IMG/VR virus record: IMGVR_UViG_3300022752_000167
Location: 1 to 39,649 of that record
Source of the DNA: a virus
Reading direction: 5' to 3' (one strand)
DNA: 39,649 nt
Position numbers and translations under genes: made by a program. Of the stretch, positions 1 to 39,649 are shown one piece after another; position 1 is the first letter of the stretch, and every line of letters starts with the position of its first letter. A model generated the notes under the pieces. The model had not been told where the DNA came from, searched no databases, and worked only from the letters and a program-made list of their open reading frames with translations.

Positions 1-36
1 GTCACGCGCGCCAAAGCGCGCGTGACAGTTTGCAAC
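1..36. repeat. Long GC palindrome, copy 1
   Basis: A perfect inverted repeat with arms GTCACGCGCGC and GCGCGCGTGAC around a CAAA loop, followed by AGTTTGCAA. A second copy lies at 691-732, and both are followed by a shared stretch containing CAAAGAAAACGAAAAAACC and then a gene-specific minus-strand terminator. The copy touches the window edge. It could be an operator, an insulator or an RNA hairpin at the head of the next minus-strand unit. Confidence 0.8.
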
Positions 37-50
37 TGAAATCCACAAAG

Positions 51-88
51 AAAACGAAAAAACCCCTCGCGCATGCGCGAGGGGTTTG
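51..88 (-). terminator. Rho-independent terminator
   Basis: Read on the minus strand, a GC-rich stem (CCCCTCGCG / CGCGAGGGG) is followed by TTTTTT. It lies about 16 bases beyond the stop of the 104-586 gene, which it should terminate. Confidence 0.85.
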
Positions 89-103
89 GGTGGGTTGGGT
101 TGG

Positions 104-586
104 TCAGTTCCAACCCGGAATCGGGCCGGGGCGATTGAGGTACGCCTCGTACGAGGGATCGTCCGGGCTTTCGCCCGACCCGGAGTAGTACCGTTCGCCC
201 TCCTCTGTGCCGTGGAGAGGCCGCAGGGAGTTGCGGTCATCAATATCATCCAACACCGAGTTGTACCATGCGGAGTCGTAGACCTTTTCCAACACCATCC
301 GAAGGAACTCTTCGGGCGTGGGGTCGCCGTCGATGCCGCAGCGGAGGATTCCAAGCCGCCATTGCTCGTAGCCCTCATCGAGCATTTCGAAGACCTCTTC
401 GACCCCGGCGACCGGGTAGTGCGCGCCGTGGAGGATGACGATCCCCGCCGTGAGGATGTGCGGGGCCAATGCTTCCGCCATCTGCCGCTCCGCGCGGCCC
501 TTTGAGAGATCGTGCTGCGCGGAGATGATGTCTTCCATCGTAGCGAGAAGGGCGGTGTGGGAGAACGATTGGGTGATGTTGAGCAT
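104..586 (-). CDS. Small GC-rich phage protein, paralogue of the 1176-1562 gene
   Basis: A 160-residue protein of unknown function. Its first ~75 residues align clearly with the neighbouring 1176-1562 product: both share RAERQMAEA, then ILTAG, then HPVAG or YPVAG, EEVF and a Tyr/Trp-rich helix, so the two arose by duplication. The rest differs and ends in an acidic, Gly/Pro-rich tail. I chose the ATG at 586 rather than the in-frame ATG at 592. It matches the paralogue's MLN start, and a TAGGAT box ends exactly six bases before it. Codon third positions are strongly GC-rich, unlike the structural genes further on. No catalytic motif, membrane segment or signal peptide is visible. Position and size suggest an early, host-directed gene, but that is inference. 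Confidence 0.75.
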   Translation of the reverse strand: MLNITQSFSHTALLATMEDIISAQHDLSKGRAERQMAEALAPHILTAGIVILHGAHYPVAGVEEVFEMLDEGYEQWRLGILRCGIDGDPTPEEFLRMVLEKVYDSAWYNSVLDDIDDRNSLRPLHGTEEGERYYSGSGESPDDPSYEAYLNRPGPIPGWN

Positions 587-592
587 GAACAT

Positions 593-620
593 ATCCTAGC
601 ATGGATCAGGTGGAACACAA
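593..620 (-). promoter_or_regulatory. Promoter for the 104-586 gene, -10 six bases from the ATG
   Basis: Minus strand: TTGTGT, 16 bases, then TAGGAT preceded by TGC (extended -10). The hexamer ends six bases before the ATG at 586, which puts the expected transcription start at the start codon. AGGA inside the box could alternatively act as a ribosome-binding site seven bases before the ATG. Confidence 0.55.
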
Positions 621-690
621 GGGGGTACGGCAAGAAAAGCAGAAAGAAACCACAAAAGAATTGTGGGAAAATCACCAGAAAAGCACTTGA

Positions 691-732
691 CAACTGTCAC
701 GCGCGCCAAAGCGCGCGCGTGACAGTTTGCAA
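691..732. repeat. Long GC palindrome, copy 2
   Basis: Arms TGTCACGCGCGC and GCGCGCGCGTGACA around CAAA. The right arm has one extra GC step compared with copy 1. The symmetry extends outward (TTGACAACTG on the left, CAGTTTGCAA on the right). It lies between the terminator of the 805-1119 gene and the promoter of the 104-586 gene, so it belongs to the leader or upstream control region of the minus-strand unit. Confidence 0.85.
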
Positions 733-749
733 GCAGAATCCGCAAAGAA

Positions 750-786
750 AACGAAAAAACCACCAAGGCCGGAGCCTTGGTGGTTT
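750..786 (-). terminator. Rho-independent terminator
   Basis: On the minus strand the stem ACCACCAAGGC / GCCTTGGTGGT with a four-base loop is followed by TTTTTTCG. It ends the two-gene unit 1562 to 805. Confidence 0.85.
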
Positions 787-804
787 TGTGGGTTGGGGGT
801 TGGG

Positions 805-1119
805 TCAGACGGGGACTGAGGAACGGGGGCCGAAGCCCCCAACGGGAACCTCTTCCACCCGGTAGGTGGAGAGGCCGACGAGGTGCTGCCGCACCTGATC
901 GACCGTGAGTTCCTGCCCCCGCAGTTCGGGGGGCAGGTTCAGCGTGACCTCGGTCACGCTTTCGGCCACCGCCGCAAGATGCAGCGGAAGCACCCCGACG
1001 ACGCGCTTGCCGCGCACATCGTCGGCGGTGGCGTGGCTGATGACAGGGCCATCGATCCCGTAGTCCTCTGCGAGGACGGTGACGAGGGCGTGGTGGCGGG
1101 TGACGATGATGGTGTTCAT
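805..1119 (-). CDS. Small GC-rich phage protein, unknown
   Basis: A 104-residue protein that starts MNTIIVTRHHALV and contains a mixed alpha/beta middle part and the motif LPPELRGQELTVDQV. I do not recognise a family. The start at 1119 is set by AGGA seven bases upstream; the longer open frame to 1170 runs through a UUCG hairpin and is unlikely to be translated. It is the second gene of a unit that begins with the 1176-1562 gene and ends at the terminator at 750-786. The last ten codons run through a GGGGGC-UUCG-GCCCCC hairpin, so the end of the protein (VGGFGPRSSVPV) is encoded by what looks like an intergenic RNA hairpin. The original stop may have been lost. Confidence 0.7.
   Translation of the reverse strand: MNTIIVTRHHALVTVLAEDYGIDGPVISHATADDVRGKRVVGVLPLHLAAVAESVTEVTLNLPPELRGQELTVDQVRQHLVGLSTYRVEEVPVGGFGPRSSVPV
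825..840 (-). repeat. UUCG-capped hairpin, copy 1
   Basis: Minus strand GGGGGC-TTCG-GCCCCC, an extra-stable C(UUCG)G tetraloop hairpin. It lies inside the 3' end of the 805-1119 gene. Related copies are at 1150-1167 and 1630-1647. Confidence 0.8.
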
Positions 1120-1149
1120 GGTTGGTTCCTTGGTTGGGGGAAGGGGGAA

Positions 1150-1167
1150 GGGGGGCCGAAGCCCCCC
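1150..1167 (-). repeat. UUCG-capped hairpin, copy 2
   Basis: Minus strand GGGGGGC-TTCG-GCCCCCC, between the stop of the 1176-1562 gene and the ribosome-binding site of the 805-1119 gene. There is no U-run after it, so it is more likely an mRNA-stability or processing element than a terminator. Confidence 0.85.
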
Positions 1168-1175
1168 CATGAGGT

Positions 1176-1562
1176 TCAGTAACCCAGCAACTGACGCTCT
1201 TCGTTGTGGCGGTAGGCAGCGATATGCGCGTTATCGAAGAACGCGCTGTCGTAGATCTTCTCAAGGACTGCCTTGAGGAAGTCCTCCGCGTAGAGGTCGC
1301 CTTCGTCACCGATGTCGCGGGCGAGTTCACGCCGCCATGCCTCCCATCCCGTGTCGAGCAGGTCGAAGACCTCCTCAAGCCCCGCGACGGGGTGGTTGGC
1401 CTTGTGGAGGAGGATGACCCCCGCCGTGAGGATGGCGGGAGCCTGCGCCTCCGCCATCTGCCGCTCGGCGCGGCTGCGGGAGAGGTCGTTCGCGGTGAAG
1501 ATCACCGCGAACATGGCCTCGACGATGTGGGGGAAGGACGATGGGGTGGTGTTGTTGAGCAT
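1176..1562 (-). CDS. Small GC-rich phage protein, paralogue of the 104-586 gene
   Basis: A 128-residue protein homologous to the 104-586 product over its first ~85 residues (RAERQMAEA, ILTAGV, HPVAGLEEVF, VLEKIYDSA), but without that protein's acidic C-terminal extension. The start MLNNTT at 1562 was chosen because it matches the paralogue and because a TACCCT box ends six bases before it. The open frame extends upstream to 1649 but only through non-coding sequence. It heads a two-gene unit with the 805-1119 gene. The function is unknown. Duplication of a small gene inside a GC-rich block is typical of fast-evolving early phage genes (inference). Confidence 0.75.
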   Translation of the reverse strand: MLNNTTPSSFPHIVEAMFAVIFTANDLSRSRAERQMAEAQAPAILTAGVILLHKANHPVAGLEEVFDLLDTGWEAWRRELARDIGDEGDLYAEDFLKAVLEKIYDSAFFDNAHIAAYRHNEERQLLGY

Positions 1563-1568
1563 GGACAC

Positions 1569-1596
1569 AGGGTACTCCGAAACAGGTGGAACGCAA
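1569..1596 (-). promoter_or_regulatory. Promoter for the 1176-1562 gene, -10 six bases from the ATG
   Basis: Minus strand: TTGCGT, 16 bases, TACCCT, then six bases to the ATG at 1562. The -35 flank (CTTGCGTTCCACCTG) is nearly identical to that of the 104-586 gene (CTTGTGTTCCACCTG) and of the 2221-2640 gene (CTTGCGTTCCATCTG). This shared block is the best evidence that the element is real. Confidence 0.55.
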
Positions 1597-1629
1597 GTGG
1601 CATTCCAGTTTTTTTTCGAACAAAGGGAA

Positions 1630-1647
1630 GGGGGGCCGAAGCCCCCC
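1630..1647 (-). repeat. UUCG-capped hairpin, copy 3
   Basis: Minus strand GGGGGGC-TTCG-GCCCCCC, six bases beyond the stop of the 1654-1953 gene. A T-rich stretch follows only after several bases (TTCCCTTTG), so termination would be weak at best. Confidence 0.85.
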
Positions 1648-1653
1648 ACGGGA

Positions 1654-1953
1654 TCAGCCTTCGATGCCGAGCATGGGGTAGAACTCGCTCACGCGGTCGT
1701 GAGCGAACGAGATGATGCGCTTGTTGTTGACATCCCACGCAAGGACGCAGGCGCGGGGGTTCTGGAGGTCGGCTCCCGCGACCTCCGCGCGGAGGGTGTC
1801 GCGCACCCGGTCGGGCATGTAGATGCACGGCTTGGTGCAGAGGGTCACGAAGCGGGTCGTGGAAGACCCGTCCATCTTGGTGAAGGTCACCTTGCAGATG
1901 GAGGTACGGAGGTCGTTGATGAGAGAGGTACGGTCGGTGATGATGGTGAACAT
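1654..1953 (-). CDS. SH3-barrel (WYL_2 / DUF2693-like) small phage protein
   Basis: A 99-residue protein with the layout of the small Sm-like/SH3-barrel phage family WYL_2 (DUF2693): an N-terminal helix, then VTFTKMDGS, a CTL-type strand and AWDVNNKRIISF near the end. The same signature (CNVEFI, RCTLN, VWDVELNDYRSF) ends the unrelated larger protein at 11365-12054. Members are common in T4-like phages and have no settled function; binding of nucleic acid or of a host protein is plausible. The start is fixed by MFTII and by a TAGGAT box six bases upstream. GC-rich codon use matches its neighbours. Confidence 0.75.
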   Translation of the reverse strand: MFTIITDRTSLINDLRTSICKVTFTKMDGSSTTRFVTLCTKPCIYMPDRVRDTLRAEVAGADLQNPRACVLAWDVNNKRIISFAHDRVSEFYPMLGIEG

Positions 1954-1959
1954 GGACGC

Positions 1960-1989
1960 ATCCTAGCATGGGATGGGTCGGAGTGTCAA
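1960..1989 (-). promoter_or_regulatory. Promoter for the 1654-1953 gene, consensus -35
   Basis: Minus strand: TTGACA, 18 bases, TGC-TAGGAT (extended -10), then six bases to the ATG. The block CATGCTAGGAT is shared exactly with the promoter of the 104-586 gene. Confidence 0.65.
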
Positions 1990-2186
1990 TGGGTAGAGTA
2001 GATGGAATGCAAGATTTTTTTCTTGGGGAAAATGTTCACTTTGGGGGTTGACACGCGATCACGACCTGGTCGTTTTTGAAAAGTGCTACGATTCAAGGGG
2101 TTTCGTGTCGCTCGCCCTGGTTCTCGCCCTGGTGACTGGGGGCCATGCGCGGGTCGATCTTTTTTCGGATTCTTCGGCCTGCCCAC

Positions 2187-2214
2187 TTGCGTTCCATCTG
2201 ATCCGGTGTACCAT
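2187..2214 (+). promoter_or_regulatory. Promoter for the 2221-2640 gene
   Basis: TTGCGT, 16 bases, TACCAT, then six bases (CTGGTC) to the ATG at 2221. It has the same architecture as the minus-strand promoters in this island. No Shine-Dalgarno sequence is visible. The preceding stretch 1990-2186 holds no convincing gene; a small hairpin with a T-run (ACGAC-CTG-GTCGT-TTTTG, about 2058-2076) may be a weak terminator. Confidence 0.5.
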
Positions 2215-2220
2215 CTGGTC

Positions 2221-2640
2221 ATGTGCATCACCACCACCAACGCTCTCCCCTCCCGCAACCCCTGCCTCGCGTGCGACTTCACCGGATCGTACCGCGACTG
2301 GACCCACCTCCTCAGTGACCTCTCCGAGGACCGGGAAGCCTACGCCTCCCTCTGCGACGAGCACCGGGAGGCCGTCGATGAGGAGGTGCGCGAACAGCGC
2401 GCCATGTGGGACTGGTCCCCCGGCGGCCTTGGGTGGGCGATGGACATTGCCCCCAACGAATTCCCCCACCCCGACGCGGAAGCCCCCGGCCAGTTCCCCG
2501 ATCACCCGGACGGGGAGGGGGACGATACGGAGGCGGAACCCCATTGGGAGGAGTTGTGCGCGGAGCCGCTGTACGAGGGGGAGGATGAACCCCCCTACGG
2601 CCACGACCTCGACGGGTACATGGGGGAGGAGGGGTACTAG
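2221..2640 (+). CDS. Acidic small phage protein with a CxxC pair
   Basis: A 139-residue, very acidic protein. Near the N-terminus it has NPCLACDF, a possible half zinc knuckle, then a helical segment rich in Asp, Glu and Arg, and a C-terminal half dominated by Pro, Asp, Glu and Gly (GEGDDTEAEP, EGEDEPPYG, GYMGEEGY). I do not recognise a family. The start at 2221 was chosen over the longer frame from 2083 because a promoter -10 box ends six bases before it and the upstream frame reads like non-coding sequence. It is the only plus-strand gene of the GC-rich island and is followed at once by a strong terminator. An acidic DNA-mimic or anti-host role is possible but unproven. Confidence 0.65.
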   Translation: MCITTTNALPSRNPCLACDFTGSYRDWTHLLSDLSEDREAYASLCDEHREAVDEEVREQRAMWDWSPGGLGWAMDIAPNEFPHPDAEAPGQFPDHPDGEGDDTEAEPHWEELCAEPLYEGEDEPPYGHDLDGYMGEEGY

Positions 2641-2661
2641 CCCCCCCTCCCTACCCCACCC

Positions 2662-2703
2662 CATCCCACCCCCCGGTCCTCCGGGGGGTGGGATGTTTTT
2701 TTC
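2662..2703 (+). terminator. Strong rho-independent terminator
   Basis: A stem of 14 or more bases (ATCCCACCCCCCGG paired with the following CCGGGGGGTGGGAT) is followed by TTTTTTT. It ends the 2221-2640 transcript 20 bases after the stop. Confidence 0.95.
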
Positions 2704-2722
2704 TGTTTTTATATTTTTGTTC

Positions 2723-2751
2723 TTGACTTGTCCGACCAGTTGTGGTACACT
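2723..2751 (+). promoter_or_regulatory. Sigma70-like promoter of the 2758-3010 unit
   Basis: TTGACT, 17 bases, TACACT with TGG directly before the -10. The same hexamers and spacing recur at 22620-22648. The expected start is near 2758. Confidence 0.8.
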
Positions 2752-2757
2752 GGGTCC

Positions 2758-3010
2758 CCTCCCGGAGCCTCCGGGGGCTAGCCCCCCCCCCTTCCTAAAA
2801 AACAGGGTCCCCCCTCAGAGACTCCCAAAAATAAAAAGGGACCCCCTAAATAATTTCATGGGTCCCCTTCCAAAGATTCTCTCAAATATTCCCCCTTTTA
2901 TTAAGAAGGTACTCTTTTGGTTCTTCTTTATTCTTTTCTCTATTTGTTACTTGTTACCAATAGTAAAAATTTTAACAAAATAAAAAACCCTCATTTCTGA
3001 GGGTTCTTTT
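2758..3010 (+). ncRNA. Candidate small RNA unit (promoter to terminator)
   Basis: A self-contained unit of about 250 bases that begins just after a near-consensus promoter and ends in an intrinsic terminator. The 5' part holds a hairpin (CCCGGAGCCTCCGGG) and GGCTAGCCC. It then has GGGTCCC (2805), GGGACCC (2838) and GGGTCCC (2860), so the middle copy can pair with either neighbour but not both. The second half is AT-rich and could encode a 41-residue membrane peptide (2858-2983). It lies at the join between the GC-rich island and the AT-rich genome. Whether it acts as RNA, as mRNA or as both cannot be decided from sequence. Confidence 0.5.
2858..2983 (+). CDS. Possible 41-residue single-span membrane peptide
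   Basis: The frame starts ATGGGTCCC and encodes a 41-residue peptide: a basic amphipathic start (GPLPKILSNIPPFIKK), a strongly hydrophobic span (VLFWFFFILFSICYLLPIV) and a short basic tail (KILTK). That is a credible single transmembrane helix, as in small phage lysis or superinfection-exclusion peptides. There is no Shine-Dalgarno sequence. The start codon sits in a loop that GGGACCC/GGGTCCC pairing would close. AT-rich sequence alone can give hydrophobic frames rich in Phe, Ile and Leu, so this may be spurious. Confidence 0.3.
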   Translation: MGPLPKILSNIPPFIKKVLFWFFFILFSICYLLPIVKILTK

Positions 3011-3012
3011 TT
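2982..3012. terminator. Bidirectional terminator
   Basis: Stem AACCCTCA / TGAGGGTT with loop TTTC, flanked by AAAAAA on the left and TTTTTTT on the right. It serves the plus-strand 2758 unit and the minus-strand 3021-3515 gene. Confidence 0.9.
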
Positions 3013-3020
3013 TAACTGTT

Positions 3021-3515
3021 TCATTTATCTCTTATACCGGTATATCCTAAGCCCCCCTGGGAACGGAGGCGAGTTGCTCTAATATATCTTTCCATATCTT
3101 CTCTATTTGCAGTACCTTTTCCGGGACCACCCCCTGATGCTGGTCTACCGGAGGGGACGAGGAAATCTTCGGGGGACATCCCGGACTCGTAATTCCTCTC
3201 AACATTTAACATACCCATGTCGCCCAGAACTCTAATTATAGATGCTTTTTCATCTTCGTTTTCTGGTTTGTGAATTTCGTGGTTTGGGTCTACTAACGCG
3301 GTTAATATGGACTTGTAGTTCAACTTTCGTTCAATATTTCTATTAACATTTGATATAATCCCTGAAACGGTTTTAGGGTCGCTGCTTCCGATGCCAGACC
3401 GAGTTGACAATGGAGAGGTTCGTATACGAGCCTCATTCAAAACTGCTCTGAGTTGCTTATTTTCTTCTTGAAGTTGCTTAATTTGATTTAGATAAAAATT
3501 TTCGTATGTTCCCAT
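3021..3515 (-). CDS. Coiled-coil protein with LNE/A prohead-protease-like site
   Basis: A 164-residue protein. Residues 1-30 form a helix (NFYLNQIKQLQEENKQLRAVLNEA) with heptad character that ends in LNE followed by Ala. This is the L/I-x-E cleavage consensus of the T4 gp21 prohead protease, and the same LNEAR string occurs twice in the 4098-5486 protein. The middle is helical and charged; the C-terminal part is Gly-rich (SGGGPGKG). I do not recognise a family. The start has a ribosome-binding site (GAGG, five bases spacing), unlike most late genes here. It lies head-to-head with the 3546 gene. A prohead scaffold, core or internal protein is a reasonable inference. Confidence 0.7.
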   Translation of the reverse strand: MGTYENFYLNQIKQLQEENKQLRAVLNEARIRTSPLSTRSGIGSSDPKTVSGIISNVNRNIERKLNYKSILTALVDPNHEIHKPENEDEKASIIRVLGDMGMLNVERNYESGMSPEDFLVPSGRPASGGGPGKGTANREDMERYIRATRLRSQGGLGYTGIRDK

Positions 3516-3532
3516 ATTTACCTCATCATATC

Positions 3533-3540
3533 TATAAATA
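3533..3540 (+). promoter_or_regulatory. T4-type late promoter box
   Basis: Exact TATAAATA, then five bases (ATTAC) and the ATG at 3546. In T4 this box spans about -13 to -6, so the predicted +1 is the A of the ATG. The gene has no Shine-Dalgarno sequence. Confidence 0.75.
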
Positions 3541-3545
3541 ATTAC

Positions 3546-3821
3546 ATGCTTTCATTCAAACAATACTTAACTGAAAAAACTGGTGCATGGCAACGAAAAG
3601 AAGGAAAAGATCCTGAAGGTGGATTGAATGAAAAGGGTCGTAAAGCCTATGAGAGAGAAAACCCAGGAAGCGATCTAAAAAGACCACAGCCTGAAGGTGG
3701 AAAGCGTAGAGACTCTTTCTGTGCCAGAATGAAGGGTATGAAGAAGAAGCTGACAAGTAAAAAGACTGCAAATGATCCTGACTCAAGAATCAATAAGTCC
3801 TTGAGAGCATGGAATTGCTGA
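3546..3821 (+). CDS. DUF6321-like basic protein with capsid-targeting-like tag
   Basis: A 91-residue protein. Residues 1-10, MLSFKQYLTE, resemble the capsid-targeting sequence of T4 internal proteins (MKTYQEFIAE), with a Glu at the expected prohead-protease cut. The rest matches my recollection of DUF6321: GAWQRKEGKDPEGGLNEKGRKAYERENPGSDLK in outline, then RRDSFCARMKGMKKK, and a C-terminal RINKSLRAWNC. It is strongly basic (many Lys/Arg), so the mature form could bind DNA. It is driven by its own late box, and the next gene starts two bases after its stop. Inference: it is packed in the prohead and processed there. Confidence 0.8.
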   Translation: MLSFKQYLTEKTGAWQRKEGKDPEGGLNEKGRKAYERENPGSDLKRPQPEGGKRRDSFCARMKGMKKKLTSKKTANDPDSRINKSLRAWNC

Positions 3822-3822
3822 G

Positions 3823-4020
3823 ATGCTTTCTTTCTCTCAGTTTCTTTCAGAACAAAATTCTGAACAAAATTTTTTGGATAAAATAAAAAAAGAAGAAGAA
3901 GCTTTTCGATCAGGTCTTCAAGGTCAAACTCCAGAAGAGATAGAGATTTGGGTTTCTAACTGGAGACAGGCCAGAATGAACCAACTTGGCCTGAATGTTC
4001 CTGCATATAATTTTAATTGA
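3823..4020 (+). CDS. Small tagged protein, predicted capsid cargo
   Basis: A 65-residue protein that begins MLSFSQFLSEQN, the same tag as the 3546 and 5883 genes, with a predicted cut after Glu10. The remainder (NFLDKIKKEEEAFRSGLQG, TPEEIEIWVSNWRQARMNQLGL) looks like two amphipathic helices. No family is recognised. It follows the 3546 gene with only one base between stop and start (TGAGATG), so it should be translationally coupled to it. A sigma70-like promoter (4017-4045) begins at its stop codon. Confidence 0.75.
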   Translation: MLSFSQFLSEQNSEQNFLDKIKKEEEAFRSGLQGQTPEEIEIWVSNWRQARMNQLGLNVPAYNFN

Positions 4021-4045
4021 CAAAACATCCCTTGGTCGATACACT
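4017..4045 (+). promoter_or_regulatory. Sigma70-like promoter upstream of the 4098 gene
   Basis: TTGACA, 17 bases, TACACT. The leader to the ATG at 4098 is about 45 bases and can fold into a small hairpin (TCGC..GCGA) and AAGAAA/TTTCTT. Together with the late-like box at 4086 it would give this gene two promoters. Confidence 0.6.
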
Positions 4046-4085
4046 TCGCTGTGTAGGCGATCAACAAGAAATTTTGTTTCTTTAT

Positions 4086-4093
4086 TATACATA
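4086..4093 (+). promoter_or_regulatory. Late-promoter-like box
   Basis: TATACATA (one mismatch to TATAAATA), then AAGT and the ATG at 4098. The flank AAAGTATG is the same as at 38512-38526. Confidence 0.5.
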
Positions 4094-4097
4094 AAGT

Positions 4098-5486
4098 ATG
4101 ACAAATAATAATTGGATAAGATCTATTTCTAAATCATATTCTCAGTTAAATGAAGCACGGGATGATCGACCCGTAAACGATTGGAATGCTGGTGGTGGCT
4201 TTGCTGCCTTTGATGATGCTCTGGGAAGAAAAATGCAAAGAGTTGGTTTACTAGCATTTTCTATGATACCTTCAGATCATATCAAAAGGCATGGCAGTCC
4301 ATTTAATCCAGATGGATCTCTTAACCCAAATCATAAAATTGTTCGTGATGAAATTCAGATAGCTAAAAGAATATTAACAAACCGGGATGCATCTCACCGG
4401 AATGCATCGGATGAACAAATTTTATCTCACATTCGTCTTATACCGAGGACGGGGGATGGTGGAGTTGAAACTGGAGATTTTCATGTACATATACATTCCA
4501 CTCCTCAAACACCTAAACTTCAAGAAAATAGATTTTTTAATTACTTAAATGAAGTTAATCAGGCAAAATCTTCTCAGGTAGAAGGCGAAAGAGGAATAGG
4601 ACGCAAATCCAGAATCGGTAGAACTCCTGAAAATTCAGATAGAGCAGTTTTATTTGCTACTGGCGCAGCTCATGCTCAACAGGGGCTTCCTCCTCATCCT
4701 CAAGGAGTAAATGATCCTCATTACATGGATGGCTATAAATCTATAGCTTCTCCAAATTTAAATGAAGCTAGAAAAATGAAGCCTACATCTACGGATAAAA
4801 AACGAAATACAAAAATTGAAATAGCAGCAAGAGAGGCACATCGAATTGCTGCAAATGCAATTTCCAGCATACCTGGTGCTAAAGCCCTTAAAGAATATCC
4901 AGGACAACCATTTTATGGTGATGAAGATCCAGAACATTTGAGCGTAGTTGCCCATTTGGGTGCTGTTGCTCCAGCAGTAACAGATCCAGAAGAAGCAATT
5001 CGTCTTGTTGCCAGGAAGCACGGAGTTGATCCAGAAGCAGCAATCGCAGCAATTCCAACGAGTGCTCCAATGGGTGCTAGAGAAACTGTAAATCGCATGG
5101 CTGGCCTTAAAGTAGAAAATATAAATAATAACATGAAGAATAATAATAAATCTTGGATTCGTCAACTATCAGAATCATACATCCGTCAAGCTCTAAATGA
5201 AAATAATGATATACATGCAATAATAGACGAAAGACACGCTGATCTTACTAGAGGCAGAAGTACTGGAGAAGTGAAGAAAATTTTAGACGATGCTGCACAA
5301 AAATTTGGTCCATTTAGAAGTATAGAAGCCGCTGCTGATCATATCGTATCTAAGCATGGATATCTGTTCCCGGGGGAACCAGGTGATAGATTTGACACTG
5401 ACGATTGGCATAATGCGTTATTAGGACTGGACTACGACGATAGAGGCAGAAGCAATGATAGCCCAAACGACACTTACGGCGGTTAA
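4098..5486 (+). CDS. Multi-site LNE protein: tandem predicted prohead-protease cargo
   Basis: A 462-residue protein of unknown family. The string LNE occurs at residues 17-19, 150-152, 221-223 and 366-368; two copies are followed by AR, one by V and one by N. L-x-E is the cut consensus of the T4 gp21 prohead protease, so cleavage would give segments of about 133, 71, 145 and 94 residues after an N-terminal tag. The N-terminus (NNNWIRSISKSYSQLNE) is repeated inside the protein at about 348-368 (NNNKSWIRQLSESYIRQALNE), directly after an internal Met346 that has its own late box. Segment 1 has a His-rich patch (DFHVHIHS); segment 3 is Ala-rich and helical. The gene ends at a bidirectional terminator. 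Inference: a fusion of several tagged capsid-cargo genes. Confidence 0.75.
   Translation: MTNNNWIRSISKSYSQLNEARDDRPVNDWNAGGGFAAFDDALGRKMQRVGLLAFSMIPSDHIKRHGSPFNPDGSLNPNHKIVRDEIQIAKRILTNRDASHRNASDEQILSHIRLIPRTGDGGVETGDFHVHIHSTPQTPKLQENRFFNYLNEVNQAKSSQVEGERGIGRKSRIGRTPENSDRAVLFATGAAHAQQGLPPHPQGVNDPHYMDGYKSIASPNLNEARKMKPTSTDKKRNTKIEIAAREAHRIAANAISSIPGAKALKEYPGQPFYGDEDPEHLSVVAHLGAVAPAVTDPEEAIRLVARKHGVDPEAAIAAIPTSAPMGARETVNRMAGLKVENINNNMKNNNKSWIRQLSESYIRQALNENNDIHAIIDERHADLTRGRSTGEVKKILDDAAQKFGPFRSIEAAADHIVSKHGYLFPGEPGDRFDTDDWHNALLGLDYDDRGRSNDSPNDTYGG
5120..5127 (+). promoter_or_regulatory. Internal T4-type late promoter box
   Basis: Exact TATAAATA inside the 4098-5486 gene, five bases before an in-frame ATG (5133). 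Box, spacing and tag-like N-terminus all match the stand-alone tagged genes. Confidence 0.65.
5133..5486 (+). CDS. Nested in-frame tagged protein (C-terminal part of the 4098 gene)
   Basis: A predicted 117-residue product that starts at Met346 of the long frame: MKNNNKSWIRQLSESY, then IRQALNE and NND. It begins with a second copy of the long protein's N-terminal tag and has an LNE cut site after residue 23. The mature part contains RGRSTGEVKKILDDAAQKFG and a helical AADHIVSKHGYLFPG region. A late box five bases upstream supports independent expression. It could be either a separate product or simply a relic of gene fusion. Confidence 0.5.
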   Translation: MKNNNKSWIRQLSESYIRQALNENNDIHAIIDERHADLTRGRSTGEVKKILDDAAQKFGPFRSIEAAADHIVSKHGYLFPGEPGDRFDTDDWHNALLGLDYDDRGRSNDSPNDTYGG

Positions 5487-5504
5487 ATAGTTATAGGAAA
5501 AACC

Positions 5505-5540
5505 AATAAAAAAACCCCGAAGAGATTCGGGGTTTTTTAT
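5505..5540. terminator. Bidirectional terminator
   Basis: Stem ACCCCGAA / TTCGGGGT with loop GAGA, an A-run before and a T-run after. It separates the convergent 4098-5486 and 5542-5883 genes. Confidence 0.95.
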
Positions 5541-5541
5541 T

Positions 5542-5883
5542 TCAGTTTCCTGTTGCTCTTCTCCACTCTTCTTCACTTCCAAACCTATCCATATCAGCCT
5601 GCATTGCAGCAAGTTCTTGCTTTTCTTCATCAGTCATACCGTCTGGGCCTTCTTCTTCTGCTCTCTTTATCATCATAGCACCATGAGTATAACCTTCTTG
5701 GTAATCCGGGTTGTCTGCGTACAATGGATGGAAGTCATGTGCATTCATTCCATGAAATTTGCCAAGTTCCCTGATATCAGCAGGAGCCTTGAGAGGATGC
5801 TTTCTTGGCTGTGATTCGCTTGACATCCAGCTAGGATCGGGGGGAGTGGTTTGTTCGATGATGAATTGTCTAAATGATAGCAT
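5542..5883 (-). CDS. Small tagged protein, predicted capsid cargo
   Basis: A 113-residue protein that begins MLSFRQFIIEQ, the same capsid-targeting-like tag as the 3546 and 3823 genes, with I-x-E at residues 8-10. The body is acidic and His/Met-rich in the middle (FHGMNAHDFHPLYADNPDYQEGYTHG in outline) and ends in a charged helix (EEKQELAAMQADMDRFGSEEEWRR). The DNxxYQEGYxHG part looks like a conserved small-protein core, but I cannot name the family. It is expressed from a minus-strand GATAAATA box six bases upstream, back-to-back with the GP88-like gene. Confidence 0.75.
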   Translation of the reverse strand: MLSFRQFIIEQTTPPDPSWMSSESQPRKHPLKAPADIRELGKFHGMNAHDFHPLYADNPDYQEGYTHGAMMIKRAEEEGPDGMTDEEKQELAAMQADMDRFGSEEEWRRATGN

Positions 5884-5889
5884 ACAACA

Positions 5890-5904
5890 TATTTATCATA
5901 AATA
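5890..5904. promoter_or_regulatory. Back-to-back late promoter boxes
   Basis: Plus strand CATAAATA (5897-5904), six bases before the ATG at 5911. Minus strand GATAAATA (5897 to 5890), six bases before the ATG at 5883. The two boxes share one base. Confidence 0.65.
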
Positions 5905-5910
5905 ATGAGT

Positions 5911-7131
5911 ATGCTATCAAACAAAGCAAAATTCATTCGTTCCTTAATAGAAGGGTGGGATGGTAAAGTTTACACTCCAGAAACAGGTAATGTTTCATAT
6001 TCTAAACTAAATGCTGCAATGAGAGAAGCCTCAGCTGAACTTGCTCATCCAGAGAAATCAAAAGCTGGTAGAGAGTTGTTTCAAAAAATGTTTAGAAACA
6101 AAAGAACAACTGATGGAAGAGTAATTAAAACTGGTAGAGTCTTCTTAACCGATCAAGCAGCAAATCCAAAACTTGAAAAAAGCGGAGTGAAGTTTGGCAA
6201 GTATCATACTAAAGGCTTGACTCTTCTTCCTGCTAAAAAATCGGGAAGAATCAATATGTGTCCTTGCGCTACAGTCGAATGTGAAACTGTTTGCCTCAAC
6301 ATGAAAGGCAGAGGAGCAATGGCCCAAGGAGCAAGAGGTTATAGAACAAATCTTTTACTCGACCATACGAAAGAATTCATGCACGGTCTTGATGCGGCAA
6401 TTGAGCATCATTCTACAACTGCAACTCAAAGCGACAAACAGCCAGTAATGCGCTTGAATGTCGTTTCAGATTTAGTGTGGGAACAACATGCCCCAGAACT
6501 ATTTGAAAAACATAAAGGTGTAAAATTTTATGATTACACCAAGATTGCAAATAGAATGTTGAATCCAGATAAAAGTTTAAAGAAACTTCCAGACAATTAT
6601 CATCTAACATTATCAAGTACTGGTATTGTTGGAGATAGTGAAAATTGGGAAGATTTACAGCATATTCTTCGCCAAGGCGGAAGTGGAGCAATGGTTTTCA
6701 AAACACTTGCTGGCAGAGGAACTGAAGGTAAAAGAAACTATAGGCCACCAGCACAACTACCAAAATATTTAAAATGGACTCACGAAGGAGTGCCACATGT
6801 TGCTGTTGTTGTTGATGGTGACGAACACGATTTAAGATTCAAGGATAGAGAATTAGCAGAAGCTTCTGGAGCATTTAAGCAAGCAGAAATAGACAATCCA
6901 GGAGCAGTTGTTGTCAGAGGTACTGTTGCTGGTTTGCGGCTGAAGGGCGGAAAGAAGGATCTGGAAACAGCAGGAGAATTTGCTGTAGATATGGGTGATG
7001 GTCACACCATTGATGTTGATGCAGTAAGAGCAGCAGGAAAAGCACCAAAAACAGTTCCAGTAACAATTGGTGGCCAGAAACTAAAAGAATCTCTTCAAAT
7101 TTTCATTAGAGGAATTTATCTAAGAGGCTAA
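5911..7131 (+). CDS. GP88-family protein with capsid-targeting-like tag
   Basis: A 406-residue protein. Its core matches the phage 'gene product 88' family: LTLLPAKKSG, a cysteine cluster CPCATVECETVC at 117-128, GRGA, RLNVVSDLVWE, KFYDYTK, NYHLTLSSTG and a late VVVDGDEHDLRFKD. The family is widespread in phages and plasmids and has no proven activity; the conserved cysteines suggest metal or Fe-S binding. Here the N-terminus reads MLSNKAKFIRSLIEG, with L-x-E before Gly15, as in the tagged cargo proteins. I prefer the ATG at 5911 over 5905 because the tag then starts MLS and the late box lies six bases upstream. The next gene starts two bases after the stop. Confidence 0.8.
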   Translation: MLSNKAKFIRSLIEGWDGKVYTPETGNVSYSKLNAAMREASAELAHPEKSKAGRELFQKMFRNKRTTDGRVIKTGRVFLTDQAANPKLEKSGVKFGKYHTKGLTLLPAKKSGRINMCPCATVECETVCLNMKGRGAMAQGARGYRTNLLLDHTKEFMHGLDAAIEHHSTTATQSDKQPVMRLNVVSDLVWEQHAPELFEKHKGVKFYDYTKIANRMLNPDKSLKKLPDNYHLTLSSTGIVGDSENWEDLQHILRQGGSGAMVFKTLAGRGTEGKRNYRPPAQLPKYLKWTHEGVPHVAVVVDGDEHDLRFKDRELAEASGAFKQAEIDNPGAVVVRGTVAGLRLKGGKKDLETAGEFAVDMGDGHTIDVDAVRAAGKAPKTVPVTIGGQKLKESLQIFIRGIYLRG

Positions 7132-7132
7132 T

Positions 7133-7579
7133 ATGAACTCACCAAATAAATACGGACACATTACAACTACCGGAATACTTTCTCAAGAAGCTTTGGAAAT
7201 GATGAAGAAACAAGGCTTTGAATATGTCGGTAGTGGAAAAAATTCTGCTGGAACTGATGAACATCATTTCATGGCTCCTAAGTTTGGAAAAAACGCAAAG
7301 ATGGATATTCTTCAGGGCGGATTTGCGGATTCGTGCGGAACGATGAATAGAATGACTGATGTGGAAAATCCACAGTCAAGCGAAAACATCATGGGCAAGG
7401 TGAATAATTTGCTCAGAATTCTTGGAACAGCAGAAAGCCAGAGAGAAAGAGCCAAGAAAAAGTTCTCTCGCAAGCCAAGCATGTTCTTCAACACTCCGAG
7501 AGACTTCGTACAATTTGGAATTGATCCACAATCTCCTGGAGCTATCAGAGGAAGATTCAAAGATATTGAAGAAGATTAA
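7133..7579 (+). CDS. Conserved-looking hypothetical protein downstream of GP88
   Basis: A 148-residue protein of unknown family. The N-terminal half looks compact (YGHITTTGILSQEALEMMKKQGFEYVGSG); the C-terminal half is basic (RERAKKKFSRKPSMFFNTPRDFVQF). It has two cysteines at most and no membrane span. It starts one base after the GP88-like gene's stop, so it is in the same transcript. It is convergent with the RCC1-repeat gene, whose stop lies two bases away; no terminator hairpin is evident there. Confidence 0.65.
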   Translation: MNSPNKYGHITTTGILSQEALEMMKKQGFEYVGSGKNSAGTDEHHFMAPKFGKNAKMDILQGGFADSCGTMNRMTDVENPQSSENIMGKVNNLLRILGTAESQRERAKKKFSRKPSMFFNTPRDFVQFGIDPQSPGAIRGRFKDIEED

Positions 7580-7581
7580 AT

Positions 7582-9522
7582 TTAAGATGATATAAAAATT
7601 GGATTTGATGGATTTATTATTGAACCAGATGTGAATCCGCCGAACCCATAAACCGGATCATCATTTCCCCAGAAATATAAATCTCCGTTTTCTCTGAGAG
7701 CGAACGATGCTCTTACCATTGCTCCTACAGCGACGCAATTTGCAGTTGCTGGATTTTTTAATATAGCTGGAACATTGATTTTACCGTCAGCTACTTCTCC
7801 CCACGCAACAACAGTGCCATCTTCTCTGAGAGCAATCGCATGATGATATCCGCCATCGACTTGTATAAATGGTCCAGTGGGAAGTCCACTAGTTCCATCT
7901 GAATTGACTATTGGTAAAGATTCTCCTAATTCGTTTCTATCCCATGCGAAAAGAGTTCCATCAGATTTTACAACATAACTGTTATAATAGCTACATGCAA
8001 TTTTATCTACACTGTTTGTAGTAGTTTTTAGAATCTTTACAGTAGGTGCTGTATTATCACCATAAGGTATTGTTCCATTACCGCTTCCAACTCTGCTATA
8101 AATGTTACTTCCGTTATTTTGCTGAGATCCGCTTCCGGTTACAACATAGTACCAGTTCCATCCCCATGTTTCTATTGTACCATCAGTTGTTAACAATAAA
8201 GTATGAGATCTACCAGCAGCAATGTCTGAATAGGTATTATTGGATGTTCCGAACAACGAATTGGGAGATATAACTCCAGACGATCCTGTATATCCATATG
8301 ATATAGACCCGTTGTCTTGTACCATAGGAATATTTTCTGCGCTCTTAGTCCATCCACCATTATAGGAATAATTTACACTATATGTTTGACCAATTGTTTC
8401 GCGCGAAAATTGATAATCATTAGGAGCACCAGTATCTGGATTCCAATTTAAAACATTAGCCCACGCAAAAGAACCATTGATAACTCTTGGATAATAAGTT
8501 TGACCGGGAAGACCTACATTTAAGATATAAGGAGAATCATATCCGCCCTCTGGATATGATTGATTATAATTTTCCCCATCATGAAAAGTACAACCAGCAC
8601 CCAAGAATCTGTATCTTCTCTGAGTAGTTGGGAATGTTCCATCAGGATCTACACAATCATTTACTTGAATTTCTGATGAATTGTTAAATGTATCTAAGTA
8701 TGATGAAAGTGTTTGGCCATATTTGAAAGAAACATAATTTTCCCAATCGGTAATATATAAATTATCACCTTGAACAGGTCTTGGAATTAAGCCGATATCA
8801 GTCAACACAGTATCAGGATCACTTAATTGATTTTCTCTGTTTCCTCCCCAAGCAACAACTTCTCCGTTTGACAATAAAGCTACAACATGATTTGCCCCCG
8901 CAGCTATTTTTGTTATAGTTACATTTTCTAATCTTCTACCAGGTTGTTGGTAGTATTGTAACTGCTTCATAAAATTTTCGGTTTGATCTATTATTTCTGA
9001 GTTGCCCCAAGAAATAACAGTTCCATCTGTCCGTAAAGCAGTCGCATTTCTATAACCAACAACAATTTGTTTGCATTTTCCTATGTTTGCTGGTGGAGTT
9101 AAATCTGCACCACCAACACCAGTATCATAATCTGGAGTAACATTTACAATACCATCCCCTATTTGACTGTCGATTATGCTGGGATCGGGATTAATACCAA
9201 TTAAATAATTTACAGTGCCATCTGCTGTAGTATAAAAAACTACATTAGAATAACCAAATGTAATGGATGAATAATTTTCTTGTATAGGAGAAATTCTTCT
9301 ATTATTACCACCAGATTCGTCCCCGACATCAGTAGCATCAAATCCTTCTTGATTGCTTAGTAATTGATTTTGTAATTGCTGTTCATTAAGGACTTGACCA
9401 TTGCTTTTCCACCTTTTTGTGGTAGGATCAAAAGTATACTTTGTACCAAGATAATCGACATATTCTGTTATGCCGTTTTCGTTCTTTTTAAAATTTCCGA
9501 ATCCACGCAAGAAGTTGTTCAT
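7582..9522 (-). CDS. RCC1-repeat (seven-bladed propeller-type) protein
   Basis: A 646-residue protein with at least six RCC1-type repeats: a G-x-x-H or equivalent followed by LRTDGTVISWG, LLSNGEVVAWGGN, LTTDGTIETWGWN, VKSDGTLFAWDRN, LREDGTVVAWGE and LRENGDLYFWGN. The repeats are split: two lie before and four after a large Tyr/Gly/Asn-rich insertion of about 200 residues that looks like a virion surface domain. The N-terminal ~60 residues (MNNFLRGFGNF, YTFDPTTKRWKSNG) resemble attachment segments of phage fibres. RCC1 propellers occur in large-phage virion proteins as binding modules, so a receptor-binding or decoration role is likely (inference). I chose the ATG at 9522 because a TATATATT box lies five bases upstream. 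Confidence 0.85.
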   Translation of the reverse strand: MNNFLRGFGNFKKNENGITEYVDYLGTKYTFDPTTKRWKSNGQVLNEQQLQNQLLSNQEGFDATDVGDESGGNNRRISPIQENYSSITFGYSNVVFYTTADGTVNYLIGINPDPSIIDSQIGDGIVNVTPDYDTGVGGADLTPPANIGKCKQIVVGYRNATALRTDGTVISWGNSEIIDQTENFMKQLQYYQQPGRRLENVTITKIAAGANHVVALLSNGEVVAWGGNRENQLSDPDTVLTDIGLIPRPVQGDNLYITDWENYVSFKYGQTLSSYLDTFNNSSEIQVNDCVDPDGTFPTTQRRYRFLGAGCTFHDGENYNQSYPEGGYDSPYILNVGLPGQTYYPRVINGSFAWANVLNWNPDTGAPNDYQFSRETIGQTYSVNYSYNGGWTKSAENIPMVQDNGSISYGYTGSSGVISPNSLFGTSNNTYSDIAAGRSHTLLLTTDGTIETWGWNWYYVVTGSGSQQNNGSNIYSRVGSGNGTIPYGDNTAPTVKILKTTTNSVDKIACSYYNSYVVKSDGTLFAWDRNELGESLPIVNSDGTSGLPTGPFIQVDGGYHHAIALREDGTVVAWGEVADGKINVPAILKNPATANCVAVGAMVRASFALRENGDLYFWGNDDPVYGFGGFTSGSIINPSNPIFISS

Positions 9523-9527
9523 ATAGG

Positions 9528-9537
9528 AATATATATT
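9528..9537. promoter_or_regulatory. Divergent late-like box between two virion genes
   Basis: AATATATATT is a palindrome. On the plus strand TATATATT lies four bases before the ATG at 9542; on the minus strand it lies five bases before the ATG at 9522. It matches TATAAATA at six of eight positions, so it is weaker than the exact boxes. Confidence 0.4.
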
Positions 9538-9541
9538 GAGT

Positions 9542-10291
9542 ATGGCTAAGGCTAAAGTTGATAAAAAGTTCATGGCAGCAGTTCTTGGAATGGCGACTTT
9601 AGGGGCTGGACTATTTGGTTATGGTGGTTATAAGCGATTTGGGGCCTTTAACAAGCCAGCACAGGCTTCCGCTCCCCAGCAGGCCCCACAGAGGCCAATG
9701 CTGGCAAAGCCAGCCCCCGCCAAGCCACCAGCAGCACCACAAGCACAGCCAGCACCCGTGCAGCAAACTGCTGCATATCAATTCTCACATCCAAGCATTG
9801 AAAAGATACTTGGTGGAATTGCGAAAGCAGAACATCGCGCAAATAAAAATATAGACCACACCAAATACGATCCCAGACTTATGATTCGAACTGGTGGTGG
9901 GGGTGGTAAATCAAGTGCATATGGACCATACCAGTTAACAAGAGATCTTGTAAAAGGATTGGTCAGAAATGATCCAGAAAAATTTGCACCAATTAAAGAT
10001 TTTACAGATAAATTTATTCAGCAGGGTTCAGCCTTTTTAAAAGCAAAAAATAATGACCCTCAATTTGGTTTGGGTCAAGAGGGAACATTGAGTGGGCAAG
10101 AGCATCATAATCTGCATATGCAATTGGGCGATCTTGCAATTCAAGGTTTGGCAAAGGAAAAGAAAATTAACTATAAGGATGGACTAACTCCAAATGAACT
10201 AAATACTATGATTCGCACATGGAGAGGCGCATCCGAAAAGGCAGATCCTGTATATTATAAAATTGTTCGTGATCATTATTTTAGTAATTAA
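9542..10291 (+). CDS. Membrane-anchored lysozyme/transglycosylase-like protein
   Basis: A 249-residue protein. Residues 8-28 (KKFMAAVLGMATLGAGLFGYGG) form a transmembrane or signal-anchor helix, residues 38-78 a Pro/Ala/Gln linker, and residues 84-249 a globular domain. The domain contains IAKAEH with Glu97 and SSAYGPYQLT at 124-133, resembling the catalytic Glu and S-x-A-x-G-x-x-Q pattern of lytic transglycosylases and virion lysozymes. It ends in WRGASEKADPVYYKIVRDHY. This suggests peptidoglycan degradation, either in the tail during DNA entry or anchored in the membrane. The assignment rests on motifs only. The next gene begins three bases downstream. Confidence 0.6.
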   Translation: MAKAKVDKKFMAAVLGMATLGAGLFGYGGYKRFGAFNKPAQASAPQQAPQRPMLAKPAPAKPPAAPQAQPAPVQQTAAYQFSHPSIEKILGGIAKAEHRANKNIDHTKYDPRLMIRTGGGGGKSSAYGPYQLTRDLVKGLVRNDPEKFAPIKDFTDKFIQQGSAFLKAKNNDPQFGLGQEGTLSGQEHHNLHMQLGDLAIQGLAKEKKINYKDGLTPNELNTMIRTWRGASEKADPVYYKIVRDHYFSN

Positions 10292-10293
10292 AT

Positions 10294-10923
10294 GTGATTG
10301 AATTAAACGAGGGTGAAATGTTAGCAGATAAATTTTGGCTTAATCCAGATAGTAAAATGATCTGGGTTGCAGATAATCATATAAAGACTCTTGTAGAAAA
10401 TCCTGTTCTTTTTGAATATGATGGTAGAGAAGGTCTTGAAAAACAATTAAGATTTTATCATGCATTATTTGGAACAGATTCTGTAAAATATAAAGACGCA
10501 GAATCGTTTTATGCTATTGCAAACGAAAAAGTATATACCGACCAATTAACTATTTTTGAATTTTTTGTTTACGATAAAGGATTTGTTTGGTGTGAATATT
10601 CGGATGGAGTGTTGACTCTTAGATCAAATTCTCTCAATTTCTTAAAAGAAGGATTGGATGATCTAAAAGAACATTTGCACGAAATTCACACTGTACATCT
10701 GATCACTGTGTTTATGGATGGTCGAATGATTAGACATAGATTAATTGGTGATAATGAAATTAAGGTGTTTTTGAATGAGATGATACTTCCAAGAAAACCA
10801 AAATATATTGAGCAAGTAAAAATCATCGATCCAATAAAACTAGAAAAGAAAAATAACAAAATTGCTGATTTTTTTGTTAAAATTATAAATAAAGTATATG
10901 CTAAAAAGACAAAAACCAACTGA
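10294..10923 (+). CDS. Hypothetical protein, unknown
   Basis: A 209-residue protein with GTG start; an ATG at 10318 with a good ribosome-binding site (GAGG, five bases) is an equally likely start. It is a mixed alpha/beta protein with LADKFWLNPDSKMIWV near the start, Phe/Tyr-rich strands in the middle and a Lys-rich C-terminal tail (LEKKNNKIADFFVKIINKVYAKKTKTN). No family is recognised. Its 3' end contains the TATAAATA box of the next gene, and the two genes overlap by 26 bases in different frames. Confidence 0.65.
   Translation: MIELNEGEMLADKFWLNPDSKMIWVADNHIKTLVENPVLFEYDGREGLEKQLRFYHALFGTDSVKYKDAESFYAIANEKVYTDQLTIFEFFVYDKGFVWCEYSDGVLTLRSNSLNFLKEGLDDLKEHLHEIHTVHLITVFMDGRMIRHRLIGDNEIKVFLNEMILPRKPKYIEQVKIIDPIKLEKKNNKIADFFVKIINKVYAKKTKTN
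10884..10891 (+). promoter_or_regulatory. T4-type late promoter box
   Basis: Exact TATAAATA, then AAGTAT and the ATG at 10898. It lies inside the 3' end of the preceding gene and should drive the virion operon 10898-18885. Confidence 0.75.
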
Positions 10924-11365
10924 ATCTCCTGCCAGATTTAGTGCAAAATCAATGAACAGTCTGTTTGAAGCTGTTTCTAATGTTTGCTCTGAGCAACAAT
11001 ATATGTACGAACAGTCTCGTCCTGCTGGCGGCGGATTTATGCCAAGAAAAGGTGGAGGCGCATTTGGTAGTCCCGCTACAACTGATCCTACCGGATTAGC
11101 AGGCAAAAAACCATCTCACTCCGGTACAAATAAACCAGGATCTTACTTAAAATATGGTATAGGTATGCCAGCCTCATTATACACAATTGGTGGGGGACTA
11201 GAAGCCATTGATCAATTCTTCCCAGAAGTTGGAGCAAAAGGAGCAGAAATTGCTCTTGGTTTAGGTCTAGGCGCACTTGGTCTTGGTATAGACAATGTAT
11301 TTGGCGCAAAGGGATCGCCAATCAATACATCAAAGTTTAGAGGAAGAGGGTTTAGGGGTATATAA
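10898..11365 (+). CDS. Gly-rich protein with hydrophobic segment and LFE/A site
   Basis: A 155-residue protein. The N-terminus (MLKRQKPTESPARFSAKSMNSLFEAV) ends in L-x-E followed by Ala, another candidate prohead-protease site. A Gly/Pro-rich linker follows (RPAGGGFMPRKGGGAFGSP), then a long small-residue hydrophobic stretch (GAEIALGLGLGALGLGIDNVFG) that could be a membrane helix. The C-terminus is basic (KFRGRGFRGI). The start is fixed by the late box six bases upstream. It is first in a tightly packed operon; the next gene overlaps its stop by one base. The function is unknown. A membrane-active internal virion protein is one possibility. Confidence 0.65.
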   Translation: MLKRQKPTESPARFSAKSMNSLFEAVSNVCSEQQYMYEQSRPAGGGFMPRKGGGAFGSPATTDPTGLAGKKPSHSGTNKPGSYLKYGIGMPASLYTIGGGLEAIDQFFPEVGAKGAEIALGLGLGALGLGIDNVFGAKGSPINTSKFRGRGFRGI

Positions 11366-12054
11366 TGGCCCGTAAACGAAAAAATAAAGATATACCAGTA
11401 ATAGATACCGCTTCATTAGAACAAACTGAAGCTTTATTTAGACAAAAAAATTTACAAGAAACAGCAAGGAGATTGGTTGTTCCACAAGAACAATCATCTC
11501 CTTTTTCTTATAATGCAAATAAAAATCAAGCAGTTTTTTTAGATACTACTAGATTAGATGAGCTACAACAGCAAATAAGCCAGAACGCACAAAAATCTTT
11601 TGTAATACCAGAAGTACAAGAACAGCAATTCCCACCACCTAGATTTGTAGGTGATGGGATTGATGCATTGATTGCTGGGACACAAGACATCATTAATCAA
11701 AAACACAATCAAACTAATAAAATTATAACAGAACAAGAACTTCCAAACGATATAAAAGAACGGGAAGAAAAGTATGGAGTTCAGGTATTTTTTACCAAAA
11801 GTCCTTCTGAAATAGAATCATTATTGTTGCAAAGAATTTGCAATGTTGAATTTATTCGTTCGACATTTCCTAAAGGAAAAAGAGTTATTAGATGTACTCT
11901 AAATTCTGAATATATTCCTGGTGGTAAAGTAGGATTTGGAAATTATGGTGGTCTAGTTAAGGTCTGGGATGTCGAATTAAATGACTATAGAAGTTTTTAT
12001 GCTTCTACGGTTTTAAAGATAAGTTATGATGATAATCCGGGACAACCTAGCTAA
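11365..12054 (+). CDS. Protein with C-terminal WYL_2 (Sm-like SH3) domain
   Basis: A 229-residue protein. Residues 1-150 are Gln-rich and probably extended or coiled (EQTEALFRQKNLQETARR, QQQISQNAQKS). Residues ~150-222 carry a WYL_2/DUF2693-type SH3 barrel: LLLQRICNVEFI, KRVIRCTLNSEYIP and VKVWDVELNDYRSF. The stand-alone form of this domain is encoded at 1654-1953 in the GC-rich island, so the phage holds two very different versions. It lies in the late operon before the two large structural-looking genes, suggesting a virion-associated adaptor (inference). Confidence 0.7.
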   Translation: MARKRKNKDIPVIDTASLEQTEALFRQKNLQETARRLVVPQEQSSPFSYNANKNQAVFLDTTRLDELQQQISQNAQKSFVIPEVQEQQFPPPRFVGDGIDALIAGTQDIINQKHNQTNKIITEQELPNDIKEREEKYGVQVFFTKSPSEIESLLLQRICNVEFIRSTFPKGKRVIRCTLNSEYIPGGKVGFGNYGGLVKVWDVELNDYRSFYASTVLKISYDDNPGQPS

Positions 12055-12060
12055 TACATA
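12053..12060 (+). promoter_or_regulatory. Weak late-promoter-like box
   Basis: AATACATA, six of eight matches to TATAAATA, followed by four bases and the GTG at 12065. It is supported mainly by the recurring spacing. Confidence 0.3.
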
Positions 12061-12064
12061 ATGT

Positions 12065-12238
12065 GTGCCAAGAGACAACCACGAACTAGATACTTTATCA
12101 TACGAAGCTCGTAAAGCTGTTCTTGGCTACGAAAAATATTTGTTAGATCAAATCGATTGGAGAGATTTGGCGAAAATTATGACCGCTCTAAAAGAAACCT
12201 TAGAAGCAATTGAAGGAAAAAAGAAAAATGGGAAGTAG
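12065..12238 (+). CDS. 57-residue helical protein, GTG start
   Basis: A short frame that opens GTG-CCA-AGA and encodes 57 residues: DNHELDTLSYEARKAVLGYE, then KYLLDQIDWRDLAKIMTALK and ETLEAIEGKKKNGK. Composition and amphipathic periodicity look like a genuine two-helix protein, and codon use matches its neighbours. It fills an otherwise empty gap and overlaps the start of the 12228 gene by 11 bases, which suggests translational coupling. The function is unknown; a small assembly chaperone would fit the place. Confidence 0.6.
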   Translation: MPRDNHELDTLSYEARKAVLGYEKYLLDQIDWRDLAKIMTALKETLEAIEGKKKNGK

Positions 12239-14573
12239 AAGATGTTGTTGTAATGTAGCAGAAGTGTGTGAGGGGTGTTGTGCAGATTGTATGGTAAGCT
12301 ATACCTTGGAGAGAAAAGGACAATGGCTTGCTTCTGGATCCCCATTCGGTATTCCTGGAGATTCTGAAAATCCGCAAGGTTATGCCGATCCCATAATGCC
12401 ACAAGTTCCTGGTGATGAAATAATTTTAACTCATGGAGCTAGACTCGTTAAGGTAAATGGTGAAAACTTATTAGTTGGAAATTCAATAAGAAAAAGTTAT
12501 AGAAATATAGGAAGTTTTTGGACATGGTATCCTCCACCTTTCATGGTGGATTTTAGTCATAATTTTCCATCCTGTACAACTTTAAACGGTGGTGGTAGAT
12601 ATGGTTCTACTCCTGGTGCGTTTAGTTTGATAAGATGTTTTAGAGATTATGAAGGAGATTCTATTACAGGCAACAGAGATGTTTATTGTCATCCAGTTAA
12701 TAATACAGATGCTACTGAGAATGATGCATTGGCACAACAATTTTATTGTCAACACGACGATGAAACTTTTCAGGGAAAACCAAAATTTGATATTATAAGT
12801 GAATATGATCCTTATGATACATATCCTCAAAATCCAGTTTCTGCAATATTTAATCCTGTAGAAACTCCAAATAGCGTAAAATTTAAAGTAGGCGGTGCGT
12901 TAGGATTTAGATACGGATATCCCTGCTCAACAGAAGATGAAGATAAGTGCTGTAGATATGATAATGGATATACAGATAGATCAATAACAGGGCAAGGCTT
13001 TACAGAATTACATATCGCTGGTTTAAATGGACCAATTCAAAATAAAGAAAATGCCTGTAATTATCTGGGTCTTACCAAATACAGAAGAAGAATGTTAAAA
13101 AATTATTATCCTTGGGCATATCAAATTTTTTCATATGCTCTTGATAATCTTTTGCCATTTGGTAATCCCACTAAACATTGGGCATCTTTGGGAGTTGGTC
13201 CAGACGGAGAGCCATCAAATAGATTGGTAAATGTTGGACATAATTTAGTAAACTCGCAAGGCCAAGCAATAAATTTATTTTTAAATTCTTTAAGATTCCA
13301 ATTCATGGGATTTGCTTTTTGTGAACATCATTATGATGGTGCTTGCGGATGCAGCGAGTTTTCCGAAGATTTTAATCAAGATATTATTTTATCAAGATAT
13401 ATTCCCAGAAGATTTATTTTTGCATGTTCTGGAATTCCAATGTTTGAGTTTGACATATACGAAGCTGTGAAGGATGGAAAAATTTCTTCAGATCAACTAC
13501 CAGATGGTATTAATGAAATTCCTAAATTCATAGAATTGTGGAAATCTTTTACTGTTTGGTTTAAAAATCCTGCTAGAACTGAAGATTTGGAAATAACTGA
13601 TCAAGTTCAAGGCAATGTTTCAACATTAGGTGGAGTACCATTTATGAATACTCCTACACCTCCGACCATAAATGATTCTGACGGTCAGATAGGACAATTT
13701 AGAAAAATAATGAATCAGTTGACTAAAAATAATTTTGATGGGATTAGGTCAACAGATTGGAGATATCGTGCAACTCTTGATATAATTGAAGCAAATACTC
13801 TTTACAAAGAGGCAATAGCAAAAAGAAAGCTATTAGTTGATCCCACAGACACTAGCGAAGTTGATTTTGATATAATCGCAGCTGTAGGATCTTTTTCCTT
13901 CACTATAAATGATGTCATTGCAAATCCAGAAACATATTCTAGACAAATTTTTCCAAAACCATTAGGCCCTGTTAGAAAACGATGCAGAATGATAAATGCA
14001 CCAGTTGCAAATAGACCCTGGAATGATAATGGTTTTGGGCCAAATGTCTCTTTGACAAGCCAATACGGTCCTAATGTCTTAGTCCCTAAATCATTCCCGT
14101 TGAATGGCTCTCAGCCAGTTCAGTTTGTTGATTCTGACTATATTGATCTACAAGCTATTAAATGGTTTGATATAGGTAAACCATACAGAGATGCCCAATC
14201 ATCAGGAATTTATGGTATTCCGAAATATAGTGGAACTTTGGAAAATCCAGATCCAATTAATTATCCAGATATAAATTGGAATGAGAAAGATATTGCTGTA
14301 GATTTAAACAATAAACTATCGCATTTAATGCATACATATTTTATGACTCAGCCTAATGGTTGGGATTATTCGGGTTGGGGTCCTTTACCAAATGGTTCAA
14401 AGCCAGAAAATAATTGGTGGTGGAGAAGATTTTCTACTACTCCCGGTGGAGTTGGTTCTGTAGGTCCATTCTTTGCTACAGTAAATCCTCATTCTTTGAT
14501 AAGTAAAGTTAGTGGTGGTATATTTGAATATGCGTGGAATCCCGATGTTACTGGTTGGAGTGAGGAAAATTAA
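12228..14573 (+). CDS. Large structural-looking protein with N-terminal Cys cluster
   Basis: A 781-residue protein that begins MGSRRCCCNVAEVCEGCCADC, with eight cysteines in 16 residues, which is unusual for a bacterial or phage protein and suggests metal binding or disulfide packing. The body is rich in Asn, Pro, Tyr, Phe and Trp, typical of virion fibre or baseplate proteins, and has further cysteine pairs (ACGCSEFSED, DKCCRYD). It carries no enzyme motif and no collagen-like or coiled-coil repeats. The start at 12228 was preferred over TTG at 12210. Its ATG overlaps the preceding small frame and its stop codon overlaps the next ATG, so 12065-18885 is one unit. Function inferred as virion structural; no family recognised. 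Confidence 0.65.
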   Translation: MGSRRCCCNVAEVCEGCCADCMVSYTLERKGQWLASGSPFGIPGDSENPQGYADPIMPQVPGDEIILTHGARLVKVNGENLLVGNSIRKSYRNIGSFWTWYPPPFMVDFSHNFPSCTTLNGGGRYGSTPGAFSLIRCFRDYEGDSITGNRDVYCHPVNNTDATENDALAQQFYCQHDDETFQGKPKFDIISEYDPYDTYPQNPVSAIFNPVETPNSVKFKVGGALGFRYGYPCSTEDEDKCCRYDNGYTDRSITGQGFTELHIAGLNGPIQNKENACNYLGLTKYRRRMLKNYYPWAYQIFSYALDNLLPFGNPTKHWASLGVGPDGEPSNRLVNVGHNLVNSQGQAINLFLNSLRFQFMGFAFCEHHYDGACGCSEFSEDFNQDIILSRYIPRRFIFACSGIPMFEFDIYEAVKDGKISSDQLPDGINEIPKFIELWKSFTVWFKNPARTEDLEITDQVQGNVSTLGGVPFMNTPTPPTINDSDGQIGQFRKIMNQLTKNNFDGIRSTDWRYRATLDIIEANTLYKEAIAKRKLLVDPTDTSEVDFDIIAAVGSFSFTINDVIANPETYSRQIFPKPLGPVRKRCRMINAPVANRPWNDNGFGPNVSLTSQYGPNVLVPKSFPLNGSQPVQFVDSDYIDLQAIKWFDIGKPYRDAQSSGIYGIPKYSGTLENPDPINYPDINWNEKDIAVDLNNKLSHLMHTYFMTQPNGWDYSGWGPLPNGSKPENNWWWRRFSTTPGGVGSVGPFFATVNPHSLISKVSGGIFEYAWNPDVTGWSEEN

Positions 14574-17500
14574 TGTCTTGTATTTGCACATCACAACAGT
14601 ATATAGATCAAAACGGTAATATTCAAAATATTACCGAAGCTATGTGTGTTGAAATAATTGCAGATAATCCAGCTTGCTGTGATAATTTTGATTTTTCTTG
14701 TTATAAAAAAATATATTTTGATACAACATCTTTAAGTTATGTTGGCTGTAAAAATTGTCAGAATGAAAACATTTCTTGTTGTGAAGAGATACAAAACTAC
14801 ACAAATTATTTAAATCCCAATAAAGATAGCAATTGCTGTGAAAATTTTGATAGCTATTGTATAGAAGCAAAAAATGTATTAGAAATAGATAAAAATTCCT
14901 CTTGCTATGTTTCTAATGAAGAATCTACTGATAACTCATATTCTACTTTTACAGTTAAAAGTGGAATAGATCCCGATTTACCTCCACTGCCAGAGGGAGC
15001 TACACGAATATCTTGTCCTGGTCCAGATTGCCCTGTTGGTTTGATATGCGATAGTTGTTCGAATGATGGTTCTTTTTCAGTAATACAATATCAATGTGGA
15101 TGCCCCGGGCAAGAAGAAACAAGATATGCCTGTCCAAAATATTGTGTTGGTTTAGACCTAATTTGTAGAGAATGTTCGTTTGAATTAGACCCTGTAGATC
15201 AATTGGGATGTCAGCCTTGTACTTTTAATAGAATTTGTCCAGAAGCATGTGATGTTAATCCTAATCCAGAAATTTGTGCGTGTTTGGCATGTGATTTAAA
15301 TTATGGATATACTTCATATACTGCAACACCAGAGGTTTTTATGGCGGTTTGGAGTCCTCCTTGGGCATCTCAACAAAGACCGGATGAAAACACACCAGAA
15401 TGCGAAGATGCATGTAGCACTGCTTTTGGTTCTTGCGGAACTATAACTAAAGAAACTTATTCTTGTGAATATGCTCAAAGTCCACAACAGTGTCCAGGAG
15501 CTATAGGCGATACGCAATGTGTATGTTACGATCTTGGATTCAATTCAGCTGCATATACCAGATTTTCATCAAGAAAATTTAGATATAATGAATCGGGAAT
15601 ACAAAATACATCAATAAAAGCAACGGACGAAGAATTAATAAGATATAGACAAAACAACATAAAAACTGGATTGATTGTTTTACAAGGAAATTGTAGAAAG
15701 TGCTGCGATCCAGGAGAATGCAGTGAACCTCCACCACAAGAAATTGAAAGCTTTAATGCTGATTGCGTGACAAAACAAATGGACCCATATGGGTTTGCAA
15801 ATAATTGTTATGGTATGCGACCAGATGGTTCTTTTTTTTCTGATGAACCAAAAGAAACTGCTATTGCAATTATAAAAAATATTCAAGCGGGAAAAAACTC
15901 AACATATCTTGGATGCGTTGATTGTCCGGTTGGAGATCCTACCGCTCCCATATCTGGATGGAGAACCTCTGGAGTAGGTTTAATCGATTCTCAATTTTGT
16001 AATTATGAACAGCCAATAACATATTGTCAAAATCAAAATTATGTTTATGGAAAGCCTCTTCCACCGGAAGGAATAACAGGAGTATTTAAAATTTTTGATG
16101 CTCCACATAAATATGAACTGTTTTCTGAAGAATGTTGTTCATTAATAGACAGATGTTTTGAATCATCTTCTGAATGTGCTAGTGAATATGGTTCTGGGTG
16201 TAACGCAGTTATGTCTGATACTTGCGAAACCAGAGCATTCAGATTCTGTATACATGATGGTTGCTCAACATTACCAGAATCAGAAAGATCAAGTCAACCA
16301 TTTGTTCATTATTATCAGGGCGTAAGTGCAGGAGATGATCCATTTGGTGGCAGTGATGCAATAAATCAAAATTGTTTTCATACTTATAGTTTGATTGACG
16401 GTAGAACATATACTGATAATTTTGGAGATTCCACCACATTAACAATAAGTGGTAGATCGTCTTTGCCACCACAACAAACCGGAACCTGTTTTGATTATAG
16501 TGGAGCAGTTCAATTTAATTGCATTAAATTAATGGCAGATATAAGTGAGCCTGGAAACCCAAAGAGAGATGCTGTAATAAATTATTTTAAGAATTATTTA
16601 AAATTTGATATTAGTAGTTATCTCGATGATTGTTTCTGTTCTCATATGGATGTAGTAGATTTTAGTGAAACTGGACAGTCTATACCAGTCGAATATCCAT
16701 ATGTAAATCCAAATGGAGTAAAAAGCACAACACCTAAACTCTGTCAAAAAGTATTTGATTATGAAAATGGCAACGAAAATTTAAGAACAAATAATATAAA
16801 TTATCTTGGCCCATTTATAGCAACACAAGGGCAAATAAGAAACGCGGATCTATTAAATCTTTCGGGTGACGGTAGTTATGTTGATGCTAGTAATAATGAT
16901 TTTGTTGCCTTTACAATAGCTAACCCACAAGCAGTAACACCATATTCTTGGTCAAATGCAAATAGTCTAAATTCAACTGTAACAGATGATTATAATGTTT
17001 CTGGACTGATTACAAACAATGAACCAGATCAAAGACTAAACAGAAATCCATGTACTCCATGTCACGGATTTGTTCCACTATATCACGAATCTAATGATAA
17101 TGGTTTTATTTTAACTGATGAATATCTAAATTTACAAGGATATTCCAAGTATAAATTTTATGGAAATGTCCATGATGATGATGCATATAAAAAGATTCTT
17201 CCAAGAAAAACCTTAATAGAGCAAATAGAAACTCGTAGAGTTTATAATAGAGAAGTTTGCGAATTCATACAAGCAATTATTTGTTCTGGTATAGAAGTAT
17301 TACATATAACAGAACCAAAAAATAATGTTTTTTATACAAATCAAAATTTTAGTTCAGGATTAACTGGACCAGTCGATAGAGAAATTCTTAGTTCAATATA
17401 TGGATCTGGAATTTTTACCGACTATCCTTTGACTAATTTGCCTAATTATCTTGAATTAGACACATACACAACAAAAGTTATTGCAACTAATAATTTGTTT

Positions 17501-18349
17501 AATGTAAATATTGGAGTATGTAGAGTACATCCTCCTTCACCAGAAGATTCGACTTGGCCGAGATGTCAAATTCCTGTATTTGATGCAGAAGGAAATCAAG
17601 ATGATTGTGATAATGTAAACGAAATTGTAATGGCAGGAAGATGTTATTCTGGTCCAGTTGTATCTAAGATTTTATGGGATGGTACTGGTCAATGGATGGG
17701 ATTTGATAGTTATTTTAATAATTCTTACGGATATACTGGTGCTCAAAATAAAACATTTAAAGAATGGATAACTAGTGTTTCTAATTTGGATGAAAATATT
17801 CCAAATACCGGGAAAACAATAAGATCGTTGTTTTATGAAGCTCTCAGAACCGGAATGGTATTTATAAATACCGCATCTACTCAAAATACAACACATGAAA
17901 AATTAGATGAGGAAAGATATCTTGATATTACTGGACTTGAAGAAAATCCTTATATTAAATTAGAAACATTGAAAAGTCATGTTGCGTTTGAACAATGTTA
18001 TGATACTCCAACGCCTCCTACTTTTGAGTCTATAAACAAACCATGTCTTTCAGATCCTGCGACTGGCGTATGTTCGATTGTGGGTGGTTGTAATGATTTG
18101 GAAGAATTTTTAAAATTGGTTGCTGCACAATGTTCATCTTGTGGAGGAACAATAAATTTCTGTTCTTATGCTGCTTCACCAAATTCGCAATGTGCAATTG
18201 ATATGGCAGCATTTATAAACGGTCTTTCTCCTGGATGTGTTACAAGCGGATACATACAAGGCTTACTGCAACAATTATGCGATGCAGAGAGTAATCCTTG
18301 TAGTTTTAAATTCAATAATAAACGATATAGACAAAAGAGACAATTATGA
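14573..18349 (+). CDS. Giant cysteine-rich protein, probably virion surface
   Basis: A 1258-residue protein with about 80 cysteines by my count. They are densest in the first 450 residues (CCDNFDFSC, GCKNCQNENISCC, SNCCENFDSYC, CPGPDCPVGLICDSC, ICRECSFEL, CACLACD) and at the end (GGCNDLEEFLKLVAAQC, CSSCGG). They come mostly as CC, CxxC and CxC, with hydrophilic Asn/Ser/Tyr-rich sequence between. The central ~600-1100 region is poorer in cysteine and looks like beta-rich fibre sequence. There is no signal peptide. I do not know the family. Such a protein could bind many metal ions or form a disulfide-locked fibre after lysis. It starts one base into the stop of the 12228 gene and ends with an ATGA overlap. 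Confidence 0.7.
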   Translation: MSCICTSQQYIDQNGNIQNITEAMCVEIIADNPACCDNFDFSCYKKIYFDTTSLSYVGCKNCQNENISCCEEIQNYTNYLNPNKDSNCCENFDSYCIEAKNVLEIDKNSSCYVSNEESTDNSYSTFTVKSGIDPDLPPLPEGATRISCPGPDCPVGLICDSCSNDGSFSVIQYQCGCPGQEETRYACPKYCVGLDLICRECSFELDPVDQLGCQPCTFNRICPEACDVNPNPEICACLACDLNYGYTSYTATPEVFMAVWSPPWASQQRPDENTPECEDACSTAFGSCGTITKETYSCEYAQSPQQCPGAIGDTQCVCYDLGFNSAAYTRFSSRKFRYNESGIQNTSIKATDEELIRYRQNNIKTGLIVLQGNCRKCCDPGECSEPPPQEIESFNADCVTKQMDPYGFANNCYGMRPDGSFFSDEPKETAIAIIKNIQAGKNSTYLGCVDCPVGDPTAPISGWRTSGVGLIDSQFCNYEQPITYCQNQNYVYGKPLPPEGITGVFKIFDAPHKYELFSEECCSLIDRCFESSSECASEYGSGCNAVMSDTCETRAFRFCIHDGCSTLPESERSSQPFVHYYQGVSAGDDPFGGSDAINQNCFHTYSLIDGRTYTDNFGDSTTLTISGRSSLPPQQTGTCFDYSGAVQFNCIKLMADISEPGNPKRDAVINYFKNYLKFDISSYLDDCFCSHMDVVDFSETGQSIPVEYPYVNPNGVKSTTPKLCQKVFDYENGNENLRTNNINYLGPFIATQGQIRNADLLNLSGDGSYVDASNNDFVAFTIANPQAVTPYSWSNANSLNSTVTDDYNVSGLITNNEPDQRLNRNPCTPCHGFVPLYHESNDNGFILTDEYLNLQGYSKYKFYGNVHDDDAYKKILPRKTLIEQIETRRVYNREVCEFIQAIICSGIEVLHITEPKNNVFYTNQNFSSGLTGPVDREILSSIYGSGIFTDYPLTNLPNYLELDTYTTKVIATNNLFNVNIGVCRVHPPSPEDSTWPRCQIPVFDAEGNQDDCDNVNEIVMAGRCYSGPVVSKILWDGTGQWMGFDSYFNNSYGYTGAQNKTFKEWITSVSNLDENIPNTGKTIRSLFYEALRTGMVFINTASTQNTTHEKLDEERYLDITGLEENPYIKLETLKSHVAFEQCYDTPTPPTFESINKPCLSDPATGVCSIVGGCNDLEEFLKLVAAQCSSCGGTINFCSYAASPNSQCAIDMAAFINGLSPGCVTSGYIQGLLQQLCDAESNPCSFKFNNKRYRQKRQL

Positions 18350-18885
18350 GCGATATTGATTATGAAAAAGAAATAAGTCAGTTTCATAAGAAACTTGAAA
18401 ACGATTACTTAGAAAGAAGTTCTTATTTTAAGAATATTCATGAGGATTTTTTTCCATATGAAAAACCATTATTAAATCCAAAACAACACAATTCTTCTTT
18501 ATATTTTAAAATTAAAAAAATTATAAGTAAAAAAATATTATTATTTAAACATACAATAAAATACATTAAATTTGAAATTTCAAATATAAAAAAAGGAAAA
18601 GTAACAAATGATGTTTTTGAAACAAGAAAAGCAATATGTTTATCTTGTCCGTCTTTGTTAAAATCAGAAAAAGATAGTATAGGTTTTTGCAATAGTTGCG
18701 GTTGTGGTCTTAATCCTAGAGCAAAAATGTCTGTTAAGCTTACTGTATCAGGATCAGAATGTCCGTTGAAAAAATGGGGCAAAAGCGATTCTGTAGAGTT
18801 TTCGTGGAAAAATATTGTTGATTCTTGTGTTGGCATTTGCCAGACTCTATGGTACAATGCCAAGCAACTATGGCAACGCAACTAG
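18346..18885 (+). CDS. Zinc-ribbon-like protein ending the late operon
   Basis: A 179-residue protein. The first ~85 residues are Lys-rich and helical. Residues ~85-145 form a cysteine module: RKAICLSCPSLLKSEKDSIG, then FCNSCGCGLNPRAKM and ECPLKKW. This CxxC...CxxCGC...CPxxKW pattern occurs in small zinc-binding phage proteins often encoded beside large structural genes. The exact family is uncertain. It starts with an ATGA overlap to the giant Cys-rich gene, suggesting the two act together, for example in metal loading or assembly (inference). Its 3' end contains the promoter and start codon of the GMP reductase gene. Confidence 0.7.
   Translation: MSDIDYEKEISQFHKKLENDYLERSSYFKNIHEDFFPYEKPLLNPKQHNSSLYFKIKKIISKKILLFKHTIKYIKFEISNIKKGKVTNDVFETRKAICLSCPSLLKSEKDSIGFCNSCGCGLNPRAKMSVKLTVSGSECPLKKWGKSDSVEFSWKNIVDSCVGICQTLWYNAKQLWQRN
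18830..18858 (+). promoter_or_regulatory. Sigma70-like promoter of the guaC block
   Basis: TTGGCA, 17 bases, TACAAT, with TGG before the -10. It lies inside the end of the 18346-18885 gene. The start codon is eleven bases downstream, so the leader would be only a few bases. Base composition becomes less AT-rich from here. Confidence 0.75.
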
Positions 18886-19886
18886 ATTATTCGGATGTTC
18901 TAATCGTACCCCGTCAGTCATCGGTCAACTCTCGCTCAGATGTCAATCTGATGCGAACGATTGGTCGCATTCCTTGGACTGGAGTTCCAATCGCTGCTGC
19001 AAACATGGCGACGATTGGTACGCTGGAGATGGCAGAAGCCCTCGGTAAGTATCAGTGGCTGACATGCCTGCACAAGCATTATACCGCAGAAGAAATTTTG
19101 TCCCTATCGTATCACGGGCAATATTTCTCTGCTCCAACTATCGGACTTGATGCGACTAGCCAACAGACATTCCGGCAAGTCATGAAGTCTGAGAACAAGT
19201 TCAAGTTTGTTTGTATCGATGTTGCGAATGGTTACATCGATAATTTCAGTGAGTTAGTGTACAATATTCGCCAAGAGTATGGCGAAAGAGTAAATATCAT
19301 TGCAGGAAATGTAGTAACACCAGAAGGAGTAAATCTACTATGCAAAGCAGGCGCGGACTTTATCAAGGTTGGAATCGGCCCCGGAAGTGCTTGCACAACG
19401 CGCAAGATGACCGGAGTAGGGTTTCCACAGTTCTCGGCAGTCCAGAACTGTGCAAAAGAAGCACAGAACAATCCAAGTCGATTAGGAATAGTCGCGGATG
19501 GTGGGTGCGTACATCCCGGTGATGTCGCAAAGGCATTCGCTGCTGGCGCACAGATGGTAATGATTGGTGGTATGCTAGCAGGCCACGACGAATGCGGCGG
19601 ATGGGAGTTTGATTATAATACGAATACTATGGTTCCAACTTTCTACGGAATGGCATCGGAACATGCAATGAAGACGCATTATAATCAACGAAACTCCTAT
19701 CGTGCAGCAGAAGGCAAGCGAGTAATTGTTGAGGCGAAGGGACCAGTAGAGAATACTGTCACGGAAGTCATGGGCGGTATTCGTTCTGCGTGTACCTATG
19801 TTGGGGCAAAAAATCTTGATGAACTTTCTAAGAATGCCCGATTCATTCAGGTCAATCATCAGTACAATACCGTCTTCGGACACTAA
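18870..19886 (+). CDS. guaC: GMP reductase
   Basis: A 338-residue TIM-barrel enzyme that converts GMP to IMP with NADPH and releases ammonia (EC 1.7.1.7). Motifs in order: DYSDVLIVP near the start, NMATIGT at ~45-51, CIDVANGY at ~115, NIIAGNVVTPEG at ~142, the catalytic loop KVGIGPGSACTTRKMTGVG with Cys175, and GIVADGG..HPGD at ~206. The CTTRKMTGVG loop, the lack of CBS domains and the length (E. coli GuaC is about 347) all favour GMP reductase over IMP dehydrogenase. The start MATQLDYSD at 18870 aligns with family N-termini. It would let the phage turn host guanine nucleotides back toward IMP and adenine nucleotides, useful for an AT-rich genome (inference). Two small phage genes follow closely. 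Confidence 0.9.
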   Translation: MATQLDYSDVLIVPRQSSVNSRSDVNLMRTIGRIPWTGVPIAAANMATIGTLEMAEALGKYQWLTCLHKHYTAEEILSLSYHGQYFSAPTIGLDATSQQTFRQVMKSENKFKFVCIDVANGYIDNFSELVYNIRQEYGERVNIIAGNVVTPEGVNLLCKAGADFIKVGIGPGSACTTRKMTGVGFPQFSAVQNCAKEAQNNPSRLGIVADGGCVHPGDVAKAFAAGAQMVMIGGMLAGHDECGGWEFDYNTNTMVPTFYGMASEHAMKTHYNQRNSYRAAEGKRVIVEAKGPVENTVTEVMGGIRSACTYVGAKNLDELSKNARFIQVNHQYNTVFGH

Positions 19887-19888
19887 CT

Positions 19889-20416
19889 ATGAATATCTTT
19901 GCTCTTCACTCAGATCCGCTCATGGCCGCTAGTTACATGTGCGATAAGCATGTTATTAAGATGATCCTTGAAAGCGCACAAATGCTTTCTACGGTTCATC
20001 ATGTCAGCGAAAGCTCCATCAATAAAGAAACTTTGTACAAGAAGTGTTTCGTGAATCATCCTTGTACCCTATGGGCCGCATATAGCAGGGATAACTACAT
20101 CTGGCTCACGGATCATGCCCTTGCACTTTCGCATATCTACGCTAGGCGTTATAACAAGTGCCACAAGTCCTTTCCTCTTTTGTACTCCATGAGCGTACAA
20201 ATTCCCGAACTACCCAAGCGCGGCCTGACTCATTTTGCTCAGGCTATGCCAGATAAATACAAGGTTCATGGAGATCCCGTACTTGCTTATCGTAAGTACT
20301 ATGTGGGAGAAAAAAGCAAGTTTGCAAAATGGACTTGCAATCCTGAACCCGAATGGTATACTGTAATGCTAAAGGAGAATGAAAATGAGCAATGTACAAA
20401 TCTTGCGTTTAACTAG
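19889..20416 (+). CDS. Conserved phage protein (MNIFxLxxDP...CDKHVxKMILE family)
   Basis: A 175-residue protein of a type I recognise from phages and some bacteria: an N-terminal MNIFALHSDPLMAASYMCDK, HVIKMILESAQMLSTVHH, then NHPCTLWAAYSRDNYIWL, and later AMPDKYKVHGDPVLAYRKYY with AKWTCNPEPEWY at the end. The conserved Asp, Cys, His, Lys and Trp residues suggest an enzyme or nucleic-acid-binding role, but no activity is established to my knowledge. It starts two bases after guaC and overlaps the next gene by 32 bases. Confidence 0.75.
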   Translation: MNIFALHSDPLMAASYMCDKHVIKMILESAQMLSTVHHVSESSINKETLYKKCFVNHPCTLWAAYSRDNYIWLTDHALALSHIYARRYNKCHKSFPLLYSMSVQIPELPKRGLTHFAQAMPDKYKVHGDPVLAYRKYYVGEKSKFAKWTCNPEPEWYTVMLKENENEQCTNLAFN

Positions 20417-20705
20417 TGGTGAAGAACTTATCGGCAGGGTGGATTTCCATGAAGAGGAAGGATATTATGCAATCAGTAAGGCATATATTCTGATCCCGAT
20501 GGGACAGGGGCAAATTGGATTTGCTCCATATATGCCATATACCCGCGCAGAGGATGGCTTTACAATCAGTGAAGAACATGTTATGTTTATGATCCGTCCA
20601 ATGAGTGAAATGGAAACACAGTATACTTCAGCAGTCAGCGGTCTTGTTACTGCCCCAGCAGGAGCAAATAAGATTCTAGGCTCTGGTCTGAAGCTTACTA
20701 CCTGA
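20385..20705 (+). CDS. Sm-like phage protein
   Basis: A 106-residue protein that begins MSNVQILRLTSGEELIGRVD, followed by YYAISKAYILIP, QIGFAPYMPY and HVMFMIRPMSEME. The pattern (LxxGEExIG at the start, then strands with a late F.PYxPY) is that of the short Sm-like barrel proteins found in many marine T4-like phages. A role in RNA binding, by analogy to Hfq, is possible but untested. The start at 20385 is set by AAGGAG seven bases upstream; the ATG at 20379 lies too close to it. Confidence 0.65.
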   Translation: MSNVQILRLTSGEELIGRVDFHEEEGYYAISKAYILIPMGQGQIGFAPYMPYTRAEDGFTISEEHVMFMIRPMSEMETQYTSAVSGLVTAPAGANKILGSGLKLTT

Positions 20706-20707
20706 AA

Positions 20708-21181
20708 TTATAGTAAGCCATGATCATATTCCCAATGGCAATTGGGACATAAACACATAATATTATCATTTTCATTAATAATACTAATTTTAGTATTTAA
20801 TGAAAATGATGATATTGGTTTTTTATGGCAGGCTTGAACATGTTTTGAGTATCCACAAATTTCGCAAGATTTTATTTTTTTCATTTTTTCAGAAGCTCTT
20901 GCTCTACTTCTAACTAAAGCAAAAGCTGATGATTTATGATGTTTCCAGTATATTGCTTCTTGAAGCGTCATATCCTTTGCTTGATTATTTTTAAGCCAAA
21001 GTAAATAATCTTCTTTGCATCTAGTTCTTGATCTTGTTATTGGTTTACCACAATCTACACATGTATTTTGTAATTTTCTTTTTGGGTTTATAGTATTATT
21101 TAATTTTGCAGCACAACTTCTACTACAAAATTTAGGATTTTTTGTCTTACTTTTACAAAATTGGCAAATGTTGATTGACAT
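20708..21181 (-). CDS. HNH homing-type endonuclease, copy 1
   Basis: A 157-residue protein. The N-terminus has a zinc-finger pair (CQFCKSKTKNPKFCSRSC) and CVDCGK; residues ~106-155 hold an HNH domain: SCEICGYSKHVQACHKKPI, then a conserved NENDNIMCLCPNCHWEYDH. Copy 2 at 21384-21878 is clearly related in both parts. The start MSINICQFC at 21181 has AAGG nine bases upstream. It reads against its neighbours, is much more AT-rich, and its first codons overlap the promoter of the tRNA cluster. Free-standing HNH genes of this kind are mobile and spread by cutting alleles that lack them. Confidence 0.85.
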   Translation of the reverse strand: MSINICQFCKSKTKNPKFCSRSCAAKLNNTINPKRKLQNTCVDCGKPITRSRTRCKEDYLLWLKNNQAKDMTLQEAIYWKHHKSSAFALVRSRARASEKMKKIKSCEICGYSKHVQACHKKPISSFSLNTKISIINENDNIMCLCPNCHWEYDHGLL

Positions 21182-21202
21182 GTTTTGAAACCTTGGTATA
21201 GT
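21175..21202 (+). promoter_or_regulatory. Sigma70-like promoter of the tRNA cluster
   Basis: TTGACA, 16 bases, TATAGT, with TTGG directly before the -10. It points into the tRNA genes that start at 21233. Confidence 0.75.
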
Positions 21203-21232
21203 ATATATATCTAGTATCAGTTTCAAACCTAT

Positions 21233-21307
21233 ACGGGCGTATCGGCTCTGTCTTCTAAACAGATTTACCGTAATTGGACGATGCAGGTTCGAATCCTGTC
21301 GCCCGTG
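21233..21307 (+). tRNA. tRNA-Arg(UCU), atypical arm layout
   Basis: Acceptor ACGGGCG / CGCCCGT, T arm GCAGG-TTCGAAT-CCTGT, and a perfect anticodon arm TCTGT-CTTCTAA-ACAGA with anticodon UCU. Only seven bases (TATCGGC) lie between acceptor and anticodon arm, so there is no normal D arm. The region after the anticodon arm is 19 bases long and contains CGT-AATTGG-ACG, which looks like a small D-type arm. Total length (75) is normal. It is either a non-canonical or decayed tRNA, or an RNA with rearranged arms. No CCA is encoded. Confidence 0.55.
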
Positions 21308-21310
21308 TTA

Positions 21311-21383
21311 TTGAAGATTGGTGTAACGGTAGCACAACTGACTCTGACTCAGTTTGTCCTAGTTCGAATCTAGGATCTTCAAT
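21311..21383 (+). tRNA. tRNA-Gln(CUG)
   Basis: Acceptor TTGAAGA / TCTTCAA with the U1-A72 pair usual for glutamine tRNAs, D arm with GGTA, anticodon arm ACTGA-CTCTGAC-TCAGT, and T arm CCTAG-TTCGAAT-CTAGG. No CCA is encoded. It lies three bases after the Arg tRNA and abuts the HNH copy 2 gene. Confidence 0.9.
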
Positions 21384-21878
21384 TTATGTTAAATTATCTA
21401 ATTCCCAGTGACAATTTGGACATAAAAAACATATATTATTTTTGTCGTTAATTTCTTTAACAAGTGAATCATCAGAAAATGAGTGAATTGGTTTAACATG
21501 ACACAATTCTACATGTTTATCATAACCACATTTTTCGCACTTAGTTTTAAACCAATTCATTTTTGATGAAATTCGTTTAGCGTGTTGTCTTATTTTTTCA
21601 TAACGATGTTTAGAAGAATAAGATAAAGATAAATTTGTTATTTCTATTTTAGTTTTATCGCCAAAATTTAAAATATTTTTTTCAGATAAACAATTTTTGC
21701 ATAATTGATATTTTCTAGATCCTTTTCTTCTGGATAATCTTTTTTTACACGATAGACATTTGTTTTGCTCTTCTATTTGTCTTTTAGGAATAACTTTATT
21801 GTTAACTTTAGCGGAACAAGACATAGAACAATATTTTGGATTTTTTGTAAGTTTTTGACAATTTTTACAGGTGTTCAT
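21384..21878 (-). CDS. HNH homing-type endonuclease, copy 2
   Basis: A 164-residue paralogue of the 20708-21181 product. Zinc-finger start CKNCQKLTKNPKYCSMSC, a second pair CLSCKKRLSRR with CKNC, then an HNH domain at ~113-162: KCEKCGYDKHVELCHVKPIH, SFSDDS and NNICFLCPNCHWELDN. It is AT-rich and lies on the minus strand between tRNA-Gln and tRNA-Gly, directly abutting the Gln tRNA's 3' end. Insertion without harm to either tRNA fits a mobile endonuclease that uses tRNA clusters as landing sites. Confidence 0.85.
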   Translation of the reverse strand: MNTCKNCQKLTKNPKYCSMSCSAKVNNKVIPKRQIEEQNKCLSCKKRLSRRKGSRKYQLCKNCLSEKNILNFGDKTKIEITNLSLSYSSKHRYEKIRQHAKRISSKMNWFKTKCEKCGYDKHVELCHVKPIHSFSDDSLVKEINDKNNICFLCPNCHWELDNLT

Positions 21879-21885
21879 ATTTTTT

Positions 21886-21956
21886 GCGAGTATGATGTAA
21901 CGGTAACATGGTACTCTTCCAAAGTATCTTTATGGGTTCGAATCCCATTACTCGCA
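21886..21956 (+). tRNA. tRNA-Gly(UCC)
   Basis: Acceptor GCGAGTA / TACTCGC, D arm ATGT-AACGGTA-ACAT, anticodon arm GTACT-CTTCCAA-AGTAT with anticodon UCC, T arm ATGGG-TTCGAAT-CCCAT, discriminator A. No CCA is encoded. Confidence 0.9.
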
Positions 21957-21977
21957 TTATATATATCTATGCTTGTT

Positions 21978-22001
21978 GCGGGTTCAAGTCCCGTCGTCCT
22001 C
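21978..22001 (+). pseudogene. 3' fragment of a tRNA (T arm and acceptor strand)
   Basis: GCGGG-TTCAAGT-CCCGT followed by CGTCCTC has the form of a T arm plus the 3' acceptor strand of a tRNA. The matching 5' strand GAGGACG and the D and anticodon arms are absent upstream. It lies between two intact tRNAs, so it is most simply a deletion relic. Confidence 0.6.
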
Positions 22002-22003
22002 TT

Positions 22004-22077
22004 TCTTCGGTAGCTCAGTTGGTAGAAGCGGAAAGCTGTTAACTTTCATGTCGCTGGTTCGAATCCAGCCCGAAGAG
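22004..22077 (+). tRNA. tRNA-Asn(GUU)
   Basis: Acceptor TCTTCGG / CCGAAGA, D arm with AGTTGGTA, anticodon arm GAAAG-CTGTTAA-CTTTC with anticodon GUU, T arm GCTGG-TTCGAAT-CCAGC, discriminator G. No CCA is encoded. The next protein gene starts three bases after its end. Confidence 0.92.
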
Positions 22078-22080
22078 TTT

Positions 22081-22401
22081 ATGTCAACACTTGAAGAAGA
22101 AATCTATGCTCTACAACGCTGTAAAGAATTTATTTACAGCCTTCTAGACCCAAAACAAACACCCAAAGTGCCGAAAGCAATTCGGCAAAGGGCAAGAAAT
22201 GTTGTCAAACACTATCCAATAGTGGTTGACTTCTTCGTTGAGAGATACTATAATGAGAAGATAGTCGGGTCAAAGGCGACTAATCATGAACATTCCCAAA
22301 TTGAGCGTGAAATTAAACGATATTTTGACTCAGACGATGCCGATTTGCCTCCAGATGGAGAGGCAAAAGAAGCATGTGAGTCTGATCTTCCACAAGAATA
22401 A
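22081..22401 (+). CDS. BPSL0761-like small phage protein
   Basis: A 106-residue protein. Residues 13-50 (RCKEFIYSLLDPKQTPKVPK, AIRQRARNVVKHYP) match the pattern LLDPxxTPxVPxxxRxxAxxxxxHYP that I recall from BPSL0761-type proteins, found in phages and proteobacteria with unknown function. The C-terminal third is acidic. The frame is open through the upstream tRNA, so the start at 22081 is chosen at the first ATG after the tRNA. A consensus promoter for the next genes lies inside it, and its end overlaps the deaminase-like gene. Confidence 0.7.
   Translation: MSTLEEEIYALQRCKEFIYSLLDPKQTPKVPKAIRQRARNVVKHYPIVVDFFVERYYNEKIVGSKATNHEHSQIEREIKRYFDSDDADLPPDGEAKEACESDLPQE
22226..22254 (+). promoter_or_regulatory. 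Consensus sigma70 promoter inside the 22081 gene
   Basis: TTGACT, 17 bases, TATAAT. It should drive the deaminase-like gene and the small genes after it. Confidence 0.75.
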
Positions 22402-22681
22402 GCTGGTTTCGATTGGAACGAATCAATTCAAGACACATCCACTTGCTCGTAAGTATGGATATGTTATTGATTGTGTTCATTCTGAGCTAGATGCGTTCAA
22501 TAAGCTGCCAAAATGCTACAAAAGAGGCGAAAAAAGGTTGAAATTGATCAATTTTCGCATGAATCGGTTTAACGAACTGCGAAATTCAAAGCCTTGTAAG
22601 CACTGTTTGGCGTGGTGTGTTGACTTCTTTGACGAAATTTGGTACACTGACAACGAAGGTTTTCAAGAATTGGAGATTTAA
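22376..22681 (+). CDS. Zinc deaminase-fold protein (HxE / PCxxC)
   Basis: A 101-residue protein with the hallmarks of the cytidine/nucleotide deaminase fold: an N-terminal hairpin LIFHKNKLVSIGTNQFKTHP, the zinc motif HSE at 35-37, and PCKHC at 73-77 with DEIWYTDNEGF after it. The Glu and Cys residues are those needed for zinc-dependent deamination; the natural substrate cannot be told. It is shorter than typical dCMP deaminases. I chose GTG at 22376 because the homologous core begins there. An ATG at 22286 in the same frame would add 30 residues that overlap the better-looking frame of the 22081 gene. Confidence 0.7.
   Translation: MSLIFHKNKLVSIGTNQFKTHPLARKYGYVIDCVHSELDAFNKLPKCYKRGEKRLKLINFRMNRFNELRNSKPCKHCLAWCVDFFDEIWYTDNEGFQELEI
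22620..22648 (+). promoter_or_regulatory. Sigma70-like promoter near the end of the deaminase-like gene
   Basis: TTGACT, 17 bases, TACACT with TTTGG before the -10, the same hexamers and spacing as the promoter at 2723-2751. It feeds the 22682 and 22873 genes. Confidence 0.7.
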
Positions 22682-22873
22682 ATGTATAAGCACGGAGAAA
22701 AAGTAGTAAATTCGGAAAATAGCCGTCCTTGCACCGTGATTGGATCTCAAACCTCACGGGCAAAGGACAAGAAGGGTGTTCTTTACGAAGAAACTGAGTA
22801 TTGCGTTCGGTATGAAGATGGTTCTACCGATTGGATCTCAGCAGAAAGCACAAAGAAGTTCCTAATTGACTAA
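22682..22873 (+). CDS. Small SH3/KOW-like protein
   Basis: A 63-residue protein: KHGEKVVNSENSRPCTVIGS, then a strand EYCVRYEDGSTDWISAEST and FLID. The alternation and the VRYEDGSTDWI motif suggest a small beta-barrel of the Tudor/KOW type, as in many phage early proteins. The function is unknown. It starts right after the deaminase-like stop (TAAATG) and its own stop overlaps the next ATG (TAATG). Confidence 0.7.
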   Translation: MYKHGEKVVNSENSRPCTVIGSQTSRAKDKKGVLYEETEYCVRYEDGSTDWISAESTKKFLID

Positions 22874-23139
22874 TGGCATACCGAATCCACATTGACATTC
22901 CTCTCATGTCCTCCTGCCAAGAGGAGGCTGTGGTGGCTGCTAAGGCCATCATGGAGCGTCTGGCCTCCCCAGAGGCCCTAGAGTGCGTAAGCCTTCACAA
23001 AGGCACACAGGTCAACTATCGCCTTGGTGACGATACTGACCGCCAGAAGAGCAATTATTTGGTTTTGACTCCTTCTGGGCATGTTACTAACCAAAAGTGT
23101 AAAATTTTCTTGACAGATGAGCCATCATCTGTAGAATGA
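22873..23139 (+). CDS. Small hypothetical phage protein
   Basis: An 88-residue protein: IHIDIPLMSSCQEEAVVAAK with helix AIMERLASPEALECVSLHKG, then NYLVLTPSGHVTNQKCKIFL. It looks like a compact alpha/beta protein. No family is recognised. It is GC-richer than the structural genes and coupled to the 22682 gene by a TAATG overlap. Its last codons contain the promoter for the structured RNA and tRNA-Ile. Confidence 0.65.
   Translation: MAYRIHIDIPLMSSCQEEAVVAAKAIMERLASPEALECVSLHKGTQVNYRLGDDTDRQKSNYLVLTPSGHVTNQKCKIFLTDEPSSVE
23110..23137 (+). promoter_or_regulatory. Consensus promoter before the structured RNA and tRNA-Ile
   Basis: TTGACA, 16 bases, TAGAAT. The expected start is near 23144, directly before the first hairpin. 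Confidence 0.75.
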
Positions 23140-23148
23140 TGATGCAAC

Positions 23149-23222
23149 AGGGAACGACAAAGAACAAATCGTTCCGCCCTAACGGGAAAGCGAGAACTAA
23201 CTCGCCAGCACATGTGGTGCTG
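23149..23222 (+). ncRNA. Four-hairpin structured RNA upstream of tRNA-Ile
   Basis: Four stem-loops in a row in 74 bases: GGAACGA/TCGTTCC (23151-23175), CCC/GGG around TAAC (23177-23186), GCGAG/CTCGC around AACTAA (23190-23205) and CAGCAC/GTGCTG around ATGTG (23206-23222). The stretch has no reading frame, begins just after a consensus promoter and ends six bases before tRNA-Ile. It may be a processed small RNA, a tRNA leader or a degraded tRNA-like element. It matches no class I can name. Confidence 0.6.
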
Positions 23223-23227
23223 ATATT

Positions 23228-23300
23228 GGGTAGGTAGTTCAATCGGCAGAACCTTCCGCTTATAACGGTAGATGTGTGGGTTCGACCCCCACCCTACTCA
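23228..23300 (+). tRNA. tRNA-Ile(UAU)
   Basis: Acceptor GGGTAGG / CCTACTC (one G-U pair), D arm GTTC...GAAC, anticodon arm TTCCG-CTTATAA-CGGTA with anticodon UAU (reads AUA) and one U-U mismatch, T arm GTGGG-TTCGACC-CCCAC, discriminator A. A tRNA for the AUA codon is useful to an AT-rich phage in a host that rarely uses it. Confidence 0.85.
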
Positions 23301-23314
23301 TTGGAGATATAAGT

Positions 23315-23467
23315 ATGATTATGACCGAAGAAGATAGAAAAATCGTACTAGTTCTCAAGGATGAGATTGAAAAGATCAAGGTCAATATGATTCTGGAGAA
23401 TCGCAAAATTGATCAAATTGTTTCAGTTTTAAGTAAAATTATTCAAAAGGAGAATAAAAATGATTAA
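23315..23467 (+). CDS. 50-residue coiled-coil protein
   Basis: A short helical protein (TEEDRKIVLVLKDEIEKIKV, NMILENRKIDQIVSVLSKII) with clear heptads of Ile, Leu and Val. The start at 23315 has GGAG eight bases upstream. It lies between tRNA-Ile and a two-span membrane protein whose start overlaps its end, so the two may form a pair. The function is unknown. Confidence 0.65.
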   Translation: MIMTEEDRKIVLVLKDEIEKIKVNMILENRKIDQIVSVLSKIIQKENKND

Positions 23468-23771
23468 TACTAATGTTTTTGGTCTGCGTTGGCTTGCTGC
23501 GTTTACTGCGTTCGGTGCTCTGCTTCTGCATCTTGATAATGCAAAGGCTCCAATTGTCTGGTCGTTCGTTGGCCTGACGGTCTTCCTGCTTATTTGTGAA
23601 ATTCGTGCTCTTCAGAAGCACATTTGCCAACTCCAAAAGGAATTTGACAATGTGACTTTCAATAATGAAATTCACAGCGTCCGAAATGATATGTGGCGAA
23701 ATGTGGATGAACTTCACACTCGTATTGAGCAGTGCTCAAATAGCTGCACAAAGGCAAAGAGCCGTATCTAA
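23460..23771 (+). CDS. Two-span membrane protein with cytoplasmic coiled coil
   Basis: A 103-residue protein. Two hydrophobic segments, LRWLAAFTAFGALLLHL (about 9-25) and IVWSFVGLTVFLLICEI (about 32-48), are joined by a short Asp/Lys loop and followed by a ~50-residue charged helix (LQKHICQLQKEFDNVTF, DMWRNVDELHTRIEQC). Two spans plus a charged tail would fit a holin or a superinfection-exclusion protein; neither can be proven. The ribosome-binding site is AAGGAG. A terminator follows 24 bases after the stop. Confidence 0.7.
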   Translation: MINTNVFGLRWLAAFTAFGALLLHLDNAKAPIVWSFVGLTVFLLICEIRALQKHICQLQKEFDNVTFNNEIHSVRNDMWRNVDELHTRIEQCSNSCTKAKSRI

Positions 23772-23795
23772 TATAACTGAATAGTTGATTTTTAA

Positions 23796-23827
23796 AACCC
23801 TCTGCTCCAGCAGGGGGTTTTTTTCAT
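23796..23827 (+). terminator. Rho-independent terminator
   Basis: Stem AACCCTCTGCT / AGCAGGGGGTT (one T-G pair) followed by TTTTTTT. It closes the tRNA-Ile / membrane-protein unit; a late promoter box begins immediately after it. Confidence 0.9.
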
Positions 23828-23834
23828 ATAAATA
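23827..23834 (+). promoter_or_regulatory. T4-type late promoter box
   Basis: Exact TATAAATA, then GGTAT and the ATG at 23840. Confidence 0.75.
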
Positions 23835-23839
23835 GGTAT

Positions 23840-24088
23840 ATGGAAAACTTTAAAGCAGCATCAACAACCAATTTTGCTTCCGCCACTGGTGTTACATTCG
23901 GAAAACATAAGGCATGTATGTTAGTTGCCACAACAGCAACATCTGGCTTTACTCTTGATTTTAGGGGGACTGACCAGGTTCTAAACACAACCCATGTTAG
24001 AGTTCCGGCCAACGATAGTTGCTATATTCCAGCCAGACTTTATGGAGCGACTGGAATAGCCAACACTTCTATAATAACATTTAACTAA
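23840..24088 (+). CDS. Small beta-rich virion-type protein
   Basis: An 82-residue protein with beta-strand-rich sequence (GVTFGKHKACMLVATTATSG, FTLDFRGTDQ, SCYIPARLYGA) that ends in SIITFN. The next gene's product has the same general plan and ends in TIIGFN, so the two are probably distant paralogues. It follows an exact late box and precedes the tagged nucleotidyltransferase. A small head-decoration or capsid-associated protein is plausible; no family is recognised. Confidence 0.65.
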   Translation: MENFKAASTTNFASATGVTFGKHKACMLVATTATSGFTLDFRGTDQVLNTTHVRVPANDSCYIPARLYGATGIANTSIITFN

Positions 24089-24094
24089 TACACA

Positions 24095-24406
24095 ATGAAA
24101 GCACCAGCAAGAAGTTATAATGCTCCAGAGCAGCATTTTGAAGCTGCTGAGGTTTTGGTCGATATAAGATCATTGGCTTTCCAACTCGGTCAAAGCGGGA
24201 CAATATCTAAACCCCATAAGCATTGTATGGTTTTTATTAGTGATAATACCGGAGGTGGAGCATTAACATTAAATGGTTCTATTATACTTAGAACAGCAAA
24301 AACACAGCAAGCGTATAGAATTCCTTTTGAAGTCACTTCTTATGAATGGGGCGGTTCTATTTCAGGTGCTGCTGTCGATAATGTCACTATAATTGGTTTC
24401 AATTAA
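24095..24406 (+). CDS. Small beta-rich virion-type protein, paralogue
   Basis: A 103-residue protein: a short N-terminal extension (KAPARSYNAPEQHFE), then beta-rich sequence similar in layout to the preceding product (HKHCMVFISDNTGGGALTLN, GSIILRTAKT, YRIPFEVTSYEWGGSISG) and the ending NVTIIGFN. It is inferred to be a virion protein. It lies six bases after its neighbour and its stop overlaps the next start codon (TAATG). Confidence 0.65.
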   Translation: MKAPARSYNAPEQHFEAAEVLVDIRSLAFQLGQSGTISKPHKHCMVFISDNTGGGALTLNGSIILRTAKTQQAYRIPFEVTSYEWGGSISGAAVDNVTIIGFN

Positions 24407-25119
24407 TGCAATATTTGACCAAATTCTTGAGGGAATCTTTAACCCTTCAGTATCACTCGGATCTTAATCCAAAGTTCTGGGTAAATATTTTTTTGAAGGA
24501 AGAAGTTCGTAAGAAACTTCTTGAGATTTCCAAAGAATGGCTAAAATTTGCGGAAATACCGAATTCGGCAGTCAAGGATATAGTCTTTACTGGCGGAAAT
24601 GCAAATTATAATTATACTGAAGATTCTGATATAGATGTCCATATCATTCTAGACAAATCGAAGATACCAAATTGCTCAGACGAAGAATATTTCAAAGATA
24701 AAAAGTTAATTTGGTCTTTGACGCACGATATCTCGGTTTATGGAGCTGAGGTAGAAGTATATGCTCAATTAGGAGAGGTGAATATTCCCAAGAATCAAGG
24801 AGTCTATTCTCTGAAGACTGGTAAATGGGTAGTTAAACCAGAAAATCTTAAACTTGATTTTGAGCACGATGATCTTTTAAAGAAAAAAATAGATGATGCG
24901 ATTTATCAGATTGATCATGCTTTGGAGAATACGACTGATACGAAAGCAGCAGAGAAATTGTTGGAAAAATTCCAAAAATTAAGAAAACACTCCATAGCAA
25001 AGAGTGGGGAATTTACTCAGGACAATCTAGTATTTAAGGAATTGAGAAATCGCGGATATATCGATAAGATTCGTAAATTTATTATCACAATGACCGATAA
25101 AAAGTTAAGTTTAAATTAA
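24406..25119 (+). CDS. Nucleotidyltransferase with capsid-targeting-like tag
   Basis: A 237-residue protein. The N-terminus MQYLTKFLRESL resembles the tag of the 3-6 kb cargo proteins (hydrophobic-basic, ending L-x-E before Ser). Residues ~60-80 hold the polymerase-beta nucleotidyltransferase signature FTGGNANYNYTEDSDIDVHI: a GG/GN helix start followed by D-x-D, with a possible third Asp or Glu in VEVYAQ. The C-terminal half is helical and Lys-rich. Similar proteins occur in other T4-like phages; their substrate is unknown (nucleotidylation of a protein, RNA or small molecule). Placement with virion genes and the tag suggest delivery in the capsid (inference). It overlaps the convergent 25116 gene by four bases. 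Confidence 0.8.
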   Translation: MQYLTKFLRESLTLQYHSDLNPKFWVNIFLKEEVRKKLLEISKEWLKFAEIPNSAVKDIVFTGGNANYNYTEDSDIDVHIILDKSKIPNCSDEEYFKDKKLIWSLTHDISVYGAEVEVYAQLGEVNIPKNQGVYSLKTGKWVVKPENLKLDFEHDDLLKKKIDDAIYQIDHALENTTDTKAAEKLLEKFQKLRKHSIAKSGEFTQDNLVFKELRNRGYIDKIRKFIITMTDKKLSLN

Positions 25120-26462
25120 GTAAAGTTTGCTATAGATAAAATATTTCCTATGGAAGTTCCATTAGTCAAGAATAGTGGATCTGATGTACCTGAACCACTT
25201 CTTCCACTACTTCCAATCAATTTAACTACACCGCCCATACCGGGATGATTTAATGATTCATAATAGAATGTTGTTGGAAGACTAGAACCAACAGTCAATA
25301 TCGTATAGCTTCCATTTGTTCCTGGTGTACCAAAACTAGTATAATATGTTGATAATAGGTTTGATGGGCTAACATTGTTTCTAACGCGAGTAAATACTAT
25401 TTGATACGGATTTGTTGATGAATAATTACTCACATGACTTTGGAAAAAACAATAATTTGTTCCTATACTTAAATAAAGTGTAGGAGTAGAAATACTATTA
25501 ATAATAAATTTTTTATTTGTTGTTGACGCTGATACAGTTACAGAAGCTAATATATCGTATATTATACCACTACCATTACTCGTATCTGTTATTGAAGATC
25601 CAGAACAATCACTTCCGTATCCCCATACGCTTGTAATTTCGGATTCAGAATAACCAAATCTTCTAAGATAGGCTTGAAGTTCATTTTGATTTTCAAAGCA
25701 ATCTATAAATTCTCCATTACGATCATATGTTCTAGCAGAACCATTTAAAGATTTATCTTTTGTGAGGTATTCGGTTGTTGCATTACCTCTGTTATAAACA
25801 TTTATTTTTGTGGTTAAACCTATTCTATTATCAGATACTAGTGGCTGCTTTACAAAGATAAGTTCTTCGCCATCAGTACTTGTTTCCACTTTTTCTACAG
25901 GATATCTTCCAAGATTTGCAGTGTTTCCAGTATATGAAATTTCTATCAAATCGTCTTCATATAACCCTAAAGTTTCTATAATTCCCTGATTAGTAACTGA
26001 TCTTATTACATAAGCAGTATCACCAGTGAATCCAGAATTCAAATCTAATTGGGGAACATCTACAAAATAATCTCGTTCGTATCGATACTCAGATCCATTT
26101 AATGCAGTAGCACTTATAACGGTCGTTAAAATTAAATTGTTTCCAGTAGAACCATCAAATTGATAAACTCCATTTATATTTGATGTTATTCCATCCTGGT
26201 CTTTTACATAGTAACCAGAGTTAACAGTAAATGTATTTCCGTTTGTTATACCCTGAAGAAAAATTTCAAGCAAGTCCAGATCATCTTGATCTATTGTCTG
26301 CGAATAATCAAAGATTGCTTTACCATTTGTATTATAAAAATAAACTAACGGGCTTGAGTTTAATCGTTTTCCAATTAAATCAAAGTCGGAATACGAATTG
26401 GTAATTTTGATTCCATAGGAATCTATAGATTTTGTAAATACTATATTGCTATTTTTAGCCAT
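25116..26462 (-). CDS. Tail/fibre protein with cupredoxin-like C-terminal domain
   Basis: A 448-residue beta-rich protein. Residues 1-230 have fibre-like strands. At ~258-280 there is a helical motif (NQNELQAYLRRFGYSESEIT). The C-terminal ~120 residues carry the domain often seen in aquatic phage virion proteins: LYLSIGTNYCFFQSHVSNYS, then FGTPGTNGSYTILTVGSSLP and TTFYYESLNHPGMGG. In relatives the last motif reads YYxCxxHxGMGG and resembles a type-1 copper site; here the Cys of that motif is replaced (YYESLNH), so copper binding may be lost. It starts one base after the stop of the 26464 gene, in one minus-strand operon. Confidence 0.75.
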   Translation of the reverse strand: MAKNSNIVFTKSIDSYGIKITNSYSDFDLIGKRLNSSPLVYFYNTNGKAIFDYSQTIDQDDLDLLEIFLQGITNGNTFTVNSGYYVKDQDGITSNINGVYQFDGSTGNNLILTTVISATALNGSEYRYERDYFVDVPQLDLNSGFTGDTAYVIRSVTNQGIIETLGLYEDDLIEISYTGNTANLGRYPVEKVETSTDGEELIFVKQPLVSDNRIGLTTKINVYNRGNATTEYLTKDKSLNGSARTYDRNGEFIDCFENQNELQAYLRRFGYSESEITSVWGYGSDCSGSSITDTSNGSGIIYDILASVTVSASTTNKKFIINSISTPTLYLSIGTNYCFFQSHVSNYSSTNPYQIVFTRVRNNVSPSNLLSTYYTSFGTPGTNGSYTILTVGSSLPTTFYYESLNHPGMGGVVKLIGSSGRSGSGTSDPLFLTNGTSIGNILSIANFT

Positions 26463-26463
26463 T

Positions 26464-27513
26464 TTATCTTGCTAAGAAATATAGTGTTTGACCTGTGCTG
26501 TCTCCCTTGATGAAAAGTTTATCAAGATTGCTTATTTCCAAGAAAATTTCATCACCAGCATCTAATGGATAACCATGAGTTACACCAGTTTCACCGACAT
26601 AAACATAGAATGTATTTGTCGGGAAAGCTTTTAGATTTACTCCTTTAGCGCATGTAAATCCTGTTGAGTATATTGATGTTACTCCGCTAGTTGTTGCAAT
26701 TACACCAGTTCTAAGACTTGATGGCAGAGTTTCAGAATTTACAGTTACTTTTGCAGTTCCAGCAGTCAGTAAAGTTTCTATTGCAGGAATTCTGGAATTG
26801 AATGTAGCCCCAGAATTGCCAGATTGGTTTATCGTAGTAAGAAGAGACTCTAGTGTTACTCCGGTTATACTCACTGGAGAACCAGTAGAACCCTGAATAT
26901 ACACTGGTCCAGTTGCGCTGTTATAAATTGCAACTGAAGGATTTACATTCGCTGTCAAGGTAATTGGCGCACCAAGGACCTGAACCATGAGAGCGGGACT
27001 ACCACCACCATTTGAAACACCAGCAATCAAATTTGTTGTAGGATCGAATAGTCTTACATATGATCCGCTAGTAGCTCCGGTAGGACCAACTCCTATTGTT
27101 TTTATGGTATAACCACCGTTACCAAAATTCGATACGAATGCCTGAGTATCGGTGTAAATGTTTGTTAACAGAGTATTACCAGCTTGATCCTGGGTAATAA
27201 CAGCATCATTTAGACCTGAACCATTTACTTTTAGTGAAGTTGTGCTATAATTCACTATCTGTACTGATCCCGCAGTACCACCCCCTGAAATAGTGGCTCT
27301 GGTATTTAAGGTTACTCCAGTAGAGGATACATAGACTGGTAATGGACTAGTTGAGGTAATTCTAGTGGCATCTGAAGTTCCGCCAAATACCATTTTGCTT
27401 AATTGAACATGAGCGGTAGCACCATAAACATCAACAACAAAATCAGTTGCAATAGTTGCGGTAAGACCACCAGCGATACCTACATTCAAATTGGGATCAG
27501 TATTATCAGGCAT
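26464..27513 (-). CDS. Beta-rich virion (tail or collar) protein
   Basis: A 349-residue protein of low complexity, rich in Thr, Ser, Gly, Val and Asn, with many short strands (VDVYGATAHVQLSKMVFGG, LPVYVSSTGVTLN, PVYIQGSTGSPVSITGV). It ends with the typical small jelly-roll-like signature YPLDAGDEIFLEISNLDKLF, then IKGDSTGQTLYFLAR, common at the C-terminus of phage surface proteins. It has a ribosome-binding site (GGAG) and leads the two-gene minus-strand operon with the cupredoxin-motif protein. A fibre or neck/collar role is inferred. Confidence 0.7.
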   Translation of the reverse strand: MPDNTDPNLNVGIAGGLTATIATDFVVDVYGATAHVQLSKMVFGGTSDATRITSTSPLPVYVSSTGVTLNTRATISGGGTAGSVQIVNYSTTSLKVNGSGLNDAVITQDQAGNTLLTNIYTDTQAFVSNFGNGGYTIKTIGVGPTGATSGSYVRLFDPTTNLIAGVSNGGGSPALMVQVLGAPITLTANVNPSVAIYNSATGPVYIQGSTGSPVSITGVTLESLLTTINQSGNSGATFNSRIPAIETLLTAGTAKVTVNSETLPSSLRTGVIATTSGVTSIYSTGFTCAKGVNLKAFPTNTFYVYVGETGVTHGYPLDAGDEIFLEISNLDKLFIKGDSTGQTLYFLAR

Positions 27514-27551
27514 TTTTTCTCCAAATTACACTACTATATAGGGTATTCATT

Positions 27552-27776
27552 ATGCTTATAGAACCAACTTTCAAAAACGAATTTTCACGATTAATAATAG
27601 AACATGTTTCAAAAACAAATTGCACATATATGGATGCAATTTTAAAATTTTGCGGAGATTATGAGATTGAACCCGAAGGGGCCGCGAAATTACTCACAAA
27701 ACCAATAATCGAAAAACTAGTCGAAGAGGGTAGAGATCTGCATCTATTGCCCAAAAAGGCCAAACTTCCCTTTTGA
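27552..27776 (+). CDS. 33: gp33-like late-transcription coactivator
   Basis: A 74-residue protein: FSRLIIEHVSKTNCTYMDAI, LKFCGDYEIEPEGAAKLLTKP, IIEKLVEEGRDLHLLPKK, LPF. This matches the small T4 gp33 family of T4-like phages (YMDAxLxxCExxEIEPExxxKLL...EKxxxEAxDLxxLxK). gp33 bridges the late sigma factor gp55 and the gp45 sliding clamp on RNA polymerase and is needed for transcription from TATAAATA promoters, which are abundant in this window. Its position just before gp32 matches T4, where the order is 33-59-32. Its last bases contain the gp32 promoter. Confidence 0.75.
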   Translation: MLIEPTFKNEFSRLIIEHVSKTNCTYMDAILKFCGDYEIEPEGAAKLLTKPIIEKLVEEGRDLHLLPKKAKLPF

Positions 27777-27800
27777 CTAAACACCAATCTTTGGTATACT
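27773..27800 (+). promoter_or_regulatory. Strong sigma70-like promoter of gene 32
   Basis: TTGACT, 16 bases, TATACT with TTTGG before the -10. The leader to the ATG at 27847 is about 40 bases. It contains GGCCAAGG...CCTTGGGTT, which can form a hairpin, and an AAGGAG ribosome-binding site. Confidence 0.85.
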
Positions 27801-27846
27801 ACACCATCGGCCAAGGGAGTTCCTTGGGTTAATATAAGGAGACTAT

Positions 27847-28719
27847 ATGTCATTTAGCGATTTTAAGAAGCGTTCGAAGTCAAGCATTGAAGATCTAACC
27901 AAGAAGATCGAAGACCTAAACAAGACTGCCGATTACAAGGATGATCGGTTCTGGCGACCGGAAGTTGACAAGGCTGGCAATGGCTATGCCGTCATTCGCT
28001 TCCTGCCTGCCTGTGAGGGGGAAGATGTGCCGTGGGCCAAGGTCTACTCACACGGCTTTCAGGGCAAGGGTGGCTGGCTAATCGATAACTGCCCGACCAC
28101 CATCGGCCAGAAGTGTCCGATCTGCGAAGCCAACAGTGAACTCTGGAATAGCGGAGTCGAGAAGGATAAGGATCTTGCTCGTACCCGTAAGCGTAAGCTA
28201 ACCTATATCAGCAACATTCTAGTTGTTAGCGATCCCTCCAACCCCCAGAACGAAGGTAAGGTGTTCCTCTTCAAGTACGGGACCAAGATCTTCCAGAAGG
28301 TCCAGGAGGCCATGCAGCCTCAGTTCAAGGATGAGGAAGCCATCAACCCATTCGACTTCTGGAAGGGTGCTAACTTCAAGCTAAAGATTCGTAAGGTTGC
28401 TGGTTACACCAACTACGACAAGTCTGAGTTTGACGGTGCTAGCGAACTCTATAAGGGTGATGATGAGAAGCTAGAAAAGCTCTGGAAGACTCTTTACAAG
28501 CTTCAGGACTTTGTTGCCCCGACTGAGTTCAAGTCGTATGACGAACTCAAGAAGAAGCTCAATGATGTTCTCGGTGGCGACATTCGCAGTGTTGCCCCTG
28601 CCGCAAAGAGAGCGGAAGATGAGGACGAAGTTGAGGCTGCTCCTGCTCGTAAGGCCCCCAAGCCTGACGAGGACGAAGATGCGCTTGAGTACTTCAAGCG
28701 ACTAGCCAAGGAAGACTAA
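27847..28719 (+). CDS. 32: Single-stranded DNA-binding protein, gp32-like
   Basis: A 290-residue protein (T4 gp32 has 301) that coats single-stranded DNA during replication, recombination and repair. Visible features: a basic N-terminal helix (FKKRSKSSIEDLTKK), the zinc site His69 (SHGF), Cys82, Cys90 and Cys93 (NCPTTIGQKCPICE), aligning with His64/Cys77/Cys87/Cys90 of T4 gp32, aromatic residues around FWRPEVD and NPFDFWKG, and an acidic C-terminal tail (EDEDEVEAAPARKAPKPDED) that in T4 recruits other replication proteins. It has a strong promoter and AAGGAG ribosome-binding site. It is markedly less AT-rich than the structural genes, as expected for a highly expressed gene. Confidence 0.95.
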   Translation: MSFSDFKKRSKSSIEDLTKKIEDLNKTADYKDDRFWRPEVDKAGNGYAVIRFLPACEGEDVPWAKVYSHGFQGKGGWLIDNCPTTIGQKCPICEANSELWNSGVEKDKDLARTRKRKLTYISNILVVSDPSNPQNEGKVFLFKYGTKIFQKVQEAMQPQFKDEEAINPFDFWKGANFKLKIRKVAGYTNYDKSEFDGASELYKGDDEKLEKLWKTLYKLQDFVAPTEFKSYDELKKKLNDVLGGDIRSVAPAAKRAEDEDEVEAAPARKAPKPDEDEDALEYFKRLAKED

Positions 28720-28727
28720 TATCTTCC

Positions 28728-29435
28728 TCAGCCCAAAACCCTCCATAACGGAGGGTTTTTTATTTCCATAAAAAACTCTCTCAAATCTTCTTCATAACCA
28801 GAAGAAGCATTTACTACTCTTTGTGGATTCATAGTAGAAGAGAATCCAGGATTTACAACAGCACCTTTTCTTGACATCAACATGTCAACTCTTTGTTTTT
28901 GCTGCTGTATTTCTGTATTTAAAGATTGAATTTTTTGCTGAACTATATTTCTTGTATCTTGATCAAGACCCTGAGCCGATTCAAGAAGATTCAGTAGGGT
29001 ATCTCTTTCGTATTCATTTTGTTGAATTTCTGATGTATCCTGCATTTCAAGCGGAATTTCGTTTTCCATTTCTTGTGGAATATCTTCAGGAAACATTTGC
29101 TCACCCAATCCTGGCATTGTGGGTTCGAACATAGGAGGAATGTCCGCAGGCATCATATCACCGGGGAACATCTGTTCTCCTAATCCAGGTTCTGTCGGTG
29201 AGAATGGCATTTGTCCGTCAGGTTCTAGTCCCGGATCATAACCCGGCATTTCTTCCGGGAACATATTTGACCCTGTATCAAAATTAAACTGACCAAGAGT
29301 ATTATTTTCTGGTATCATTCCAGAATAATTTCCCATATTAAGATTGGGAGTATTGCCAAAATCAAATAAAGAACTTGAACCAGAATTTGGTGTTGGTATT
29401 TCGCTCGGAAAGGATAAAATATCTGTTTCAGCCAT
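28728..29435 (-). CDS. Pro/Met/Glu-rich protein of the gp26 operon
   Basis: A 235-residue protein. Residues 1-140 are disordered and rich in Pro, Met, Gly and Glu, with a repeated unit PGLGEQMFPGDMMP / PGLGEQMFPEDIPQ. Residues ~145-190 form a coiled coil (ERDTLLNLLESAQGLDQDTR, IVQQKIQSLNTEIQQQKQR). The C-terminus (EEDLREFFMEIKNPPLWRVLG) is encoded by the gene-32 terminator hairpin. No family is recognised. It is last in an operon with gp4-, tube- and gp26-like genes, so a baseplate-hub assembly factor is likely. Its ATG overlaps the stop of the 54-residue frame upstream. Confidence 0.65.
   Translation of the reverse strand: MAETDILSFPSEIPTPNSGSSSLFDFGNTPNLNMGNYSGMIPENNTLGQFNFDTGSNMFPEEMPGYDPGLEPDGQMPFSPTEPGLGEQMFPGDMMPADIPPMFEPTMPGLGEQMFPEDIPQEMENEIPLEMQDTSEIQQNEYERDTLLNLLESAQGLDQDTRNIVQQKIQSLNTEIQQQKQRVDMLMSRKGAVVNPGFSSTMNPQRVVNASSGYEEDLREFFMEIKNPPLWRVLG
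28733..28766. terminator. Bidirectional terminator
   Basis: Stem AACCCTCC / GGAGGGTT around ATAAC, with AAAA before and TTTTTT after. It ends gene 32. On the other strand it lies inside the last codons of the 28728-29435 gene. Confidence 0.9.
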
Positions 29436-29592
29436 TCTTGGATTTTTCCTCTTCTAGTTTACTCTTGTGTTGATTAAAATATATTTCTCTTTCCCACGGA
29501 ATACAATTTTCCACTTCAGTCACACTTAAAACATTGCTTGATGCTAAGAAATAAGAAATTTTATAAAAAATCATCAAGTCAATATGATTCAT
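29428..29592 (-). CDS. 54-residue tail-assembly-chaperone-like protein after gp26
   Basis: A short frame that begins MNHIDLMIFYKISYFLASSN, continues VLSVTEVENCIPWEREIYFN and ends in a charged helix (QHKSKLEEEKSKNG). Its start overlaps the stop of the gp26-like gene (ATGA) and its stop overlaps the start of the next gene, so it is tightly coupled on both sides. The plan, a hydrophobic helix, then a conserved-looking P-W-E-R-E-x-Y, then a charged helix, resembles the small proteins that follow tail or hub chaperones in many contractile systems. The gene name is unknown. Confidence 0.65.
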   Translation of the reverse strand: MNHIDLMIFYKISYFLASSNVLSVTEVENCIPWEREIYFNQHKSKLEEEKSKNG

Positions 29593-30278
29593 GCAAATGT
29601 AAAAAAATTCAGTACTCCATCCAATCTCATTTTTCTTGCTACGCCATCATTTGTTGTGTATGAGACAACAGCAAATGTTTTTGGTAAATTTACTACAAAG
29701 TTTTTTACTTGTTCATATTCTTTGGTAGTAAAGCTCTTTAATATTTCGCTCATTTCTTGGTTTGATAAATCAGAAAATTCATAAACAACATCTTCCTTAC
29801 AAACTTTATCAATACAAGATTTGATTAAATGATCAATATCAAAGTTTCCTTCTACTGAAAATATTTTTCTTAGATTTGGCTCTTTGAACATTATTTTGTA
29901 ATTAGTATCTAATGCCAATTCGAAGTTTGTATTCGATTTGGATGCATTTAGCTGTGAAAGATCCAAATCGGTTTTAATTTTTTCAGAAGTCACTGGACAG
30001 GTAAAATTAGTTTTAACCAATTCTCCAACAGACTTACTTCTTAAATTACAGAACAAGAATTCAACATCTTGTAATGTCATTGAATCTACATCAAGATCAT
30101 CAAAGCAAGAAGATAACAATTCAACCACATTTTGAATTATCATTCTAGGATTCTGCTCTTGCTTTATAAGCAATAGAGTTTTTTCATCTGATACTAGGAA
30201 AGGACGAAATTTTATTTCTTTTCCGGTGCTCGGACGAATACACGAATATTTTGGTAAATTTCTAGTTAAATTTTTCAT
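29589..30278 (-). CDS. 26: gp26-like baseplate hub protein
   Basis: A 229-residue protein (T4 gp26 is about 208). The N-terminus has the family signature PKYSCIRPSTGKEIKFRPFL, VSDEKTLLLIKQEQNP and IIQNVVELLSSC, then DVDSMTLQDVEFLFCNLRSK, SVGELVKTNFTCP. Members act in assembly of the central baseplate hub. The C-terminal half (EPNLRKIFSVEG, VVYEFSDLSNQEMSEILKSF) is more variable. It is transcribed with gp4-, tube-, small-chaperone- and Pro-rich genes. The next frame starts within its stop codon. Confidence 0.85.
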   Translation of the reverse strand: MKNLTRNLPKYSCIRPSTGKEIKFRPFLVSDEKTLLLIKQEQNPRMIIQNVVELLSSCFDDLDVDSMTLQDVEFLFCNLRSKSVGELVKTNFTCPVTSEKIKTDLDLSQLNASKSNTNFELALDTNYKIMFKEPNLRKIFSVEGNFDIDHLIKSCIDKVCKEDVVYEFSDLSNQEMSEILKSFTTKEYEQVKNFVVNLPKTFAVVSYTTNDGVARKMRLDGVLNFFTFA

Positions 30279-30287
30279 AATATTGTT

Positions 30288-30836
30288 TCAATAAACATGA
30301 TAAGATCTAAAGTTAAAAATAACATCATAAGTTAAAAATGAATTAGAGATAGACGCATCCATTTCTATGGGGATTATTCTTATAGGATAAACTTCTCTAA
30401 ATCTAAATGTAGCTTTAATTGACCCATTTGTATCTAAACATTGCACTTCTGCTCCACCATTTTTAGCATATAATGCATATGGACGAGCAAAGCTAAATCC
30501 GTAGAAAAATGCAGGATTGCTACCATCGTTTGCCAAAGTATTCATCCACAATTCAATCATCTTATATGTTTTCCAGTCCTGTTCTACTGGAAAGGTTATT
30601 TGCAATGATGGATCTCTACCACCATATCCAATATTTATTGGGACCAATCGGCCTAATCCTGGACCAGGAAGTTTATCAGAAATTGCTTGTATTTCTCTAC
30701 CACCAAAAACTACTTTTTGTGCGGGGATGCTATTTGTGGATTCTGTAGGTGAATATAGATTTACATTAAATCTATTAGTTCTTTGTAAACCACCAGCCCG
30801 ATTGATAATTCTTTTGATATCTTCTATTGAATTCAT
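30288..30836 (-). CDS. gp19-fold tail tube or tube-initiator protein
   Basis: A 182-residue protein: AGGLQRTNRFNVNLYSP at the start, REIQAISDKLPGPGLGRLVP, INIGYGGRDPSLQITFPVEQ with DWKTYKMIELWMNTL, and VYPIRIIPIEMDASISNSFL near the end. This is the layout of the T4 gp19/tail-tube fold, also used by tube-initiator proteins gp48 and gp54. Its place between gp4 and gp26, away from the sheath genes, favours a gp54-like baseplate tube protein over the main tube. That choice is inference. It overlaps the gp4-like gene by four bases. Confidence 0.75.
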   Translation of the reverse strand: MNSIEDIKRIINRAGGLQRTNRFNVNLYSPTESTNSIPAQKVVFGGREIQAISDKLPGPGLGRLVPINIGYGGRDPSLQITFPVEQDWKTYKMIELWMNTLANDGSNPAFFYGFSFARPYALYAKNGGAEVQCLDTNGSIKATFRFREVYPIRIIPIEMDASISNSFLTYDVIFNFRSYHVY

Positions 30837-31261
30837 TTGAAAAGGTTCTTTTCTGTTAAGAGTTTAAATTCCCATTCGTTATTTTCGCAAACAGATTTTG
30901 CCGCAGTCCATTTTGCTTCATTTATCACGAAAGTAACCACTTCATTTTTATAAGATTTTCTTTTTGGATTGGTTGGCTGTTTGGTTTGTTTTTCTGGCTT
31001 TACCTCTATCATCATAGTCTTTACGCTATTATTTTTATCTTTTAGCATGACTAAAAAATCTGGAAAGTAATGATGCTTCTTTTTATCTACAGGTGAAATA
31101 TAAGGCACTTTAATACACTCATAACACCATTTTATAACGCTGTCGGTATTATCAAAATACTTGCAAAGTTTCCGTTCCCATAAAGATTTGCATAGTATTT
31201 TTTCACAATTACCGACATACTTATCTTTGTTAGATGGTACAAATTTTGTTTTGTACGGCAT
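30833..31261 (-). CDS. 4: gp4-like head-completion nuclease-fold protein
   Basis: A 142-residue protein of the T4 gp4 (head completion) family: KFVPSNKDKYVGNCEKILCK, SLWERKLCKYFD, then IKWCYECIKVPYISPVDKKK, HHYFPDFLV, IEVKPEKQT and NEVVTFVINEAKWTAAKSVC. The residues Glu29, Asp68, Glu86 and Lys88 (WER, FPDF, IEVKP) form a PD-(D/E)xK-type active-site pattern like that of TnsA-type nucleases. In T4, gp4 acts with gp50 and gp65 to finish the packaged head before tail joining. The start MPYKTK at 31261 aligns with family N-termini; the frame extends upstream but is probably not translated. It is divergent from the gp48-like gene. Confidence 0.88.
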   Translation of the reverse strand: MPYKTKFVPSNKDKYVGNCEKILCKSLWERKLCKYFDNTDSVIKWCYECIKVPYISPVDKKKHHYFPDFLVMLKDKNNSVKTMMIEVKPEKQTKQPTNPKRKSYKNEVVTFVINEAKWTAAKSVCENNEWEFKLLTEKNLFK

Positions 31262-31284
31262 AGAATATATAGTATGAACCAAAA

Positions 31285-32052
31285 ATGCCATTTCAATTTC
31301 CACTAGAAGATGTTGCAGAAATACCTTATGGTGTCCTTTTTGAGGCCGCTGAGTATAGCGTATTAGCGGCTGACAGAACCAGAGGAGCTATTTCACAAAG
31401 AAGATTGGATTATATTCTTCTTCCTTTGCCCCTTGGCATAAACATATCCACGCAGCATGGTTTTAACGAAGGTCCAAATCCAGTTGGTCCTATGTTGAGT
31501 GCGGCAGGAGAAGCCAATGCAGGTTCTGCATCCGCATTGCTGAAAAGAGCTTTTGCAGACCCAGTTGCTGTCATAGCCGAGAATATGAATTCAACAACAA
31601 CTCAGCAAATGTTTTCAAACATTACTGAAATGTCTCTTTCTTCCGAAGCAAGAAGAGAATTTAGATTTAAATATTTAATGGTTCCAAAAACTTTCAATGA
31701 ATCAACTGCTATCGGTAATATATGCGAGGCTTTTAGGTCCGCTTCCTATCCTTTAGCCACAAATGTACCCGAAAGAGTTCTTCCTCCCTTCTTATGGAGA
31801 TTGCAAGTTGTTGGTCAAGGCAATCCCGCTCAATTGACTACTCTATGGCTAGGAGATCCTTTAGTTTGTGTTTTGGCTACTGTGGAAATCAATAAAATTC
31901 CCTTTGGCGATGAGGATACAGCTAGATTTTTTCAAGATGGTGCTCCAATGGCAACATCTCTTACTTTAATTTTTAAAGAATTTGAAACAGGAACATACTA
32001 TAAAGGTTCTGTTTACAGTAAATCTGAAATATCACAAATAATAAGGCCATGA
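31285..32052 (+). CDS. 48: gp48-like baseplate tail-tube cap
   Basis: A 255-residue protein. The second half has the tube-cap signature: FRFKYLMVPKTFNESTAIGN, ICEAFRSASYPL, PPFLWRLQVVGQG, then WLGDPLVCVLATVEINK, ATSLTLIFKEFET. The N-terminal half is Ala/Ser/Gly-rich and helical. In T4, gp48 sits on the baseplate hub and nucleates the tail tube together with gp54. This protein is shorter than T4 gp48 (about 364). It leads the plus-strand baseplate operon, where every gene overlaps the next by a few bases. There is no clear Shine-Dalgarno sequence. Confidence 0.75.
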   Translation: MPFQFPLEDVAEIPYGVLFEAAEYSVLAADRTRGAISQRRLDYILLPLPLGINISTQHGFNEGPNPVGPMLSAAGEANAGSASALLKRAFADPVAVIAENMNSTTTQQMFSNITEMSLSSEARREFRFKYLMVPKTFNESTAIGNICEAFRSASYPLATNVPERVLPPFLWRLQVVGQGNPAQLTTLWLGDPLVCVLATVEINKIPFGDEDTARFFQDGAPMATSLTLIFKEFETGTYYKGSVYSKSEISQIIRP

Positions 32053-32780
32053 TTTTTGGAAAATTTGATACAATTTCTTATAATTTTGATGGAATAACCC
32101 ATCCAGTAAAAGATTTGGGTTCAGAATATAATTTATCTGAATATAATCCTGATCTTTATGGTAAAAGAATAGACAATGATCTTTTATTAGATAAGTTGTC
32201 ATTTGAATTATTCAAAGATCCTGCATATTATTTTGCGCCAATTTATACTTCTGAGATATTAAATCCATTTGAACAGTTTCCTCCACCGACAAAAAAGATA
32301 GAAGATAGTTTAGAAAAATTTACTGCAATATTTGGTAATTTTACTGCCACTCTTGGGTTTGGAGATCTTATTGGAACACCAACTTCTGGATTTAGTGCTG
32401 GATTTGACATAACAACTAATTTTGCTTATGTCATAGATCAAAATGTAGAAATCAAAAAAATTAAAGCACTAATGGTTGGTACTTTAGGCACTGGCGGTTT
32501 ACCAGTATTCAAAAAAATAAATGGTAAATGGCAACAAACAGACACAATACAAATTTATGGGACTCAAAATTATTCAGATTCTCCCGTAGAATTTATAAAT
32601 GAAAATAATGTACTAACGATAGATTCTGATATAACACAATATTATTTAACAGGAACACCTACTGGCGGTTATGTTGGAGTGAACGAAAAAGAAAAATTGA
32701 TCAATAACACTAATATAATTAATGTACCCAAAGAAAGTGTTATTAAGCTTATTGAGGATAATGTAAATGGCAGTAGCTAA
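32049..32780 (+). CDS. gp53-like baseplate wedge protein (probable)
   Basis: A 243-residue protein. The N-terminal ~85 residues (MIFGKFDTISYNFDG, then LSEYNPDLYGKRIDNDLLLD, KLSFELFKDPAYYFAPIYTS) resemble the start of T4 gp53: F/Y-rich with an x-LYG-x motif and a P-x-x-Y-F step. The rest is beta-rich (FGDLIGTPTSGFSAGFDITT, VGTLGTGGLPVF) and may be a separate small barrel. Position between gp48 and the hub gene matches gp53 in related phages. It starts with an ATGA overlap and overlaps the next gene by 14 bases. Confidence 0.5.
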   Translation: MIFGKFDTISYNFDGITHPVKDLGSEYNLSEYNPDLYGKRIDNDLLLDKLSFELFKDPAYYFAPIYTSEILNPFEQFPPPTKKIEDSLEKFTAIFGNFTATLGFGDLIGTPTSGFSAGFDITTNFAYVIDQNVEIKKIKALMVGTLGTGGLPVFKKINGKWQQTDTIQIYGTQNYSDSPVEFINENNVLTIDSDITQYYLTGTPTGGYVGVNEKEKLINNTNIINVPKESVIKLIEDNVNGSS

Positions 32781-34914
32781 TCTACTAAGTATTAATAATA
32801 TAACAATCACTCATGCTATAACTAAAAATGAATGGGTAGTTGTAAATAATAATCAAAGCAATGGTTATTTGGAACAACTTACTTTTGATGAAAGTATTTT
32901 TGGTACTATTCCATCAGGAACTCTCATATTAAGAGATCCTGGGGATATGATTGGTGATTTTAATTTTACTGGTAAAGATGTAATTAAAATTAATATAACT
33001 GATAGATTTGGTACTAATATTGATTTACCATATTATCATGTTTATCAAGCAGCAAGAGCAACCGACTATGCTGATAGAACACAGCCAAGATTAGTCATCT
33101 TAAAATTTATTCACGAATCTTACTTTTTCAATGAAAGATTGCCTTTTAAATTTGAAGAAGATATTAAAGAAATTTGCAAAAGTTCTGCCGAAGGAACCCT
33201 TGAAGGGGATAGTTGGATCAAAGAATTGTTTGAAAGATATTTCATAGGAGAAGAATATAATGTTTCAGGCACGGAAAATTATGCTTGGTTAAAACCAAGA
33301 CCAATGACATATCCAAGCGGTAGAGTAGTAGATCATAGCAAAGTACTAACTTTATTGAATTATTTGGCAGAAAATGCCAATTCTAAAAAAGAAGAAGATA
33401 AAGTTAGAGCAGATTTTTTCTTTTGGAAAGATCTAAGATTTACTAATTTCATGTCTCTGGGCGACATGATCAAAGAAGACTCTAAAATGAATTATGCTAT
33501 TCAGGCTAGAGATAGCTTGGATACTTTTGGCATTGATGGTCGGCAGAAGATAGACAGTGTTAGATTCCATCCAGCTCTATCGATGATGGAATTAGAAAAT
33601 TCTGGTGCATTCTCTTCTTATTACGAAAGAATTGCGCCAAATCTTTCAAATCCATTTTTTAGTTATTCAGATTATGGAGTCGGCACAACAAAATCTAATA
33701 TTCTCTATAAAATAGAAGATCATTTTCCCAAAGAAATTTATAAAATATACGAAATTTCTCCTTCATCTCAAAATCCATTTGAACCAGGAGAGGTGGAAAA
33801 TTTAATTAAAGCCGATCAGTTAAATTTGGAATTTTATGATTCTGCTGTAGGTGCGACTATGGCCACCTATACTAAACGATTCTATGATGATGGTAAATTT
33901 GGTTATTTTGATAATGCATTTTATAATAATAGTCTATATGAACCTAGTTACACTTTTTATACTGAACAGGGCGTAACAGCAGAAGAATTGATGGGCCACA
34001 GACAAACTCAATTAATGTGGCAAACTATGTTTGATATAGATGAATTTGATCCTGTTATTGGTCAAAGTACTAGTGATCCTTTAGGTGGTGCGACTAATCC
34101 TGATACGCCGGATATTTTTGCATCTACATTATTATCTACATCTACAACTGATAAAAATATCGCTAAAGTGTATATCGATATTAAAAAGACAGCAGCACAA
34201 AAAAGAGCAACATACTTAGCCCTTAGAAGAATTAAAGAAAAATGGAATATTTTCAAATATGTTGTTTGCTGCTTAGATGCTAATAATTCTTTCTGGGCAT
34301 TGATTACTGGAGCATCCGCTATAAAAGGAGAAGGACAAACTGAGCCTAATACCAGAGCAAAAGCCTACAGATACTCTTGGCAAGAAATTGAATTTATTCC
34401 TATAAGAATGGCCGGAGTTACATTAAACGGTTCTACATGTACTCCTGTAGATTCTATTGCTGGTAATGATATCTGCGAAGCCTGTGAAACGACTTGTACA
34501 GGTCAAACCTTTGGCTTTGAGGGAGCAGAATACGAATACACAGAATCTAATCCAGGATTCAAGGTTGTTAGTTATGAGTGGGGTAGGTCTGGAGGATTCA
34601 CTCAGGGATTTGAAGCTTTCAACATCAATGAGATAATGAATTTTGAAAATGAAAATAAAAAATATGCTGGTCCAGGAACAAATTTAATAGCCGATGGTTA
34701 TCCTTTAGGAACTATAAATCAGGCAGTAGGGAATCACCCAACAAAAGACGATGCCTGTACAGTGGCTTCTCATGGTCATATAGTAAAGATGTACCAGATA
34801 GAAATGCACAGCATTCGCGGACTTACTTTCTGTCCCAATTTACTTAAACGAACTCCTTACCTATATCTCTTCGACGCACAGAATGATAAAGAAGGGCCTT
34901 GTATAGAATGCTAG
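32767..34914 (+). CDS. Baseplate hub protein, gp27-like, enlarged
   Basis: A 715-residue protein (T4 gp27 is 391). The N-terminal ~120 residues look like the first hub barrel: LEQLTFDESIFGTIPSGTLI, LRDPGDMIGDFNFTGKDVIK, INITDRFGTNIDLPYYHVYQ, and KFIHESYFFNERLPFKFEED. A large helical middle part follows, with WIKELFERYF and LTLLNYLAENANSKKEEDK. Near the C-terminus a cysteine cluster CEACETTCTG is unusual for a hub protein, and the end has CPNLLKRTPYLYLFDAQND. Position in the baseplate operon and the N-terminal pattern support a hub subunit. The last barrel expected of gpD/gp27-type hubs seems to be encoded by the next gene. Confidence 0.6.
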   Translation: MAVANLLSINNITITHAITKNEWVVVNNNQSNGYLEQLTFDESIFGTIPSGTLILRDPGDMIGDFNFTGKDVIKINITDRFGTNIDLPYYHVYQAARATDYADRTQPRLVILKFIHESYFFNERLPFKFEEDIKEICKSSAEGTLEGDSWIKELFERYFIGEEYNVSGTENYAWLKPRPMTYPSGRVVDHSKVLTLLNYLAENANSKKEEDKVRADFFFWKDLRFTNFMSLGDMIKEDSKMNYAIQARDSLDTFGIDGRQKIDSVRFHPALSMMELENSGAFSSYYERIAPNLSNPFFSYSDYGVGTTKSNILYKIEDHFPKEIYKIYEISPSSQNPFEPGEVENLIKADQLNLEFYDSAVGATMATYTKRFYDDGKFGYFDNAFYNNSLYEPSYTFYTEQGVTAEELMGHRQTQLMWQTMFDIDEFDPVIGQSTSDPLGGATNPDTPDIFASTLLSTSTTDKNIAKVYIDIKKTAAQKRATYLALRRIKEKWNIFKYVVCCLDANNSFWALITGASAIKGEGQTEPNTRAKAYRYSWQEIEFIPIRMAGVTLNGSTCTPVDSIAGNDICEACETTCTGQTFGFEGAEYEYTESNPGFKVVSYEWGRSGGFTQGFEAFNINEIMNFENENKKYAGPGTNLIADGYPLGTINQAVGNHPTKDDACTVASHGHIVKMYQIEMHSIRGLTFCPNLLKRTPYLYLFDAQNDKEGPCIEC

Positions 34915-35630
34915 ATTTAAAATTATTACAAACAATTATAACCAGAACTAGCCAATATAGAGATGCTAATGAAATCTTTATGGAAGGCCGGGATTATACC
35001 TGTGCAAATCCAGAAGCTATTTTTCATGGATCTCCTAGAACTATTCAAGAATGTGAACAAAGATTTTTTCAGGGTTATACTGGAATTACACTAAAACCAT
35101 CGGAATGTGAACCCACGGAATGCTGTTTACAAGAAGCATTTCAGGATATAAAATTATGTAATCAGATAGAATCGCAATTAGGCGGTGAATATCTTGGGTG
35201 TTTATTAATAGATCCGAATGCTCCATATTCTTGCGACTGTCCTAAATCTGGAAAAGAATTTGATAAATTATTGAATGTTGCTTTTAAGAATTCAACATTT
35301 TGGAATACAGATCCTGTAAGTCCTTTATACAGAAAAGCCTTATTGTCTCTGATGAATGCAATAAAGGTAGATATAAAAGTAGCTGGATCGTTTAATGTTT
35401 CTCCTGGTGATATAGTAACCATTTATGACCAAGTTAACCCCAAATATCAAACCAACTATGGAAAATTAAATGGTAGATGGTTAGTATTGTCCATTAAACA
35501 CAATATTTTCAAAGATAGACATCATGAAATGGTCTTAACATTATCTAGATTTGGCAGTGCAATTGATGGCGATATATTTGAAGATGTCACATATTCAGAT
35601 ACAGATTCATTAGAAAGGATTCAGAGATGA
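34908..35630 (+). CDS. Hub-associated protein with gpD-like C-terminal barrel
   Basis: A 240-residue protein. The first ~110 residues are cysteine-rich (CEPTECCLQEAFQDIKLC, CLLIDPNAPYSCDCPKSG). The C-terminal ~90 residues have the last barrel of tail-hub proteins: VAGSFNVSPGDIVTIYDQV, then LNGRWLVLSIKHNIFKDRHH, EMVLTLSRFG. It therefore looks as if hub functions are split over two genes, this one carrying the terminal barrel. The ATG at 34908 overlaps the stop of the 32767 gene. The alternative TTG at 34899 is less likely. Confidence 0.6.
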   Translation: MLDLKLLQTIITRTSQYRDANEIFMEGRDYTCANPEAIFHGSPRTIQECEQRFFQGYTGITLKPSECEPTECCLQEAFQDIKLCNQIESQLGGEYLGCLLIDPNAPYSCDCPKSGKEFDKLLNVAFKNSTFWNTDPVSPLYRKALLSLMNAIKVDIKVAGSFNVSPGDIVTIYDQVNPKYQTNYGKLNGRWLVLSIKHNIFKDRHHEMVLTLSRFGSAIDGDIFEDVTYSDTDSLERIQR

Positions 35631-36004
35631 GTTTAAAAGATTTAAGCGTATATTTTAAAACCGATTCAAAAAATGATATTGCAAAAATAACAAAAACTGC
35701 ATTTACGAATCAACAAATTAAAATAATCTGTTTAGCCAAACAAGGCGATAATAGATTTGTTTCTACTCCTTTTTCGATAGATGAATTAAAGTTTAACAAA
35801 AATACGATGAAGGAGTTTGTAATTCTTGCTGATCTTAATTCTTTAGTTGCGTATAAAGCAAAAGGTATTAAAAGTATAGAATTTTCTTTGGATAAAACAA
35901 ATATCTTTAACAAAAATTTGAACATCATTGCGACATATACAGTATCAGATGAAGATGCAAATACCTTAATCTCATCAACTTATAAATTTATAGTTCAAAA
36001 ATAA
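35627..36004 (+). CDS. Small protein of the baseplate operon, unknown
   Basis: A 125-residue beta-rich protein (LSVYFKTDSKNDIAKITKTA, FVILADLNSLVAYKAKGIKS, LNIIATYTVSDEDANTLISS). It lacks the motifs of gp25, which one might expect here. No family is recognised. It overlaps the preceding stop by four bases (ATGA-type), and about 30 bases separate it from the gp6-like gene, which has its own late-like box. Confidence 0.6.
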   Translation: MSLKDLSVYFKTDSKNDIAKITKTAFTNQQIKIICLAKQGDNRFVSTPFSIDELKFNKNTMKEFVILADLNSLVAYKAKGIKSIEFSLDKTNIFNKNLNIIATYTVSDEDANTLISSTYKFIVQK

Positions 36005-36020
36005 CATTAAGTTTTTAAAC

Positions 36021-36028
36021 CCTAAATA
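36021..36028 (+). promoter_or_regulatory. Late-promoter-like box before gene 6
   Basis: CCTAAATA (six of eight matches to TATAAATA), then TTTCC and the ATG at 36034. It lies in the only gap of the baseplate operon. Confidence 0.4.
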
Positions 36029-36033
36029 TTTCC

Positions 36034-37758
36034 ATGACCCAGCCAATTAACTTAGTTGATTTAGATTACGATACTCTAAAGGCAAATCTTGTTACCTATT
36101 TGAAATCAACTGATGTTGGTAAGCAGTTTGATCTCGATAGCCCAAATACAGCTATCGATATGGTTAATGGGTTATTTACTTATAATACTCTAATTTGGCT
36201 GCACTATCTTCACATTTTAAATAATGAATCATTTATTTCAAGTGCTAAAAATGTAGAATCTGTATCCAAATTATTACAAATTACTGGGTTTACCCCTCCT
36301 ACCAAAAAATCGTCTTTGGCTTTAGTGACATTTACAAAAACAAATTCCAATCTTGCTCAAATAGACCGATTTGCTAGTATGAGGGCTAGAAATACTAATA
36401 ATAATCTTATTAATTTTTACTATATTGGCCCAAGAACCACAATTGACACATCCAGTACATTTGAATTTTATGCTGGAACAAAATTAATAAAAGAAAATGT
36501 TATCGATGTGGATTTGGAAAACCAAGAATATCAAATTCCAGATAAAGATGTAGATATAAGAACAGTTTTGATTTCAGTAAATGGAACCTATTGGGCAAAT
36601 TATACAAATGAACCTATTGTGGGTACAACTGAAGATTCTGAAATATTCTTCTTAGTCAAAAAGGGAGATTATTACTATGTTAAATTTGGTAAAAATCTTC
36701 AATCCGAAGATATTAATAGTATAGGAAAATCTATAATCAGCACAGACGCAGTAACCGTTTCGTATGTTGTTGCGTCTGGACAACAAGGAAATGGAGTTAT
36801 ATTCAATTCTATTTCTCAATTTTCAACAAATAATGCTTTAACAATTCCTGCTGCAACTGTATCTTCAACTACCTCTTCAGGGGGATTTGATGCCCCGGAT
36901 ATTAATTATCTAAAATATCTTGGTCCTCGCTACTACGGATATTCATCTTTAGTAACAAAAAGCGACTATGAGGCTGCTATTGCTGCATCTGGATATGTTC
37001 CTGATGAAACAACTATAGGAAATCAAATAGCAGTTTTTGATGGCCAAGATTACAATGGCGTATATGGAAAAATTTATTATTCTATAATTGGTCTTGGAGC
37101 AAGTTCTTCTCAGGTTACTTCACTAAGCACTAAACTATCTGCCAAATCTATAGTTGGTCTTGGAATAGAATATCTTGAAAGTGATGATTTTACTGGAAAG
37201 CTTACACTAGCTATAACATATGATTCACGAAAAACTAACAAAACAGCATCCCAATTAAGATCTGAATTGATAGTAGGAATCAATAATTCCTATGGAAATA
37301 ATAAATTCAATCATAATATTTCAAAATCAGATCTTATAACTCTAGTTACCGATTACGATCCCGGTCTTTCAATTGCAGATAGTAATATTTCTTTCGTATT
37401 CGATAAGGTAATAGATCTTGATGTTTCGCGGAATATTCGTTTTTATCATGCCATAAGCAATTTTACAACTAGTCTTGTGACCACAAATCTTTCCACAAGC
37501 CAAGTAAAATTTAATAATACAACAACTAATGTTTCTGAGCTGAATGGATACAAATATATTGCTGCTTATCTTTCAAACGGTACTTTAGTCAATTCTAAGG
37601 TAGGTGTGTTTAATCCCACAACCGGACATATTCTCTTCTATGATAATGTAGATCCAAGTTCTACATTTACAATTTCAATCACCGCAAATGCTACATCCAT
37701 AGTTCCACAAAATAATATGGCAGTAGAATATGAAGTAGATACACTAACCGTAACATGA
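36034..37758 (+). CDS. 6: gp6-like baseplate wedge protein (GpJ family)
   Basis: A 574-residue protein (T4 gp6 is 660). The N-terminus has the gp6/GpJ pattern LDYDTLKANLVTYLKSTDVG, then DSPNTAIDMVNGLFTYNTLI and WLHYLHILNNESFISSAKN. The middle has strand-rich sequence with YVKFGKNL and VASGQQGNG, then the conserved GGFDAPDINYLKYLGPRYYG and VTKSDYEAAIAAS. gp6 dimers form the ring that holds the baseplate wedges together and drive the change of baseplate shape. It has no Shine-Dalgarno sequence but a late-like box five bases before its ATG. Its stop overlaps the next start. Confidence 0.85.
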   Translation: MTQPINLVDLDYDTLKANLVTYLKSTDVGKQFDLDSPNTAIDMVNGLFTYNTLIWLHYLHILNNESFISSAKNVESVSKLLQITGFTPPTKKSSLALVTFTKTNSNLAQIDRFASMRARNTNNNLINFYYIGPRTTIDTSSTFEFYAGTKLIKENVIDVDLENQEYQIPDKDVDIRTVLISVNGTYWANYTNEPIVGTTEDSEIFFLVKKGDYYYVKFGKNLQSEDINSIGKSIISTDAVTVSYVVASGQQGNGVIFNSISQFSTNNALTIPAATVSSTTSSGGFDAPDINYLKYLGPRYYGYSSLVTKSDYEAAIAASGYVPDETTIGNQIAVFDGQDYNGVYGKIYYSIIGLGASSSQVTSLSTKLSAKSIVGLGIEYLESDDFTGKLTLAITYDSRKTNKTASQLRSELIVGINNSYGNNKFNHNISKSDLITLVTDYDPGLSIADSNISFVFDKVIDLDVSRNIRFYHAISNFTTSLVTTNLSTSQVKFNNTTTNVSELNGYKYIAAYLSNGTLVNSKVGVFNPTTGHILFYDNVDPSSTFTISITANATSIVPQNNMAVEYEVDTLTVT

Positions 37759-38516
37759 TTTTCTTTTTTACTAATCCAAATCTCGGAGCAACCGCTAATA
37801 TTACCGAATATAATACGGAGGCGGGATGTGAATATGCACTGGGCGTATTGGCTTCTCAATATGATTTGGCCACAATTGCTTCTACCGATAGAAAATTTTT
37901 CTATTCAGTAGAACACCAATTTCCTTCTTGGTTAGTAAAAGAATCAAAAACCGATTCTGATATTAAAATTATTGAATTGATTCAAAGATATTACGATTGG
38001 GTTTTTTCCACTAGTGGTCTTGATTTATATCCAAATTACGAAGATATTCAAAATATCTTTTACACAAATTTTTCCTCAATCAAAGAAACTTATAAGTCAT
38101 TATTTGCAGACTTCGATTTCGATGATTTTGGAGAAGATTATGACAAAGAGCTTAGAGAATTCTTAATTTCTAACAAGAAAAGATTTATAGTAAATAAAGG
38201 AAATCAAGATTCTTTTAAATATTTTATTCAAACATTCTTTGATTCGGTTCTTGACGATTATAGCATCACTTTTGGTGTTAATGACACAATGGTATTGAAT
38301 CAAGGAACTTTAAATAGCGATTATTTAACAGAAGGAAGAAATAGGCAGGAATTTGCCATTATTCTGACCGCTTATATTCCAGAAAAATATCAAGACGATT
38401 TCATTTCCCTCATGAAACCAATCGGTTTTAGATTTGACCTTATTAAGGGACAAAAGAGTTCTGTTACTAGTATCAATGCTGCCGAGACATTTAGACCTAG
38501 TACATTCGTACTATAA
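37755..38516 (+). CDS. Baseplate wedge-region protein between gp6 and gp8
   Basis: A 253-residue protein in the position T4 uses for gp7, but far shorter than gp7 (about 1030). It is helical and acidic: WLVKESKTDSDIKIIELIQR, YYDWVFSTSG, then DFDFDDFGEDYDKELREF. It has a motif common in T4-like wedge proteins, VNKGNQDSFKYFIQTFFDSV (a K-G-x-x-x-S-x-x-x-F-x-x-x-F-F/Y step), and ends in beta-rich sequence. The homology to any T4 protein is uncertain. It overlaps gp6 by four bases. Its stop codon lies within the late box of the next gene. Confidence 0.65.
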   Translation: MIFFFTNPNLGATANITEYNTEAGCEYALGVLASQYDLATIASTDRKFFYSVEHQFPSWLVKESKTDSDIKIIELIQRYYDWVFSTSGLDLYPNYEDIQNIFYTNFSSIKETYKSLFADFDFDDFGEDYDKELREFLISNKKRFIVNKGNQDSFKYFIQTFFDSVLDDYSITFGVNDTMVLNQGTLNSDYLTEGRNRQEFAIILTAYIPEKYQDDFISLMKPIGFRFDLIKGQKSSVTSINAAETFRPSTFVL

Positions 38517-38519
38517 ATA
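38512..38519 (+). promoter_or_regulatory. T4-type late promoter box
   Basis: Exact TATAAATA overlapping the stop codon of the preceding gene, followed by AAGT and the ATG at 38524. Confidence 0.65.
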
Positions 38520-38523
38520 AAGT

Positions 38524-39649
38524 ATGCCAATTGACTCGTCCAATAGATATTCAGAAGCTATAAGTAATTTTTTGAGCGATTCTTTGTATTGGGATTACTA
38601 CGCTGGTTTTGGCGTTGTTGAAGTTGGATATGCTGATAAAAGCACCAGAGTAGCGAAGGATGTAGCCAACTCCTCTAGTTTTATAAAAAGAGTTCCTTTA
38701 GATAATATTTCTGCCGTTTTTACCAGAAACGATTGGGCGCAAGCAAAAACCTTCAAAGTTTTTGATTATACAGATCCAAATATAACAAATAGTTTGTGCT
38801 TTAATAGCACCACAAAAGAACTATTTTTATGTGTAGGTGATACAAATTTCAATAAGCTTTCTACCAGAAACAATTCTGCACCGAGCAAATTTGCCCCTAG
38901 TGGAGCAGACGGTTCTATAATTGAAATGGGTGATGGGTATAGTTGGCTAAAGATCAATTATGATCCAGAACCTATATCGTCTAATTACATAAAAATTACT
39001 GGTGTAGAATCTCTTGTAAATTTCAAGGGAGTTACATTAGACGCTACTGGTCCAACTGGTGGTGGTCCAACCGGATTGACTTATGGAACTTGCTGCCTCT
39101 ATGCAATTGAACCCTGGATTGAGCCTATAACAGGCCATTCCTATGCAGCAGGAGATATTGTAGCATCCTATAAAGTTCCAAATCGTTGGACTTGTGGTTA
39201 TTTGGCGAATCAATTAAACTTTGAAGGGGTCTTTTTACCCTCAATAACTGCTACCGAATATGGCGGCTTCTTCAATATTTCTGGAGTTTCTGGTTGTACT
39301 CCATGCGGAGCAACATATTCAACTGTCACGCCATTGAGTATTTTTACTTCTGGTGGTTCTGGCGGATATACCGCAGGAAACATTTATAGAAAAAATACCG
39401 ATATCTTAACTGCTATTCCTTCTGGTTGTATATTGAGCATAATGTTCAATGACGAAGAAGATGTTACCTATTATTCTGACATAGAAAATCCAAGAATCAA
39501 TCTTGATACTGATGGAACTATAGGTTCTTGCGAAGCATATCTAAAAACAGAATTTGTCGGTGGTATCAATCGTTTCAAAGTAATTGGAGCTTATTTAACA
39601 GGTCAATTGACTTCAAGCAATTGCACTTATGTAGAAGCTCCTTCATTGG
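38524..39649 (+). CDS. 8: gp8-like baseplate wedge protein, cut by the window end
   Basis: The frame is open to the last base (375 codons seen). The N-terminal part has the layout of T4 gp8-type wedge proteins: DSLYWDYYAGFGVVEV, VFTRNDWAQAKTFKVFDYTD, LFLCVGDTNF with S-x-P, then the conserved EMGDGYSWLKINYDPEP. A Gly-rich, cysteine-containing middle (YGTCCLYAIEPW, SGCTPCGATYST) follows. gp8 links the peripheral wedge parts to gp6. Gene order 6-(7)-8 agrees with T4. The late box overlapping the previous stop suggests separate late expression. Confidence 0.7.
   Translation, partial: MPIDSSNRYSEAISNFLSDSLYWDYYAGFGVVEVGYADKSTRVAKDVANSSSFIKRVPLDNISAVFTRNDWAQAKTFKVFDYTDPNITNSLCFNSTTKELFLCVGDTNFNKLSTRNNSAPSKFAPSGADGSIIEMGDGYSWLKINYDPEPISSNYIKITGVESLVNFKGVTLDATGPTGGGPTGLTYGTCCLYAIEPWIEPITGHSYAAGDIVASYKVPNRWTCGYLANQLNFEGVFLPSITATEYGGFFNISGVSGCTPCGATYSTVTPLSIFTSGGSGGYTAGNIYRKNTDILTAIPSGCILSIMFNDEEDVTYYSDIENPRINLDTDGTIGSCEAYLKTEFVGGINRFKVIGAYLTGQLTSSNCTYVEAPSL

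Follow-up and report, generated by a model that had tools for sequence, protein, structure and literature searches.

Why do several small genes of one aquatic T4-like virus, encoding proteins that are not otherwise alike, begin with almost the same ten residues? The window analyzed here, the whole available stretch of 39,649 nucleotides, is a partial contig. A precedent exists in the capsid targeting sequence (CTS) of the T4 internal proteins IPI, IPII, and IPIII (Mullaney and Black 1996; reviewed in PMC9026906). T4 IPII and IPIII start with MKTYQEFIAE/A, where the slash marks the cleavage point. We consider it very likely that the starts in the window are T4-type capsid-targeting sequences, removed by gp21, which package diverse proteins.

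The following genes carry the strong form of the tag.

3546 to 3575, plus strand: tag MLSFKQYLTE, predicted cut after Glu10
3546 to 3821, plus strand: tagged DUF6321 protein, 91 residues (PF19846, E 6e-23)
3823 to 3852, plus strand: tag MLSFSQFLSE
3823 to 4020, plus strand: tagged small protein of 65 residues, family unknown, kept in relatives G001 (MLSFSQFLSE) and G002 (MLSFHNFLKE)
5542 to 5883, minus strand: tagged protein of 113 residues, family unknown, with tag MLSFRQFIIE at 5883-5854

The initial annotation had claimed near-identical ten-residue starts on at least three genes, and its coordinates (3546, 3823, and 5883 on the minus strand) were verified. Pairwise identities over the ten residues were 7, 7, and 6. 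When residues 2-31 of the 42 window genes were shuffled, a triple with all pairs sharing at least 6 residues was not obtained once in 3000 rounds. All three tags have aromatic residues at positions 4 and 7, Leu or Ile at position 8, and Glu at position 10. The identical set of three MLSF starts was present at locus L003 of G001, a contig of 78 kb that matches the window at about 95% identity across most of the genes they share. At locus L004 of G002 the homologs of the 3546 and 3823 genes were tagged, and extra tagged genes were found (MLSFKKFLFE and MKSFRSFILE). The claim was thus borne out by coordinates, shuffles, and conservation in related contigs. The cargos behind the three tags showed no similarity to each other. 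Comparison of the window's unknown cargos with NCBIfam and Pfam gave no reliable match, no T4 internal-protein family in PHROG, Pfam, or NCBIfam matched any window cargo, and megablast of 3000-11400 against phages found nothing. The AlphaFold model of the 5542 protein (pLDDT 55) was too poor for use.

The pattern of conservation was analyzed in the DUF6267 family, using 71 distinct proteins sampled without selection on the tag. An aligned ten-residue tag was present in 68 of them. Entropy was low at positions 4 (Phe), 7 (Phe or Tyr), 8 (Leu or Ile), and 10 (Glu in all), and about 2-2.7 bits at positions 2, 3, 5, 6, and 9. The conserved positions are those to which mutagenesis of T4 has assigned functions, 4 and 7 in targeting and 8 and 10 in processing (PMC9026906). 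Applied to the 50-100 kb region of T4, the tag regular expression retrieved ipII and ipIII only; on P-SSP7 it gave no match.

The tag had also been proposed to be a mobile module, and here DUF6267 and DUF6321 agreed: each family has both tagged and untagged members, and the switch between them falls precisely at the predicted point of cleavage, where the tag takes the place of a start "MA". Untagged relatives of DUF6321 begin MA/K(S or T)P, with a junction identical to that of the tagged form. Independent gains were not seen in DUF6267, whose tree held just one change, so that mobility rests on DUF6321 and on the variety of cargo. The DUF6321 tree contained three tag changes; it is short and poorly resolved.

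Looser sites of the type [LI]xE had been listed for further genes.

5905 to 7131, plus strand: GP88-family protein (PF17338, E 3e-30)
5911 to 5952, plus strand: GP88 leader MLSNKAKFIRSLIE, recognized from the sequence, with SLME/G and SLLE/G in relatives
10898 to 11365, plus strand: protein with a leader ending SLFE/A (SLLE/A in G002)
24406 to 24435, plus strand: tag MQYLTKFLRE of the nucleotidyltransferase, site kept in relatives
24406 to 25119, plus strand: nucleotidyltransferase (NTP_transf_2), homolog ORF156 of S-CREM2 detected in virions

These sites were of unequal quality. That of the nucleotidyltransferase was good: around its FLRE/S, the pattern M....xFLxE followed by Ser, Ala, or Asn was kept across 21 loci while other positions varied, and its leader has Leu or Pro at position 4, Phe7, Leu8, and Glu10. 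The GP88, 4098, and 10898 leaders were fair, matching the residues expected at positions 4, 7, 8, and 10 only loosely; SLIE/G of GP88 is replaced by SLME/G and SLLE/G in relatives. For GP88, the initial annotation's start at 5911 may well be right; the first ATG, at 5905, lies 6 bases earlier. LNE/A in the gene at 3021-3515 was weak and was rejected as a tag site, being no better than chance: 16 of the 42 window genes had [LI]xE within their first 30 residues, compared with 23% of internal windows. PDB sequence searches gave nothing for the nucleotidyltransferase and only a weak match, to a designed protein, for GP88, whose AlphaFold model (pLDDT 33) was unusable.

The 4098 frame contains LNE/A twice and LNE/N once.

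4098 to 4154, plus strand: longer tag-like leader MTNNNWIRSISKSYSQLNE (LDE/A in G001)
4155 to 4766, plus strand: cargo A, 204 residues, not present in G001, an insertion precisely at the LNE/A junction, with a C-terminal LNE
4767 to 5132, plus strand: cargo B (ARKMKPTSTDKK...), which in G001 adjoins the leader directly
5120 to 5127, plus strand: late promoter TATAAATA within the 4098 frame, 5 nt upstream of internal ATG 5133
5133 to 5201, plus strand: internal tag MKNNNKSWIRQLSESYIRQALNE, about 80% identical in G001
5202 to 5486, plus strand: cargo C, 95 codons including stop

The gene looks like a composite into which, judging from the alignment, the 204-residue cargo was inserted at LNE/A. 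Relatives of the 4098 protein were found in G001 only, where the cargo behind the internal tag had no detectable similarity to its counterpart in the window.

Late promoters of the TATAAATA type lie immediately 5' of the starts at 3546, 5133, 5883, 5911, and 10898. Besides the one within the 4098 frame, they are as follows.

3533 to 3540, plus strand: T4-type late promoter TATAAATA, predicted transcription start on the A of ATG 3546
5890 to 5897, minus strand: late promoter GATAAATA of the 5883 gene, divergent, touching the next promoter at 5897
5897 to 5904, plus strand: late promoter CATAAATA of GP88, predicted transcription start at 5910, one base before ATG 5911
10884 to 10891, plus strand: late promoter TATAAATA of the 10898 gene

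A gp55-type late sigma factor is encoded in G001. Late expression of the tagged genes, as a T4-type tag would require, is predicted on promoter evidence alone, without RNA data.

Absence of a gp21-type protease had been set beforehand as a finding that would refute the proposal. The window itself does not contain gp21. The condition is contradicted by the near relative G001, which encodes gp21, gp22, gp23, and portal; its gp21-type prohead protease was identified with Peptidase_S77 (E 7e-36) and phrog_207 (E 2e-77) and has the conserved motifs GELNHP and GVSTRG. RLTE/D of the G001 capsid protein aligns with FLTE/A of T4. Of 17 long contigs with tags, 13 encoded a gp21-type protease.

The strongest support for packaging comes from published virion proteomics of three cyanophages. 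Tagged enzymes were detected by mass spectrometry in virions of S-CREM2, S-SCSM1, and S-SZBM1 (PMC9602691, PMC10665884, PMC9146016). Comparison of the proteomes with the tag identified, in S-CREM2, a SAM hydrolase (MKDFDSFLEE), a kinase (MKRFDAFLTE), a cytidylyltransferase (MKNFSSFLTE), gp13, and gp136; in S-SCSM1, NMNAT (MKSFLQFLKE); and in S-SZBM1, a cytidylyltransferase whose tag, MRFRQFIIE, is nearly identical to MLSFRQFIIE at 5883. ORF156 is also among the S-CREM2 virion proteins. Absence from virions, another finding that was to speak against the proposal, therefore does not hold for homologs. In the pooled cyanophages, 7 of 11 tag matches were virion proteins, against a background of 129 among all 719 proteins (p = 0.0009, by a looser, T4-derived rule formulated after the S-CREM2 data were known; p = 0.022 with the regular expression fixed beforehand). 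The four undetected matches were all shorter than 170 residues. For S-SCSM1 alone or S-SZBM1 alone, the enrichment was not significant. The portions of the three papers available to us do not explain the enzyme's route into the virion, and "capsid targeting" together with "cyanophage" occurred in the literature searched only in a T4 review.

We propose that the tagged proteins are produced late in infection, that the aromatic residues at positions 4 and 7 would bind the prohead core so that the attached protein is carried into the prohead, and that gp21 would then remove the tag after Glu10 ([LI]xE/). Once released, the proteins would stay alongside the DNA inside the head and, most likely, accompany it into the host. 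As a reusable module, the tag has been fused to diverse, unrelated proteins, precisely at the start codon in two families, and different or additional cargo can be placed behind it. Cleavage after Glu is inferred, as is packaging of the window's own proteins: the proposal is weakened by the lack of virion data for this virus and for viruses close to it, and by the lack, throughout the group, of N-terminal peptides that would show cleavage. Entry into the host and the effects of the individual cargos are likewise inferences.

Alternatively, the tag might direct its proteins to the prohead core merely to serve in scaffolding or structure; they would then be degraded or retained, and nothing would be delivered to the host. 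T4 core proteins gp67, gp68, gp22, and gp21 also have [LI]xE-type sites near their starts, and DUF6321 genes of S-SCSM1 and S-CREM1 lie in a structural operon adjoining terminase. However, the annotated tagged cargos include many enzymes or toxin-like folds (SAM lyase, cytidylyltransferase, zeta-type kinases, lysozyme) and several persist in mature virions, which leaves this explanation possible but improbable. Location within 2.4 kb and tag identities of 60-70% would also suit three paralogs of which only the start remains recognizable, with no function as an address. This is very doubtful given the dissimilar cargos, the conservation of the four functional positions and not of others, and the untagged homologs that begin exactly at the junction; moreover, exact MKSFxQFLxE-type matches in viral contigs started ORFs in 80 of 80 cases and headed 19 cargo clusters. 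Selection on translation, through start-region codons of leaderless late messages, could make the protein similarity secondary, and in the window's lineage the start of transcription predicted from the late promoters does fall on the start codon. Yet the peptide pattern also occurs in S-CREM2, S-SCSM1, and T4, where late promoters are mostly 18-28 nt from the start, and conservation is at amino acid positions 4, 7, 8, and 10; we regard this explanation as hardly tenable.

With the T4-type targeting sequence as the preferred reading, these phages probably inject a swappable enzyme kit together with their DNA. A wider proposal, for which we see an even chance, is that many aquatic T4-like viruses have an open, modular delivery system, with one ten-residue address at the start codon of any useful protein. 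New cargo could be inserted at the protease site, so that the 4098 frame would yield several mature cargos after gp21 cleavage, and the injected set would include enzymes that act ahead of the phage's own gene expression (SAM lyases to counter restriction, adenylyltransferases that make NAD, kinases, and nucleotidyltransferases). The tag offers a possible mechanism for the recurrent finding of enzymes in cyanophage virions. A start of just ten residues could serve to predict which proteins are packaged in the head, and probably injected, in a virus group that ranks among the most abundant in the ocean, yielding candidate early-acting counter-defense and host-takeover proteins, and the natural tags are candidates for loading proteins into phage heads.

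The tags resemble the T4 CTS in length (about 10 residues), in the aromatic residues at 4 and 7, Leu or Ile at 8, and Glu at 10, and in the accompanying gp21-type protease. They differ in occurring in aquatic T4-like viruses, cyanophages, in late promoters that abut the start codon, in a cargo module apparently inserted at the cleavage point, and in cargo that is often enzymatic, whereas that of T4 consists of small inhibitors; the mature parts in the window have no detected similarity to T4 internal proteins. In T4, internal proteins are injected and inhibit GmrSD restriction enzymes (PMC12373910), and like those inhibitors the window proteins combine a common leader with unrelated mature parts. 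By analogy, early anti-restriction would be a fitting task for a tagged protein of the SAM lyase type (PF23780, L147) and for the S-CREM2 virion SAM hydrolase; this role is inferred, with no restriction target known. The NMNAT and cytidylyltransferases of cyanophages are alike in being present in virions, with the tag in all three phages.

Three genes of the window begin with nearly the same ten residues, as the initial annotation had reported:

3546, plus strand: start MLSFKQYLTE, DUF6321 protein (PF19846, E 6e-23)
3823, plus strand: start MLSFSQFLSE
5883, minus strand: start MLSFRQFIIE

Pairwise identity of these tags was 7, 7, and 6 over 10 residues, and 3000 shuffles (residues 2-31, 42 window genes) never gave three starts that matched one another pairwise at 6 or more residues. 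The bodies behind the tags shared no common family; family searches with PHROG, Pfam, and NCBIfam returned nothing reliable for the 3823 and 5883 proteins. The window is a virus record of 39.6 kb, and its genes matched the T4-type families gp32, gp26, gp19, gp4, gp48, gp53, and gp6 in PHROG, the T4 gene numbers being our own assignment from PHROG descriptions. The related contig G001 (78 kb; identity to the window ~95% over most shared genes, 87-90% in the tail region) keeps all three tags, and G002 (32 kb; ~80%) keeps those on the 3546 and 3823 homologues. Two additional tagged genes lie in G002, with the starts MLSFKKFLFE and MKSFRSFILE. The latter gene (locus L004, 2549-1860, minus strand; 229 residues) has a GNAT acetyltransferase-like motif by eye, and a second, truncated copy of its start lies at 1781 (minus strand). 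An RCC1-repeat protein (window 7582-9573, minus strand) adjoins the tagged genes, and its relatives show LNE/LTE-like sites near residue 55.

In the G001 homologue of the 4098 gene, the leader MTNNNWIRSISKSYTQLDE↓A (↓, predicted cut) is followed directly by KKMKPTSTDKK. The window gene carries a 204-residue insert precisely at this leader junction, with LNE↓A closing the insert. Within the gene, an ATG at 5133 has TATAAATA five bases upstream and opens a frame beginning MKNNNKSWIRQLSESYIRQALNE↓N. This leader also occurs in G001, where the cargo behind it has no detectable similarity to the window cargo. From these two genomes, we infer that 4098 may consist of tandem cargo cassettes, which gp21 would separate or which would in part be translated from the internal start.

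Black's work, as reviewed in PMC9026906, assigns the targeting of T4 IPIII to residues 4 and 7 and its processing to residues 8 and 10. These positions were tested on the DUF6267 family, whose first known member here was tagged; further members were collected with peptide patterns, just one of which touches the tag. An aligned ten-residue tag was present in 68/71 distinct proteins, with 55 different tags. Among these 68, position 10 was always Glu, position 4 was Phe in 48, position 7 was Phe or Tyr in 54, and position 8 was Leu or Ile in 54; entropy at positions 2, 3, 5, 6, and 9 was 2.0-2.7 bits. The nucleotidyltransferase family had a similar positional pattern, with a common body behind MQYLTKFLRE↓S, MLNPRKFLLE↓A, MLHLSKFLSE↓S, MHYLRKFLQE↓S, MRYLHQFLKE↓S, and MKYLTSFLRE↓N; its distant relatives in viral loci L125-L128 are untagged.

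Exact MKSFxQFLxE-type matches in IMG/VR fell into at least 19 cargo clusters, and the open frame began at the match in 80 of the 80 listed. Pfam assigned cytidylyltransferase, S-AdoMet lyase, Zeta toxin, lysozyme, and DUF5661 to this cargo, and DUF6267 and another Zeta toxin to the MLSF set. A tagged protein in viral locus L183 (897-1478, plus strand) has by eye an ADP-ribosyltransferase-like fold (YHGG...YGPGLYLT) and no Pfam match. Tagged DUF6267 proteins read M..F..(F/Y)(L/I)xE↓(E/S/D/A)KNxHMEHLED and untagged ones, from cyanophage-type contigs, M(A/S)↓KNTHLEHLED; the tag thus stands in place of the first two residues, precisely at the predicted cut. The view of the tag as a mobile module was likewise supported by DUF6321, in which MLSFKQYLTE↓KSPAWQRKEGK contrasts with MA↓KSPAWQRKEGK, and which also occurs as long fusions. 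The DUF6267 tree has a single tag change; the short DUF6321 tree has 3, at least 2 of them forced by supported branches.

A gp21-type protease, to which cleavage had been attributed, was not found in the window itself but was found in G001:

G001 28182-28826: Peptidase_S77 (gp21-type), E 7e-36

The same protein matched phrog_207 "head maturation protease" (E 2e-77), adjoins homologues of gp22, gp23, and portal, and preserves the motifs GELNHP and GVS(S/T)RG in alignment with T4. FLTE↓A of T4 gp23, the T4 cleavage site, aligned with RLTE↓D in G001 and with LLTE↓A, FLAE↓A, and ILTE↓A in cyanophages S-CREM2, S-SCSM1, and S-SZBM1; a site of this kind also closes the tag. Of 17 long contigs that carry a tagged gene, 13 had the protease. 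The remaining four are incomplete records (about 99-118 kb); an 18th record, with an untagged DUF6267, is not among the 17.

Virion proteomes have been published for these three cyanophages, which are T4-like. Among the non-structural enzymes of S-CREM2 particles are a SAM hydrolase, an APH-like kinase, a cytidylyltransferase, and a Cas9-like nuclease (PMC10665884, Table 3). The first three begin MKDFDSFLEE, MKRFDAFLTE, and MKNFSSFLTE. ORF156, a homologue of the window nucleotidyltransferase, is listed there with 6 unique peptides; its start, MKKLISE↓L, fits the tag merely loosely. The virion NMNAT of S-SCSM1 (PMC9602691) begins MKSFLQFLKE. The cytidylyltransferase, the sole non-structural enzyme named in the S-SZBM1 list (PMC9146016), begins MRFRQFIIE↓A, almost identical to the window tag at 5883. 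In the Cas9/Csn1-annotated virion protein gp12 of S-CREM2 (OR473000, 7704-10313), a tag-like LRFASFMAE↓A stands 16 residues in, at residue 17. By these same lists, virion proteins made up 4/7 matches of a regex fixed before the cyanophage genomes were read (p = 0.022) and 7/11 under a rule derived from T4 mutagenesis (p = 0.0009), which was formulated only after the S-CREM2 data were known. The four tag matches absent from the lists are all 55-165 residues long. As controls, the regex found only ipII and ipIII in T4 50-100 kb and had zero matches in podovirus P-SSP7.

Late promoters were recognized by sequence:

TATAAATA-type late promoters: directly before 3546, 5133, 5883, 5911, and 10898

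These T4-type late promoters lie at window 3533, 5120, 5890-5904, and 10884; others were noted at window 23827 and 36022, and in G001, G002, and loci L253-L298. At most such promoters of the window lineage, 5-6 nt separate TAAATA from the start codon; the spacing was 5 nt in 16/19 cases of the MLSF set and 18-28 nt at most such promoters of T4, S-CREM2, and S-SCSM1. T4 late transcription begins six bases after the promoter motif. If the same holds in the window lineage, its late messages are predicted to be leaderless.

Other features of the window were recorded. Positions 1-2780 have about 60% GC and poly-C runs, versus 31-42% GC from about 4 kb on; a search there for phage matches gave none, and the related contig G001 itself stops at this point (2786). 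The left end is possibly a chimeric assembly join. A cysteine-rich protein at one locus (window 14573-18349, G001 62100-66917, G002 11908-21663) has lengths of 1258, 1605, and 3251 residues in these close relatives. Two similar small cysteine-pair genes (20708-21226 and 21384-21878, minus strand), HNH-like by eye, adjoin tRNA-Gln and tRNA-Gly and are possibly homing endonucleases. An IMP dehydrogenase/GMP reductase-like gene (18825-19886; judged by eye only) is kept in both relatives.

Most likely, the tag works like the T4 capsid targeting sequence. A tagged protein would be synthesized late, bind the prohead core through its tag, be processed by gp21, be retained with the DNA, and finally be ejected. 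This scheme rests on the sequence steps documented here and on packaging documented for relatives. Cleavage, injection, and what the cargo does are inferences. The T4 targeting sequence is already known, and the possibility that T4-like phages use it for varied cargo has been raised before (PMC9026906); that T4 review was the only text found to combine "capsid targeting" and "cyanophage", subscription papers lying outside the search. Within the searchable literature, the tag in aquatic T4-like viruses, its link to cyanophage virion enzymes, and the junction-exact modularity appear new. T4 internal proteins are inhibitors of GmrSD restriction enzymes (PMC12373910), and a packaged SAM lyase would fit an early role resembling this anti-GmrSD action.
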